From assembly GCF_038502225.1 (NCBI RefSeq), contig NW_027195373.1:108501-172500 (forward strand): 64,000 nt of DNA. Reading direction: 5' to 3'. The notes below the pieces were generated by a model that was not told the origin of the DNA, made no database searches, and saw only the letters and a program-made list of their open reading frames with translations. The position numbers were made by a program, and so were the translations under genes. How positions within the stretch are numbered: the stretch's first letter is position 1; every line of letters begins with the position of its first letter. The stretch is from Cherax quadricarinatus. Lineage: Eukaryota; Arthropoda; Malacostraca; Decapoda; Parastacidae. This document shows, piece by piece, positions 1-64,000 of this stretch.

Positions 1-1805
1 GCTGCTGCTGCTGGCTTGGCTGAGGCAAGCAGCTCACTGCTGCTGCTGCTGTAACTGCTGCAGCTGGCAGCGGCACGCTGCTGCGCTGCTGCTGCTGGCA
101 GCAGCTGCTGCCTGCTGCTGCTAGTCAACAACAACCAGCAACAGCTGCTAACCAGCAACATGGCTGCTGCTTGCAACAAGCAACTGCTGCCTTGCTGCTG
201 CTGCTAGCAACTGCTACTGCAGCAACTTGCTGCTGCTGCTGGCAAGCAGCAGCAGCAACAGCAAGCATTTTTCGCTGCTGGCTGCTGCTGCTGCCAAACG
301 CTTATGCTGGCTGACAGGCTTGCTGCTGCTGCTAGCTTGCTGCTGCTGCTTATGACAGCTGCTGCTGCTGCTGCTGCTGCTTGCTAACGGTGCTGCTAAC
401 AGCTGCTGCAACATAGCACTGCTGCTTGTAAACCAAGCAACTGCTCGCTGCGAAGCAGCAGCCTTGCTGCTGTGCTGCTTAACAGCAACCCAGGCAGCCT
501 GCTGCTGCTGCTGCGCTGCTGGCAGCAGCTGCTGCTTGGCTTGCTGCTGCAGCGCGGCTGCTGCTGCTGCTGCCCGACGCGGCTGCTGCTGCTGCTGCTG
601 CAGTGCTGCTGCGGCAACAACACCAACAGCAACAACCAACCATGTGGCTTGCTGCTGCTGGCCTTGCTGCTGCTGCCCTGGCGCGGCTGTAACCCTGCTG
701 CTTGGCTGCTGCTGCTGCCAAGCAGCTTGCTGCTGCTGCTGCTGGCTGCTGCTGCTGCTAGCAACCTTGCTGCTGCTGCTGCTGGCAGGCTGCTGCTGCT
801 TGGCAGCAACCGCTGCTGCTGCTGCCAACCGCTGCTGCTGCTGCTTAACAACAACCCAACATGCTGCTGCAGCTGCTGCTGCTGCTGCTGCTGCTGCTGC
901 TAGCTGTAACAGCTGCCTACTGCTGCCATGCTGCTGCTGCTGCTGCTGCCCTGCTGCTGCTGCGCTGCGTGGCTGCTGCTGCTGCTGCTGCTGCTGCTGG
1001 CTGCTGCTGCTGGCTGCTGCCAGCAGCTGCTGGCTGCCTGCTGCTAGCTGCTGGCTGCTGGCCCTGCTGCTGCTGCCTGCCAACCTACTGCTGCCTGCTG
1101 CTGCTGCCTACTGCCAGTGCAGCTGCTGCTGCTGGCCGCAGCCTACTGCTGCTGCTGCTGCTGCTGCCGCGATGCTGCTGCTGCTGGCGCTGCGCTGCTG
1201 CTGGTGGCTGCTGCTGCTGCTGCCCTACTGCTGCTGCTAACTGCCACTGGCTGCTGCTGCTGCTGCTGCCCGCTTGCCGCTGCTGCACTGTACTGCTGCT
1301 GCCACTGCTGCTACTGCGCGCTTAATGCTGCTGCCAAGTGCCACCTAACTGCTGGCCTGCTCGCCAGCTGCTGCTACTGCAGCAGCTGCTGCCAGTACTG
1401 CTGCTGCCAGCTGCTGCTGCTGCTGCTGCTGCTGCTGGCTGCTGCCAACCGCTTGCTGCCAACCTGCCTGCTGCGCCACTGCTGCAAAGCGCGCTGCTGC
1501 CGGCTGCTGGCTGCTGACTGCAGCCCTGACTGCTGCAGGCTGTTCTGGCTGCAGGCTACAGCATGCAGCTGGACTGCAGCTGCAGCTGCTGCAGGCTGCA
1601 GGCTGCTGCTGCAGCAGCAGGCTACTTGACAGCTGTTACCAGGCTAACAGCAGCGACTGCTACCACGAGCTACTGCAAGCTACTGCTGCCAGGCTACGAG
1701 CTACTGCTACGGCTACTACTGCTACAACTACTACAACTACTGCTACAACTGCTTCAACTACAACTACTCCTACAACTACTACAACTACTGCTACAGCTAC
1801 TAGCC
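1..1805. repeat. Imperfect CTG/CAG triplet-derived array
   Basis: Nearly continuous CTG/TGC triplets are broken by GCAACA, GCCTAC and GGCAGC interruptions. They run from the first base of the window, so the array probably continues upstream. From about 1,625 it drifts into CTACTGCTA and then CTACAACTA motifs and stops near 1,803. Every frame on both strands is stop-poor, giving overlapping polyQ, polyA, polyL and polyC frames. None has non-repetitive flanks, splice context or a plausible start, so I treat it as non-coding. Confidence 0.93.
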
Positions 1806-1864
1806 CCTAGCTACATAATTTCGCAACATACTGCATCACGTAATATTAACAATACCAGCAGCAG

Positions 1865-2405
1865 CATCTCTAACACGTCAAGATGTCATCTCCGTACCAT
1901 GACCCAGCATCATCTTCAAGCATCTCTAACACGTCAAGATGTTATCTCCGTACCATGACCCAGCATCATCTTCAAGCTTCTCTAACACGTCAAGATGTCA
2001 TCTCCGTACCATGACCCAGCATCATCTTCAAGCTTCTCTAACACGTCAAGATGTCATCTCCGTACCATGACCCAGCATCATCTTCAAGCATCTCTAACAC
2101 GTCAAGATGTCATCTCCGTACCATGACCCAGCATCTCTAACACGTCAAGATGTCATCTCCGTACCATGACCCAGCATCATCTTCAAGCATCTCTAACACG
2201 TCAAGATGTCATCTCCGTAACATGACCCAGCATCATCTTCAAGCATCTCTAAAACGTCAAGATGTCATCTTCGTACCATGACCCAGCATCATCAAGCATC
2301 TCTAACACGTCAAGATGTCATCTCCGTACCATGACCCAGCATCTTCAAGCATCTCTAACACGTCAAGATGTCATCTCCGTACCATGACCCAGCATCATCT
2401 TCAAG
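1865..2405. repeat. 56-bp tandem repeat
   Basis: About nine to ten copies of a 56-bp unit containing AACACGTCAAGATGTCATCT, followed by a segment with CCGTACCATGACCCAGCATC. The period is measured from successive AACACG starts at 1,872 and 1,928. Some copies lack ATC or the CATCTTCAAG segment, so the array is only moderately homogeneous. Confidence 0.93.
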
Positions 2406-2821
2406 CTTTATCTCACAGAAAGCTTCGACTGTTAATAGTGACCTCTGGTTAACACGACCGCCTGTCCTGTTTACGTTGTTCCCAGCAATTGCAGTAGTTG
2501 TACCCTGGTGGACAATTTGTACCAACACTAGTTTTCTTCACCTCGTTACCTTACTAGGGTACAAAACAGTGTGTCAACATTGTGACCTGTAATTAAAGGG
2601 AGGTTACGTTTACATATGTGTTACATTACGTGTATGTTGTATTGTTGATGTGTATATTGTATTACTAGATCAGCTGATCTCCTAGTATCAGCTGATCTGG
2701 GTATCAGCTGATTTTCTTGGTATCAGGTGATGTCAGCTGTGCAGTTGTTGACTGGCTGGAACCCATCCCACTAAGTGCTGCTGGACGGTAATTGCCTGTT
2801 AACTTGTAGCTTTCTCACCTA
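2406..2821. other. Spacer without recognisable gene
   Basis: A mostly single-copy stretch between arrays. The only structure I see is a short degenerate run of TATCAGCTGATCT-like motifs at about 2,668-2,742, which contain the palindrome ATCAGCTGAT. No convincing open frame or RNA gene is visible. Confidence 0.6.
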
Positions 2822-3283
2822 GTGGTTGTGGTAGTAGTGGTGGTAGTGGTGTTGGTGGTGATGTATGGTAGTAGTGGTGGTGGTAATGGTGATAGTGGTA
2901 GTGCTGATGGTGGTAGTGCTGATAGTGATAGTGGTAGTGCTGATGGTGGTAGTGGTGGTGGTAGTAGTGGTGGTGGTAGTGGTGGTGGCAGTGATGATGG
3001 TGGTAGTGCTGATGGTGGTTGTGGTAGTGATAATGGTGGTGGTGATAGTCGTAGTAGTGATGGTGGTGGTGGTAGTGGTGGTGGTAGTGATGGTGGTGGT
3101 AGTGCTGATGGTGGTAGTGGTGGTGGCAGTGATGGTGGTAGTGCTGATGGTGATTGTGGTAGTGATAATGGTGGTGGTGATAGTCGTAGTAGTGATGGTG
3201 GTGGTAGTGCTGATGGTGGTGGTAGTGATGGTGGTGGTAGTGCTGATGGTGGTAGTGGTGGTGGTGGTGGTTGTGGTGATGGT
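2822..3283. repeat. GGT/GAT/AGT triplet array
   Basis: Degenerate triplet array of GGTGGTAGTGATGGT type, with internal duplicates such as the GATAATGGTGGTGGTGATAG block that appears twice. It yields Gly/Ser, Val and (antisense) His/Tyr-rich frames that are by-products of the triplets. Confidence 0.9.
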
Positions 3284-4035
3284 GTATGTCTCTCAGTGTA
3301 TATACACTGAGAGACATACGAATCTCAGTGTATATACACTGAGAGACATACGAATCTCAGTGTATATACACTGAGAGACATACGAATCTCAGTGTATATA
3401 CACTGAGAGACATACGAATCTCAGTGTATATACACTGAGAGACATACGAATCTCAGTGTATATACACTGAGAGACATACGAATCTCAGTGTATATACACT
3501 GAGAGACATACAAATCTCAGTATATATACACTGAGAGACATACAAATCTCAGTATATATACACTGAGAGACATACAAATCTCAGTATATATACACTGAGA
3601 GACATACAAATCTCAGTGTATATACACTGAGAGACATACAAATCTCTGTGTATATACACTGAGAGACATACAAATCTCTGTGTATATACACTGAGAGACA
3701 TACAAATCTCTGTGTATATACACTGAGAGACATACAAATCTCTGTGTATATACACTGAGAGACATACAAATCTCTGTGTATATACACTGAGAGACATACA
3801 AATCTCTGTGTATATACACTGAGAGACATACAAATCTCTGTGTATATACACTGAGAGACATACAAATCTCTGTGTATATACACTGAGAGACATACAAATC
3901 TCTGTGTATATACACTGAGAGACATACAAATCTCTGTGTATATACACTGAGAGACATACAAATCTCTGTGTATATACACTTAGAGACATACAAATCTCAG
4001 TGTATGTACACTGAGAGACACAAATCTCAGTGTTT
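3284..4035. repeat. 32-bp palindrome-containing satellite
   Basis: About 23 copies of a 32-bp unit built on the perfect palindrome CTCAGTGTATATACACTGAG plus a linker GAGACATACGAAT. Variants are ordered. The first six linkers carry CGAA, then CAAA linkers appear. Three units read CAGTATATA, and from about 3,645 on most units read TCTCTGTG, which breaks one palindrome arm. The first unit at the left boundary forms a perfect 36-bp palindrome (3,284-3,319). Confidence 0.95.
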
Positions 4036-4212
4036 ACAGACAACTTTCTCAGTATCGTATATCACTTATCAGACATTAAAACAAACAAGGGACAGATTCC
4101 CTAACATTATCCTCTTCAACAACTCACAGGACTTATTACACAGCTTCAAGACTGGTGAAAGCTTGGGTATATCTCAAGAGGATCTGGGGAGTGTAACAAG
4201 CCAAGCTTAAGA

Positions 4213-4733
4213 TAGTAGGGAGGAGGTAGGATGGCAGAAGGTAGGATGGCAGGAGGCAGGATGGAAGGAGGTAGGATGGCCGGGGGTAGGATGGCAGGAG
4301 GCAGGATGGCAGGAGGTAGGATGGCAGGAGGCAGGATGGAAGGAGGTAGGATGGCAGGGGGGTAGGATGGCAGGAGGTAGGATGGAAGGAGGTAGGATGG
4401 CAGGAGGCAGGATGGCAGGAGGCAGGATGGCAGGAGGCAGGATGGCAGGAGGCAGGATGGTAGGAGGCAGGATGGCAGGAGGTAGGATGGCAGGAGGCAG
4501 GATGGCAGGAGGTAGGATGGAAGGAGGTAGGATGGCAGGAGGCAGGATAGAAGGAGGCAGGATGGTAGAATGGCAGGAGGTAGGGTGACAGGAGGTAGGG
4601 TGGCAGGAGGCAGGATGGCAGGAGGTAGGATAGAAGGAGGTAGGATGGCAGGAGGCAGGATGGAAGGAGGCAGGATGGAAAGAGGCAGGATGGTAGAATG
4701 GCAGGATGGCAGGAGGCAGGATGGCAGGAGTTT
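4213..4733. repeat. 15-bp purine-rich minisatellite
   Basis: About 34 copies of AGGATGGCAGGAGGY with GGAAGG, GGTAGA and GGTGAC variants. The 175 bp to its left (4,036-4,212) looks single-copy and holds no gene I can support. The plus strand is almost entirely purine. Confidence 0.93.
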
Positions 4734-4814
4734 ACAATGTCCACAAGAGAAGGTAGTTACCATATCTCTGTTTAATTCCTGTTTATGTTCCTGTCGGGAC
4801 GTGCTTCGTGGGTC

Positions 4815-7800
4815 CTGAAACTGGCCCAGCAGGTGTTGCTGGTCTAGTATGGACCAGCAGGTGTTGCTGGTCTAGTATGGACCAGCAGGTGTTGCTGGTC
4901 TAGTATGGCCCAGCAGGTGCTACTGGTCTAGTATGGACCAGCAGGTGTTGCTGGTCTAGTATGGCCCAGCAGGTGTTGCTGGTCTAGTATGGCCCAGCAG
5001 GTGCTACTGGTCTAGTATGGACCAGCAGGTGTTGCTGGTCTAGTATGGCCCAGCAGGTGTTGCTGGTCTAGTATGGCCCTGCAGGTGTTGCTGGTCTAGT
5101 ATGGACCAGCAGGTGTTGCTGGTCTAGTATGGACCAGCAGGTGTTGCTGGTCTAGTATGGACCAGCAGGTGTTGCTGGTCTAGTATGGACCAGCAGGTGT
5201 TGCTGGTCTAGTATGGACCAGCAGGTATTGCTGGTCTAGTATGGACCAGCAGGTGTTGCTGGTCTCGTATGGACCAGCAGGTGTTGCTGGTCTAGTATGG
5301 ACCAGCAGGTGTTACTGGTCTTGTATGGACCAGCAGGTGTTGCTGGTCTAGTATGGACCAGCAGGTGTTGCTGGTCTAGTATGGACCAGCAGGTGTTACT
5401 GGCCTAGTATGGACCAGCAGGTTTTGCTGGTCTAGTATGGACCAGCAGGAGTTGCTGGTCTAATATGGACCAGCAGGTGTTGCTGGTCTAGTATGGACCA
5501 GCAGGTGTTGCTGGTCTAGTATGGACCAGCAGGTGTTGCTGGTCTAGTATGGACCAGCAAATATTGCTGGTCTAGTATGGACCAGCAGGTGTTGCTGGTC
5601 TAGTATGGACCAGCAGGTGTTGCTGGTCTAGTATGGACCAGCAGGTGTTACTGGTCTTGTATGGACCAGCAGGTGTTGCTGGTCTAGTATGGACCAGCAG
5701 GTGTTACTGGTCTAGTATGGCCCATCAGGTGTTGCTGGTCTAGTATGGACCAGCAGGTGTTGCTGGTCTAGTATGGACCAGCAGGAGTTGCTGGTCTAAT
5801 ATGGACCAGCAGGTGTTCCTGGTCTAGTATGGACTAGCAGGTGTTACTGGTCTAGTATGGACCAGCAGGTGTTACTGGTCTAGTATGGCCCAGCAGGTGT
5901 TGCTGGTCTAGTATGGCCCAGCAGGTGTTGCTGGTCTAGTATGGACCAGCAGGTGTTGCTGGTCTAGTATGGACCAGCAGGTGTTACTGGTCTAGTATGG
6001 ACCAGCAGGTGTTGCTGGTCTAGTATGGTCCAGCAGGTGTTGCTGGTCTAGTATGGCCCAGCAGGTGTTGCTGGTCTAGTATGGACCAGCAGGTGTTGCT
6101 GGTCTAGTATGGTCCAGCAGGTGTTGCTGGTCTAGTATGGCCCAGCAGGTGTTGCTGGTCTAGTATGGTCCAGCAGGTGTTTTTTTTGTCTAGTATGGCC
6201 CAGCAGGTGCTACTGGTCTAGTATGGCCCAGCAGGTGTTGCTGGTCTAGTATGGACCAGCAGGTATTGCTGGTCTAGTATGGACCAGCAGGTGTTGCTGG
6301 TCTAGTATGGACCAGCAGGTGTTGCTGGACTAGTATGGCCCAGCAGGTGTTGCTGGTCTAGTATGGACCAGCAGGTGTTGCTGGTCAAGTATGGAGCAGC
6401 AGGTGTTGCTGGTCCAGTATGGACCCGCAGGTGTTGCTGGTCTAGTATGGACCAGCAGGTGTTACTGGTCTAGTATGGACCAGCAGGTGTTGCTGGTCTA
6501 GTATGGACCAGCAGGTGTTACTGGTCTAGTATGGACCAGCAGGTGTTGCTGGTCTAGTATGGACCAGCAGGTATTGCTGGTCTAGTATGGACCAGCAGGT
6601 GTTGCTGGTCTAGTATGGACCAGCAGGTGTTGCTGGTCTAGTATGGACCAGCAGGTGTTACTGGTCTTGTATGGACCAGCAGGTGTTGCTGGTCTAGTAT
6701 GGACCAGCAGGTGTTGCTGGTCTAGTATGGTCCAGCAGGTGTTACTGGTCTAGTATGGCCCAGCAGGTGTTACTGGTAGAGTATGGCCCAGCAGGTGTTG
6801 CTGGTCTAGTATGGCCCAGCAGGTGTTGCTGGTCTAGTATGGCCCAGCAGGTGTTGCTAGTCTAGCATGGCTAAGCAGGTGTTACTGGTCTAGTATGGAC
6901 CAGCAGGTGTTGCTGGTCTAGTATGGCCTAGCAGGTGTTGCTGGTCTAGTATTGGCCAGCAGGTGTTGCTGGTCTAGTATGGCCCAGCAGGTGTTGCTGG
7001 TCTAGTATGGCCCAGCAGGTTTTGCTGATCTAGTATGGACCAGCAGGTGTTGCTGGTCAAGTATGAACCAGCAGGTGTTGCTGGTCTAGTATGGACCAGC
7101 AGGTGTTGCTGGTCTAGTATGGACCAGGAGGTGTTGCTGGTCTAGTATGGACCAGCAGGTGTTACTGGTCTAGTATGGACCAGCAGGTGTTGCTGGTCTA
7201 GTATGGACGAGCAGGTGTTGCTGGTCTAGTATGGCCCAGCAGGTGTTGCTGGTCTAGTATGGACCAGCAGGTGTTGCTGGTCTAGTATGGACCAGCAGAT
7301 ATTGCTGGTCTAGTATGGACCAGCAGGTGTTGCTGGTCTAGTATGGACCAGCAGGTGTTGCTGGTCTAGTATGGACCAGCAGGTGTTGCTGGTCTAGTAT
7401 GGCCCAGCAGGTGTTGCTGGTCTAGTATGGTCCAGCAGGTGTTTTTTTTGTCTAGTATGGCCCAGCAGGTGCTACTGGTCTAGTATGGCCCAGCAGGTGT
7501 TGCTGGTCTAGTATGGACCAGCAGGTATTGCTGGTCTAGTATGGACCAGCAGGTGTTGCTGGTCTAGTATGGACCAGCAGGTGTTGCTGGACTAGTATGG
7601 CCCAGCAGGTGTTGCTGGTCTAGTATGGACCAGCAGGTGTTGCTGGTCAAGTATGGAGCAGCAGGTGTTGCTGGTCCAGTATGGACCCGCAGGTGTTGCT
7701 GGTCTAGTATGGACCAGCAGGTGTTACTGGTCTAGTATGGACCAGCAGGTGTTGCTGGTCTAGTATGGACCAGCAGGTGTTGCTGGTCTAGTATGGACCA

Positions 7801-10004
7801 GCAGGTGTTGCTGGTCTAGTATGGACCAGCAGGTATTGCTGGTCTAGTATGGACCAGCAGGTGTTGCTGGTCTAGTATGGACCAGCAGGTGTTGCTGGTC
7901 TAGTATGGACCAGCAGGTGTTACTGGTCTTGTATGGACCAGCAGGTGTTGCTGGTCTAGTATGGACCAGCAGGTGTTGCTGGTCTAGTATGGTCCAGCAG
8001 GTGTTACTGGTCTAGTATGGCCCAGCAGGTGTTACTGGTCTAGTATGGCCCAGCAGGTGTTGCTGGTCTAGTATGGCCCAGCAGGTGTTGCTGGTCTAGT
8101 ATGGCCCAGCAGGTGTTGCTAGTCTAGCATGGCTAAGCAGGTGTTACTGGTCTAGTATGGACCAGCAGGTGTTGCTGGTCTAGTATGGCCTAGCAGGTGT
8201 TGCTGGTCTAGTATTGGCCAGCAGGTGTTGCTGGTCTAGTATGGCCCAGCAGGTGTTGCTGGTCTAGTATGGCCCAGCAGGTTTTGCTGATCTAGTATGG
8301 ACCAGCAGGTGTTGCTGGTCAAGTATGAACCAGCAGGTGTTGCTGGTCTAGTATGGACCAGCAGGTGTTGCTGGTCTAGTATGGACCAGCAGGTGTTGCT
8401 GGTCTAGTATGGACCAGCAGGTGTTACTGGTCTAGTATGGACCAGCAGGTGTTGCTGGTCTAGTATGGACGAGCAGGTGTTGCTGGTCTAGTATGGCCCA
8501 GCAGGTGTTGCTGGTCTAGTATGGACCAGCAGGTGTTGCTGGTCTAGTATGGACCAGCAGATATTGCTGGTCTAGTATGGACCAGCAGGTGTTGCTGGTC
8601 TAGTATGGACCAGCAGGTGTTGCTGGTCTAGTATGGACCAGCAGGTGTTGCTGGTCTAGTATGGCCCAGCAGGTGTTGCTGGTCTAGTATGGACCAGCAG
8701 GTGTTGCTGGTCTAGTATGGACCAGCAGGAGTTCCTGGTCTAATATGGACCAGCAGGTGTTAATGGTCTAGTATGGACCAGCAGGTGTTACTGGTCTAGT
8801 ATGGCCCAGCAGGTGTTACTGGTCTAGTATGGCCCAGCAGGTGTTGCTGGTCTAGTATGGCCCAGTAGGTGTTGCTGGTCTAGTATGGCCCTGCAGGTGT
8901 TGCTGGTCTAGTATGGACCAGCAGGTGTTGCTGGTTTATTATGGCCCAGCAGGTGTTGCTGGTCTAGTATGGCCCAGCAGGTGTTGCTGGTCTAGTATGG
9001 ACCAGCAGGTGTTGCTGGTATAATATGGACCAGCAGGTGTTGCTGGTCTAGTATGGACCAGCAGGTGTTACTGGTCTAGTATGGCCCAGCAGGTGTTACT
9101 GGTCTAGTATGGCCCAGCAGGTGTTTCTGGTCTAGTATGGACCAGCAGGTGTTGCTGGTCTAGTATGGCCCAGCAGGTGTTGCTGGTCTAGTATGGACCA
9201 GCAGGTGTTGCTGGTCTATTATGGCCCAGCAGGTGGTACTGGTCTAGTATGGCCCAGCAGGTGTTACAGGTCTAGTATGGAAAAGCAGTTGTTGCTGGTC
9301 TAGTATGGACCAGCAGGTGTTGCTGGTCTATTATGGCCCAGCAGGTGGTACTGGTCTAGTATGGCCCAGCAGGTGTTACAGGTCTAGTATGGAAAAGCAG
9401 GTGTTGCTGGTCTAGTATGGACCAGCAGGTGTTGCTGGTGTAGTATGGACCAGCAGGTGTTACTGGTCTAGTATGGCCCAGCACTTGTTACTGGTCTAGT
9501 ATTGACCAGCAGGTGTTACTGGCCTAGTATGGACCAGCAGGTGTTGTTGGTCTAGTATGGACCAGCAGGTGTTGCTGGTCTAGTATGGACCAGCAGGTGT
9601 TGCTGGTCTATTATGGCCCAGCAGGTGGTACTGGTCTAGTATGGCCCAGCAGGTGTTACAGGTCTAGTATGGAAAAGCAGTTGTTGCTGGTCTAGTATGG
9701 ACCAGCAGGTGTTGCTGGTCTATTATGGACCAGCAGGTGTTGCTGGTCTAGTATGGACCAGCAGGTGTTGCTGGTCTAGTATGACCCAGCAGGTGTTACT
9801 GTTCTAGTATGGACCAGCAGGTGTTGCTGGTCTAGTATGGACCAGCAGGTGTTGCTGGTCTAGTATGGACCAGCAGGTGTTACTGGTCTAGTATGGATCA
9901 ACAGGTGTTACTGGTCTAGTATGGACCACCAGGTGTTACTGGTCTAGTATGGACCAGCAGGTGTTGCTGGTCTAGTATGGACCAGCAGGTGTTACTAATG
10001 GTCT
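4815..10004. repeat. 28-bp minisatellite, about 185 units
   Basis: Unit of 28 bp containing TCTAGTATGGACCAGCAGG. Arms GACCAGCA and TGCTGGTC flank a 5-base loop, so each unit can fold into a hairpin. The commonest variants are GGCCC for GGACC, GTTAC for GTTGC, and GGTATT for GGTGTT. A 1,262-bp block is duplicated in tandem inside the array (about 6,160-7,421 and 7,422-8,683). A 4-unit cassette containing TATTATGG, GTGGTACTGG and GGAAAAGCAG recurs near 9,216, 9,328 and 9,608, at spacings of 112 and 280 bp. Confidence 0.96.
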
Positions 10005-11213
10005 GATATGGTCCAGCAAGTGTTGCTGGTCCAGTATGGACCAGCAGTTGTTACTAGTGGTCGAGTATGGATCAGCAGGTGTTGCTGGTCTAGTATGGAC
10101 CAGCAGGTGTTACTAGTGGTCTGATATGGTCCAGCAGGTGTTACTGGTCCAGTATGGACCAGCAGGTGTTACTAGTGGTCGAGTATGGACCAGCAGGTGT
10201 TAATAGTGGTCCAGTATGGACCAGGTGTTACTAGTGGTCCAGTATGGACCAGCAGGTGGTACTAGTTGTCCAGTATGGACCAGCAGGTGCTACTAGTGGT
10301 CCAGTATGGACCAGAAGGTGTTACTAGTGGTCCAGTATGGACCAGCAGGTGTTACTAGTGGTCCAGTATGGACCAGCAGGTGTTACTAGTGGTCCAGTAT
10401 GGACCAGCAGGTGTTACTAGTGGTCCAGTATGGACCAGCAGGTGTTACTAGTGGTCCAGCATGGATCAGCACGTGTTACTAGTGGTCCAGTATGGACCAG
10501 CATGTGTTACTAATGGTCCAGTATGGACCAGCAGGTGTTACTAGTGGTCGAGTATGGACCAGCAGGTGTTACTAGTGGTCAATTATGGACCAGCAGGTGT
10601 TACTAGTGGTCCAGTATGGACCAGCAGGTGTTACTAGTGGTCCAGTATGGACCAGCAGGTGTTGCTAGTTGTCCAGTATGGACCAGCAGGTGTTACTAAT
10701 TGTCCAATATGGACCAGCAGGTGCTACTAGTGGTCCAGTATGGACCAGGAGGTGTTACTAGTGGTCCAGCATGGACCAGCACGTGCTACTAGTGGTCCAG
10801 TATGGACCAGCAGGTGTTACTAGTGGTCCAGTATGGACCAGCAGGTGTTACTAGTGGTCCAGCATGGACCAGCACGTGCTACTAGTGGTCCAGTATGGAC
10901 CAGCAGGTGTTACTAGTGGTCCAGCATGGACCAGCACGTGCTACTAGTGGTCCAGTATGGACCAGCAGGTGCTACTAGTGGTCGAGTATGGACCGGCAGG
11001 TGTTACTAGTGGTCCAGCATGGACCAGCAGGTGCTACTAGTGGTCGAGTATTGACCAGCAGGTGTTACTAGTGGTCCAGTATGGACCAGCACGTGCTACT
11101 AGTGGTCGAGTATGGACCAGCAGGTGTTACTAGTGGTCCAGCATGGACCAGCACGTGCTACTAGTGGTCGAGTATGGACCAGCAGGTGTTACTAGTGGTC
11201 CAGCATGGACCAG
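10005..11213. repeat. 31-bp derivative of the 28-bp minisatellite
   Basis: Continuous with the preceding array, but the unit gains three bases: GTTGCTGGTC becomes GTTACTAGTGGTCC, giving a period of 31 bp. The change is not abrupt, because mixed units occur around 9,990-10,130. A CAGCATGG/CAGCACGTGC subfamily dominates the right end. The array ends at ACCAGTATTAAGG near 11,213. Confidence 0.93.
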
Positions 11214-11261
11214 TATTAAGGTAACACAGTGATAACACATATTGGGATTGTTTAAAAACCC

Positions 11262-11368
11262 TCTTCCTCCTTCTCTTCCTCTTCCTCCTCTTCCTCTTCC
11301 TCTTCCTCCTCTTCCTCTTCCTCCTCTTCCTCTTCCTCCTCTTCCTCCTCCTCTTCCTCTTCCTCTCA
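11262..11368. repeat. (CCTCTT)n tract
   Basis: Pure-pyrimidine CCTCTTCCT repeats. The antisense reading gives an Arg/Gly-rich frame that I attribute to the repeat. Flanks (11,214-11,261 and 11,369-11,455) are short single-copy sequence. Confidence 0.88.
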
Positions 11369-11455
11369 AGGTGCTTTGATGCACTGGAGGATCTTGATCC
11401 CTGGAATTGGAACGTAGTGAAATCTGATAATACAAGGATGATTTAGTCCTGCTCT

Positions 11456-11695
<240 letters not shown>

Positions 11696-11818
11696 GGGTT
11701 TGACAAGGTTAAGGATCCCTAGCTTTATTGACAGCTATTTACAGGTTAAGGATTCCTAACTTTATTGACAAGCTAAGAGCTGTTACCTACATCAGCTCAT
11801 TTGAAAGCATTTTTATTG

Positions 11819-14764
11819 TTATGAGACATACAAGTAGGGAACAGGATGAAGTTGGAGCCATCTGTGGGCCAGCATTTTCATTTGATCAACTGACGTTATC
11901 TCGTTGACATCATTATGCTGTACGAATGTGTTCCATACTCGAGTCATCCTGGGTATGTAAGATCTCAGATGGAGTGATGTTCTGGAGAAGGGTACAGCCA
12001 GAGTGAAGTTGCTGTTTTCTGCCCGTCTTGTGGCATAAAAGCTTGTTTCACGCTGTCCTCGAAGTGGATCCAAGTGTGGTATTTTGACAATATTGGCCTT
12101 GTACATAACAGTAAGGCCACCCACATCCCTCCTATGTTGAAGGCTCTGCTGAAATGACAGATCTATCCAAGATGGGTCCAGGCGAGAGATGAGACGTCTT
12201 GCTCTGTTCTCTACTCTGTCAAGCAGTCGCAGATGAGAGGGGGGGCAGGCAAACCAAGAAAGTGGAGCATACTCAAGGTGTGAGCGTACTTGTGCCTCGT
12301 ACAGGATCTTGCAACCCCTACTGTCAAGCAGATGCGAGATACGGCGAAGTGCTGTAAGCTTCCTGGCTGCCTTGTTTGCAAGATTTACAACATGGTTCTT
12401 CATGGTTAGTTTGGAGTCAAATTTCACCCCAAGGATATCAACTTCTTCTCCAGGTGCCAACATCGTCCCATTCATCCTTACTACTGCACCAGCATTACCA
12501 TCATGGTGCCTAGAGACGATCATCATTTGCGTTTTCTCAGGTGCAAATGTTACTTGCCATCTATTTCCCCAAGCTGATATAGCTCTCAGCTGGTGATTGA
12601 TGTAGCTTAGAGCAGCTGGCATTTCTTCTCTTGGATAAGTGAATGTCAGTGTACAGTCGTCTGCATATGCATGTGATTCTGGGATGAGATGAAGAAGGTC
12701 GTTGAAGTAGACATTCCATAACAGTGGACCCAGCACACTTCCTTGTGGAACACTTGCCCCAATAGGATGCCTTGCTGATTCTGTTCCATTGAGGACTACA
12801 CTTAGAGATCTACCATGAAGGTAATCACTGAGGAGACATAGCGTAGAGCCTGCAATTCCCAGTGCTTGAAGTTTTGCTAAGAGGCCCTGGTGCCACACCC
12901 GGTCGAAAGCGCCAGCAATGTCCAGTGCTACCACACAGCTGACTTTGGATTCATCCAGTGACTGGTGCCACTTAGTGGAGAGGTTTAACAACAGATCAGC
13001 AGCAGAGTAACCTTTCCTGAAGCCATATTGACGATCACAAAGTAGTGAGTGGTAGTTAAAAAAATCTGTCATTTGTCTTGAGATTATTGTCTCAAGGATC
13101 TTACCAGTGATTGACAGGAGTGACACTGGTCTGTAGTTGCTGATTTCTGCTCTGCTCTTCTTTTTGTGAACAGGGACTACATTTGCCTCTTTCCATGGAG
13201 AGGGCCATTTGCACTGTACTAGGCAGTGCTGAAAGATGCGAGTTAGAGGTGCTGCTAGCTGGTCTGCACATCTTCTCAACAATCTTGGGCTCAACTTGTC
13301 TGGGCCCACAGCCTTTTCCTGGTCAAGTGATTTAAGAAGGAAATGCACCTCCTCCTGCCTTATTGTCACCACTGACAGTTTTGACACAGTTCTTGCAGCT
13401 AGCCAAGGAGGGTCCCTTGTTGGATCAGGAACTTGCATTTTGGTAGCAAAGTGTTCAGCAAAGAGGTCCGCCTTCTCTTGACTACTAGTAGAGGTGGTCC
13501 CATCCTGTCGATTTAGAGGTGGAATAAGTTCATCAGGCAGATAACCTTGTCTGTCCTTGACCAGGGACCACCAGGTTTTGGAGCCTACCCTACCTGATGC
13601 TAACTTTCTTTTAGTGTCCACCTCCCATTTAGCAATGGCCCACTTTTGAACATCACCCATATGCCTACAGGCTTGCATGTGCAAGTTCCTGTTATAGGTG
13701 GTAGGATGTCTCTTATACCTTCGCCATGCTTTGTACTTAGCAGTAGCTGCCTCTCTACAACGAAAGCCAAACCAAGGCTGATCTGTAGGCTTTGTCACAT
13801 ATTGCCGGTGAGGAATGTGTTCTTGTTGCAGATTAAGGATGTGTCCAGTGAAGGCTTTCACTTGGTTGTCAACATCCCCCTGGAGAAGAGCATTCCAGTC
13901 GGTGGTGGCGAGCTCAGAGCAAAGGGCTGGCCAATTACCTCTTTCCCATAGCCAGGTTGTGCGTGTGGACTCCTCACCTCGTTCTGTTGGGATCTTAAGT
14001 GTGGTAAAAACAGCCTTGTGGTCAGACGATCCAACGTAGCCGAGGGGTTGACAAGTGACTATGCCTTCTGCCAGATCACTCACTACTGGGTCAAGGGAGG
14101 AGCCAGAGATATGAGTAGGGAAATCAACAAAGTTTCTCATGTCAAACACTGCAAGAAGGTCATCAAAGTCCCTCTGTATAAGGTGCTGGTTGAGGTCACC
14201 AACAATTATAATATGTTGACAGTTGTGTTGTAGCAGAAGGGAGTCAATATTTTCCATTAGGAAGTTGATAGGGTCTGCATGTTGCCACTGAGGTCTGTAC
14301 ATTGCACATGCTAGTACAGAGGTACTAGTGTTTATACAGAGCTTGAAGAACATCATTTCAAGATGTGTAGGGGTGGCAACATCTATGTGCTGGGCATGAA
14401 CACTTTTAGAGAAGCACACAGCAACACCACCTCCTTGCCCTTGCCTGTCTCTTCTCATCCATGAGGTGTAGCCAGCAATTCTTGCAAAATTTTCTGGAGT
14501 CCTGTCATCCAAAAATGTTTCAACAACAGCTATCATGTCTGGACGTCGAGTGTTCACAAAGCTATGTGTGAGCTCTCCAACATTAGTAATGAAACCTCTA
14601 ATGTTGGCCGACAGGATGCTGATAGACTGGCTCCTCATGATGAAGTGGTCAGCTTGAGGTGGTGGGTGTGTAGGGAATGTAAGGTGCCTGCCCTTGAGAG
14701 AGGTAGGGTACTGAGGCAGCTGCAGGGATGTAGGTCTGTGGTCTTGTATAAGGCCCAATCCCAC
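11819..14764 (-). CDS. LINE ORF2: AP-endonuclease / reverse transcriptase
   Basis: A 981-residue frame without stops. Residues about 48-260 form an apurinic-type endonuclease, seen from ANIRGF, the catalytic Glu in VVETF (82), YRPQ (156), GDLN (189-192), LDPVVSD (224-230) and SDHK (247-250). It nicks target DNA to start target-primed reverse transcription. Residues about 470-760 are the reverse transcriptase, with NYRPVSLL (543-550), ALDIAGAFD (613-621), PQGSVLGP (673-680) and the catalytic YADD (700-703). The C-terminus has RVWNTF, typical of CR1/Jockey-type proteins. The true start may be the Met at residue 43, just before the endonuclease, since the first 42 residues lie in the ORF1 overlap. 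All key residues are present, so this protein could still be functional. The assignment to the CR1/Jockey assemblage rather than a named family is an inference. Confidence 0.93.
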   Translation of the reverse strand: MGLGLIQDHRPTSLQLPQYPTSLKGRHLTFPTHPPPQADHFIMRSQSISILSANIRGFITNVGELTHSFVNTRRPDMIAVVETFLDDRTPENFARIAGYTSWMRRDRQGQGGGVAVCFSKSVHAQHIDVATPTHLEMMFFKLCINTSTSVLACAMYRPQWQHADPINFLMENIDSLLLQHNCQHIIIVGDLNQHLIQRDFDDLLAVFDMRNFVDFPTHISGSSLDPVVSDLAEGIVTCQPLGYVGSSDHKAVFTTLKIPTERGEESTRTTWLWERGNWPALCSELATTDWNALLQGDVDNQVKAFTGHILNLQQEHIPHRQYVTKPTDQPWFGFRCREAATAKYKAWRRYKRHPTTYNRNLHMQACRHMGDVQKWAIAKWEVDTKRKLASGRVGSKTWWSLVKDRQGYLPDELIPPLNRQDGTTSTSSQEKADLFAEHFATKMQVPDPTRDPPWLAARTVSKLSVVTIRQEEVHFLLKSLDQEKAVGPDKLSPRLLRRCADQLAAPLTRIFQHCLVQCKWPSPWKEANVVPVHKKKSRAEISNYRPVSLLSITGKILETIISRQMTDFFNYHSLLCDRQYGFRKGYSAADLLLNLSTKWHQSLDESKVSCVVALDIAGAFDRVWHQGLLAKLQALGIAGSTLCLLSDYLHGRSLSVVLNGTESARHPIGASVPQGSVLGPLLWNVYFNDLLHLIPESHAYADDCTLTFTYPREEMPAALSYINHQLRAISAWGNRWQVTFAPEKTQMMIVSRHHDGNAGAVVRMNGTMLAPGEEVDILGVKFDSKLTMKNHVVNLANKAARKLTALRRISHLLDSRGCKILYEAQVRSHLEYAPLSWFACPPSHLRLLDRVENRARRLISRLDPSWIDLSFQQSLQHRRDVGGLTVMYKANIVKIPHLDPLRGQRETSFYATRRAENSNFTLAVPFSRTSLHLRSYIPRMTRVWNTFVQHNDVNEITSVDQMKMLAHRWLQLHPVPYLYVS

Positions 14765-15488
14765 CTGCTGGGCTGGGATAGGAGTAGCTAAGTGGGTGAC
14801 GTGTGAGAGTGTTTACCAATTCAGAGATCCTGCTGGTTTGTTCTGAGAACAGGTCTCTAAACAGGTGGCCCTGTCTGTCAAGTTCCTTTTTCTTCCGACA
14901 CTGGTCCTCCTTATGTCCTTTCTTGTAGCAGTAGTTACACCTGGTATCTCGCAGGCAGTTGTTGGCAGAGTGCCCCTTCCGGTGACAGCGAGAGCACAGC
15001 TTAGGTGCCTGGGAGGGTGGACTAGGATTTGTTGTACCTCCTGTGTTTCGCAGATTTGTCCTCAGATTCTGCCGCTGGAACTGTGTTAGTGGAGGGTGAG
15101 ACGGCTGTAGATGTCTTCCTCCACCACGTCCTCCTCCACATCCTCTACCCCGCCCTCTACCAGTTCTGACAGATGTGTCCCTGCTGTTCGTACTTCGGCA
15201 CAGTAGGTGATCAGGTGCAGTGATAGTTCCCTGATCACTAACTGCACCGTTCTCTGGTGGAGAAACTCCTGGCTCAGAACTTGCTGTCGAAGCACTACTA
15301 CCAGATTCTAGAATAGTATCGGCAGGTGTGCTGACAGGTGTAGGATCAGAGATGGTATGTGCACTGTCAAGTAGACTGGCAGTGGCTGAAGCAGAGATGT
15401 CAGGTGTAGGAGAATTAACAGATCCAAGGCTCTCTCTCTCGGATAAACCTGAGTACTTGGTAGAGAAACGTGCTGACTTTTCCCTCAA
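14649..15488 (-). CDS. LINE ORF1: zinc-knuckle nucleic-acid-binding protein, 5'-partial
   Basis: About 279 residues. A Ser/Thr/Pro-rich N-terminal part is followed by an Arg/Gly-rich stretch. Then come two CCHC zinc knuckles, CSRCHRKGHSANNC and CNYCYKKGHKEDQC, both spaced C-x2-C-x4-H-x4-C, and a basic KKKELDR segment. Such ORF1 proteins coat LINE RNA in a nucleocapsid-like particle. The frame opens after a stop near 15,512 and contains no ATG, so the first codon here (TTG) is not a credible start. I infer that the N-terminus was lost by 5' truncation. It overlaps ORF2 in a different frame, as in related elements where ORF2 is reached by reinitiation or frameshifting. Confidence 0.85.
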   Translation of the reverse strand: MREKSARFSTKYSGLSERESLGSVNSPTPDISASATASLLDSAHTISDPTPVSTPADTILESGSSASTASSEPGVSPPENGAVSDQGTITAPDHLLCRSTNSRDTSVRTGRGRGRGCGGGRGGGRHLQPSHPPLTQFQRQNLRTNLRNTGGTTNPSPPSQAPKLCSRCHRKGHSANNCLRDTRCNYCYKKGHKEDQCRKKKELDRQGHLFRDLFSEQTSRISELVNTLTRHPLSYSYPSPAGGIGPYTRPQTYIPAAASVPYLSQGQAPYIPYTPTTSS

Positions 15489-15540
15489 AATGTCGACGTT
15501 TCGGTCATTTTACATTTCTCCATTTCAGTCGTTATGTCGC

Positions 15541-16210
15541 GACCTCTGCTTTCACTATTCCTGCTTTCACTATTCCTGCTTTCACCATTCCTGCTTTCAC
15601 TATTCCTGTTTTCACCATTCCTGCTTTCACTATTCCTGTTTTCGCCATTCCTGCTTTCACTATTCCTGTTTTCCCACATTCCTGCTTTCACTATTCCTGT
15701 TTTCCCCCATTCCTGCTTTCACTATTCCTGTTTTCCAACATTCCTGCTTTCACTATTCCTGTTTCCCCCATTCCTGCTTTCACTATTCCTGTTTCCCTCA
15801 TTACTGCTTTCACTTTTCCTGTTTTCCCACGTTCCTGCTTTCACTATTCGTTTTCTACCATTCCTGCTTTCACTATTCCTGTTTTCCCTATTCCTGCTTG
15901 CACTATTCCTGTTTTCTCACATTCCTGCTTTCACTATTCCTGTTTTCCCACATTCCTGCTTTCGCTATTCCGTTTTCTACCATTCCTGCTTTCACTATTC
16001 CTGTTTTCCCCATTCCTGCTTTCACTATTCCTGCTTTCACCATTCCTGCTTCCCACATTCGTACTTTCACTATTCCTGTTTCCCCCCATTCCTGCTTTCA
16101 CTATTCCTGTTTTCCCACATTCGTACTTTCACTATTCCTGTTTCCCCCCATTCCTGTTTTCTCACATTCCTGCTTTCACCCATTCCTGCTCTAAACATTC
16201 CTACTTTCCC
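15541..16210. repeat. TTCCTGCTTTCACTA minisatellite
   Basis: Units of about 15-16 bp (TTCCTGCTTTCACTA) alternate with TTCCTGTTTTCCCAC-like units, so the effective period is often about 31 bp. The plus strand is almost purely pyrimidine. Frames through it are repeat artefacts. Confidence 0.92.
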
Positions 16211-16324
16211 CCATTTCTTTCCCATCTCCTCCGAAACGCAAGCATCACTTCCCCCTCTCCCCTCCCCTTAGGCACTAATTTCAGACCCCCTACCACCCTC
16301 CCCTTCCCCCCTAAGCCCCTGACA

Positions 16325-16425
16325 GCGTGAAACTGAAGCCAGTTAAAAGTTTTGCACTCTGGCGGGATTGCTGATTCTTGTCTCTGTGTCTCGTGAACAT
16401 GGAAGATGACATGCTCATTTTCACA
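16325..16425 (+). mobile_element. Old fragment resembling the RTE-like LINE leader
   Basis: GTGAAAC, TTTTGCA, GGGATTGCTG and GTCTC..TGAACA occur in the same order and spacing as in the leader of the RTE-like LINE at about 59,620-59,700, with clear divergence (perhaps 70% by eye). I read it as an ancient 5' UTR fragment of that family or a relative. The surrounding sequence (16,211-16,437) shows nothing else. Confidence 0.55.
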
Positions 16426-16437
16426 ACTTTCTATTTA

Positions 16438-17783
16438 CTTTCACTTTACACTTTTCACTCTCCACTTTCACTGTTCACTCTCCACTTTCACTGTTCACTC
16501 TCCACTTTCACTGTTCACTCCACTTTCACTGTTCACTCTGCACTTTCACTGTTCACTCCACTTTCACTGTTCACTCCACTTTCACTGTTCACTCTCCACT
16601 TTCACTGTTCACTCCACTTTCACTGTTCACTCTGCACTTTCACTGTTCACTCTCCATTTTCACTGTTCACTTTTACTCTGCACTTTCACTGTTCACTTTC
16701 TGCAATTATCAATGTCCACTTTCACTGTTCACTTTTACTCTGCACTTTCACTGTTCACTTTCACTTCACTTTCACTGCAATTATCAATGTTCACTCTCAC
16801 TGTTCACTTTTACTCTGCACTTTCACTGTTCACTTTCACTGCAATTATCACTGTACACTTTTACTCTGCACTTTCACTGTTCGCTTTCACTCTGCACTTT
16901 CACTCTGCAATTATCAGTGTTCACTTTCACTGTTCACTTTCACTTTCACTCTTTCAGTCTGCCCTTTCACTCTACACTTTCACTGCACTTTCTGCACTTT
17001 CACTCTGCACTTTCACTGCACTTTCACTACACTTTCACTGCACTTTCACTCTGCACTTTCTGCACTTTCACTCTGCACTTTCTGCACTTTCACTCTGCAC
17101 TTTCACTCAGTCTGCACTTTCACTGCACTTTCACTCTACACTTTCACTGCACTTTCTGCACTTTCACTCTGCACTTTCACTCTGGACTTTCACTCTGCAC
17201 TTTCACTCTGCACTTTCACTCTGGACTTTCACTCTGCACTTTCACTCTGGACTTTCACTCTGCACTTTCACTCTGCACTTTCACTCTGGACTTTCACTCT
17301 GCACTTTCACTCTGCACTTTCACTCTGGACTTTCACTCTGCACTTTCACTCTGGACTTTCACTCTGCACTTTCACTCTGGACTTTCACTCTGCACTTTCA
17401 CTCTGCACTTTCACTCTGGACTTTCACTCTGCACTTTCACTCTGCACTTTCACTCTGGACTTTCACTCTGGACTTTCACTCTGCACTTTCACTCTGCACT
17501 TTCACTCTGCACTTTCACTCTGGACTTTCACTCTGCACTTTCACTCTGGACTTTCACTCTGCACTTTCACTCTGGATTTTCACTCTGCACTTTCACTCTG
17601 CACTTTCACTCTGCACTTTCACTCTGGACTTTCACTCTGCACTTTCACTCTGGACTTTCACTCTGCACTTTCACTCTGGACTTTCACTCTGGACTTTCAC
17701 TCTGCACTTTCACTCTGGACTTTCACTCTGCACTTTCACTCTGGACTTTCACTCTGCACTTTCACTCTGGACTTTCCTTTTAA
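16438..17783. repeat. 13-bp minisatellite with older, longer units at left
   Basis: From about 17,160 the array is regular 13-bp ACTTTCACTCTGS, with S = C or G giving GCACTTT and GGACTTT units in irregular alternation. To the left (16,438-17,160) the units are less regular, with TGTTCACTCTCC, TTTTACTCTGC and interspersed CAATTATCA. This suggests that the right side expanded most recently. Reading frames repeat every 39 bp and are not genes. Confidence 0.93.
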
Positions 17784-17839
17784 TAATAAAAATAATAGTA
17801 TGTAATGGTAATGATAAATAACATCAATAATAATTGGTT

Positions 17840-18062
17840 TATTATATCTGGTTTATCAGGTTTCATCTGGTTTATTGTCTGGTTTATGATGTTTCATCTG
17901 GTTTATTGTGTCTGGTTTATGATGTTTCATCTGGTTTATTGTGTCTGGTTTATGATGTTTCATCTGGTTTATTGTGTCTGGTTTATGATGTTTCATCTGG
18001 TTTATTGTGTCTGGTTTATGATGTTTCATCTGGTTTATTGTGTCTGGTTTATGATGTTTCAT
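17840..18062. repeat. 33-bp tandem repeat
   Basis: About six copies of a 33-bp unit with CTGGTTTATTGTGTCTGG and TTTATGATGTTTCAT. It shares TCTGGTTTAT with the 14-bp array that follows without a break, so one probably seeded the other. Confidence 0.92.
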
Positions 18063-18738
18063 CTGGTTTATCATGTCTGGTTTATCATGTCTGGTTTATC
18101 ATGTCTGGTTTATCATGTCTGGTTTATCATGTCTGGTTTATCATGTCTGGTTTATCATGTCTGGTTTATCATGTCTGGTTTATCATGTCTGGTTTATCAT
18201 GTCTGGTTTATCATGTATGGATTATCATGTCTGGTTTATCATGTCTGGTTTATCATGTCTGGTTTATCATGTCTGGTTTATCATGTCTGGTTTATCATGT
18301 CTGGTTTATCATGTATGGATTATCATGTCTGGTTTATCATGTCTGGTTTATCATGTATGGATTATCATGTCTGGTTTATCATGTCTGGTTTATCATGTCT
18401 GGTTTATCATGTCTGGTTTATCATGTCTGGTTTATCATGTCTGGTTTATCATGTCTGGTTTATCATGTCTGGTTTATCATGTCTGGTTTATCATGTATGG
18501 ATTATCATGTCTGGTTTATCATGTCTGGTTTATCATGTCTGGTTTATCATGTCTTTTTTATCATGTCTGGTTTATCATGTCTGGTTTATCATGTATGGAT
18601 TATCATGTCTGGTTTATCATGTCTGGTTTATCATGTATGGATTATCATGTCTGGTTTATCATGTCTGGTTTATCATGTCTGGTTTATCATGTCTGGTTTA
18701 TCATGTCTGGTTTATCATGTCTGGTTTATCATGTCAGG
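18063..18738. repeat. 14-bp minisatellite
   Basis: About 48 copies of TCATGTCTGGTTTA. A TATGGAT variant occurs six times at spacings of 98, 42, 140, 98 and 42 bp, which means a 280-bp (20-unit) block was duplicated. One unit at about 18,552 reads GTCTTTTTTATC. Confidence 0.95.
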
Positions 18739-18837
18739 TTGTTGAGGCTTCATGTCTCTCCTTGACATGCGTGATGGTTGACATGATCTCACCTCGTAAT
18801 GAGGAAGACAGTTTTCACTACTCCTTCCAGACTGCTA

Positions 18838-20247
18838 CTCATGTTCCTTCTCATATTCCTCATGTTCCTCCTCTTCCTCATATTCCCCTGTTCCTCATAT
18901 TCCCCTGTTCCTCATATTCCTCCTGTTCCTCATATTCCCCTGTTCCTCATATTCCCCTGTTCCTCATACTCCTCCTGTTCCTCATACTCCTCCTGTTCCT
19001 CATATTCCCCTGTTCCTCATATTCTTCCTGTTCCTCATATTCCCCTGTTCCTCATATTCCCCTGTTCTTCATATTCCCCTGTTCCTCATATTCCCCTGTT
19101 CCTCATATTCCCCTGTTCTTCATATTCCCCTGTTCCTCATATTCCCCTGTTCTTCATATTCCCCTGTTCCTCATATTCCCCTGTTCTTCATATTCCCCTG
19201 TTCTTCATATTCCCCTGTTCCTCATATTCCCCTGTTCCTCATATTCCCCTGTTCCTCATATTCCCCTGTTCCTCATATTCCCCTGTTCTTCATATTCCCC
19301 TGTTCCTCATATTCCTCCTGTTCCTCATATTCCCCTGTTCTTCATATTCCCCTGTTCCTCATACTCCTCCTGTTCCTCATATTCCCCTGTTCCTCATATT
19401 CTTCCTGTTCCTCATATTCCCCTGTTCCTCATATTCCCCTGTTCTTCATATTCCCCTGTTCCTCATATTCCCCTGTTCCTCATATTCCCCTGTTCCTCAT
19501 ATTCCCCTGTTCCTCATATTCCCCTGTTCTTCATATTCCCCTGTTCCTCATATTCCTCCTGTTCCTCATATTCCCCTGTTCTTCATATTCCCCTGTTCCT
19601 CATACTCCTCCTGTTCCTCATATTCCCCTGTTCCTCATATTCCCCTGTTCCTCATACTCCTCCTGTTCCTCATACTCCTCCTGTTCCTCATATTCCCCTG
19701 TTCCTCATATTCCTCCTGTTCCTCATATTCCCCTGTACTTCATATTCCCCTGTTCCTCATATTCCCCTGTTCCTCATATTCCCGTTTCTCATATTCCCCT
19801 GTTCCTCATATTCCTCCTGTTCCTCATATTCCCCTGTTCCTCATATTCCCCTGTTCTTCATATTCCCCTGTTCCTCATATTCCTCCTGTTCCTCATATTC
19901 CCCTGTTCTTCATATTCCCCTGTTCCTCATATTCCTCCTGTTCCTCATATTCCCCTGTTCTTCATATTCCCCTGTTCCTCATATTCCTCCTGTTCCTCAT
20001 ATTCCCCTGTTCCTCATATTCCCCTGTTCTTCATATTCCCCTGTTCCTCATATTCCTCCTGTTCCTCATATTCCCCTGTTCCTCATATTCCTCCTGTTCC
20101 TCATATTCCCCTGTTCTTCATATTCCCCTGTTCCTCATATTCCTCCTGTTCCTCATATTCCCCTGTTCTTCATATTCCCCTGTTCCTCATATTCCTCCTG
20201 TTCCTCATATTCCCCTGTTCCTCATATTCCTCCTGTTTCTCCTTCAC
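18838..20247. repeat. 17-bp minisatellite
   Basis: About 80 copies of CCCCTGTTCCTCATATT with TCCTG, TTCATATT and CATACTC variants. The plus strand is strongly pyrimidine-rich. The 848-residue open frame across this and the preceding arrays is a by-product. Confidence 0.94.
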
Positions 20248-20282
20248 AATATAGATCGTTCAGCAAGGCAGTGGCGTATAAC

Positions 20283-20284
<2 letters not shown>

Positions 20285-20326
<42 letters not shown>

Positions 20327-20327
20327 A
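20285..20327. repeat. (CT)n tract at the 3' end of LINE copy 2
   Basis: About 20 CT dinucleotides directly joined to the LINE 3' terminus (ACACAGGGTTTGAC on the plus strand), with no A-tail between. Confidence 0.92.
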
Positions 20328-23056
20328 CAGGGTTTGACATGGTTAGGTTAAGGATTCCTAACTTTATTGGCAAGCTAAGAGCTGTTACCTACATCAGCTC
20401 ATTTGAAAGAATTTTTATTGTTATGAGACATACAAGTAGGGAAAAGGATGTAATTGGAGCCATCTGTGGGCCAGCTGAGGGCCATCTGTGAGCCAACTGA
20501 GGGCCGTCTGTGGGCCAGCTGAGGGCCATCTGTGAGCCAGCATTTTCATTTGATCAACTGACTTTATCTCGTTGACATCATAATGCTGTAGGAATGTGTT
20601 CCATACTCGAGTCATCCTGGGGATAATTGATCTCAGATGAAGTGATGTTCTGGAGAAGGTTACAGCCAGAGTCAAGTTGCTGCTGGCTGCCCGTCTTGTG
20701 GTATACAAGCTTGCTTCACGCTGTCCTCGAAGTGGATCCAAGTGTGGTACTTTGACAATATTGGCCTTGTACATAACAGTAAGGCCACCCACATCCCTCC
20801 TATGTTGAAGGCTCTGCTGAAATGACAGATCTATCCAGGATGGGTCCAGGCGAGAGATGAGACGTCTTGCTCTGTTCTCTACTCTGTCAAGCAGTCGCAG
20901 ATGAGGGACAGGCAAACCAAGAAAGTGGAACATACTCAAGGTGTGAGCGTACTTGTGCCTCGTACAGAAGTAGACATTCCATAACAATGGACCCAGCACG
21001 TTTCCTTGTGGAACACTTGCCCCAATAGGATGTCTTGCTGATTCCGTTCCATTGAGGACTACACTTAGAGATCTACCATGAAGGTAATCACTGAGGAGAC
21101 ATAGCGTAGAGCCTGCAATTCCCAGTGCTTGAAGTTTTGCTAAGAGGCCCTGGTGCCACACCCGGTCGAAAGCGCCAGCAATGTCCAGTGCTACCACACA
21201 GCTGATTTTGGATTCATCCAGTGACTGGTGCCACTTAGTGGAGAGGTTTAACAACAGATCAGCAGCAGAGTAACCTTTCCTGAAGCCATATTGACGATCA
21301 CAAAGTAGTGAGTGGTAGTAAAAAAAACTCTGTCATTTGTCTTGAGATTATTGTCTCAAGGATCTTACCAGTGATTGACAGGAGTGACACTGGTCTGTAG
21401 TTGCTGATTTCTGCTCTGCTCTTCTTTTTGTGAACAGGGACTACATTTGCCTCTTTCCATAGAGAGGGCCATTTACACTGTACTAGGCAGTGCTGAAAGA
21501 TGCGAGTTAGAGGTGCTGCTAGCTGGTCTGCACATCTTCTCAACAATCTTGGGCTCAACTTGTCTAGGCCCACAGCGTTTTCTTGGTCAAGCGATTTAAG
21601 AAGGAAATGCACCTCCTCCTGCCTTATTGTCACCACTGACAGTTTTGACACAGTTCTTGCAGCTAGCCAAGGAGGATCCCTTGCTGGATCAGGAACTTGC
21701 ATTTTGGTAGCAAAGTGTTCAGCAAAGAGTTCCGCCTTCTCTTGACTACTAGTAGAGGTGGTCCCATCCTGTCGATTTAGAGGTGGAATAAGTTCATCAG
21801 GCAGATAACCTTGTCTGTCCTTGACCAGGGACCACCAGGTTTTGGAGCCTACCCTACCTGATGCTAGCTTTCTTTTAGTGTCCACCTCCCATTTAGCAAT
21901 GGCCCACTTTTGAACATCACCCATATGCCTACAGGCTTGCATGTGCAAGTTCCTGTTATAGGTGGTAGGATGTCTCTTATACCTTCGCCATGCTTTGTAC
22001 TTAGCAGTAGCAGCCTCTCTACAACGAAAGCCAAACCAAGGCTGATCTGTAGGCTTTGTCACATATTGCCGGTGAGGAATGTGTTCTTGTTGTAGATTAA
22101 GGATGTGTCCAGTAAAGGCTTTCACTTGGTTGTCAACATCCCCTTGGAGAAGAGCATTCCAGTCGGTGGTGGCGAGCTCAGAGCAAAGGGCTGGCCAATT
22201 ACCTCTTTCCCATAGCCAGGTTGTGCGTGTGGACTCCTCACCTCGTTCTGTTGGGATCTTAAGTGTGGTAAAAACAGCCTTGTGGTCAGACGATCCAACG
22301 TAGCCGAGGGGTTGACAAGTGACTATACCTTCTGCCAGATCACTCACTACTGGGTCAAGGGAGGAGCCAGAGATATGAGTAGGGAAATCAACAAAGTTTC
22401 TCATGTCAAACACTGCAAGAAGGTCATCAAAGTCCCTCTGTATAAGGTGCTGGTTGAGGTCACCAACAATTATAATATGTTGACAGTTGTGTTGTAGCAG
22501 AAGGGAGTCAATATTTTCCATTAGGAAGTTGATAGGGTCTGCATGTTGCCACTGAGGTCTGTACATTGCACATACTAGTACAGAGGTACTAGTGTTTATG
22601 TTGCCACTGAGGTCTGTACATTGCACATGCTAGTACAGAGGTACTAGTGTTTATACAGAGCTTGAAGAACATCATTTCAAGATGTGTAGGGGTGGCAACA
22701 TCAATGTGCTGGGCATGAACACTTTTAGAGAAGCACACAGCAACACCTCCTCCTTGCCCTTGCCTGTCTCTTCTCATCCATGAGGTGTAGCCAGCAATTC
22801 TTGCAAAATTTTCTGGAGTCCTGTCATCCAAAAATGTTTCAACAGCTATCATGTCGGGACGTCGAGTGTTCACAAAGCTATGTGTGAGCTCTCCAACATT
22901 AGTAATGAAACCTCTAATGTTGGCCGACAGGATGCTGATAGACTGGCTCCTCATGATGAAGTGGTCAGCTTGAGGTGGTGGGTGTGTAGGGAATGTAAGG
23001 TGCCTGCCCTTGAGAGAGGTAGGGTACTGAGGCAGCTGCAGGGATGTGGGTCTGTG
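20328..23056 (-). mobile_element. Non-LTR retrotransposon copy 2, decayed and 5'-truncated
   Basis: Same family as the copy at 11.7-15.5 kb and nearly identical by eye where they align. It has the same 3' end but lacks the A-tail, and it stops in the ORF1/ORF2 overlap (equivalent to about 14,741). (CT)n lies at both ends. Changes relative to copy 1 are a 410-bp internal deletion, a four-fold expanded 24-bp block near 20,457-20,545, a tandem duplication near 22,590-22,660, and small indels. Confidence 0.92.
20421..23052 (-). pseudogene. Broken LINE ORF2 (endonuclease / reverse transcriptase)
   Basis: Three frames cover what is one ORF2 in the first copy: 22,589-23,239 (endonuclease N-terminus, read through from the CT tract), 21,298-22,626 (rest of the endonuclease to RT motif NYRPVSLL) and 20,421-21,254 (RT from LNLSTKW to the C-terminus). 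A tandem duplication near 22,600 separates the first two and an indel in the A-run near 21,317 separates the last two. The 410-bp deletion, equivalent to 12,305-12,714 of copy 1, removes the YADD catalytic motif and the palm that follows. A second small indel happens to put the C-terminal part back in frame. The protein cannot reverse transcribe. Confidence 0.9.
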
Positions 23057-23092
<36 letters not shown>

Positions 23093-23240
23093 AAACATTC
23101 CTAACATAATAGTAACCAAAGCTTGCAATTGCTGTTGCAGTCGAAATCTTTGCAACAAGTACACAAGAATGTGATTATATTTACCTTGCAATATTGCATT
23201 GTGCAAGTGACGTACACACACACACACACGGCAGTGCACC

Positions 23241-23293
<53 letters not shown>

Positions 23294-23358
23294 GAGAAAG
23301 AGAAGGGAAGTGTCGGAAAATCATCACAAACTAGAATCTCTCTCTCTCTCTCTCTCTG

Positions 23359-23456
<98 letters not shown>
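23057..23456. repeat. Cluster of CT, CA, GA and GACA microsatellites
   Basis: (CT)n at 23,057-23,084 abuts the LINE truncation point. It is followed by single-copy sequence (23,095-23,212), (CA)n near 23,213-23,229, (GA)n and (GACA)n at 23,241-23,292, and (CT)n with GTCTCT interruptions at 23,337-23,455. No gene is visible here or in 23,457-23,610. Confidence 0.9.
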
Positions 23457-23457
<1 letters not shown>

Positions 23458-23616
23458 GAAAATAGAGTTGGTGGTGGGAACAAATGTTTGCCAGAACAAT
23501 GGAAGGTCACAATGCGTGTTGGTCACTGTGGTTAATAAATAAGACAAACTCTATCTCTGGGTCCTGAAGGAATGGTTACTGGGGCTGTGTGTCTTGACCT
23601 CCAGACACACCTGCTG

Positions 23617-23621
23617 ACCCC
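23617..23621. other. Left target-site duplication ACCCC
   Basis: ACCCC precedes the left element terminus TGTTACA at 23,622. The identical ACCCC follows the right terminus at 30,259. The preceding CTGCTG matches a unit of the array on the far side of the element. Confidence 0.82.
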
Positions 23622-24111
23622 TGTTACAAAAAACGCGATTCTAAAAGCTTAGAGATCTCCAGTGAATACTAGAAAGGACTGCCCTTCTAGCATCCAGCCT
23701 GTTACTGGGTTTTCGTAACAAGTAGTCAGTATCCTTGTCCAATTATCCATTAAAATTCTGTATTATTCAATAGTGCTTTAGGATTACAACTGGTAGGCTA
23801 CTAACTAGAGAAATTAAAATTTAATAAATTTATTAAGTAGTAAGTCGTCTAGAGGTATATTATCAAATTAAATTAATTACAGCAATCAAAATAAAATCAG
23901 TCTCTCGAGTTCAATATTATTGTGCTGAAAGCACATATCACATTTATAATTCTTAAGTACTATTGAATAATACAGAATTTTAATGGATAATTGGACAAGG
24001 ATACTGACTACTTGTTACGAAAACCCAGTAACAGGCTGGATGCTAGAAGGGCAGTCCTTTCTAGTATTCACTGGAGATCTCTAAGCTTTTAGAATCGCGT
24101 TTTTTGTAACA
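23622..24111. repeat. LTR-derived palindrome: 153-bp arms, 184-bp loop
   Basis: 23,622-23,774 is the reverse complement of 23,959-24,111 with no mismatch that I see. The loop (23,775-23,958) is further LTR sequence in the inverted sense. The switch lies at CTTAAGTAC/TATTG, where the joined LTR positions share AC or TAC. Both arms share variants (ATAATACAG, AGAAGGGCAG) that differ from the right-hand LTR (CCATACTA, AGAAAGGCAG). Confidence 0.9.
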
Positions 24112-25233
24112 AATGGGGGCCTGTCCGGGATAGCGTGTTGCAGCGTCCATAATAGTAAATAAGTATTGGTTTCCTAGTTTGGTTCTAGGCAAAGGACCAA
24201 CACAATCAATAATAAGACGTGAGAATGGTTCACCATGCACGGTGATAGGAATGAGAGGCGCAGGTGGAGGTGTGTGCGCTGGCTTGCCTGTCACTTGACA
24301 CACGTGGCAACGTCGCACATGATCAGCTACTGTTTCCTTCATCTTTGGCCAAGTAAAATGTTTTGCCAGTTTACCGAGTGTCTTCTTGACACCCAAATGT
24401 CCTCCTATGGGACTATTGTGAGCAAAATCAATGGCTTGTTCACGAAATGTAACTGGTAACACAACGAGATGCTTGACTGTGGTGGAAACACTATCAGCTG
24501 ACAACTTACATGTATTTTTCTCCATCAGTACACCGTTACTATAATAGTAACAATTATCGAGATCCTTTGCTTCACTCTCAGTAACTGCTATATCTCTCAG
24601 TCTTTCCAATGACTGATCAACAAACTGATCCTTGATTAAATCATCATGAGTTAGAAATTTAACGTCAGTTGTGTCCTGACTAGGTTGATGACCGGGGGGA
24701 GTCAGTGTTAATGATCCGGGGCGCAGAGCGTCACTAAACAACATATTCAACCCCAAATCATTGTCATCCACTAACTCAACAGGAGACAAGGATGGTTGTT
24801 GAATCTTTGACATAGCTCTAGTAATTGCGCTGAGAGGAAATAAAATAGGTTTCTCTCTACAAGCTTCAATGGCATAATTATCATCAGTGGTATTATCAAT
24901 CACAAGTGGTTCTTTACATATACCAGCATGAAGGATATCGTTCCCTATCAACAAGTCCACTGACCTGATGGGAAATACACCACTGGATATACCCACTGAA
25001 ATATAACCAGTATAATAGCTTGTTTCAATATAAACTTTGTGCAGAGGCACTTTTATAACAGCCCCTCCATAGGCTTCTAACAATACATCTATCTTGCAAT
25101 AGGTATCGTCAGTTATGGGCAGTACATCTTCTCTTAATAACGTGAGATAACTGCCAGTGTCTCTAAAAGAAATTATCTCAGTTAGATGTGATTCGTCAAA
25201 TCCTACTTTATCTCTCGAAAAGTAAGGACTCAT
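24061..25233 (-). pseudogene. Gypsy-type protease and N-terminal half of integrase, truncated
   Basis: The frame is open back to 25,275, directly after the gag stop. Residue numbers are from the Met at 25,233. An aspartic protease segment has RDTGS (24-28) and LLIGNDIL (94-101). After a linker come the integrase zinc finger (His272, His279, Cys309, Cys312, in AHNSPIGGHLG and RRCHVCQ) and the start of the catalytic core, with the first catalytic Asp in IIDCVGPLP (343) and the MDAATRYP segment. At residue 369 the reading runs into inverted primer binding site and LTR, so the last 20 or so residues are not integrase. No reverse transcriptase lies between protease and integrase, an order known from Gmr1-like Gypsy elements. 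Protease would process Gag-Pol. The integrase is inactive because its other two catalytic residues are elsewhere. Confidence 0.85.
24114..24131 (+). other. Primer binding site, tRNA-Pro type (plus copy)
   Basis: TGGGGGCCTGTCCGGGAT begins 2 nt after the LTR end (CA at 24,110-24,111). It is complementary to the 3' end of tRNA-Pro as known from other retroelements. Immediately after its 18th base the sequence becomes inverted integrase coding sequence. Confidence 0.85.
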
Positions 25234-25271
25234 CGCTGAACGAATCTTTTCGTCAGATACACTTTCTGACG

Positions 25272-25278
25272 CTAGTCA
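25272..25278 (-). promoter_or_regulatory. Candidate stop-codon readthrough site TGACTAG
   Basis: The gag stop codon TGA (25,278-25,276) is followed on the minus strand by CTAG. The downstream protease frame is the same frame as gag, with 14 sense codons between the stop and the first Met. UGA-CUA(G) is a known efficient readthrough context in eukaryotic and viral genes. I infer that Gag-Pol is made by readthrough rather than frameshifting. Confidence 0.7.
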
Positions 25279-26817
25279 TCTATCCTGAGTAACATTATCT
25301 AAAACAGTAGGATCAGAGGCATTGCTAGGCTTTTGGTGTCTTTGTTGCACGGAAGAGGATACGACTTGAGTGGGGGCGCCAGCCGCACGACTGTATCTCG
25401 CATCTCTTTCTAATTTATAGCAATACTCTCTAGTATGTCCTTTTCTGTTACAATAGGTACATTTAACTTTCTTCTCGATACCAGATTTCTGTCTAGCCAC
25501 AGAGACAGTTTCAGGATTGTGAGTTTTCCTGGTAATGGTACGAGAAGTTACAGTAACAGGTACATCAGGCCGGCAATGAGCAGCTGATTTAGGTTGCCAA
25601 CTTCTAGGACAATTTTTAGTTACCTTGTTTCTGAGTGTTTTAGTACGTACAAGTTTGTGAGAAATTTCGTAATTGTCTGCTAAGGCTGCAGTTTCCAGAA
25701 TATCCGAGGTAGTATGATCGATAAGATATTCTTGTATGTCAGCAGACATACAGTTGTTAAACTCTTCGTGTAGTAACAACTGAACAAGGCTGTCGTAGTT
25801 GGTACATTTAGCAGCTCTAGTCCATCTCTCAAATGCAACTTTTTTCTCACGAGCAAACTCTACGCAAGTTTGATCTTGTCGTCGTTGTAACGTACGAAAT
25901 GCTCTTTGATAACTTACAGGTAACAAGTTATACGTCTCTAGAATAGTTTGTTTGACAGCGTCATAACTAATGTACATAGCAAATGGCAAGGCAGCCGTAC
26001 AAGTTTGAGCTCTTCCTGTCAAAGCAGTATGAAGCAATGTTGCCCAGTGCTTACGTGGCCAGTTCATAGCACGAGCCTGGTTCTCAAACACATCAAAATA
26101 TGTGTCTAAGTCACTTTCAAAAAACTTAGGAACCATAGATGCAGCTTTCTGCACATTAAATGTGTCCTGTGATCTATCAGTCTGTTGTCTTCCCAGACGA
26201 ACATTTTCTCTTTGGAAATCTTCTTCGTTCAATTTCCTCTGTGCCTCTATTTGTGCAGTCTGCAACATAAGGAGGCGTTCAAACCTCTCAAACTGTTCCT
26301 GAGAGATAGGACCAGTAGGTAATGGAGTAGGGAAATTAACATGGTCTGGACGGTCCTTAGGTCGGACACTTGGTCCAGCCGTCTCTAGAGAGTCTAGATC
26401 TGGTCTAGGATAAGTAGATACAGGTGTATCATACACTGTACTAGTATTAGGCTGTGTCATACTAACAGCTATACTCTGTACTATAGTGTCAGTGAAGGAA
26501 GGAGCGAGCGAGAACTGATCTACACTAGGCTCAGACACTAGGCTCACTTCTGCTCTAGTTGTTCTTTCTTCATCAAATAGAGTCATACTTCCTAATTGTG
26601 ACACTAGGCTTTCTGAATCTGAATCATAATCAGACATCTCTGTATGAGCAGGAAACAAAATATCTTTAATTAATGCTCTGACAGTTTCTGCGGTGTAATT
26701 CCTGTTATACGTCACACCGAGATATTTGGCTACTTGCCAACACGTCTGAAGTTTTAATGTACTTAACTCAGACAAAGTCAGAGTATCAATTAACTGTTTC
26801 ACTTTAGCATACATCAC
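25276..26817 (-). CDS. gag: LTR retrotransposon Gag polyprotein
   Basis: A 513-residue frame starting at ATG 26,817, 265 bp downstream of the primer binding site, which fits a retrotransposon leader. The N-terminal part is helical and charged. The middle (about 225-400) resembles Ty3/Gypsy capsid regions, with a Trp/Phe-rich segment including FFESDLDTYFDVFENQA and RKHWATLLHTALTGRA. Near the C-terminus a single CCHC knuckle, CTYCNRKGHTREYC (about 453-466), is the nucleocapsid-type RNA-binding motif. The protein would form the particle that packages element RNA. The frame is intact and ends in TGA followed in frame by the protease, so it is a complete Gag with a readthrough extension. I find no envelope gene. 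Confidence 0.87.
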   Translation of the reverse strand: MMYAKVKQLIDTLTLSELSTLKLQTCWQVAKYLGVTYNRNYTAETVRALIKDILFPAHTEMSDYDSDSESLVSQLGSMTLFDEERTTRAEVSLVSEPSVDQFSLAPSFTDTIVQSIAVSMTQPNTSTVYDTPVSTYPRPDLDSLETAGPSVRPKDRPDHVNFPTPLPTGPISQEQFERFERLLMLQTAQIEAQRKLNEEDFQRENVRLGRQQTDRSQDTFNVQKAASMVPKFFESDLDTYFDVFENQARAMNWPRKHWATLLHTALTGRAQTCTAALPFAMYISYDAVKQTILETYNLLPVSYQRAFRTLQRRQDQTCVEFAREKKVAFERWTRAAKCTNYDSLVQLLLHEEFNNCMSADIQEYLIDHTTSDILETAALADNYEISHKLVRTKTLRNKVTKNCPRSWQPKSAAHCRPDVPVTVTSRTITRKTHNPETVSVARQKSGIEKKVKCTYCNRKGHTREYCYKLERDARYSRAAGAPTQVVSSSVQQRHQKPSNASDPTVLDNVTQDR

Positions 26818-27082
26818 GAAAATAATTGTACTACGAGAGAGTGATTATTGGAGACTATAATCCTAATAGGAATTTTAGTGTTGGTTGTCTTAGAGCTAGA
26901 ACTCATAAACAGTATTTCCATCTCCTTGGATCAAGAGACTCAGTCAGGTACATACATCCACCTGGTATGTTGTACAAGACTAAACTCAAAGTCTTCAGAT
27001 TAGGAAAGTACTCAAAGTGTTTGATCATAGAAGTACTAGTATGTCAAACTAGACAATTTCTCCAACACCTTGGATCAAGAGC
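26818..27082 (-). other. LTR element leader (5' UTR of gag)
   Basis: A 265-bp non-coding stretch between the inverted primer binding site and the gag ATG. The CTTGGATCAAGA motif occurs twice, near 26,925-26,938 and 27,069-27,080, in this strand's CCTTGGATCAAGAG form. It would be expected to hold the packaging signal, but no specific structure can be claimed. Confidence 0.6.
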
Positions 27083-27100
27083 ATCCCGGACGGGCCCCCA
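27083..27100 (-). other. Primer binding site, tRNA-Pro type (minus copy)
   Basis: On the minus strand TGGGGGCCCGTCCGGGAT starts 2 nt after the LTR end (27,103). It differs from the copy at 24,114-24,131 at one base (CCC versus CCT). This is the site used by the gag-bearing half of the composite. Confidence 0.87.
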
Positions 27101-27102
27101 TT

Positions 27103-27196
27103 TGTTACAAAAAACGCGATTCTAAAAGCTTAGAGATCTCCAGTGAATACTAGAAAGGACTGCCCTTCTAGCATCCAGCCTGTTACTGGGTTTTTC
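27103..27196 (-). repeat. Fragment of the LTR 3' end
   Basis: About 94 bp identical in sequence and variants (AGAAGGGCAG on the minus strand) to the left palindrome arms. It is joined at a shared CGAAAA to integrase coding sequence. Most of the 5' LTR, including any promoter, is missing here. Confidence 0.88.
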
Positions 27197-27197
27197 G

Positions 27198-27684
27198 AAG
27201 CTAGCTCTCTAGCAGCTGTCAAATGTTGCTGCATTAATGAAGGTGAAGTACTCAGTGATGGATTTGATTTTCCTGTCCACACGTCTTTCAACACTGCAAG
27301 AGGACCACGCACTTGGTGTCCGAATATTAATTCAAACGGACTAAATCCGAGACTTTCTTGCTCACTTTCTCTCATAGCGAACAGAAGAAAAGGTATACCC
27401 TCATCCCAGTCTCTAGAAAAATGTTCACAATAAGCTCTCATCATGGACTTTAGTGTCTGATGAAATCTCTCTAGAGCACCTTGTGACTGTGGATGATAAC
27501 TGGTTGAAAGTACAGACTTTATTCCTAGGTGGGATAATGCTTCTCGAAAGATCTTAGAAGTGAAATTAGATCCCTGATCAGATTGTATCTCTCGTGGCAA
27601 TCCAACCTGGGAGAAAAATTTCATCAGCGCTCTCACAATAGCACGAGCATTAATTTTTCTCATAGGAATAGCTTCGGGATAGCG
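27198..27684 (-). pseudogene. C-terminal half of the integrase
   Basis: Begins at TATCCC (27,681-27,676), the same codons at which the N-terminal half stops near 24,130, so the two pieces were once continuous. The open frame listed from Met 27,663 contains SDQGSNF (second catalytic Asp, residue 29), YHPQSQGALERF (catalytic Glu, residue 65) and a C-terminal region with FSPFELIFGHQVRGPL. It ends by reading through the LTR fragment. The integrase catalytic DDE triad is therefore split between 24.2 kb and 27.6 kb, with the pieces in reversed order. It cannot make a working enzyme as arranged. Confidence 0.87.
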
Positions 27685-27839
27685 CTGATGAAATTTTTCT
27701 CCCAGGTTGGATTGCCATACCCAGGAATCTCTGTATCGGCCAAGGTGAGGTTGCTCCTATTGAGGCTAAGGTTCGTGCAATTTCTGAATTTCCAGTGCCA
27801 CAGGATAGGAAAGGAGTACAGAGATTCCTGGGTATGGCA
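27595..27839. repeat. Two overlapping fold-back inversions
   Basis: 27,595-27,631 is the exact reverse complement of 27,681-27,717 (37 bp, integrase sequence). 27,713-27,735 is the exact reverse complement of 27,817-27,839 (23 bp, reverse transcriptase sequence). The two inverted pieces overlap in TGCCA, so the integrase strand passes to the reverse transcriptase strand through two short inverted copies. Confidence 0.92.
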
Positions 27840-28388
27840 GGATATTATCGCAGGTTCTGTCCAAACTTTTCTCAGATTGCAGCTCCTCTTACTGAGCTTA
27901 CTAGTAGCAAAGTTCAGTTCACCTGGACTAGAGATTGTTCATACTCGTTCAAAAGGTTGAAGCGCTTGCTATCCTCTGCTCCTGTGTTGAAAAGTCCTAA
28001 TTTCAATCTTCCCTTCTTTTTACATATAGATGCGAGTGGCTATGCAGTGGGTGCTGTGCTGCTCCAACAGTCAACATCCACTGATATTCTCCATCCTATA
28101 TGTTACTATTCATCTAAGCTTAAACGACACCAGAAAAATTATGCCACTATTGAGAAAGAGGCTCTAGCTCTTGTGGTGTCCTTGGAACATTTTGACGTGT
28201 ATTTGGGCACTTCCCCATTTAAAATTAACGTTTTTTCTGACCACAATCCACTCACCTACATAAATACTATGAAAAGTAAAAATGCTAGGATCATGAGGTG
28301 GGCCCTCAGAATCCAACCTTATTCTATTAGCATAAAACACATAAGTGGTCATTGTAATGTAATTGCCGACGCTCTGTCTCGTCCTTAA
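27738..28388 (+). pseudogene. Reverse transcriptase C-terminus and RNase H
   Basis: The open frame starts at the fold-back junction. GQGEVAPIEAKVRAI and VQRFLGMAGYYRRF are the end of the Ty3/Gypsy reverse transcriptase (thumb/connection). RNase H follows, with catalytic residues in HIDASGYAVGAVL (Asp), YATIEKEALAL (Glu), FSDHNPL (Asp) and the terminal IADALSRP. From the Met at 27,795 these are about residues 79, 120, 149 and 192. The fingers and palm with the YxDD active site are missing. The frame stops at 28,388 and is followed by the 3' UTR and LTR, with no integrase downstream. In canonical Gypsy elements integrase would follow here, so this supports the order integrase, then reverse transcriptase. 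Confidence 0.88.
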
Positions 28389-28985
28389 TAATTATCAGTT
28401 ACATTAAATTAACGTAATTTTATGCCCAAATACCTTTTGTTACTTGCTATGTCAAATTCAGTAAAGTAACTTAATCCCTCCAGCCCATATTAACTATATA
28501 TACTCATGTCATGTCTAATTATTATATTTATATATTCACAGTAATGTTGTGTGAGGAGGAAACAAGCTGAGTGTTGAGTGGGTAGTGTGGTGCGGGTGAT
28601 GTACTGCGTGACGCAACACTGTCCTGCCGCAGACCCCCCCCCTTCACTACACACCTTAAGCTGTTTCATACTCAGATGTTCATACTGCCTCGCATTCCAC
28701 AACCACTACTTAAGAGTGGAATGCAGTCTCCTCTACTATGATCGAGCCTCAACGTGCCCTCCTTTTCAGCGCTATCCTGTCTCTACACTGATGTATATAA
28801 CCACGAGTATGCAGAAATACGATACTGTGTACTGCCCTAGTTAGGGGCATATCCTAGTGACGGACGCTGTAAAATTTTAGAAGTGCTTGGCACAAGAGAC
28901 TCGGATTAATATTTTATTGATATGAGTAACCAGAAATAATGTGATAGACATTCATGCAACTCCTAGTGCGACCCTCTGTCGTGTT
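28389..28985 (+). other. 3' untranslated region of the LTR element
   Basis: About 600 bp between the RNase H stop and the G-tract. It contains a C-run near 28,629 and short frames with no recognisable domain. I see no env-like product (no signal peptide or transmembrane segment). Confidence 0.6.
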
Positions 28986-28993
28986 GGGGGGGG
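28986..28993 (+). other. Polypurine tract candidate
   Basis: Eight consecutive G immediately before TGTTGCA, the proposed LTR start. In LTR elements a purine run here primes plus-strand DNA synthesis. Confidence 0.7.
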
Positions 28994-29165
28994 TGTTGCA
29001 ACCCCTGAATGGGTTACAATGATGATTATGTATATATGTAATGTATATTACCTTTTCATTTAATTTTATATTGCTTATATTTGCGATGATAGCTAAATCG
29101 TAAATGTATGACTTTATATTATTATTTGACTATTATATTGTTATTTAGCTTATGTTGTTAGGATG

Positions 29166-29174
29166 TATATAAAA
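29166..29174 (+). promoter_or_regulatory. LTR TATA-like box
   Basis: TATATAAAA within the LTR, followed 14 nt after its start by TCAGTT (29,180), an initiator-like motif, though the spacing is shorter than usual. Consistent with an RNA polymerase II promoter in U3. The exact start is unknown. Confidence 0.5.
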
Positions 29175-30045
29175 TGTGCTCAGTTAGGCTTGATTGTCAA
29201 ACTACTGTAATTATCGCTTGTCGCTCGTTATACTGCCGGCTTCTGAGCTGCAGTTGTCCACGTAGCTATCACGTGATCGAGGGGGGGTGTCCTCACCTCT
29301 CGTGAAATTGTCAGTCTGCTAGAGACTCGCTTGCTGGTTGGACATTGTCTGTCTGAGTCTGCTGGAGACTCGCTTGTTGGTTGGACAGATTGTCTGTCTC
29401 ATTATTCTTGTTAGTTCTGTAGAACTCTGTTCTCAGAACATTCTATAGACTGTGATTTTCGACGTTGTACTGAGGTTGTGTGTCACTTAGACACTCTGAA
29501 CATCTCAGGTCCTTAGCTATAGCTTCTGACCTAATTTTGTACTGGTTCCTGTGTATTGTCACAGTCACAGTTTTACCTATGCTGAACAAAGATTCAGTAT
29601 TATGGGAGTTTTGTAACTTTTGTGGAGGATCTGCAGATGGTCCCTACTTAGTGTCGTTATATTATCTCCTTGTTCCTGATTCTGTGTCGCAGTCGCTTGA
29701 TATTGCATTGCTATTGGGCTTAGCATTCTTTGTTGTTCAAGCAGACTGTTCGGGTTGCCAGTCGGTCAAGAAGTTAGTTTATTTGAGGACTTTGTCAGTC
29801 ACTTGTTTAAGTCTTATTCGAGTCTTGAGACATAGCTAACTACTTAAGAGCACTTACACGCATACACACTTACTTGTACATATTTGTAATATCTTATTAA
29901 ATGTTAATGTACCTGACGGTACTTAAGAATTATAAATGTGATATGTGCTTTCAGCACAATAATATTGAACTCGAGAGATTGATTTTATTTTGATTGCTGT
30001 AATTTAATTTACATTGATAATATACCTCTAGACAATTTACTACTT

Positions 30046-30051
30046 AATAAA
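30046..30051 (+). terminator. LTR polyadenylation signal
   Basis: AATAAA in the AT-rich part of the LTR. It is also present, inverted, in the left LTR loop. Confidence 0.45.
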
Positions 30052-30258
30052 TTTATTAAATTTTAATTTCTCTAGTTAGTAGCCTACCAGTTGTAATCCT
30101 AAAGCACTATTGAACCATACTAAATTTTAATGGATAATTGGACAAGGATACTGACTACTTGTTACGAAAACCCAGTAACAGGCTGGATGCTAGAAAGGCA
30201 GTCCTTTCTAGTATTCACTGGAGATCTCTAAGCTTTTAGAATCGCGTTTTTTGTAACA

Positions 30259-30263
30259 ACCCC
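30259..30263. other. Right target-site duplication ACCCC
   Basis: Matches 23,617-23,621 and is the start of a normal unit of the array that follows (ACCCCTGCTACCCTGTTG). Confidence 0.82.
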
Positions 30264-30938
30264 TGCTACCCTGTTGACCCTGCTGATCCCTGCTACCCTG
30301 TTGACCCTGCTGAACCCTGCTACCCTGTTGACCCTGCTGACCCCTGCTACCCTGTTGACACTGCTGAGCCCTGCTACCCTATTGACCCTGCTGACCCCTG
30401 CTACCCTGTTGGCCCTGCTGACCCCTGCTACCCTGTTGACCCTGCTGACCTTTGCTACCCTGTTGACCCTGCTGACCCCTGCTACCCTGTTGACCCTGCT
30501 GACCCCTGCTACCCTGTTGACACTGCTGACCCCTGCTACCCTGTTGACCCTGCTGACCTTTGCTACCCTGTTGACCCTGCTGACCTTTGCTACCCTGTTG
30601 ACCCTGCTGACCCCTGCTACCCTGTTGACCCTGCTGACCCTGCTGACCCCTGCTACCCTGTTGACACTGCTGACCCCTGCTACCCTGTTGACCCTGCTGA
30701 CCCCTGCTACCCTGTTGACCCTGCTGACCCCTGCTACCCTGTTGACCCTGCTGACCCCTGCTACCCTGCTGACCCCTGCTACCCTGCTGACCCCTGCTAC
30801 CCTGTTGACCCCTATTACCCTGTTGACCCTGCTGACCCCTGCTACCCTGTTGACACTGCTGACCCCTGTTACCCTGCTGACCCCTGCCACCCTGTTGACC
30901 CTGCTGACCCCTGCTACCCTGTTGACCCTGCTACCCTG
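30264..30938. repeat. 27-bp minisatellite
   Basis: About 25 units of 27 bp containing CTGCTGACCCCTGCTACC and CTGTTGACC, with shorter 18-bp and 9-bp steps at about 30,630 and 30,760-30,800. The 27-bp period equals nine codons, so frames stay open. The array existed before the LTR element landed at its left edge. Confidence 0.94.
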
Positions 30939-30939
30939 C

Positions 30940-33900
30940 TTTCCTCATCCTCTGCTACCCTTCCTTCCTCATCCTCTGCTACCCTGCCTTCCTCATCCTC
31001 TTCTACCCTTCCTTCCTCATCCTCTGCTACCCTGCCTTCCTCATCCTCTTCTACCCTTCCTTCCTCATCCTCTGCTACCCTGCCTTCCTCATCCTCTGCT
31101 ACCCTGCCTTCCTCATCCTCTGCTACCCTGCCTTCCTCATCCTCTGCTACCCTGCCTTCTTCATCCCTTGCTACCCTGCCTTCCTCATCCTCTGCTACCC
31201 TGCCTTCCTTATCCTCTGCTACCCTGCCTTCCTCATCCTCTGCTACCCTGCCTTCCTCATCCTCTGCTACCCTTCCTTCCTCATCCTCTGCTACCCTGCC
31301 TTCCTCATCCTCTGCTACCCTTCCTTCCTCATCCTCTGCTACCCTGCCTTCCTCATCCTCTGCTACCCTTCCTTCCTCATCCTCTGCTACCCTTCCTTCC
31401 TCATCCTCTGCTACCCTTCCTTCCTCATCCTCTGCTACCCTTCCTTCCTCATCCTCTGCTACCCTTCCTTCCTCATCCTCTGCTACCCTTCCTTCCTCAT
31501 CCTCTGCTACCCTGCCTTCCTCATCCTCTGCTACCCTGCCTTCCTCATCCTCTGCTACCCTGCCTTCCTCATCCTCTGCTACCCTTCCTTCCTCATCCTC
31601 TGCTACCCTTCCTTCCTCATCCTCTGCTACCCTTCCTTCCTCATCCTCTGCTACCCTGCCTTCCTCATCCTCTGCTACCCTGCCTTCCTCATCCTCTGCT
31701 ACCCTTCCTTCCTCATCCTCTGCTACCCTTCCTTCTTCATCCCTTGCTACCCTGCCTTCCTCATCCTCTGCTACCCTTCCTTCCTCATCCTCTGCTACCC
31801 TTCCTTCCTCATCCTCTGCTACCCTGCCTTCCTCATCCTCTGCTACCCTGCCTTCCTCATCCTCTGCTACCCTGCCTTCTTCATCCTCTGCTACCCTGCC
31901 TTCCTCATCCTCTTCTACCCTTCCTTCCTCATCCTCTGCTACCCTGCCTTCCTCATCCCCTGCTACCCTGCCTTCCTCATCCTCTGCTACCCTGCCTTCC
32001 TCATCCTCTGCTACCCTGCCTTCCTCATCCTCTGCTACCCTTCCTTCCTCATCCTCTGCTACCCTTCCTTCCTCATCCTCTGCTACCCTTCCTTCCTCAT
32101 CCTCTGCTACCCTGCCTTCCTCATCCTCTGCTACCCTGCCTTCCTCATCCTCTGCTACCCTGCCTTCCTCATCCTCTGCTACCCTTCCTTCCTCATCCTC
32201 TGCTACCCTTCCTTCCTCATCCTCTGCTACCCTTCCTTCCTCATCCCCTGCTACCCTGCCTTCCTCATCCTCTGCTACCCTGCCTTCCTCATCCTCTTCT
32301 ACCCTTCCTTCCTCATCCTCTGCTACCCTGCCTTCCTCATCCTCTGCTACCCTTCCTTCCTCATCCTCTGCTACCCTTCCTTCCTCATCCTCTGCTACCC
32401 TGCCTTCCTCATCCTCTTCTACCCTTCCTTCCTCATTCTCTGCTACCCTGCCTTCCTCATCCTCTGCTACCCTGCCTTCCTCATCCTCTGCTACCCTGCC
32501 TTCCTCATCCTCTGCTACCCTTCCTTCTTCATCCCTTGCTACCCTGCCTTCCTCATCCTCTGCTACCCTGCCTTCCTCATCCTCTGCTACCCTTCCTTCC
32601 TCATCCTCTGCTACCCTTCCTTCCTCATCCTCTGCTACCCTGCCTTCCTCATCCTCTGCTACCCTGCCTTCCTCATCCTCTGCTACCCTGCCTTCCTCAT
32701 CCTCTGCTACCCTGCCTTCCTCATCCTCTGCTACCCTTCCTTCCTCATCCTCTGCTACCCTTCCTTCCTCATCCTCTGCTACCCTGCCTTCCTCATCCTC
32801 TTCTACCCTTCCTTCCTCATCCTCTGCTACCCTTCCTTCCTCATCCTCTGCTACCCTGCCTTCCTCATCCTCTGCTACCCTTCCTTCCTCATCCTCTGCT
32901 ACCCTTCCTTCCTCATCCTCTGCTACCCTGCCTTCCTCATCCTCTGCTACCCTTCCTTCCTCATCCCTTGCTACCCTGCCTTCCTCATCCTCTGCTACCC
33001 TTCCTTCCTCATCCTCTGCTACCCTGCCTTCCTCATCCTCTGCTACCCTGCCTTCCTCATCCTCTGCTACCCTTCCTTCCTCATCCTCTGCTACCCTTCC
33101 TTCCTCATCCTCTGCTACCCTTCCTTCCTCATCCTCTGCTACCCTTCCTTCCTCATCCTCTGCTACCCTGCCTTCCTCATCCTCTTCTACCCTTCCTTCC
33201 TCATCCTCTGCTACCCTTCCTTCCTCATCCTCTGCTACCCTGCCTTCCTCATCCTCTGCTACCCTTCCTTCCTCATCCTCTGCTACCCTTCCTTCTTCAT
33301 CCTCTGCTACCCTGCCTTCCTCATCCTCTGCTACCCTGCCTTCCTCATCCTCTGCTACCCTTCCTTCCTCATCCCTTGCTACCCTGCCTTCCTCATCCTC
33401 TGCTACCCTGCCTTCCTCATCCTCTGCTACCCTTCCTTCCTCATCCTCTGCTACCCTTCCTTCCTCATCCTCTGCTACCCTTCCTTCCTCATCCTCTGCT
33501 ACCCTTCCTTCCTCATCCTCTGCTACCCTGCCTTCCTCATCCTCTTCTACCCTTCCTTCCTCATCCTCTGCTACCCTTCCTTCCTCATCCTCTGCTACCC
33601 TGCCTTCCTCATCCTCTGCTACCCTTCCTTCCTCATCCTCTGCTACCCTTCCTTCCTCATCCTCTGCTACCCTTCCTTCCTCATCCTCTGCTACCCTGCC
33701 TTCCTCATCCTCTTCTACCCTTCCTTCCTCATCCTCTGCTACCCTTCCTTCCTCATCCTCTGCTACCCTGCCTTCCTCATCCTCTGCTACCCTTCCTTCC
33801 TCATCCTCTGCTACCCTTCCTTCCTCATCCTCTGCTACCCTTCCTTCCTCATCCTCTGCTACCCTTCCTTCCTCATCCTCTGCTACCCTGCCTTCCTCAT

Positions 33901-36900
33901 CCTCTGCTACCCTGCCTTCCTCATCCTCTGCTACCCTGCCTTCCTCATCCTCTGCTACCCTTCCTTCCTCATCCCTTGCTACCCTGCCTTCCTCATCCTC
34001 TGCTACCCTGCCTTCCTCATCCTCTGCTACCCTGCCTTCCTCATCCTCTGCTACCCTGCCTTCCTCATCCTCTGCTACCCTGCCTTCCTCATCCTCTGCT
34101 ACCCTTCCTTCCTCATCCTCTGCTACCCTGCCTTCCTCATCCTCTGCTACCCTTCCTTCCTCATCCTCTGCTACCCTTCCTTCCTCATCCTCTGCTACCC
34201 TTCCTTCCTCATCCCTTGCTACCCTGCCTTCCTCATCCTCTGCTACCCTGCCTTCCTCATCCTCTGCTACCCTGCCTTCCTCATCCTCTGCTACCCTTCC
34301 TTCCTCATCCTCTGCTACCCTGCCTTCCTCATCCTCTGCTACCCTGCCTTCCTCATCCTCTGCTACCCTTCCTTCCTCATCCCTTGCTACCCTGCCTTCC
34401 TCATCCTCTGCTACCCTGCCTTCCTCATCCTCTGCTACCCTTCCTTCCTCATCCTCTGCTACCCTTCCTTCCTCATCCTCTGCTACCCTGCCTTCCTCAT
34501 CCTCTTCTACCCTGCCTTCCTCATCCTCTGCTACCCTGCCTTCCTCATCCTCTGCTACCCTGCCTTCCTCATCCTCTGCTACCCTGCCTTCCTCATCCTC
34601 TGCTACCCTGCCTTCCTCATCCTCTGCTACCCTTCCTTCCTCATCCTCTGCTACCCTTCCTTCCTCATCCTCTGCTACCCTTCCTTCCTCATCCCTTGCT
34701 ACCCTGCCTTCCTCATCCTCTGCTACCCTGCCTTCCTCATCCTCTGCTACCCTGCCTTCCTCATCCTCTGCTACCCTGCCTTCCTCATCCTCTGCTACCC
34801 TGCCTTCCTCATCCTCTGCTACCCTGCCTTCCTCATCCTCTGCTACCCTTCCTTCCTCATCCTCTGCTACCCTGCCTTCCTCATCCTCTGCTACCCTGCC
34901 TTCCTCATCCTCTGCTACCCTGCCTTCCTCATCCTCTGCTACCCTTCCTTCCTCATCCTCTGCTACCCTTCCTTCCTCATCCTCTGCTACCCTTCCTTCC
35001 TCATCCCTTGCTACCCTGCCTTCCTCATCCTCTGCTACCCTGCCTTCCTCATCCTCTGCTACCCTGCCTTCCTCATCCTCTGCTACCCTGCCTTCCTCAT
35101 CCTCTGCTACCCTGCCTTCCTCATCCTCTGCTACCCTTCCTCATCCTCTGCTACCCTGCCTTCCTCATCCTCTGCTACCCTGCCTTCCTCATCCTCTGCT
35201 ACCCTGCCTTCCTCATCCTCTGCTACCCTGCCTTCCTCATCCTCTGCTACCCTTCCTTCCTCATCCTCTGCTACCCTGCCTTCCTCATCCCTTGCTACCC
35301 TTCCTTCCTCATCCTCTGCTACCCTGCCTTCCTCATCCTCTGCTACCCTGCCTTCCTCATCCCCTGCTACCCTTCCTTCCTCATCCTCTGCTACCCTGCC
35401 TTCCTCATCCTCTGCTACCCTTCCTTCCTCATCCTCTGCTACCCTGCCTTCCTCATCCCTTGCTACCCTTCCTTCCTCATCCTCTGCTACCCTGCCTTCC
35501 TCATCCTCTGCTACCCTGCCTTCCTCATCCCCTGCTACCCTTCCTTCCTCATCCTCTGCTACCCTTCCTTCCTCATCCTCTGCTACCCTGCCTTCCTCAT
35601 CCCTTGCTACCCTTCCTTCCTCATCCCTTGCTACCCTGCCTTCCTCATCCTCTGCTACCCTGCCTTCCTCATCCTCTGCTACCCTGCCTTCCTCATCCTC
35701 TGCTACCCTGCCTTCCTCATCCTCTGCTACCCTGCCTTCCTCATCCTCTGCTACCCTGCCTTCCTCATCCCCTGCTACCCTGCCTTCCTCATCCTCTGCT
35801 ACCCTTCCTTCCTCATCCCTTGCTACCCTTCCTTCCTCATCCTCTGCTACCCTTCCTTCCTCATCCCTTGCTACCCTGCCTTCCTCATCCTCTGCTACCC
35901 TGCCTTCCTCATCCTCTGCTACCCTGCCTTCCTCATCCTCTGCTACCCTGCCTTCCTCATCCTCTGCTACCCTGCCTTCCTCATCCTCTGCTACCCTTCC
36001 TTCCTCATCCCTTGCTACCCTGCCTTCCTCATCCTCTGCTACCCTTCCTTCCTCATCCTCTGCTACCCTGCCTTCCTCATCCTCTGCTACCCTGCCTTCC
36101 TCATCCTCTGCTACCCTTCCTTCCTCATCCCTTGCTACCCTGCCTTCCTCATCCTCTGCTACCCTTCCTTCCTCATCCCTTGCTACCCTGCCTTCCTCAT
36201 CCTCTGCTACCCTGCCTTCCTCATCCTCTGCTACCCTGCCTTCCTCATCCTCTGCTACCCTGCCTTCCTCATCCTCTGCTACCCTGCCTTCCTCATCCTC
36301 TGCTACCCTGCCTTCCTCATCCTCTGCTACCCTGCCTTCCTCATCCTCTGCTACCCTGCCTTCCTCATCCCCTGCTACCCTGCCTTCCTCATCCTCTGCT
36401 ACCCTTCCTTCCTCATCCTCTGCTACCCTTCCTTCCTCATCCTCTGCTACCCTTCCTTCCTCATCCTCTGCTACCCTGCCTTCCTCATCCTCTGCTACCC
36501 TGCCTTCCTCATCCCCTGCTACCCTGCCTTCCTCATCCCTTGCTACCCTGCCTTCCTCATCCTCTGCTACCCTGCCTTCCTCATCCTCTGCTACCCTTCC
36601 TTCCTCATCCCCTGCTACCCTGCCTTCCTCATCCTCTGCTACCCTGCCTTCCTCATCCCTTGCTACCCTGCCTTCCTCATCCTCTGCTACCCTGCCTTCC
36701 TCATCCCCTGCTACCCTGCCTTCCTCATCCTCTGCTACCCTGCCTTCCTCATCCTCTGCTACCCTTCCTTCCTCATCCTCTGCTACCCTGCCTTCCTCAT
36801 CCTCTGCTACCCTGCCTTCCTCATCCCCTGCTACCCTGCCTTCCTCATCCTCTGCTACCCTTCCTTCCTCATCCTCTGCTACCCTTCCTTCCTCATCCTC

Positions 36901-39900
36901 TGCTACCCTGCCTTCCTCATCCTCTGCTACCCTGCCTTCCTCATCCTCTGCTACCCTTCCTTCCTCATCCTCTGCTACCCTTCCTTCCTCATCCTCTGCT
37001 ACCCTGCCTTCCTCATCCTCTGCTACCCTGCCTTCCTCATCCCCTGCTACCCTGCCTTCCTCATCCTCTGCTACCCTGCCTTCCTCATCCTCTGCTACCC
37101 TTCCTTCCTCATCCTCTGCTACCCTGCCTTCCTCATCCTCTGCTACCCTGCCTTCCTCATCCCCTGCTACCCTGCCTTCCTCATCCTCTGCTACCCTTCC
37201 TTCCTCATCCTCTGCTACCCTTCCTTCCTCATCCTCTGCTACCCTGCCTTCCTCATCCTCTGCTACCCTGCCTTCCTCATCCTCTGCTACCCTTCCTTCC
37301 TCATCCTCTGCTACCCTTCCTTCCTCATCCTCTGCTACCCTGCCTTCCTCATCCTCTGCTACCCTTCCTTCCTCATCCTCTGCTACCCTTCCTTCCTCAT
37401 CCTCTGCTACCCTTCCTTCCTCATCCTCTGCTACCCTGCCTTCCTCATCCTCTGCTACCCTGCCTTCCTCATCCTCTGCTACCCTGCCTTCCTCATCCTC
37501 TGCTACCCTGCCTTCCTCATCCTCTGCTACCCTTCCTTCCTCATCCTCTGCTACCCTTCCTTCCTCATCCTGTGCTACCCTGCCTTCCTCATCCTCTGCT
37601 ACCCTTCCTTCCTCATCCTCTGCTACCCTTCCTTCCTCATCCTCTGCTACCCTTCCTTCCTCATCCTCTGCTACCCTTCCTTCCTCATCCTCTGCTACCC
37701 TTCCTTCCTCATCCTCTGCTACCCTGCCTTCCTCATCCTCTGCTACCCTGCCTTCCTCATCCTCTGCTACCCTTCCTTCCTCATCCCTTGCTACCCTGCC
37801 TTCCTCATCCTCTGCTACCCTGCCTTCCTCATCCTCTGCTACCCTGCCTTCCTCATCCTCTGCTACCCTGCCTTCCTCATCCTCTGCTACCCTTCCTTCC
37901 TCATCCTCTGCTACCCTTCCTTCCTCATCCTCTGCTACCCTGCCTTCCTCATCCTCTGCTACCCTGCCTTCCTCATCCTCTGCTACCCTTCCTTCCTCAT
38001 CCTCTGCTACCCTTCCTTCCTCATCCTCTGCTACCCTGCCTTCCTCATCCTCTGCTACCCTGCCTTCCTCATCCCCTGCTACCCTGCCTTCCTCATCCCC
38101 TGCTACCCTGCCTTCCTCATCCCCTGCTACCCTGCCTTCCTCATCCCTTGCTACCCTGCCTTCCTCATCCCTTGCTACCCTGCCTTCCTCATCCTCTGCT
38201 ACCCTGCCTTCCTCATCCTCTGCTACCCTGCCTTCCTCATCCCCTGCTACCCTGCCTTCCTCATCCTCTGCTACCCTGCCTTCCTCATCCTCTGCTACCC
38301 TGCCTTCCTCATCCTCTGCTACCCTGCCTTCCTCATCCTCTGCTACCCTGCCTTCCTCATCCTCTGCTACCCTGCCTTCCTCATCCCTTGCTACCCTGCC
38401 TTCCTCATCCCTTGCTACCCTGCCTTCCTCATCCTCTGCTACCCTGCCTTCCTCATCCTCTGCTACCCTGCCTTCCTCATCCCCTGCTACCCTGCCTTCC
38501 TCATCCTCTGCTACCCTGCCTTCCTCATCCTCTGCTACCCTGCCTTCCTCATCCCTTGCTACCCTGCCTTCCTCATCCCTTGCTACCCTGCCTTCCTCAT
38601 CCTCTGCTACCCTGCCTTCCTCATCCTCTGCTACCCTGCCTTCTTCATCCCCTGCTACCCTGCCTTCCTCATCCTCTGCTACCCTGCCTTCCTCATCCCC
38701 TGCTACCCTGCCTTCCTCATCCTCTGCTACCCTGCCTTCCTCATCCCTTGCTACCCTGCCTTCCTCATCCTCTGCTACCCTTCCTTCCTCATCCCCTGCT
38801 ACCCTGCCTTCCTCATCCCCTGCTACCCTGCCTTCCTCATCCTCTGCTACCCTGCCTTCCTCATCCTCTGCTACCCTTCCTTCCTCATCCTCTGCTACCC
38901 TTCCTTCCTCATCCTCTGCTACCCTTCCTTCCTCATCCTCTGCTACCCTGCCTTCCTCATCCTCTGCTACCCTGCCTTCCTCATCCTCTGCTACCCTGCC
39001 TTCCTCATCCTCTGCTACCCTTCCTTCCTCATCCTCTGCTACCCTGCCTTCCTCATCCTCTGCTACCCTGCCTTCCTCATCCTCTGCTACCCTGCCTTCC
39101 TCATCCTCTGCTACCCTTCCTTCCTCATCCTCTGCTACTCTTCCTTCCTCATCCTCTGCTACCCTGCCTTCCTCATCCTCTGCTACCCTTCCTTCCTCAT
39201 CCTCTGCTACCCTGCCTTCCTCATCCTCTGCTACCCTGCCTTCCTCATCCTCTGCTACCCTGCCTTCCTCATCCCCTGCTACCCTGCCTTCCTCATCCCT
39301 TGCTACCCTGCCTTCCTCATCCCTTGCTACCCTGCCTTCCTCATCCTCTGCTACCCTGCCTTCCTCATCCTCTGCTACCCTGCCTTCCTCATCCTCTGCT
39401 ACCCTGCCTTCTTCATCCTCTGCTACCCTGCCTTCCTCATCCCTTGCTACCCTGCCTTCCTCATCCTCTGCTACCCTGCCTTCCTCATCCTCTGCTACCC
39501 TGCCTTCCTCATCCCTTGCTACCCTGCCTTCCTCATCCCCCGCTACCCTGCCTTCCTCATCCCTTGCTACCCTGCCTTCCTCATCCTCTGCTACCCTGCC
39601 TTCCTCATCCTCTGCTACCCTGCCTTCCTCATCCTCTGCTACCCTGCCTTCCTCATCCTCTGCTACCCTGCCTTCTTCATCCTCTGCTACCCTGCCTTCC
39701 TCATCCCTTGCTACCCTGCCTTCCTCATCCCCCGCTACCCTGCCTTCCTCATCCCTTGCTACCCTGCCTTCCTCATCCCTTGCTACCCTGCCTTCCTCAT
39801 CCTCTGCTACCCTGCCTTCCTCATCCCCTGCTACCCTGCCTTCCTCATCCCTTGCTACCCTGCCTTCCTCATCCCTTGCTACCCTGCCTTCCTCATCCTC

Positions 39901-40592
39901 TGCTACCCTGCCTTCCTCATCCCTTGCTACCCTGCCTTCCTCATCCCTTGCTACCCTGCCTTCCTCATCCTCTGCTACCCTGCCTTCCTCATCCCCTGCT
40001 ACCCTGCCTTCCTCATCTCCTGCTACCCTGCCTTCCTCATCCTCTGCTACCCTGCCTTCCTCGTCCCCTGCTACCCTGCCTTCCTCATCCCCTGCTACCC
40101 TGCCTTCCTCATCCTCTGCTACCCTGCCTTCCTCATCCTCTGCTACCCTGCCTTCCTCATCCCCTGCTACCCTGCCTTCCTCATCCCCTGCTACCCTGCC
40201 TTCCTCATCCTCTGCTACCCTGCCTTCCTCATCCCTTGCTACCCTGCCTTCCTCATCCTCTGCTACCCTGCCTTCCTTATCCTCTGCTACCCTGCCTTCC
40301 TCATCCCCTGCAACCCTGCCTTCTTCATCCTCTGCTACCCTTCCTTCCTCATCCTCTGCTACCCTGCCTTTTTCGTCCCCTGCTACCCTTCCTTCCTCAT
40401 CCCCTGCTACCCTGCCTTCCTCATCCTCTTCTACCCTGCCTTCCTCATCCCCTGCTACCCTGCCTTCCTCGTCCCCTGCTACCCTTCCTTCCTCATCCCC
40501 TGCTACCCTGCCTTCCTCATCCTCTTCTACCCTGCCTTCCTCATCCTCTGCTACCCTGCCTTCCTCATTCCCTGCTACCCTGCTTGGTGCCC
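30940..40592. repeat. 24-bp minisatellite, about 400 units (9.65 kb)
   Basis: Unit of 24 bp with CTACCCTGCCTTCCTCATCC. Two sites vary independently: TGCC or TTCC, and CCTCTGC, CCCCTGC or CCCTTGC. The 24-bp period is kept throughout as far as I can follow it, except for one 20-bp unit at about 35,130, where TTCC is lost. Because 24 is a multiple of three, [16 protein letters not shown] and (antisense) EGRVAEDE frames stay open for thousands of codons on both strands. The CCCTTGC/CCCCTGC subtype becomes common only to the right of about 38 kb. Confidence 0.96.
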
Positions 40593-40619
40593 AGTTCATT
40601 CACTGTCTTTACTGTCCCT

Positions 40620-40935
40620 GCCTTCTGCCTACCTTATCCCCTGCTGTCCTGGTTCCTGCTATCCTCTCTCCTGCTATCCTGGTTCCGGCTATGCTCTCCC
40701 GCTATCCTGGTTCCTGCTATCCTCTCTCCTGCTATCCTGGTTCCTGCTATCCTCTCCTGCTATCCTGGTTCCTGCTATCCTCTCCTGCTATCCTGGTTCC
40801 AGCTATCCTCTGTCCTACTGTCCTCTTTCGTGCTATCCTTCATCCTGCTATCCTGGTTCCTGCTATCCTGTCTCTTGCTATCCTCCATCCTGCTACCCTG
40901 CCTCCTCCTACCCTGCCTCCTGCTCAGCTCTCTCA
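40620..40935. repeat. Degenerate CTGCTATCCTGGTTC repeats
   Basis: Irregular copies of CTGCTATCCTGGTTC and CTGCTATCCTCTC, about 28 bp per pair. They look like a diverged edge of the 24-bp array with the same CTGCTAYCCT core. Confidence 0.85.
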
Positions 40936-40939
40936 CCCT

Positions 40940-41234
40940 TTACATCAGTCTCTAGTGTAAAGTTAGACATTCCTGTTAGGTAAATGACACTGTGGCAATG
41001 TATCGCTGGCCAGGAGCTTTGTCATGCGAGACATGGCCACGATGTCAACATTACTTACGTCTGTGTTCGTTCGTCCAACATTTACGTCGATAATTCTGCC
41101 GATTTATGTTAAGTTTTGTGTATATTCTCTCTCTACCTAGGCCTATAAGAGCCTTATAAAATCCACTGCAGTAGATGTATTACGAAATGTAATTTTGGGT
41201 TTTCTGAAGAGGTGTCTGTTCTTCTGTTGGTTGT
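40940..41234. other. Spacer without recognisable gene
   Basis: Single-copy-looking sequence. No frame longer than background and no RNA-gene signature that I can recognise. Confidence 0.55.
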
Positions 41235-41419
41235 ATGCTGTCTGGAGTATACCTGGAGGGTATACCGGGGGGTCAACGCCCCCGCGGCCCGGTCCGTGAC
41301 CAGGCCTCCCGGTGGTTCAGGGCCTGATCAACCAGGATGTTACTACTGGCCACACGCAGGCCAGCGTACGAACCATAGCCTGGCTGGTCAGGTACTAACT
41401 TCAGGTGCCTCTCCAGCGC
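41235..41419. mobile_element. Decapod dispersed repeat, left portion
   Basis: Contains GTGACCAGGCCTCCCGG, GGCCTGATCAACCAGG and CTGGCTGGTCAGG in the order I recall from a very common decapod interspersed repeat. In that repeat the sequence continues through CTTGAAGAC and CCAGGGGTCT into TTGGTAAT. Here those words are separated by a 3.3-kb minisatellite built from the first two, and TTGGTAAT reappears at its far end. The family name and full length are unknown to me. Confidence 0.65.
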
Positions 41420-44400
41420 CTTCTTGAAAACAACCAGGGGTCTTGACAACCAGGGGTCTTGAAGACAACCAGGTGTCTTGAAGACAACCAGGTGTCTTGA
41501 AGACAACCAGGGGTCTTGAAGACAACCAGGGGTCTTGAAGACAACCAGGGGTCTTGAAGACAACCAGGTGTCTTGAAGACAACCAGGTGTCTTGAAGACA
41601 ACCAGGGGTCTTGAAGACAACCAGGGGTCTTGAAGACAACCAGGTGTCTTGAAGACAACCAGGGGTCTTGAAGACAACCAGGGGTCTTCAAGACAGCCAG
41701 GGGTCTTGAAGACAACCAGGGGTCTTGAAGACAGCCAGGGGTCTTGAAGACAACCAGGGGTCTTGAAGACAACCAGGGGTCTTGAAGACAACCAGGGGTC
41801 TTGAAGACAGCCAGGGGTCTTGAAGACAACCAGGGGTCTTGAAGACAGCCAGGGGTCTTGAAGACAACCAGGGGTCTTGAAGACAACCAGGGGTCTTGAA
41901 GACAACCAGGTGTCTTGAAGACAACCAGGTGTCTTGAAGACAACCAGGGGTCTTGAAGACAACCAGGTGTCTTGAAGACAACCAGGGGTCTTGAAGACAA
42001 CCAGGGGTCTTGACAACCAGGGGTCTTGAAGACAACCAGGTGTCTTGAAGACAACCAGGGGTCTTGAAGACAAACAGGGGTCTTGACAACCAGGGGTCTT
42101 GAAGACAACCAGGTGTCTTGAAGACAACCAGGGGTCTTGAAGACAACCAGGGGTCTTGACAACCAGGGGTCTTGAAGACAACCAGGTGTCTTGAAGACAA
42201 CCAGGGGTCTTGACAACCAGGGGTCTTGAAGACAAACAGGGGTCTTGACAACCAGGGGTCTTGAAGACAACCAGGTGTCTTGAAGACAACCAGGGGTCTT
42301 GAAGACAACCAGGGGTCTTGACAACCAGGGGTCTTGAAGACAACCAGGTGTCTTGAAGACAACCAGGTGTCTTGAAGACAACCAGGGGTCTTGAAGACAA
42401 CCAGGGGTCTTGAAGACAACCAGGGGCCTTGAAGACAACCAGGGGCCTTGAAGACAACCAGGGGTCTTGAAGACAACCAGGAGTCTTGAAGACAACCAGG
42501 GGTCTTGAAGACAACCAGGGGTCTTGGAGACAACCAGGGGTCTTGAAGACAACCAGGGGTCTTGAAGACAACCAGGGGTCTTGAAGACAACCAGGGGTCT
42601 TGAAGACAACCAGGTGTCTTGAAGACAACCAGGTGTCTTGAAGACAACCAGGGGTCTTGAAGACAACCAGGGGTCTTGAAGACAACCAGGTGTCTTGAAG
42701 ACAACCAGGGGTCTTGAAGACAACCAGGGGTCTTGACAACCAGGGGTCTTGAAGACAACCAGGTGTCTTGAAGACAACCAGGGGTCTTGAAGACAAACAG
42801 GGGTCTTGACAACCAGGGGTCTTGAAGACAACCAGGTGTCTTGAAGACAACCAGGGGTCTTGAAGACAACCAGGGGTCTTGACAACCAGGGGTCTTGAAG
42901 ACAACCAGGTGTCTTGAAGACAACCAGGGGTCTTGAAGACAAACAGGGGTCTTGACAACCAGGGGTCTTGAAGACAACCAGGTGTCTTGAAGACAACCAG
43001 GGGTCTTGAAGACAACCAGGGGTCTTGACAACCAGGGGTCTTGAAGACAACCAGGTGTCTTGAAGACAACCAGGGGTCTTGACAACCAGGGGTCTTGAAG
43101 ACAAACAGGGGTCTTGACAACCAGGGGTCTTGAAGACAACCAGGTGTCTTGAAGACAACCAGGGGTCTTGAAGACAACCAGGGGTCTTGACAACCAGGGG
43201 TCTTGAAGACAACCAGGTGTCTTGAAGACAACCAGGTGTCTTGAAGACAACCAGGGGTCTTGACAACCAGGGGTCTTGACAACCAGGGGTCTTGACAACC
43301 AGGGGTCTTGAAGACAACCAGGTGTCTTGAAGACAACCAGGTGTCTTGAAGACAACCAGGGGTCTTGAAGACAACCAGGGGTCTTGACAACCAGGGGTCT
43401 TGAAGACAACCAGGTGTCTTGAAGACAACCAGGGGTCTTGAAGACAACCAGGGGTCTTGAAGACAACCAGGTGTCTTGAAGACAACCAGGGGTCTTGACA
43501 ACCAGGTGTCTTGAAGACAACCAGGGGTCTTGAAGACAACCAGGGGTCTTAAAGACAACCAGGGGTCTTGAAGACAGCCAGGTGTCTTGAAGACAACCAG
43601 GTGTCTTGAAGACAACCAGGGGTCTTGAAGACAACCAGGTGTCTTGAAGACAACCAGGGGTCTTGAAGACACCGAGGGGTCTTGAAGACAACCAGGGGTC
43701 TTGAAGACAACCAGGGGTCTTGAAGACAACCAGGGGTCTTGAAGACAGCCAGGGGTCTTGAAGACAACCAGGGGTCTTGAAGACAGCCAGGGGTCTTGAA
43801 GACAACCAGGAGTCTTGAAGACAACCAGGGGTCTTGAAGACAGCCAGGGGTCTTGAAGACAACCAGGGGTCTTGAAGACAACCAGGAGTCTTGAAGACAA
43901 CCAGGGGTCTTGAAGACAACCAGTGGTCTTGAAGACAGCCAGGGGTCTTGAAGACAACCAGGGGTCTTGAAGACAGCCAGGGGTCTTGAAGACAACCAGG
44001 AGTCTTGAAGACAACCAGGGGTCTTGAAGACAACCAGTGGTCTTGAAGACAGCCAGGGGTCTTGAAGACAACCAGGTGTCTTGAAGACAACCAGGGGTCT
44101 TGAAGACAACCAGGGGTCTTGAAGACAACCATTGGTCTTGAAGACAACCAGGGGTCTTGAAGACAACCAGGGGTCTTGAAGACAACCAGGGGTCTTGAAG
44201 ACAACCAGGGGCCTTGAAGACAACCAGGGGCCTTGAAGACAACCAGGGGTCTTGAAGACAACCAGGAGTCTTGAAGACAACCAGGGGTCTTGGAGACAAC
44301 CAGGGGTCTTGGAGACAACCAGGGGTCTTGAAGACAACCAGGGGTCTTGAAGACAACCAGGGGTCTTGAAGACAACCAGGGGTCTTGAAGACAACCAGGG

Positions 44401-44743
44401 GTCTTGAAGACAACCAGGGGTCTTGAAGACAACCAGGGGTCTTAAAGACAACCAGGGGTCTTGAAGACAACCAGGGATCTTGAAGACAACCAGGGGTCTT
44501 GAAGACAACCAGGGGTCTTGAAGACAACCAGGGGTCTTGAAGACAACCAGGGGTCTTGAAGACAACCAGGGGTCTTGAAGACAGCCAGGGGTCTTGAAGA
44601 CAACCAGGGGTCTTGAAGACAACCAGGGGTCTTGAAGACAACCAGGGGTCTTGAAGACAACCAGGGGTCTTGAAGACAACCAGGGGTCTTGAAGACAACC
44701 AGGGGTCTTGAAGACAACCAGGGGTCTTGAAGACAACCAGGGG
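41420..44743. repeat. 19-bp minisatellite, about 180 units
   Basis: Unit CCAGGGGTCTTGAAGACAA (19 bp) with GGTGTC, GACAGCC and GGAGTC variants. A shorter 16-bp form lacks GAA (TTGACAACC) and is concentrated at 42,000-43,520. The array ends in GGGGTCTATTGGTAATG, joining the right remnant of the dispersed repeat. Minus-strand frames of up to 1,241 codons are artefacts, since three 19-bp units make 57 bp with no stop. Confidence 0.96.
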
Positions 44744-45046
44744 TCTATTGGTAATGTTTTCTACGTGAATTAGTCTAATAGGGACACTTTCCTTCAAATT
44801 TTGATACAGTTGGCTGATATTTTGAAAATTTTCTGTGACTATCTTGACAGCCTGTCTTGACAGCCTGTCTTGACAGCCTGTCTTGACAGCCTGTCTTGAC
44901 AGCCTGTCTTGACAGCTTGGTGTGTTTAGTCTGTTATTGTTCCCCCAGCATCTTCCTCTTCTCCCTACTTCTCTTATCTTTCCCTTCTCAAACTGCATCT
45001 TCTTATCTCCGTTATTTCACCCTTACCCAGCATCCACCTCATTTTG
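44744..45046. other. Spacer with a short 13-bp array
   Basis: Begins with TTGGTAATG, the right remnant of the dispersed repeat. At about 44,848-44,918 six copies of CTGTCTTGACAGC (13 bp) occur, each containing the imperfect palindrome CTGTC..GACAG. The rest is featureless. Confidence 0.8.
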
Positions 45047-45985
45047 CATCTCTCTCATCTCTCACTCAGCATCCACATTCTGCATCTCTTGTCCCACTCA
45101 CCCAGCATCCACATTCTGTGTCTCGTCTCCCACTCACCCAGCATCCACATTGTGCATCTCGTCTCCCACTCACCCAGCATCCACATTCTGTGTCTCGTCT
45201 CCCACTCACCCAGCATCCACATTGTTCATCTCGTCTCCCACTCACCCAGCATCCACATTGTTCATCTCGTCTCCCACTCAGCATCCACATTCTACATCTC
45301 GTCTCCCACTCACCCAGCATCCACATTGTGCATCTCGTCTCCCACTCACCCAGCATCCACATTGTGCATCTCGTTTCCCACTCACCCAGCATCCACATTG
45401 TGCATCTCGTTTCCCACTCACCCAGCATCCACATTGTGCATCTCGTCTCCCAGTCACCCAGCATCCACATTGTTCATCTCGTCTCCCACTCACCCAGCAT
45501 CCACATTGTGCATCTCGTCTCCCACTCACCCAGCATCCACATTGTGCATCTCGTCTCCCACTCACCCAGCATCCACATTGTGCATCTCGTCTCCCACTCA
45601 CCCAGCATCCACATTGTGCATCTCGTCTCCCACTCACCCAGCATCCACATTGTTCATCTCGTCTTCCACTCACTTAGCATCCACATTCTGCATCCCGTCT
45701 CCCACTCACCCAGCATCCACATTGTGCATCTCGTCTCCCACTCACCCAGCATCCACATTGTGCATCTCGTCTCCCACTCACCCAGCATCCACATTGTGCA
45801 TCTCGTCTACCACTCACCCAGCATCCACATTGTGCATCTCGTCTCCCACTCACCCAGCATCCACATTGTGCATCTCGTCTCCCACTCACCCAGCATCCAC
45901 ATTGTCCATCTCGTCTCCCACTCACCCAGCATCCACATTGTGCATCTCGTCTCCCACTCACCCAGCATCCACATTCATCTCATCT
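45047..45985. repeat. 36-bp tandem repeat
   Basis: About 26 units of 36 bp containing CATCTCGTCTCCCACTCACC and CAGCATCCACATTG, with variants TTCTGTGTC, GTTCATC and one unit missing CACC. 36 bp is 12 codons, hence repetitive frames on both strands. 45,986-46,169 is single-copy with no gene seen. Confidence 0.94.
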
Positions 45986-46168
45986 CCCCATCAACCAGTA
46001 TCTCCCTCATCTCCCTCTTCTTGCATCTCCCTCAACTGGCAGTCGGGTTCTTGTTTATCTGTTTACTCTCTTGCTTCTGGCTGAGCTGACTTGTAAGTTT
46101 TGAGTCCTGGCTTACTGCTGCCTAGTTCCTGTCCGTCAAGTAGGGCAAGAATCAACCTTATGTCCCTA

Positions 46169-46169
<1 letters not shown>

Positions 46170-46253
<84 letters not shown>

Positions 46254-46315
46254 ACCTTTAGCAGTCATGACCACACATCTAAAGTCTACATAATGTGTAC
46301 GGGACGGGAAGTGTA

Positions 46316-46350
<35 letters not shown>

Positions 46351-46382
46351 TGTACGTGTACGTGTACGTGTACGTGTGTGTA
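46170..46382. repeat. (AC)n, then (TG)n(TACGTG)n microsatellites
   Basis: (AC)n at about 46,171-46,252, a 64-bp spacer, then (TG)n passing into five ACGTGT units at about 46,347-46,380. The two tracts are of opposite strand sense (AC, then GT). Confidence 0.92.
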
Positions 46383-46487
46383 CACAAAGTACCTCTAAAT
46401 ATGCAAACAAAAATGTCGGAGTTACTCTACATTGTCCACATTAATTGTCGTCTCCTTCCTGACACACTTCTTATTCTCCTCTATAAT

Positions 46488-48778
46488 TCTCTTCACATTC
46501 ACTATAATTCTCTTCATATTCTCCTCTATAATTCTCTTCACATTCACTATAATTCTCTTCATATTCTCCTCTATAATTCTCTTCACATTCACTATAATTC
46601 TCTTCATATTCTCCTCTATAATTCTCTTATATTCACTATAATTCTCTTCTTATTCTCCTCTATAATTCTCTTCACATTCTCCTCTATAATTCTCTTCACA
46701 TTCTCCTCTATAATTCTCTTCACATTCTCCTCTATAATTCTCTTCACATTCTCCTCTATAATTCTCTTCACATTCTCCTCTATAATTCTCTTCACATTCT
46801 CCTCTATAATTCTCTTCACATTCTCCTCTATAATTCTCTTCACATTCTCCTCTATAATTCTCTTCACATTCTCCTCTATAATTCTCTTCACATTCTCCAA
46901 AATTCTCTTCACATTCTCCTCTATAATTCTCTTCACATTCTCCTCTATAATTCTCTTCACATTCTCCAAAATTCTCTTCACATTCTCCTCTATAATTCTC
47001 TTCACATTCTCCTCTATAATTCTCTTCACATTCTCCTCTATAATTCTCTTCACATTCTCCTCTATAATTCTCTTCACATTCTCCAAAATTCTCTTCACAT
47101 TCTCCTCTATAATTCTCTTCACATTCTCCTCTATAATTCTCTTCACATTCTCCTCTATAATTCTCTTCACATTCTCCTCTATAATTCTCTTCACATTCTC
47201 CTCTATAATTCTCTTCACATTCTCCTCTATAATTCTCTTCACATTCTCCTCTATAATTCTCTTCATATTCTCCTCTATAATTCTCTTCACATTCTCCTCT
47301 ATAATTCTCTTCACATTCACTATAATTCTCTTCACATTCTCCTCTATAATTCTCTTCACATTCTCCTCTATAATTCTCTTCACATTCTCCTCTATAATTC
47401 TCTTCACAATCACTATAATTCTCTTCACATTCTCCTCTATAATTCTCTTCACATTCTCCTCTATAATTCTCTTCATATTCTCCTCTATAATTCTCTTCAC
47501 ATTCTCCTCTATAATTCTCTTCACATTCTCCTCTATAATTCTCTTCACATTCTCCTCTATAATTCTCTTCACATTCTCCTCTATAATTCTCTTCACATTC
47601 TCCTCTATAATTCTCTTCATATTCTCCTCTATAATTCTCTTCACATTCTCCTCTATAATTCTCTTCACATTCTCCTCTATAATTCTCTTCACATTCTCCT
47701 CTATAATTCTCTTCACATTCTCCTCTATAATTCTCTTCACATTCTCCTCTATAATTCTCTTCACATTCTCCTCTATAATTCTCTTCACATTCTCCTCTAT
47801 AATTCTCTTCATATTCTCCTCTATAATTCTCTTCACATTCTCCTCTATAATTCTCTTCATATTCTCCTCTATAATTCTCTTCACATTCTCCTCTATAATT
47901 CTCTTCACATTCTCCTCTATAATTCTCTTCATATTCTCCTCTATAATTCTCTTCACATTCTCCTCTATAATTCTCTTCACATTCTCCTCTATAATTCTCT
48001 TCACATTCTCCTCTATAATTCTCTTCACATTCTCCTCTATAATTCTCTTCACATTCTCCTCTATAATTCTCTTCACATTCTCCTCTATAATTCTCTTCAC
48101 ATTCTCCTCTATAATTCTCTTCATATTCTCCTCTATAATTCTCTTCACATTCTCCTCTATAATTCTCTTCATATTCTCCTCTATAATTCTCTTCACATTC
48201 TCCTCTATAATTCTCTTCATATTCTCCTCTATAATTCTCTTCACATTCTCCTCTATAATTCTCTTCATATTCTCCTCTATAATTCTCTTCACATTCTCCT
48301 CTATAATTCTCTTCACATTCTCCTCTATAATTCTCTTCATATTCTCCTCTATAATTCTCTTCACATTCTCCTCTATAATTCTCTTCATATTCTCCTCTAG
48401 AATTCTCTTCACATTCTCCTCTATAATTCTCTTCATATTCTCCTCTATAATTCTCTTCATATTCTCCTCTAGAATTCTCTTCACATTCTCCTCTAGAATT
48501 CTCTTCACATTCTCCTCTATAATTCTCTTCACATTCTCCTCTATAATTCTCTTCATATTCTCCTCTATAATTCTCTTCACATTCTCCTCTATAATTCTCT
48601 TCACATTCTCCTCTATAATTCTCTTCACATTCTCCTCTATAATTCTCTTCACATTCTCCTTTGTAATTCTCTTCACATTCTCCTCTATAATTCTCTTCAC
48701 ATTCTCCTCTGTAATTCTCTTCACATTCTCCTCTATAATTCTCTTCATTCTCCTCTATTATTCTCTTCACGTTCCCCT
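46488..48778. repeat. 24-bp AT-rich minisatellite
   Basis: About 95 units of 24 bp with ATAATTCTCTTCACATTCTC. Variants are CATATTC, a CCAAAATTC form shortened by 3 bp, and TTCACTATAATTC units shortened by 6 bp, the last mostly at the left end. Antisense reading gives KRIIEENV repeats. No start, domain or flanking unique coding sequence supports a gene. Confidence 0.95.
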
Positions 48779-48785
48779 CTATTCA

Positions 48786-50865
48786 ACAACAGCATCACAG
48801 AGAGAAACACCACAGACAGCAACAACACAGACAGCAACAGTCTCACAGACAGCAACAACACAGACAGCAACAGCCTCACAGACAGCAACAACACAGACAG
48901 CAACAGCCTCACAGACAGCAACAACACAGACAGCAACAGCCTCACACAGAGCAACAACACAGACAGCAACAGCCTCACAGAAAGCAACAACACAGACAAC
49001 AACAGTCTCACAGACAGCAACAACACAGACAGCAACAGCCTCACAGACAGCAACAACACAGACAGCAACAGTCTCACAGACAGCAACAACACAGACAGCA
49101 ACAGCCTCACCGACAGCAACAACACAGACAGCAACAGCCTCACAGACAGCAACAACACAGCAACAGCCTCACAGACAGCAACAGCCTCACCGACAGCAAC
49201 AACACAGACAGCAACAGCCTCACAGAGAGCAACAACACAGCAACAGCTTCACAGACAGCAACAACACAGACAGCAACAGCCTCACAGACAGCAACAGCCT
49301 CACAGACAGCAACAACACAGACAACAACAACACAGACAGCAACAGCCTCACAGACAGCAACAGCCTCACCGACAGCAACAACACAGACAGCAACAGCCTC
49401 ACAGACAGCAACAACACAGCAATAGCCTCACAGACAGCAACAGCCTTACAGACAGCAACAACACAGACAGCAACAGAATCACAGACAGCAACAACACAGA
49501 CAGCAGCAACACAGACAGCAACAGCCTCACAGACAGCAACAACACAGAGAAGCAACGGCCTCACAGACAGCAACAAGACAGACAGCAACAGCCTCGCAGA
49601 CAGCAACAACACAGGCAGCAACAGCCTCACAGACAGCAACAACACAGCAACAGCCTCACAGACAGCAACAGCCTCACAGACAGCAACAGCCTCACAGACA
49701 GCAACAACACAGCAACAGCCTCACAGACAGCAACAACACAGCAACACACACATCAACAACACAGACAGCAACAGCCTCACAGACAGCAACAGCCTCACAG
49801 ACAGCAGCAACACAGACAGCAACAGCCTCACAGACAGCAACAACACAGACAGCAACAGCCTCACAGACAGCAACACAGACAGCAACAGCCTCACAGATAG
49901 CAACAACAGACACAGCAACAGCCTCACACACAGCAACAACACAGACAGCAACAGCCTCACACACAGCAACAACACAGACAGCAACAGCCTCACACACAAC
50001 AACACAGACAGCAACAGCCTCACAGACAGCAACAACACAGACAGCAACAGCCTCACAGTCAGCAACAACACAGACAGCAACATCCTCACAGACAGCAACA
50101 ACACAGACAGCAACAGCCTCACAGACAGCAACAACACAGACAGCAACTACACAGACAGCTACAGCCTCACAGACAGCAACAACACAGACAGCAACAGCCT
50201 CACAGACAGCAACAACACAGACAGCAACAGCCTCACACACAGCAACAACACAGACAGCAACAGCCTCACAGACAGCAACAAAGACAGCAACAGCCTCACA
50301 CACAGCAACAACACAGACAGCAACAGCCTCACAGACAGCAACAGCCTCACAGACAACAACACAGACAGCAACAGCCTCACAGACAGCAACAACACAGACA
50401 GCTACAGCCTCACAGACAGCAACAACACAGCAACAGCCTCACAGACAGCAACAACATAGACAGCAACAGCCTCACACACAGTAACAACACAGACAGCAAC
50501 AACACAGACAGCAACAGCCTCACAGACAGCAACAACACAGACAGCAACAGCCTCACACACAGCAACAACACAGACAGCAACAACACACACAGCAACAGCC
50601 TCACAGACAGCAACAACACAGACAGCAACAGCCTCACAGACAGCAACAACACAGACAGCAACAGCCTCACAGACAGCAACAACAGAGACAGCAACAGCCT
50701 CACACACAGCAACAACACAGACAGCAACAGCCTCACACACAGCAACAACACAGACAGCAACAGCCTCACAGACAGCAACAACCTCACAGACAGCAACAAC
50801 ACAGACAGCAACAGCCTCACAGACAGCAACAACACAGACAGCAACAACCTCACAGACAGCAACAG
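48786..50865. repeat. 33-bp CAG/CAA-rich minisatellite
   Basis: About 60 units of 33 bp built of CAGACAGCAACAACA and CAGACAGCAACAGCCTCA half-units (15 and 18 bp) in varying order. CACACAG replaces CAGACAG in some units. Open frames (TDSNSL, QTATT, antisense VAVCE) follow from 3-bp multiples. Confidence 0.94.
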
Positions 50866-50964
50866 TAGTATTGAACATTACAATATCGCTCTGTGGTTGC
50901 CATCTTTCTTGATTCTTATGAATACTAAACACCGCTGCCTGACGTAAGAGGCAACTGGGGAGTG
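50866..50964. other. Short single-copy spacer
   Basis: Contains AACACCGCTGCCTGACGTAAGAG. No feature recognised. Confidence 0.5.
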
Positions 50965-52872
50965 TTGCTTCTGACTCCAGGTTCAAGTGTTGCTTCTGAG
51001 TCCAGGTTCAAGTGTTGCTTCTGACTCCAGGTTGAAGTGTTGCTTCTGACTCCAGGTTCAAGTGTTGCTTCTGACTCCAGGTTCAAGTGTTGCTTCTGAC
51101 TCCAGGTTCAAGTGTTGCTTCTGACTCCAGGTTCAAGTGTTGCTTCTGACTCCAGGTTCAAGTGTTGCTTCTGACTCCAGGTTCAAGTGTTGCTTCTGAC
51201 TCCAGGTTCAAGTGTTGCTTCTGACTCCAGGTTCAAGTGTTGCTTCTGATTCCAGGTTCAAGTGTTGCTTCTGACTCCAGGTTCAAGTGTTGCTTCTGAC
51301 TCCAGGTTCAAGTGTTACTTCTGACTCCAGGTTCAAGTGTTGCTTCTAACTCCAGGTTCAAGTGTTGCTTCTGACTCCAGGTTCAAGTGTTGCTTCTGAC
51401 TCCAGGTTCAAGTGTTGCTTCTGACTCCAGGTTCAAGTGTTGCTTCTGACTCCAGGTTCAAGTGTTGCTTCTGACTCCAGGTTCAAGTGTTGCTTCTGAC
51501 TCCAGGTTCAAGTGTTGCTTCTGACTCCAGGTTCAAGTGTTGCTTCTGACTCCAGGTTCAAGTGTTGCTGCTGACTCCAGGTTCAAGTATTGCTTCTGAC
51601 TCCAGGTTCAAGTGTTGCTTCTGACTCCAGGTTCAAGTGTTGCTTCTGACTCCAGGTTCAAGTGTTGCTTCTGACTCCAGGTTCAAGTGTTGCTTCTGAC
51701 TCCAGGTTCAAGTGTTGCTTCTGACACCAGGTTCAAGTGTTGCTTCTGACTCCAGGTTCAAGTGTTGCTTCTGACTCCAGGTTCAAGTGTTGCTTCTGAC
51801 TCCAGGTTCAAGTGTTGCTTCTGACTCCAGGTTCAAGTGTTGCTTCTGACTCCAGGTTCAAGTGTTGCTTCTGACTCCAGGTTCAAGTGTTGCTTCTGAC
51901 TCCAGGTTCAAGTGTTGCTTCTGACTCCAGGTTCAAGTGTTGCTTCTGACTCCAGGTTCAAGTGTTGCTTCTGACTCCAGGTTCAAGTGTTGCTTCTGAC
52001 ACCAGGTTCAAGTGTTGCTTCTGACTCCAGGTTCAAGTGTTGCTTCTGACTCCAGGTTCAAGTGTTGCTTCTGACTCCAGGTTCAAGTGTTGCTTCTGAC
52101 TCCAGGTTCAAGTGTTGCTTCTGACTCCAGGTTCAAGTGTTGCTTCTGACTCCAGGTTCAAGTGTTGCTTCTGACTCCAGGTTCAAGTGTTGCTTCTGAC
52201 TCCAGGTTCAAGTGTTGCTTTTGACTCCAGGTTCAAGTGTTGCTTCTGACTCCAGGTTCAAGTGTTGCTTTTGACTCCAGGTTCAAGTGTTGCTTCTGAC
52301 TCCAGGTTCAGTATCAGGGTTCAAGTGTTGCTTCTGACTCCAGGTTCAAGTGTTGCTTCTGACTCCAGGTTCAAGTGTTGCTTCTGACTCCAGGTTCAAG
52401 TGTTGCTTCTGACTCCAGGTTCAAGTGTTGCTTCTGACTCCAGGTTCAAGTGTTGCTTTTGACTCCAGGTTCAAGTGTTCCTTCTGACTCCAGGTTCAAG
52501 TGTTGCTTTTGACTCCAGGTTCAAGTGTTGCTTCTGACTCCAGGTTCAAGTGTTGCTTCTGACTCCAGGTTCAAGTGTTGCTTCTGACTCCAGGTTCAAG
52601 TGTTGCTTCTGACTCCAGGTTCAAGTGTTGCTTCTGACTCCAGGTTCAAGTGTTGCTTCTGACTCCAGGTTCAAGTGTTGCTTCTGACTCCAGGTTCAAG
52701 TGTTGCTTCTGACTCCAGGTTCAAGTGTTGCTTTTGACTCCAGGTCAAGTGTTGCTTCTGACTCCAGGTTCAAGTGTTGCTTCTGACTCCAGGTTCAAGT
52801 GTTGCTTCTGACTCCAGGTTCAAGTGTTCCTTCTGACTATAGGTTCAAGTGTTGCTTCTGACTCCAGGTTCA
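50965..52872. repeat. 25-bp minisatellite
   Basis: About 76 units of 25 bp with TGTTGCTTCTGACTCCAGG and TTCAAG. Very homogeneous, with single-base variants only (GCTTTTG, GACACC). An inserted CAGTATCAGGG lies near 52,309-52,319, and a similar AATATCAGGG occurs at the right end where the next array starts. Confidence 0.95.
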
Positions 52873-55597
52873 ATATCAGGGTTCAACTGCATGGCTGTCA
52901 TTGTTGAGGTTCAAGTACATGGCTGTCACTGTTAGGGTTCAACTACATGGCTGTCATTATTGAGGTTCAACTACATAGCTGTCACTGTTAGGGTTCAACT
53001 ACATAGCTGTCAGTGTTAGGGTTCAACTACATAGGTGTCAGTGTTAGGGTTCGACTACTTAGCTGTCACTGTTAGGGTTCATCTACATAGCTGTCACTGT
53101 TAGGGTTCAACTACATAGGTGTTAGTGTTAGGGTTCAACTACATAGCTGTCACTGTTAAGGTTCAACTACATAGCTGTCAGTGTTAGGGTTCAACTACAT
53201 AGGTGTCAGTGTTAGGGTTCAGCTACATAGCTATCACTGTTAGGGTTCAGCTACATAGCTGTCAGTGTTAGGGTTCAACTACATAGCTGTCAGTGTTAGG
53301 GTTCAACTACATAGCTATCACTGTTAGGGTTCAACTACATAGCTATCACTGTTAGGGTTCAACTACATAGCTATCACTATTAGGGTTCAACTAAATAACT
53401 ATCACTGTTAGGGTTAACTACCTAGTTATCACTGTTAGGGTTCAACTATATAGCTGTCAGTGTTAGGGTTCAGCTACATAGCTGTCAGTGTTAGGGTTCA
53501 ACTACATGGCTGTCACTGTTAGGGTTCAACTACATAGCTGTCAGTGTTAGGGTTCAACTACATGGCTGTCACTGTTAAGGTTCAATTACATGGCTGTCAC
53601 TGTTAAGTTTCAACTACATGGCTGTCACTGTTAGGGTTCAACTACATGGCTGTCACTGTTAGGGTTCAACTACCTAGTTATCACTGTTAGGGTTCAACTA
53701 CCTAGTTATCACTGTTAGGGTTGAACTACATAGCTATCATTGTTTGGGTTCAACTACATAGCTGTCAGTGTTAGGGTTCAACTACATGGCTGTCAGTGTT
53801 AGGGTTCAACTACGTAGCTGTCAGTGTTAGGGTTCAACTACATAGCTGTCAGTGTTAGGGTTCAACTACATAGCTGTCAGTATTAGGGTTCAACTACATG
53901 GCTGTCAGTGTTGGGGTTCAACTACATGGCTGTCAGTGTTAGGGTTCAACTACATAGCTGTCAGTGTTAGGGTTCATCTACATAGCTGTCAGTGTTAGGG
54001 TTCAACTACATAGCTGTCAGTGTTAGGGTTCAACTACATGGCTGTCAGTGTTAGGGTTCAACTACATGGCTGTCAGTGTTAGGGTTCAACTACATGGCTG
54101 TCAGTGTTAGGGTTCAACTACATGGCTGTCAGTGTTAGGGTTCAACTACATGGCTGTCAGTGTTAGGGTTCAACTATATGGCTGTCAGTGTTATTGTTCA
54201 ACTACATGGCTGTCAGTGTTAGGGTTCAACTACATGGCTGTCAGTGTTAGGGTTCAACTACATGGCTGTCAGTGTTAGGGTTCAACTACATAGCTGTCAG
54301 TGTTAGGGTTCAACTACATGGCTGTCAGTGTTAGGATTCAATTACATGGCTGTCAGTGTTAGGGTTCAACTACATGGCTGTCAGTGTTAGGGTTTAACTA
54401 CATGGCTGTCAGTGTTAGGGTTCAACTACATGGCTGTCAGTGTTAGGGTTCAACTACATGGCTGTCAGTATTAGGGTTCAACTACATGGCTGTCAGTGTT
54501 AGGGTTCAACTACATGGCTGTCAGTGTTGGGGTTCAACTACATGGCTGTCAGTGTTAGGGTTCAACTACATGGCTGTCAGTGTTAGGGTTCAACTACATG
54601 GCTGTCAGTGTTAGGGTTCAACTACATAGCTGTCAGTGTTAGGGTTCGACTACATGGCTGTCAGTGTTAGGGTTCAACTACATGGCTGTCAGTGTTAGGG
54701 TTCAACTACATGGCTGTCAGTGTTAGGGTTCAACTACATGGCTGTCAGTGTTAGGGTTCAACTACATGGCTGTCAGTGTTAGGGTTCAACTACATGGCTG
54801 TCAGTGTTATGGTTCAACTACATAGCTGTCAGTTTTAGGGTTCAACTACATGGCTGTCAGTGTTAGGGTTCAACTACATGGCTGTCAGTGTTAGGGTTCA
54901 ACTACATAGCTGTCAGTGTTAGGGTTCATCTACATAGCTGTCAGTGTTAGGGTTCAACTACATAGCTGTCAGTGTTAGGGTTCAACTACATGGCTGTCAG
55001 TGTTAGGGTTGAACTACATGGCTGTCAGTGTTAGGGTTCAACTACATAGCTGTCAGTGTTAGGGTTGAACTACATAGCTGTCAGTGTTAGGGTTCAACTA
55101 CATAGCTGTCAGTGTTAGGGTTCATCTACATAGCTGTCAGTGTTAGGGTTCAACTACATAGCTGTCAGTGTTAGGGTTCAACTACATGGCTGTCAGTGTT
55201 AGGGTTCAACTACATGGCTGTCAGTGTTAGGGTTCAACTACATGGCTGTCAGTGTTATGGTTCAACTACATAGCTGTCAGTTTTAGGGTTCAACTACATG
55301 GCTGTCAGTGTTAGGGTTCAACTACATGGCTGTCAGTGTTAGGGTTCAACTACATGGCTGTCAGTGTTAGGGTTCAACTACATGGCTGTCAGTGTTAGGG
55401 TTCAACTACATGGCTGTCAGTGTTAGGGTTCAACTACATGGCTGTCAGTGTTAGGGTTCAACTACATGGCTGTCAGTGTTAGGGTTCAACTACATGGCTG
55501 TCAGTGTTAGGGTTCAACTACATGGCTGTCAGTGTTAGGGTTCAACTACATGGCTGTCAGTGTTAGGGTTCAACTACATGGCTGCCACTGTTAAGGT
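52873..55597. repeat. 28-bp minisatellite with TTAGGG
   Basis: About 97 units of 28 bp with AACTACATGGCTGTCAGTG and TTAGGGTTC. The left end is diverged (CATAGGTGTC, GTTATCACT, ATTGAGG); the right half is homogeneous. A 448-bp block (16 units) marked by GTTATGGTTC and CAGTTTTAGGG recurs near 54,806 and 55,254. A TTCATC variant recurs at 53,973, 54,925 and 55,121. Confidence 0.95.
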
Positions 55598-55816
55598 TCA
55601 CATTGATGATCATTATAATTAATAACTCATTATAACACATAATTATCATTAAAGTCGATGTTAGTTTTATTGACTCTGCGATTTCGCGGTGATTCCGCGC
55701 GAGCGAGGAATTTGCGGCGTAAATCTGGCAATGTTGATACGCATTACTGCTGCCGCAGACTTGATCTAGATTACGCGAAATTTGTAGCCCCATCTCCTAT
55801 CTTTATCCTCATGACT
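55598..55816. other. Spacer without recognisable gene
   Basis: Single-copy sequence including a GC-rich part around 55,685-55,715 (TTTCGCGGTGATTCCGCGCG). A 76-codon antisense frame (55,563-55,793) runs back into the array and has no domain I recognise. Confidence 0.55.
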
Positions 55817-55817
55817 C

Positions 55818-56612
55818 TTGCAGCTGCTTCCTAGCTTTGATTTCTAGCCTTGATACCTGTCCTTGCTTCCTAGCTTTGATTTCTAGCCTTGATACCTGTC
55901 CTTGCTTGCTAGATTTGATTTCTAGCTTTGATACCTGTCCTTGCTTGCTAACTTTGATACCTGTCCTTGCTTGCTAGCTTTGATACCTGTCCTTGCTTGC
56001 TAGCTTTGATACCTGTCCTTGCTTGCTAGCTTTGATACCTGTCCTTGCTTGCTAGCTTTGATTTCTAGCTTTGATACCTATCCTTGCTTGCTAGCTTTGA
56101 TACCTGTCCTTGCTTGCTAGCTTTGATTTCTAGCTTTGATACCTATCCTTGCTTCCTAGCTATGATTTCTAGCTTTGATACCTATCCTTGCTTCCTAGCT
56201 ATCATTTCTAGCTTTGATAAATATCCTTGCTAGCTTTGATTTCTAGCTTTGATATCTGTCCTTGCTTGCTAGCTTTGATATCTGTCCTTGTTAGCTTTGA
56301 TTTCTAGCTTTGATACCTGGCCTTGCTTGCTAGCTTTGATACCTGTCCTTGTTAGCTTTTATTTCTAGCTTTGATACCTGTCCTTGCTAGCTTTTATTTC
56401 TAGCTTTGATACCTGTCCTTGCTAGCTTTTATTTCTAGCTTTGATACCTGTCCTTGCTAGCTTTTATTTCTAGCTTTGATACCTGTCCTTGCTAGCTTTT
56501 ATTTCTAGCTTTGATACCTGTCCTTGCTAGCTTTTATTTCTAGCTTTGATACCTGTCCTTGCTAGCTTTGATTTCTAACCTTGATACCTATCCTTGTTTC
56601 CTCTCATCTGAT
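55818..56612. repeat. Mosaic GATACCTGTCCTTGCT minisatellite
   Basis: Built from GATACCTGTCCTTGCT, TGCTAGCTTT and ATTTCTAGCTTT modules. The order changes from about 26-bp units at left to regular 35-bp units (with CTAGCTTTTATTTCTAGC) at about 56,350-56,560. Confidence 0.9.
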
Positions 56613-56644
56613 TATTGTTTAGCCTGGACTATCCTGCGTAGTCT

Positions 56645-56660
56645 GACCTAACCTAACCTA
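56645..56660. repeat. (CCTAA)n, left of the 30-bp array
   Basis: GACCTAACCTAACCTAT: about three CCTAA units, the complement of the arthropod telomere unit TTAGG. Confidence 0.75.
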
Positions 56661-56665
56661 TCCAG

Positions 56666-58824
56666 CATTGTATGTGATGTAGCCTAGTCTATCTCCGTGT
56701 TGTGTGATGTAGCCCAGCCTATCTCCGTGTTGTGTGATGTAGCCTAGTCTATCTACGTGTTGTGTGATGTAGCCCAGCCTATCTCCGTGTTGTGTGATGT
56801 AGCCCAGCCTATCTCCGTGTTGTGTGATGTAGCCTAGTCTATCTACGTGTTGTGTGATGTAGCCCAGCCTATCTCCGTGTTGTGTGATCGAGCCCAGCCT
56901 ATCTCCGTGTTGTGTGATGTAGCCTAGTCTATCTACGTGTTGTGTGATGTAGCCCAGCCTATCTCCGTGTTGTGTGATGTAGCCCAGCCTATCTCCGTGT
57001 TGTGTGATGTAGCCTAGTCTATCTACGTGTTGTGTGATGTAGCCTAGCCTATCTACGTGTTGTGTGATGTAGCCTAGACTATCTACGTGTTGTGTGATGT
57101 AGCCTAGCCTATCTACGTGTTGTGTGATGTAGCCTAGCCTATCTACGTGTTGTGTGATGTAGCCTAGCCTATCTACGTGTTGTGTGATGTAGCCTAGCCT
57201 ATCTCCGTGTTGTGTGATCGAGCCCAGCCTATCTCCGTGTTGTTTGAGGTAGCCCAGCCTATCTCCGTGTTGTGTGATCGAGCCCAGCCTATCTCCGTGT
57301 TGTGTGATCGAACCCAGCCTATCTCCGTGTTGTGTGATCGAGCCCAGCCTATCTCCGTGTTGTGTGATCGAGCCCAGCCTATCTCCGTGTTGTTTGAGGT
57401 AGCCCAGCCTATCTCCGTGTTGTGTGATCGAGCCCAGCCTATCTCCGTGTTGTGTGATCGAGCCCAGCCTATCTCCGTGTTGTGTGATCGAGCCCAGCCT
57501 ATCTCCGTGTTGTTTGAGGTAGCCCAGCCTATCTCCGTGTTGTGTGATCGAGCCCAGCCTATCTCCGTGTTGTGTGATCGAACCCAGCCTATCTCCGTGT
57601 TGTGTGATCGAACCCAGCCTATCTCCGTGTTGTGTGATCGAACCCAGCCTATCTCCGTGTTGTGTGATCGAGCCCAGCCTATCTCCGTGTTGTGTGATCG
57701 AACCCAGCCTATCTCCGTGTTGTGTGATCGAACCCAGCCTATCTCCGTGTTGTGTGATCGAGCCCAGCCTATCTCCGTGTTGTGTGATCGAGCCCAGCCT
57801 ATCTCCGTGTTGTGTGATCGAGCCCAGCCTATCTCCGTGTTGTGTGATCGAACCCAGCCTATCTCCGTGTTGTGTGATCGAACCCAGCCTATCTCCGTGT
57901 TGTGTGATCGAGCCCAGCCTATCTCCGTGTTGTTTGATCGAGCCTAGCCTATCTCCGTGTTGTGTGATCGAGCCCAGCCTATCTCCGTGTTGTGTGATCG
58001 AGCCCAGCCTATCTCCGTGTTGTGTGATCGAACCCAGCCTATCTCCGTGTTGTGTGATCGAACCCAGCCTATCTCCGTGTTGTGTGATCGAGCCCAGCCT
58101 ATCTCCGTGTTGTGTGATCGAGCCTAGCCTATCTCCGTGTTGTGTGATCGAGCCCAGCCTATCTCCGTGTTGTGTGATCGAGCCCAGCCTATCTCCGTGT
58201 TGTTTGAGGTAGCCCAGCCTATCTCCGTGTTGTGTGATCGAACCCAGCCTATCTCCGTGTTGTGTGATCGAGCCCAGCCTATCTCCGTGTTGTGTGATCG
58301 AGCCCAGCCTATCTCCGTGTTGTTTGAGGTAGCCCAGCCTATCTCCGTGTTGTGTGATCGAGCCCAGCCTATCTCCGTGTTGTGTGATCGAGCCCAGCCT
58401 ATCTCCGTGTTGTGTGATCGAACCCAGCCTATCTCCGTGTTGTGTGATCGAACCCAGCCTATCTCCGTGTTGTGTGATCGAGCCCAGCCTATCTCCGTGT
58501 TGTTTGAGGTAGCCCAGCCTATCTCCGTGTTGTGTGATCGAGCCCAGCCTATCTCCGTGTTGTGTGATCGAGCCCAGCCTATCTCCGTGTTGTGTGATCG
58601 AACCCAGCCTATCTCCGTGTTGTGTGATCGAACCCAGCCTATCTCCGTGTTGTGTGATCGAGCCCAGCCTATCTCCGTGTTGTGTGATCGAACCCAGCCT
58701 ATCTCCGTGTTGTGTGATCGAGCCCAGCCTATCTCCGTGTTGTGTGATCGAACCCAGCCTATCTCCGTGTTGTGTGATCGAACCCAGCCTATCTCCGTGT
58801 TGTGTGATCGAACCCAGCCTATCG
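56666..58824. repeat. 30-bp minisatellite in perfect register
   Basis: 72 units of 30 bp containing GCCTATCTCCGTGTTGTGTG. No length change is visible over more than 2 kb. A GATGTAGCCTAG subfamily with TCTACG occupies about 56,690-57,190, and a GATCGAGCCCAG subfamily occupies the rest. TTTGAGGTAGC units recur at irregular intervals to the right of 57,240. Frames of 10 residues per unit on both strands are artefacts. Confidence 0.96.
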
Positions 58825-58825
58825 G

Positions 58826-58840
58826 AACCTAACCTAACCT
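58826..58840. repeat. (CCTAA)n, right of the 30-bp array
   Basis: AACCTAACCTAACCTT, in the same orientation as the copy left of the array. Confidence 0.75.
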
Positions 58841-58852
58841 TGTAAAAGAGTG

Positions 58853-59086
<234 letters not shown>

Positions 59087-59164
59087 AGCAACTGTTAATT
59101 TACCAAGCACTGTTCACCCGTAATATACCAGTCAGCACCATATATATCACAGGAAGTTCCCCCG

Positions 59165-59415
59165 TCAGCAGTAACCCAGCTGGCTAATTCAGCCACCCAG
59201 CTGGCTAACCCAGCCACCCAGCTGGCTAACCCAGCCACCCAGCTGGCTAACCCAGCCACCCAGTTGGCTAACCCAGCCTCCCAGTTGGCTAACCCAGCCA
59301 CCCAGTTGGCTAACCCAGCCACCCAGCTGGCTAACCCACCCACCCAGCTGGCTAACCCAGCCACTCAGCTGGCTAACCCAGCTGGCTAATCCAGCCACTC
59401 AGCTGGCTAACCCAC
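59165..59415. repeat. 21-bp minisatellite
   Basis: About eleven copies of AGCTGGCTAACCCAGCCACCC with AGTTGG and GCCTCC variants. The unit contains the short inverted repeat AGCTGGCT..AGCC. Confidence 0.9.
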
Positions 59416-59508
59416 CAAAGCAACTTGCAAAGTGCTGACACTTGTCCTGATGGAAGTCACGGTCGCCTAAATATTCCATTTAGGAATCTTTGATCCCTGA
59501 GAAAAGCT

Positions 59509-59509
<1 letters not shown>

Positions 59510-59549
<40 letters not shown>
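59510..59549. repeat. (AC)n(AT)n microsatellite at the 5' edge of the RTE-like LINE
   Basis: CA dinucleotides followed by about eight AT dinucleotides, ending at GGTTGGTATAGG where the LINE begins. Confidence 0.88.
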
Positions 59550-59990
59550 GGTTGGTATAGGTAGTAGGTTGGTAGACAGCAACCACCCAGGGAAGTACTA
59601 CCGTCCTGCCAGATGACTGTGAAACAAAAACCTGTAACTGTTTTGCATGATGGTAGGATTGCTGGTTTCTTTTTCTGTCTCATAAACACGCTAAGATAAC
59701 AGGGATATCTTGCTACTCCTACTTACACTTTGGTCACACTTCACAGACACGCACATGCATATATATATATACATACATCTAGGTTTTTCTCCTTTTTCTA
59801 AATAGCTCTTGTTCTTTTTTATTTCTTCTATTGTCCATGGGGAAGTGGAAAAGAATCTTTCCTCCGTAAGCCATGCGTGTCGTATGAGGCGACTAAAATG
59901 CCGGGAGCAATGGGCTAGTAACCCCTTCTCCTGTATACAATTACTAAAAAAGAGAAGAAGAAAAACTTTATAAAACTGGGTTGCTTAAAT

Positions 59991-61286
59991 GTGCGTGGAT
60001 GTAGTGCGGATGACAAGAAACAGATGATTGCTGATGTTATGAATGAAAAGAATTTGGATGTCCTGGCCCTAAGCGAAACAAAGCTGAAGGGGGTAGGAGA
60101 GTTTCAGTGGGGGGAAATAAATGGGATTAAATCTGGAGTATCTGAGAGAGTTAGAGCAAAGGAAGGGGTAGCAGTAATGTTAAATGATCAGTTATGGAAG
60201 GAGAAAAGAGAATATGAATGTGTAAATTCAAGAATTATGTGGATTAAAGTAAAGGTTGGATGCGAGAAGTGGGTCATAATAAGCGTGTATGCACCTGGAG
60301 AAGAGAGGAATGCAGAGGAGAGAGAGAGATTTTGGGAGATGTTAAGTGAATGTATAGGAGCCTTTGAACCAAGTGAGAGAGTAATTGTGGTAGGGGACTT
60401 GAATGCTAAAGTAGGAGAAACTTTTAGAGAGGGTGTGGTAGGTAAGTTTGGGGTGCCAGGTGTAAATGATAATGGGAGCCCTTTGATTGAACTTTGTATA
60501 GAAAGGGGTTTAGTTATAGGTAATACATATTTTAAGAAAAAGAGGATAAATAAGTATACACGATATGATGTAGGGCGAAATGACAGTAGTTTGTTGGATT
60601 ATGTATTGGTAGATAAAAGACTGTTGAGTAGACTTCAGGATGTACATGTTTATAGAGGGGCCACAGATATATCAGATCACTTTCTAGTTGTAGCTACACT
60701 GAGAGTAAAAGGTAGATGGGATACAAGGAGAATAGAAGCATCAGGGAAGAGAGAGGTGAAGGTTTATAAACTAAAAGAGGAGGCAGTTAGGGTAAGATAT
60801 AAACAGCTATTGGAGGATAGATGGGCTAATGAGAGCATAGGCAATGGGGTCGAAGAGGTATGGGGTAGGTTTAAAAATGTAGTGTTAGAGTGTTCAGCAG
60901 AAGTTTGTGGTTACAGGAAAGTGGGTGCAGGAGGGAAGAGGAGCGATTGGTGGAATGATGATGTAAAGAGAGTAGTAAGGGAGAAAAAGTTAGCATATGA
61001 GAAGTTTTTACAAAGTAGAAGTGATGCAAGGAGGGAAGAGTATATGGAGAAAAAGAGAGAAGTTAAGAGAGTGGTGAAGCAATGTAAAAAGAGAGCAAAT
61101 GAGAGAGTGGGTGAGATGTTATCAACAAATTTTGTTGAAAATAAGAAAAAGTTTTGGAGTGAGATTAACAAGTTAAGAAAGCCTAGAGAACAAATGGATT
61201 TGTCAGTTAAAAATAGGAGAGGAGAGTTATTAAATGGAGAGTTAGAGGTATTGGGAAGATGGAAGGAATATTTTGAGGAATTGTGA
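59991..61286 (+). pseudogene. RTE-like LINE endonuclease part of the ORF
   Basis: A frame of 431 codons, open from 59,922 with no ATG before the endonuclease fold. The conserved KLGCLNVRG lies just upstream of the listed start (GTG at 59,991), so that start is nominal. Apurinic-type endonuclease motifs are the catalytic Glu in LALSETKL (29), ISVYAPG (97-103), VVGDLNAKVG (133-142), NTYF (178-181), LDYVLVD (202-208) and ISDHFLV (227-233). The rest is a charged linker. The frame stops at TGA 61,284-61,286, right after GRWKEYFEEL, a conserved segment that normally leads into the reverse transcriptase. The stop therefore reflects an indel rather than a natural end. Confidence 0.85.
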
Positions 61287-62833
61287 TTTCGTGTATAGGG
61301 CAAGGAGGAATAACATCTTGTAGGAGTGAGGAAGAGCCAGTTGTGAGTGTGGGGGAAGTTCGTGAGGCAGTAGGTAAAATGAAAGGGGGTAAGGCAGCCG
61401 GGATTGATGGGATAAAGATAGAAATGTTAAAAGCAGGTGGGGATATAGTTTTGGAGTGGTTGGTGCAATTATTTAATAAATGTATGGAAGAGGGTAAGGT
61501 ACCTAGGGATTGGCAGAGAGCATGCATAGTTCCTTTGTATAAAGGCAAAGGGGATAAAAGAGAGTGCAAAAATTATAGGGGGATAAGTCTGTTGAGTGTA
61601 CCTGGTAAAGTGTATGGTAGAGTTATAATTGAAAGAATTAAGAGTAAGACGGAGAATAGGATAGCAGATGAACAAGGAGGCTTTAGGAAAGGTAGGGGGT
61701 GTGTGGACCAGGTGTTTACAGTGAAACATATAAGTGAACAGTATTTAGATAAGGCTAAAGAGGTCTTTGTGGCATTTATGGATTTGGAAAAGGCGTATGA
61801 CAGGGTGGATAGGGGGGCAATGTGGCAGATGTTGCAAGTGTATGGTGTAGGAGGTAGGTTACTGAAAGCAGTGAAGAGTTTTTACGAGGATAGTGAGGCT
61901 CAAGTTAGAGTATGTAGGAAAGAAGGAAATTTTTTCCCAGTAAAAGTAGGCCTTAGACAAGGATGTGTGATGTCACCGTGGTTGTTTAATATATTTATAG
62001 ATGGGGTTGTAAGAGAAGTAAATGCGAGGGTCTTGGCAAGAGGCGTGGAGTTAAAAGATAAAGAATCACACACAAAGTGGGAGTTGTCACAGCTGCTCTT
62101 TGCTGATGACACTGTGCTCTTGGGAGATTCTGAAGAGAAGTTGCAGAGATTGGTGGATGAATTTGGTAGGGTGTGCAAAAGAAGAAAATTAAAGGTGAAT
62201 ACAGGAAAGAGTAAGGTTATGAGGATAACAAAAAGATTAGGTGATGAAAGATTGAATATCAGATTGGAGGGAGAGAGTATGGAGGAGGTGAACGTATTCA
62301 GATATTTGGGAGTGGACGTGTCAGCGGATGGGTCTATGAAAGATGAGGTGAATCATAGAATTGATGAGGGAAAAAGAGTGAGTGGTGCACTTAGGAGTCT
62401 GTGGAGACAAAGAACTTTGTCCTTGGAGGCAAAGAGGGGAATGTATGAGAGTATAGTTTTACCAACGCTCTTATATGGGTGTGAAGCGTGGGTGATGAAT
62501 GTTGCAGCGAGGAGAAGGCTGGAGGCAGTGGAGATGTCATGTCTGAGGGCAATGTGTGGTGTGAATATAATGCAGAGAATTCGTAGTTTGGAAGTTAGGA
62601 GGAGGTGCGGGATTACCAAAACTGTTGTCCAGAGGGCTGAGGAAGGGTTGTTGAGGTGGTTCGGACATGTAGAGAGAATGGAGCGAAACAGAATGACTTC
62701 AAGAGTGTATCAGTCTGTAGTGGAAGGAAGGCGGGGTAGGGGTCGGCCTAGGAAGGGTTGGAGGGAGGGGGGTAAAGGAGGTTTTGTGTGCGAGGGGCTT
62801 GGACTTCCAGCAGGCATGCGTGAGCGTGTTTGA
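61283..62833 (+). pseudogene. RTE-like LINE reverse transcriptase part of the ORF
   Basis: Continues the protein in another frame (the first codon GTG at 61,283 is not a true start). Reverse transcriptase motifs are KAAGIDGI (37-44), CKNYRGISLL (95-104), FMDLEKAYDRVD (165-176), LRQGCVMSPWLF (224-235) and the catalytic LLFADDTVLLG (271-281). The C-terminal RWFGHVERM and GRGRPRKGW are typical of arthropod RTE-type ORFs. After GRPRKGW the frame is wrong. The expected ending FDRSEWRQMVF is encoded in another frame up to a stop at 62,870, so a second indel lies in the G-rich stretch near 62,765-62,780. Otherwise the domain is complete. Confidence 0.87.
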
Positions 62834-63076
62834 TAGGAGTGAATGGAGACAAATGGTTTTTAATACTTGACGTGCTGTTGGAGTGTGAGCAAAGTAACAT
62901 TTATGAAGGGATTCAGGGAAACCGGCAGGCCGGACTTGAGTCCTGGAGATGGGAAGTACAGTGCCTGCACTCTGAAGGAGGGGTGTTAATGTTGCAGTTT
63001 AAAAACTGTAGTGTAAAGCACCCTTCTGGCAAGACAGTGATGGAGTGAATGATGGTGAAAGTTTTTCTTTTTTGGG

Positions 63077-63093
63077 CCACCCTGCCTTGGTGG
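63077..63093 (+). other. 3' hairpin of the RTE-like LINE
   Basis: CCACC and GGTGG can pair around CTGCCTT near the 3' terminus. Reverse transcriptases of this type recognise 3' terminal RNA structures, so this is a candidate binding site. Confidence 0.45.
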
Positions 63094-63119
63094 GAATCGG
63101 CCGGTGTGATAATAAAAAA

Positions 63120-63121
<2 letters not shown>

Positions 63122-63205
<84 letters not shown>
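63122..63205. repeat. (AT)n tract at the 3' end of the RTE-like LINE
   Basis: About 40 AT dinucleotides directly after the LINE terminus. An AT tract also precedes the LINE at 59,533-59,549. Confidence 0.92.
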
Positions 63206-63207
<2 letters not shown>

Positions 63208-63394
63208 GAAGTTTTTCTTTAGCCTGAGGTTAGTGAGGAAGTAGATTGGGGTGGAGTGAGGGTTTATACATAGTTTGGGGAATTGGTACGACAGTGCTGG
63301 CGAGGTTTGAAGGGAGTGACTTCGGAGTTTGAGAGGTTGGTGAGGGGCCGGGACCTGTGACTCGACCCCTGGAATCATAAATGGTTGAGCACAC
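63206..63394 (-). mobile_element. SINE-like fragment A
   Basis: GGCCGGGACCTGTGACTCG and CGACCCCTGGAATCATAAATGG near 63,343-63,383 match the fragment at the window end (GTGACTCGACCCCTG shared). On the minus strand GGGGTCGAGTC resembles an RNA polymerase III B box (RGTTCRANNC, one mismatch), which suggests a tRNA-derived element. The rest of the interval is featureless. Confidence 0.45.
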
Positions 63395-63802
63395 ATATGC
63401 ACTTACAAACAAACACACACACACTAACAAACACACACACAAACTAGCATACAAACACACAGTCGCAAATATACACACACAAACACACAACATTTTTCTA
63501 GCAGTATAAAGAATATTGCAGCATCATTCACATATATCTTCACATCTTAACACTATGATTCCAAATGGTGAGTGGTGGTGGATGCTGCATCTATCACTGC
63601 TCTCTGAGAAAGATGGCTGGTATTTGCATATCAGTGTTACCAGGAGTGTGGGTGAGCAGGTCACCTCTAGCCCATTGTTGCGATATATTGCCGATTTTGG
63701 CACGACTTATGTATGTTTGAGGCCCCAATATATCTCTTTTGTGTGTGTGTGATATGTCTGATGTGATAGACGTGTGATGGAGTGTGTTTGAGTAGATAGG
63801 AC
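63395..63802. other. CA-rich stretch and spacer
   Basis: Degenerate ACACACAAAC repeats at 63,403-63,490, then about 300 bp of single-copy sequence. I see no gene in it. Confidence 0.6.
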
Positions 63803-63815
63803 GGTCACACACACA

Positions 63816-63892
<77 letters not shown>
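63803..63892. repeat. (CA)n microsatellite
   Basis: About 40 CA dinucleotides, interrupting or bordering the SINE-like fragment that follows. Confidence 0.93.
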
Positions 63893-63894
<2 letters not shown>

Positions 63895-64000
63895 CATATG
63901 ATAAAACTCCTGGAGCAGGGAGAGAGAGAGGACCTAGCAGCAACCAGCACAAAGGCGGGGCCAGGAGCTGTGACTCGACCCCTGCAACCACAAATAGGTG
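63893..64000 (-). mobile_element. SINE-like fragment B, cut by window end
   Basis: GATAAAACTCCTGGAGCAGGG, then GGGGCCAGGAGCTGTGACTC and GACCCCTGCAACCACAAATAGG. This is a very common decapod repeat as I recall it. It shares the B-box-like GGGGTCGAGTC (minus strand) with fragment A, and its other end lies beyond the window. Confidence 0.55.

Follow-up and report, generated by a model that had tools for sequence, protein, structure and literature searches.

The question raised by this locus is how an LTR retrotransposon whose interior lies in several pieces, on both strands, came to have its two outer ends placed against one and the same target duplication. An earlier note on the window, that is, the whole stretch of 64,000 nucleotides of Cherax quadricarinatus DNA that was analysed, had read the insertion as a scrambled element that was rearranged as cDNA and then integrated as a single unit. 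Our own reading, based on one copy, is that the insertion is probably one aberrant reverse-transcription product of a Gmr1-like element, formed before integration and inserted by integrase by means of two U5 ends.

The limits of the insertion were established from its LTR termini and from the sequences that adjoin them.

23617-23621, no strand: left target-site duplication, ACCCC (read from the sequence)
30259-30263, no strand: target-site duplication on the right, ACCCC (opens a tandem array with a 27-bp unit)

The antisense U5 terminus TGTTACA begins at 23622 and TGTAACA finishes at 30258, directly inside the two ACCCC, so that both outer ends are the same LTR terminus, as had been claimed. 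Aligned with the inverted right LTR end, the left one is 96.8% identical over 340 columns (10 substitutions and 1 gap). The U5 terminus is present four times in the insertion, two copies adjoining the target duplication and two adjoining AA and a primer binding site (PBS). The U3 5′ terminus has a single exact copy, which lies inside the insertion at 28994. AA is missing at both outer U5 ends and present at both inner ones. Integrase trims two bases from LTR ends, and the outer ends are thus as expected after such processing. What marks a single insertion, a target duplication adjoining processed LTR ends, was found here as ACCCC on both sides. The right flank is a tandem array of the 27-bp unit (30259-30940, 25.3 copies), with ACCCC counted 20 times within 30259-31000, and about 12 bp of this array is all that the left flank has; when the flanks are closed with one ACCCC, the repeat phase is restored. 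Since ACCCC is frequent in the array, a match of five bases is less surprising than it would be elsewhere. The clean target duplication described earlier therefore stands as regards the ACCCC on both sides and the restored phase, and is weaker evidence than it seemed, the right flank being so rich in this motif.

Judged from its coding content, the element is predicted to be a Gmr1-like Ty3/gypsy retrotransposon, of a family that is itself ordinary. In elements of this kind integrase precedes reverse transcriptase.

24134-25275, minus strand: protease and integrase zinc-binding (H2C2) region in a single open frame (ORF, profile match, alignment with P0001)
25279-26814, minus strand: gag ORF with a SCAN-like region (ORF, profile match)
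28986-28993, plus strand: polypurine tract G8, adjoining the LTR start (read from the sequence)
28994-30258, plus strand: complete LTR of 1,265 bp, TGTTGCA...TGTAACA (start placed from the polypurine tract and the terminal inverted repeat)

The frame at 24134-25275 aligns with the related protein P0001, matches the integrase zinc-binding domain (PF17921, E 1.4e-17) and contains a DTG motif that is presumably of the protease type. Upstream of it, the gag ORF, whose SCAN-like region matches PF02023 (E 4.1e-07, 30.1 bits where 27 is the cut-off), is followed in frame by TGA CTA G ahead of protease. PF00665, the integrase core, is matched by a second integrase piece (E 1.1e-09), and PF17919, for RNase H, by the plus-strand piece (E 6e-33). 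Reverse transcriptase (RT) is represented by its C-terminal end alone. RNase H is the last domain; its stop codon ends at 28388, and 597 nt then lead to the G8 tract at 28986 and the LTR from 28994. In a protein search that scored only the 8,000 candidates with most words in common, the best of three matches to gag was a Cherax quadricarinatus protein, with 95% identity over 74% of the gag length; for the protease-integrase piece, the best of 23 matches by E-value was another Cherax protein, with 40% identity over 99%. With Gmr1-like Ty3/gypsy elements it thus shares a common frame for protease and integrase, an RNase H that comes last, ahead of the 3′ UTR and LTR, a SCAN-domain gag and related Cherax proteins; it differs from them in that the present copy is rearranged and cannot work. 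The placement made earlier was recovered on both strands, with gag, protease and the N-terminal part of integrase at 24126-26814 and a second integrase piece at 27195-27684 on the minus strand, and the C-terminal end of RT, RNase H and the complete LTR at 27732-30258 on the plus strand. The statement that these parts are in the wrong order holds for the two halves of integrase, which are swapped. It does not hold for the row gag-protease-integrase, which is native (shared frame, RNase H followed by UTR and LTR): as integrase precedes RT in the native Gmr1-like order, the sole part out of place is the integrase, which is split and has its halves swapped.

Resolved further, the insertion (23622-30258) consists of seven pieces separated by six internal joints with short stretches of common bases; where the coordinates given below overlap, the overlap corresponds to the bases common to both pieces.

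23622-23960, minus strand: piece A, antisense LTR 3′ end (proposed R-U5), its outer end being the U5 terminus; matches 29919-30258
23959-24131, plus strand: piece B, sense U5 (153 nt, identical to A), AA and an 18-nt PBS (24114-24131, T at 24122)
24126-27194, minus strand: piece C, N-terminal part of integrase, protease, gag, 5′ UTR, PBS and last 92 nt of U5 (alignments)
27083-27100, minus strand: PBS of piece C, C variant (alignment with B)
27103-27194, minus strand: U5 of piece C, last 92 nt (alignment)
27195-27684, minus strand: piece D, integrase from its core to its C-terminal part; in the native protein it adjoins the start of C
27681-27717, plus strand: piece E, inverted copy of 27595-27631 in D, exact over 37 nt (sequence comparison)
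27713-27735, minus strand: piece F, inverted copy of 27817-27839 in RT, exact over 23 nt (sequence comparison)
27732-30258, plus strand: piece G, C-terminal end of RT, RNase H, 3′ UTR, polypurine tract and complete LTR (left limit placed from a related protein)

Pieces B, E and F are additional to the parts that the earlier note had named. The common bases are AC at joint A/B, CGGGAT at B/C (read from the alignment, a T/C difference having broken the script count), AGCG at D/E and TGCCA at E/F (both script counts). Two joints, each with one parent sequence only, are less certain: C/D, a run of four A within an A/T run, and F/G, where TGT or more is common, TGT being the value provided that the element has the Cys codon of P0024 (...FCIGQGEV). 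In the alignment with P0001, native integrase is cut at the same place for C and for D (...DAATRYP / YPEAIPM), the start of C and the end of D being at most 10 bases apart in the native protein-coding sequence. The joint alignments contain no target-type duplication at any internal joint, and hence no trace of separate insertions each with duplications of its own, the finding that had been named as contrary to a single event. Together with the internal position of the only exact U3 terminus and the four U5 termini, more than one provirus can supply, this supports well both a rearrangement before integration and the use by integrase of two U5-type ends.

Comparison of the repeated segments indicates which was copied from which. 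A and B are identical at 153 of 153 positions, the U5 of C is identical to that of A and to that of B at 92 of 92, E to D at 37 of 37, and F to G at 23 of 23. Differences therefore number 0 over 305 copied positions within the insertion, whereas A and the right LTR differ at 10 of 339 (Fisher p about 0.002, the local-copy total having been entered as 306; the limits of the short pieces were set where identity ends, so that their lack of differences is partly built in). From this contrast, the right LTR stems from another template, and B from A. Between the U5-PBS segments of B and C there is a single difference in 112 columns, T versus C at base 9 of the PBS (24122); the only difference between the duplicated copies thus falls inside the PBS.

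This PBS deserves attention for what B contains beyond U5. The 5′ end of A is the end of U5, so that any extension of B past this point needs something that was attached to A. B continues with AA and exactly 18 PBS bases (24114-24131), and its base 19 differs from the element's own sequence. In retroviruses, the tRNA primer linked to the minus strand is copied over 18 bases, up to a modified base. The 18 bases of B, one base off the element's other copy, are what would be expected if they had been copied from a host tRNA, a proposal to which we give an even chance at best. Animal tRNA-Pro is not known to be a perfect match to either PBS variant. ARAGORN finds no tRNA in the 64-kb window, and the U5-PBS string has no match in the viral contigs. 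Two tRNA-Pro patterns were searched in the same contigs: one was without match, the other gave one (L001), at which ARAGORN finds no tRNA and which was taken as a chance match. A literature search with four PBS and tRNA-end strings found no paper containing them. A PBS length of about 18 is given in PMC12789967. For Ty3, PMC5371799 reports that the PBS is not perpetuated by copying of the tRNA, and the title of a study cited there says the same of Ty1; set against these two elements, copying here would be a real difference.

Whether A could have turned back on itself to produce B depends on pairing at its 3′ end. This end (23960) pairs with 20 upstream positions (15 standard pairs, 2 G-T pairs and 3 mismatches) exactly where B starts. 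By a simple ungapped score of our own devising, the pairing scores 30 and ranks first among 49 sites, the next one scoring 13. Among 2,464 ends on the minus strand of G, scanned with an upstream limit of 340 bases, end 29919, which matches that of A, also ranks first, at 30 against 29 for the next; 14 of these ends reach 27, and other strand ends come close to the score of A (29 and 28). When A was shuffled 1,000 times with its dinucleotides preserved, a score of 30 was attained once. The priming hairpin is absent from the minimum-energy DNA fold of A, in which the 3′ end is unpaired, and this fold is no better than that of shuffles (z −0.93; 23 shuffles in 100 equalled or bettered it). For the turn of D, the observed site is second for end 27684 and outside the six best for end 27683, and for the G′ ends (27732-27735) it is outside the six best. 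Strong pairing thus backs the A/B turn only, and not the turns of D or G′. Two features that a self-primed strong-stop DNA should leave were found together at A/B: identity of B with the first strand at 153 of 153 positions, and departure of B from the element's sequence after 18 PBS bases.

If A is strong-stop DNA, it should correspond to R and U5 of the intact LTR.

29919-30258, plus strand: proposed R-U5 in the intact LTR (extent of A, RNA structure)

A ends at position 29919 of this LTR. AATAAA/ATTAAA signals lie at 30046 and 30055, and another at 29896; from those at 30046 and 30055, the R/U5 border would fall shortly downstream. The predicted RNA fold of 29919-30258 is far better than that of its shuffles (z −3.68, 0 of 100 as good). 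We compared 18 stretches of 340 nt, some of them overlapping, taken from the LTR, the 3′ UTR and 24140-26859, the last region being folded on the strand opposite to the genes: 29919-30258 had the lowest folding z (−4.63), the preceding stretch had −0.45, and one U3 stretch reached −3.45. Such a predicted structure suits the leader of a retroelement, and does not prove that A is R-U5. Piece A resembles a minus-strand strong-stop DNA whose 3′ end turned back and was extended by exact self-copying.

From the pieces, their orientations, the exact copies, the joint bases and the flanking ACCCC, all read directly, we infer an order of events that would run as follows. A tRNA-primed minus strand would have been synthesised over U5 and R and have ended there, probably at the 5′ end of the RNA (piece A). 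Its 3′ end would then have folded back and been extended by self-copying to the tRNA-linked 5′ end and over 18 bases of the tRNA, yielding sense U5-AA-PBS (B). The end of this PBS, ...CGGGAT, may have annealed within the integrase region of a genomic RNA, where six bases are complementary to it, and minus-strand synthesis from that priming site would have taken in protease, gag, PBS and 92 nt of U5 (C), before a strand jump at the A/T run to the C-terminal part of integrase. D would have been copied from there down to the place where C had started, at which RNase H had probably left an edge by removing the RNA beyond. The coincidence between the start of C and the end of D fits the removal by RNase H of the RNA behind C, this edge becoming the end of the template of D; with 12 breakpoints in about 7 kb, we estimate that such a coincidence is too common to prove it. 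A second fold-back, of 37 nt, would account for E. The other strand would be a second, otherwise normal minus strand (U5-R-U3-RNase H-RT) carrying a different LTR variant (G), with a fold-back of 23 nt (F), and the two 3′ ends would have annealed over TGCCA and been filled in. The outer ends would then be the 5′ ends of tRNA-primed minus strands, and hence both U5. For E and F, an origin in the joining of two cDNA ends by the host, ahead of integration, is just as likely. The full scenario, a fossil of self-primed strong-stop DNA with 18 tRNA bases copied, its hairpin extended by mispriming, the minus strand of a second genome joined to it and integration of the whole by U5 and U5, is tentative, and we rate it somewhat below an even chance.

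The alternatives to an aberrant reverse-transcription product differ in how much of the locus they cover. Broken or incomplete extrachromosomal cDNAs could have been joined before integration by the host, through end joining of the polymerase-theta type, E and F being templated fillers and the two surviving U5 ends being then used by integrase. Polymerase-theta end joining leaves microhomology joints and short templated inserts, and the joints with 2 to 6 common bases, the two inserts of 37 and 23 nt near one joint and the low self-pairing scores for the turns of D and G′ all suit it. However, it predicts neither the AA and exactly 18 PBS bases of B, nor that C should begin where D ends, nor the long imperfect stem at the A/B turn; we hold it to be a fair rival, mainly for E and F, and unlikely for the insertion as a whole. 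Four U5 termini and an ACCCC-rich array on the right would also be compatible with two ordinary elements inserted in opposite orientations at the same position of the array, a later chromosomal rearrangement having removed and shuffled the interior. In that case, the 5′ LTR of the right element should match its 3′ LTR, whereas B matches A at every position and differs from G; moreover, the left flank retains only its few bases of array, and the local exact fold-back copies are left unexplained, which makes this account improbable. An artefact of assembly or library preparation through chimeric reads appears more improbable still. Inverted chimeras are common sequencing artefacts, but ACCCC is present on both sides, in phase with the array, and the turns skip about 187, 53-56 and 85-88 nt, which would set them apart from the palindromes produced when an adapter is missing.

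Rearrangement in place of a single normal provirus, by inversions or by replication-based template switching, is very improbable. Microhomology joints are typical of replication-based template-switch repair and are indeed seen here, yet one provirus could supply only two of the four U5 ends and would have U3 at one outer end and U5 at the other, whereas the sole exact U3 terminus is internal, at 28994. Simple inversion of one provirus was rejected on the same grounds, the four U5 ends and the U5 at both outer termini. Autointegration of the cDNA into itself, as in the inverted and deleted circles of retroviruses, had been evoked in the earlier note; it does yield inverted structures, but none of the four U5 ends meets an internal site of the element, and the joint alignments contain no 5-bp duplication beside an LTR end. 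We give it next to no credence. A pre-integration product of aberrant reverse transcription, joined at two U5 ends, is thus the reading that we retain.

Several of its steps have parallels in retroviruses. The strong-stop DNA of HIV-1 folds back and primes on itself, and nucleocapsid lowers this self-priming (PMC4668388); it is also named in a title cited by PMC10986323. The resemblance to this TAR-dependent reaction lies in the fold-back and self-priming of strong-stop DNA; the HIV-1 cases reported in PMC4668388 are test substrates and aberrant cDNA, whereas the product described here appears to have integrated. Rearranged proviruses of HIV-1 and HTLV-1 share internal inversions with our locus: for HTLV-1c, these occur in 1.9% of sequenced proviruses, and 58 of 185 deletion joints have microhomology of 4-10 bp, as do, in kind, the joints here (PMC13427564). 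The authors of that study favour a change after integration, and its accessible text makes no mention of two U5 outer ends or of a tRNA-length PBS copy. A complex of HIV-1 integrase and LEDGF binds two U5 duplexes (PMC3623958), with short DNAs in vitro according to that source, as opposed to the natural event in a retrotransposon that is proposed here. Among the titles and starts of abstracts listed in our literature search, whose library lacks most subscription papers, there was no description of a genomic insertion of such make-up, nor, for inverted, autointegrated or rearranged LTR elements and proviruses, a matching case. Pattern searches gave three matches for the integrase piece and five for the RT/RNase H piece in the viral contigs, and 63 for the latter in one scan of the genome contigs, none of which was confirmed.

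To our knowledge, aberrant intermediates of reverse transcription are known mostly from test-tube reactions. At this locus each joint can be read, and several of them have a specific cause that can be checked. The natural use of two U5 ends by the integrase of an LTR retrotransposon, the arrival of self-primed strong-stop DNA in a genome and the copying of the PBS from a tRNA in the present lineage thereby all become testable. If the full scenario is true, the present animal Ty3/gypsy lineage differs from Ty1 and Ty3 by copying its tRNA primer, and integrants of this U5-U5 kind may form a class that has gone unrecognised.

In the rearranged Gmr1-like insertion, gag and protease share a common frame on the minus strand, and the only separator between them is TGA CTA G (25270-25280). 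By its sequence, this separator resembles a stop-codon readthrough signal. In P0001, a related Cherax protein, a gag-type zinc knuckle and the protease are held in one open frame. The proposed R of the intact LTR contains a 48-nt self-complementary stretch (30028-30075, 79%), inside which two polyadenylation-type signals fall, at 30046 and 30055.

Immediately to the left of the insertion lies a fragmented non-LTR (LINE-type) element (20421-23320, minus strand). A Pfam search recognised reverse transcriptase in one of its pieces (PF00078, E 2.7e-14) and no domain in the piece that follows.

Different long minisatellite arrays, with units of about 19-30 bp, follow one another over much of the window. 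Examples, 90-96% alike, are:

4822-11190, minisatellite array
30928-40583, minisatellite array
41422-44746, minisatellite array
46473-48782, minisatellite array
50961-55600, minisatellite array
56673-58823, minisatellite array

A further array, at 3283-4042, has a 32-bp unit, and the many overlapping inverted repeats found there arise because this unit holds a near-palindrome (TCTCAGTGTATATACACTGAGA).

On the plus strand, 59991-62833 encodes an endonuclease (PF03372, E 3.7e-11) and a reverse transcriptase (PF00078, E 1.9e-38) in two adjoining open frames and is, to judge from its sequence, a fairly intact LINE.
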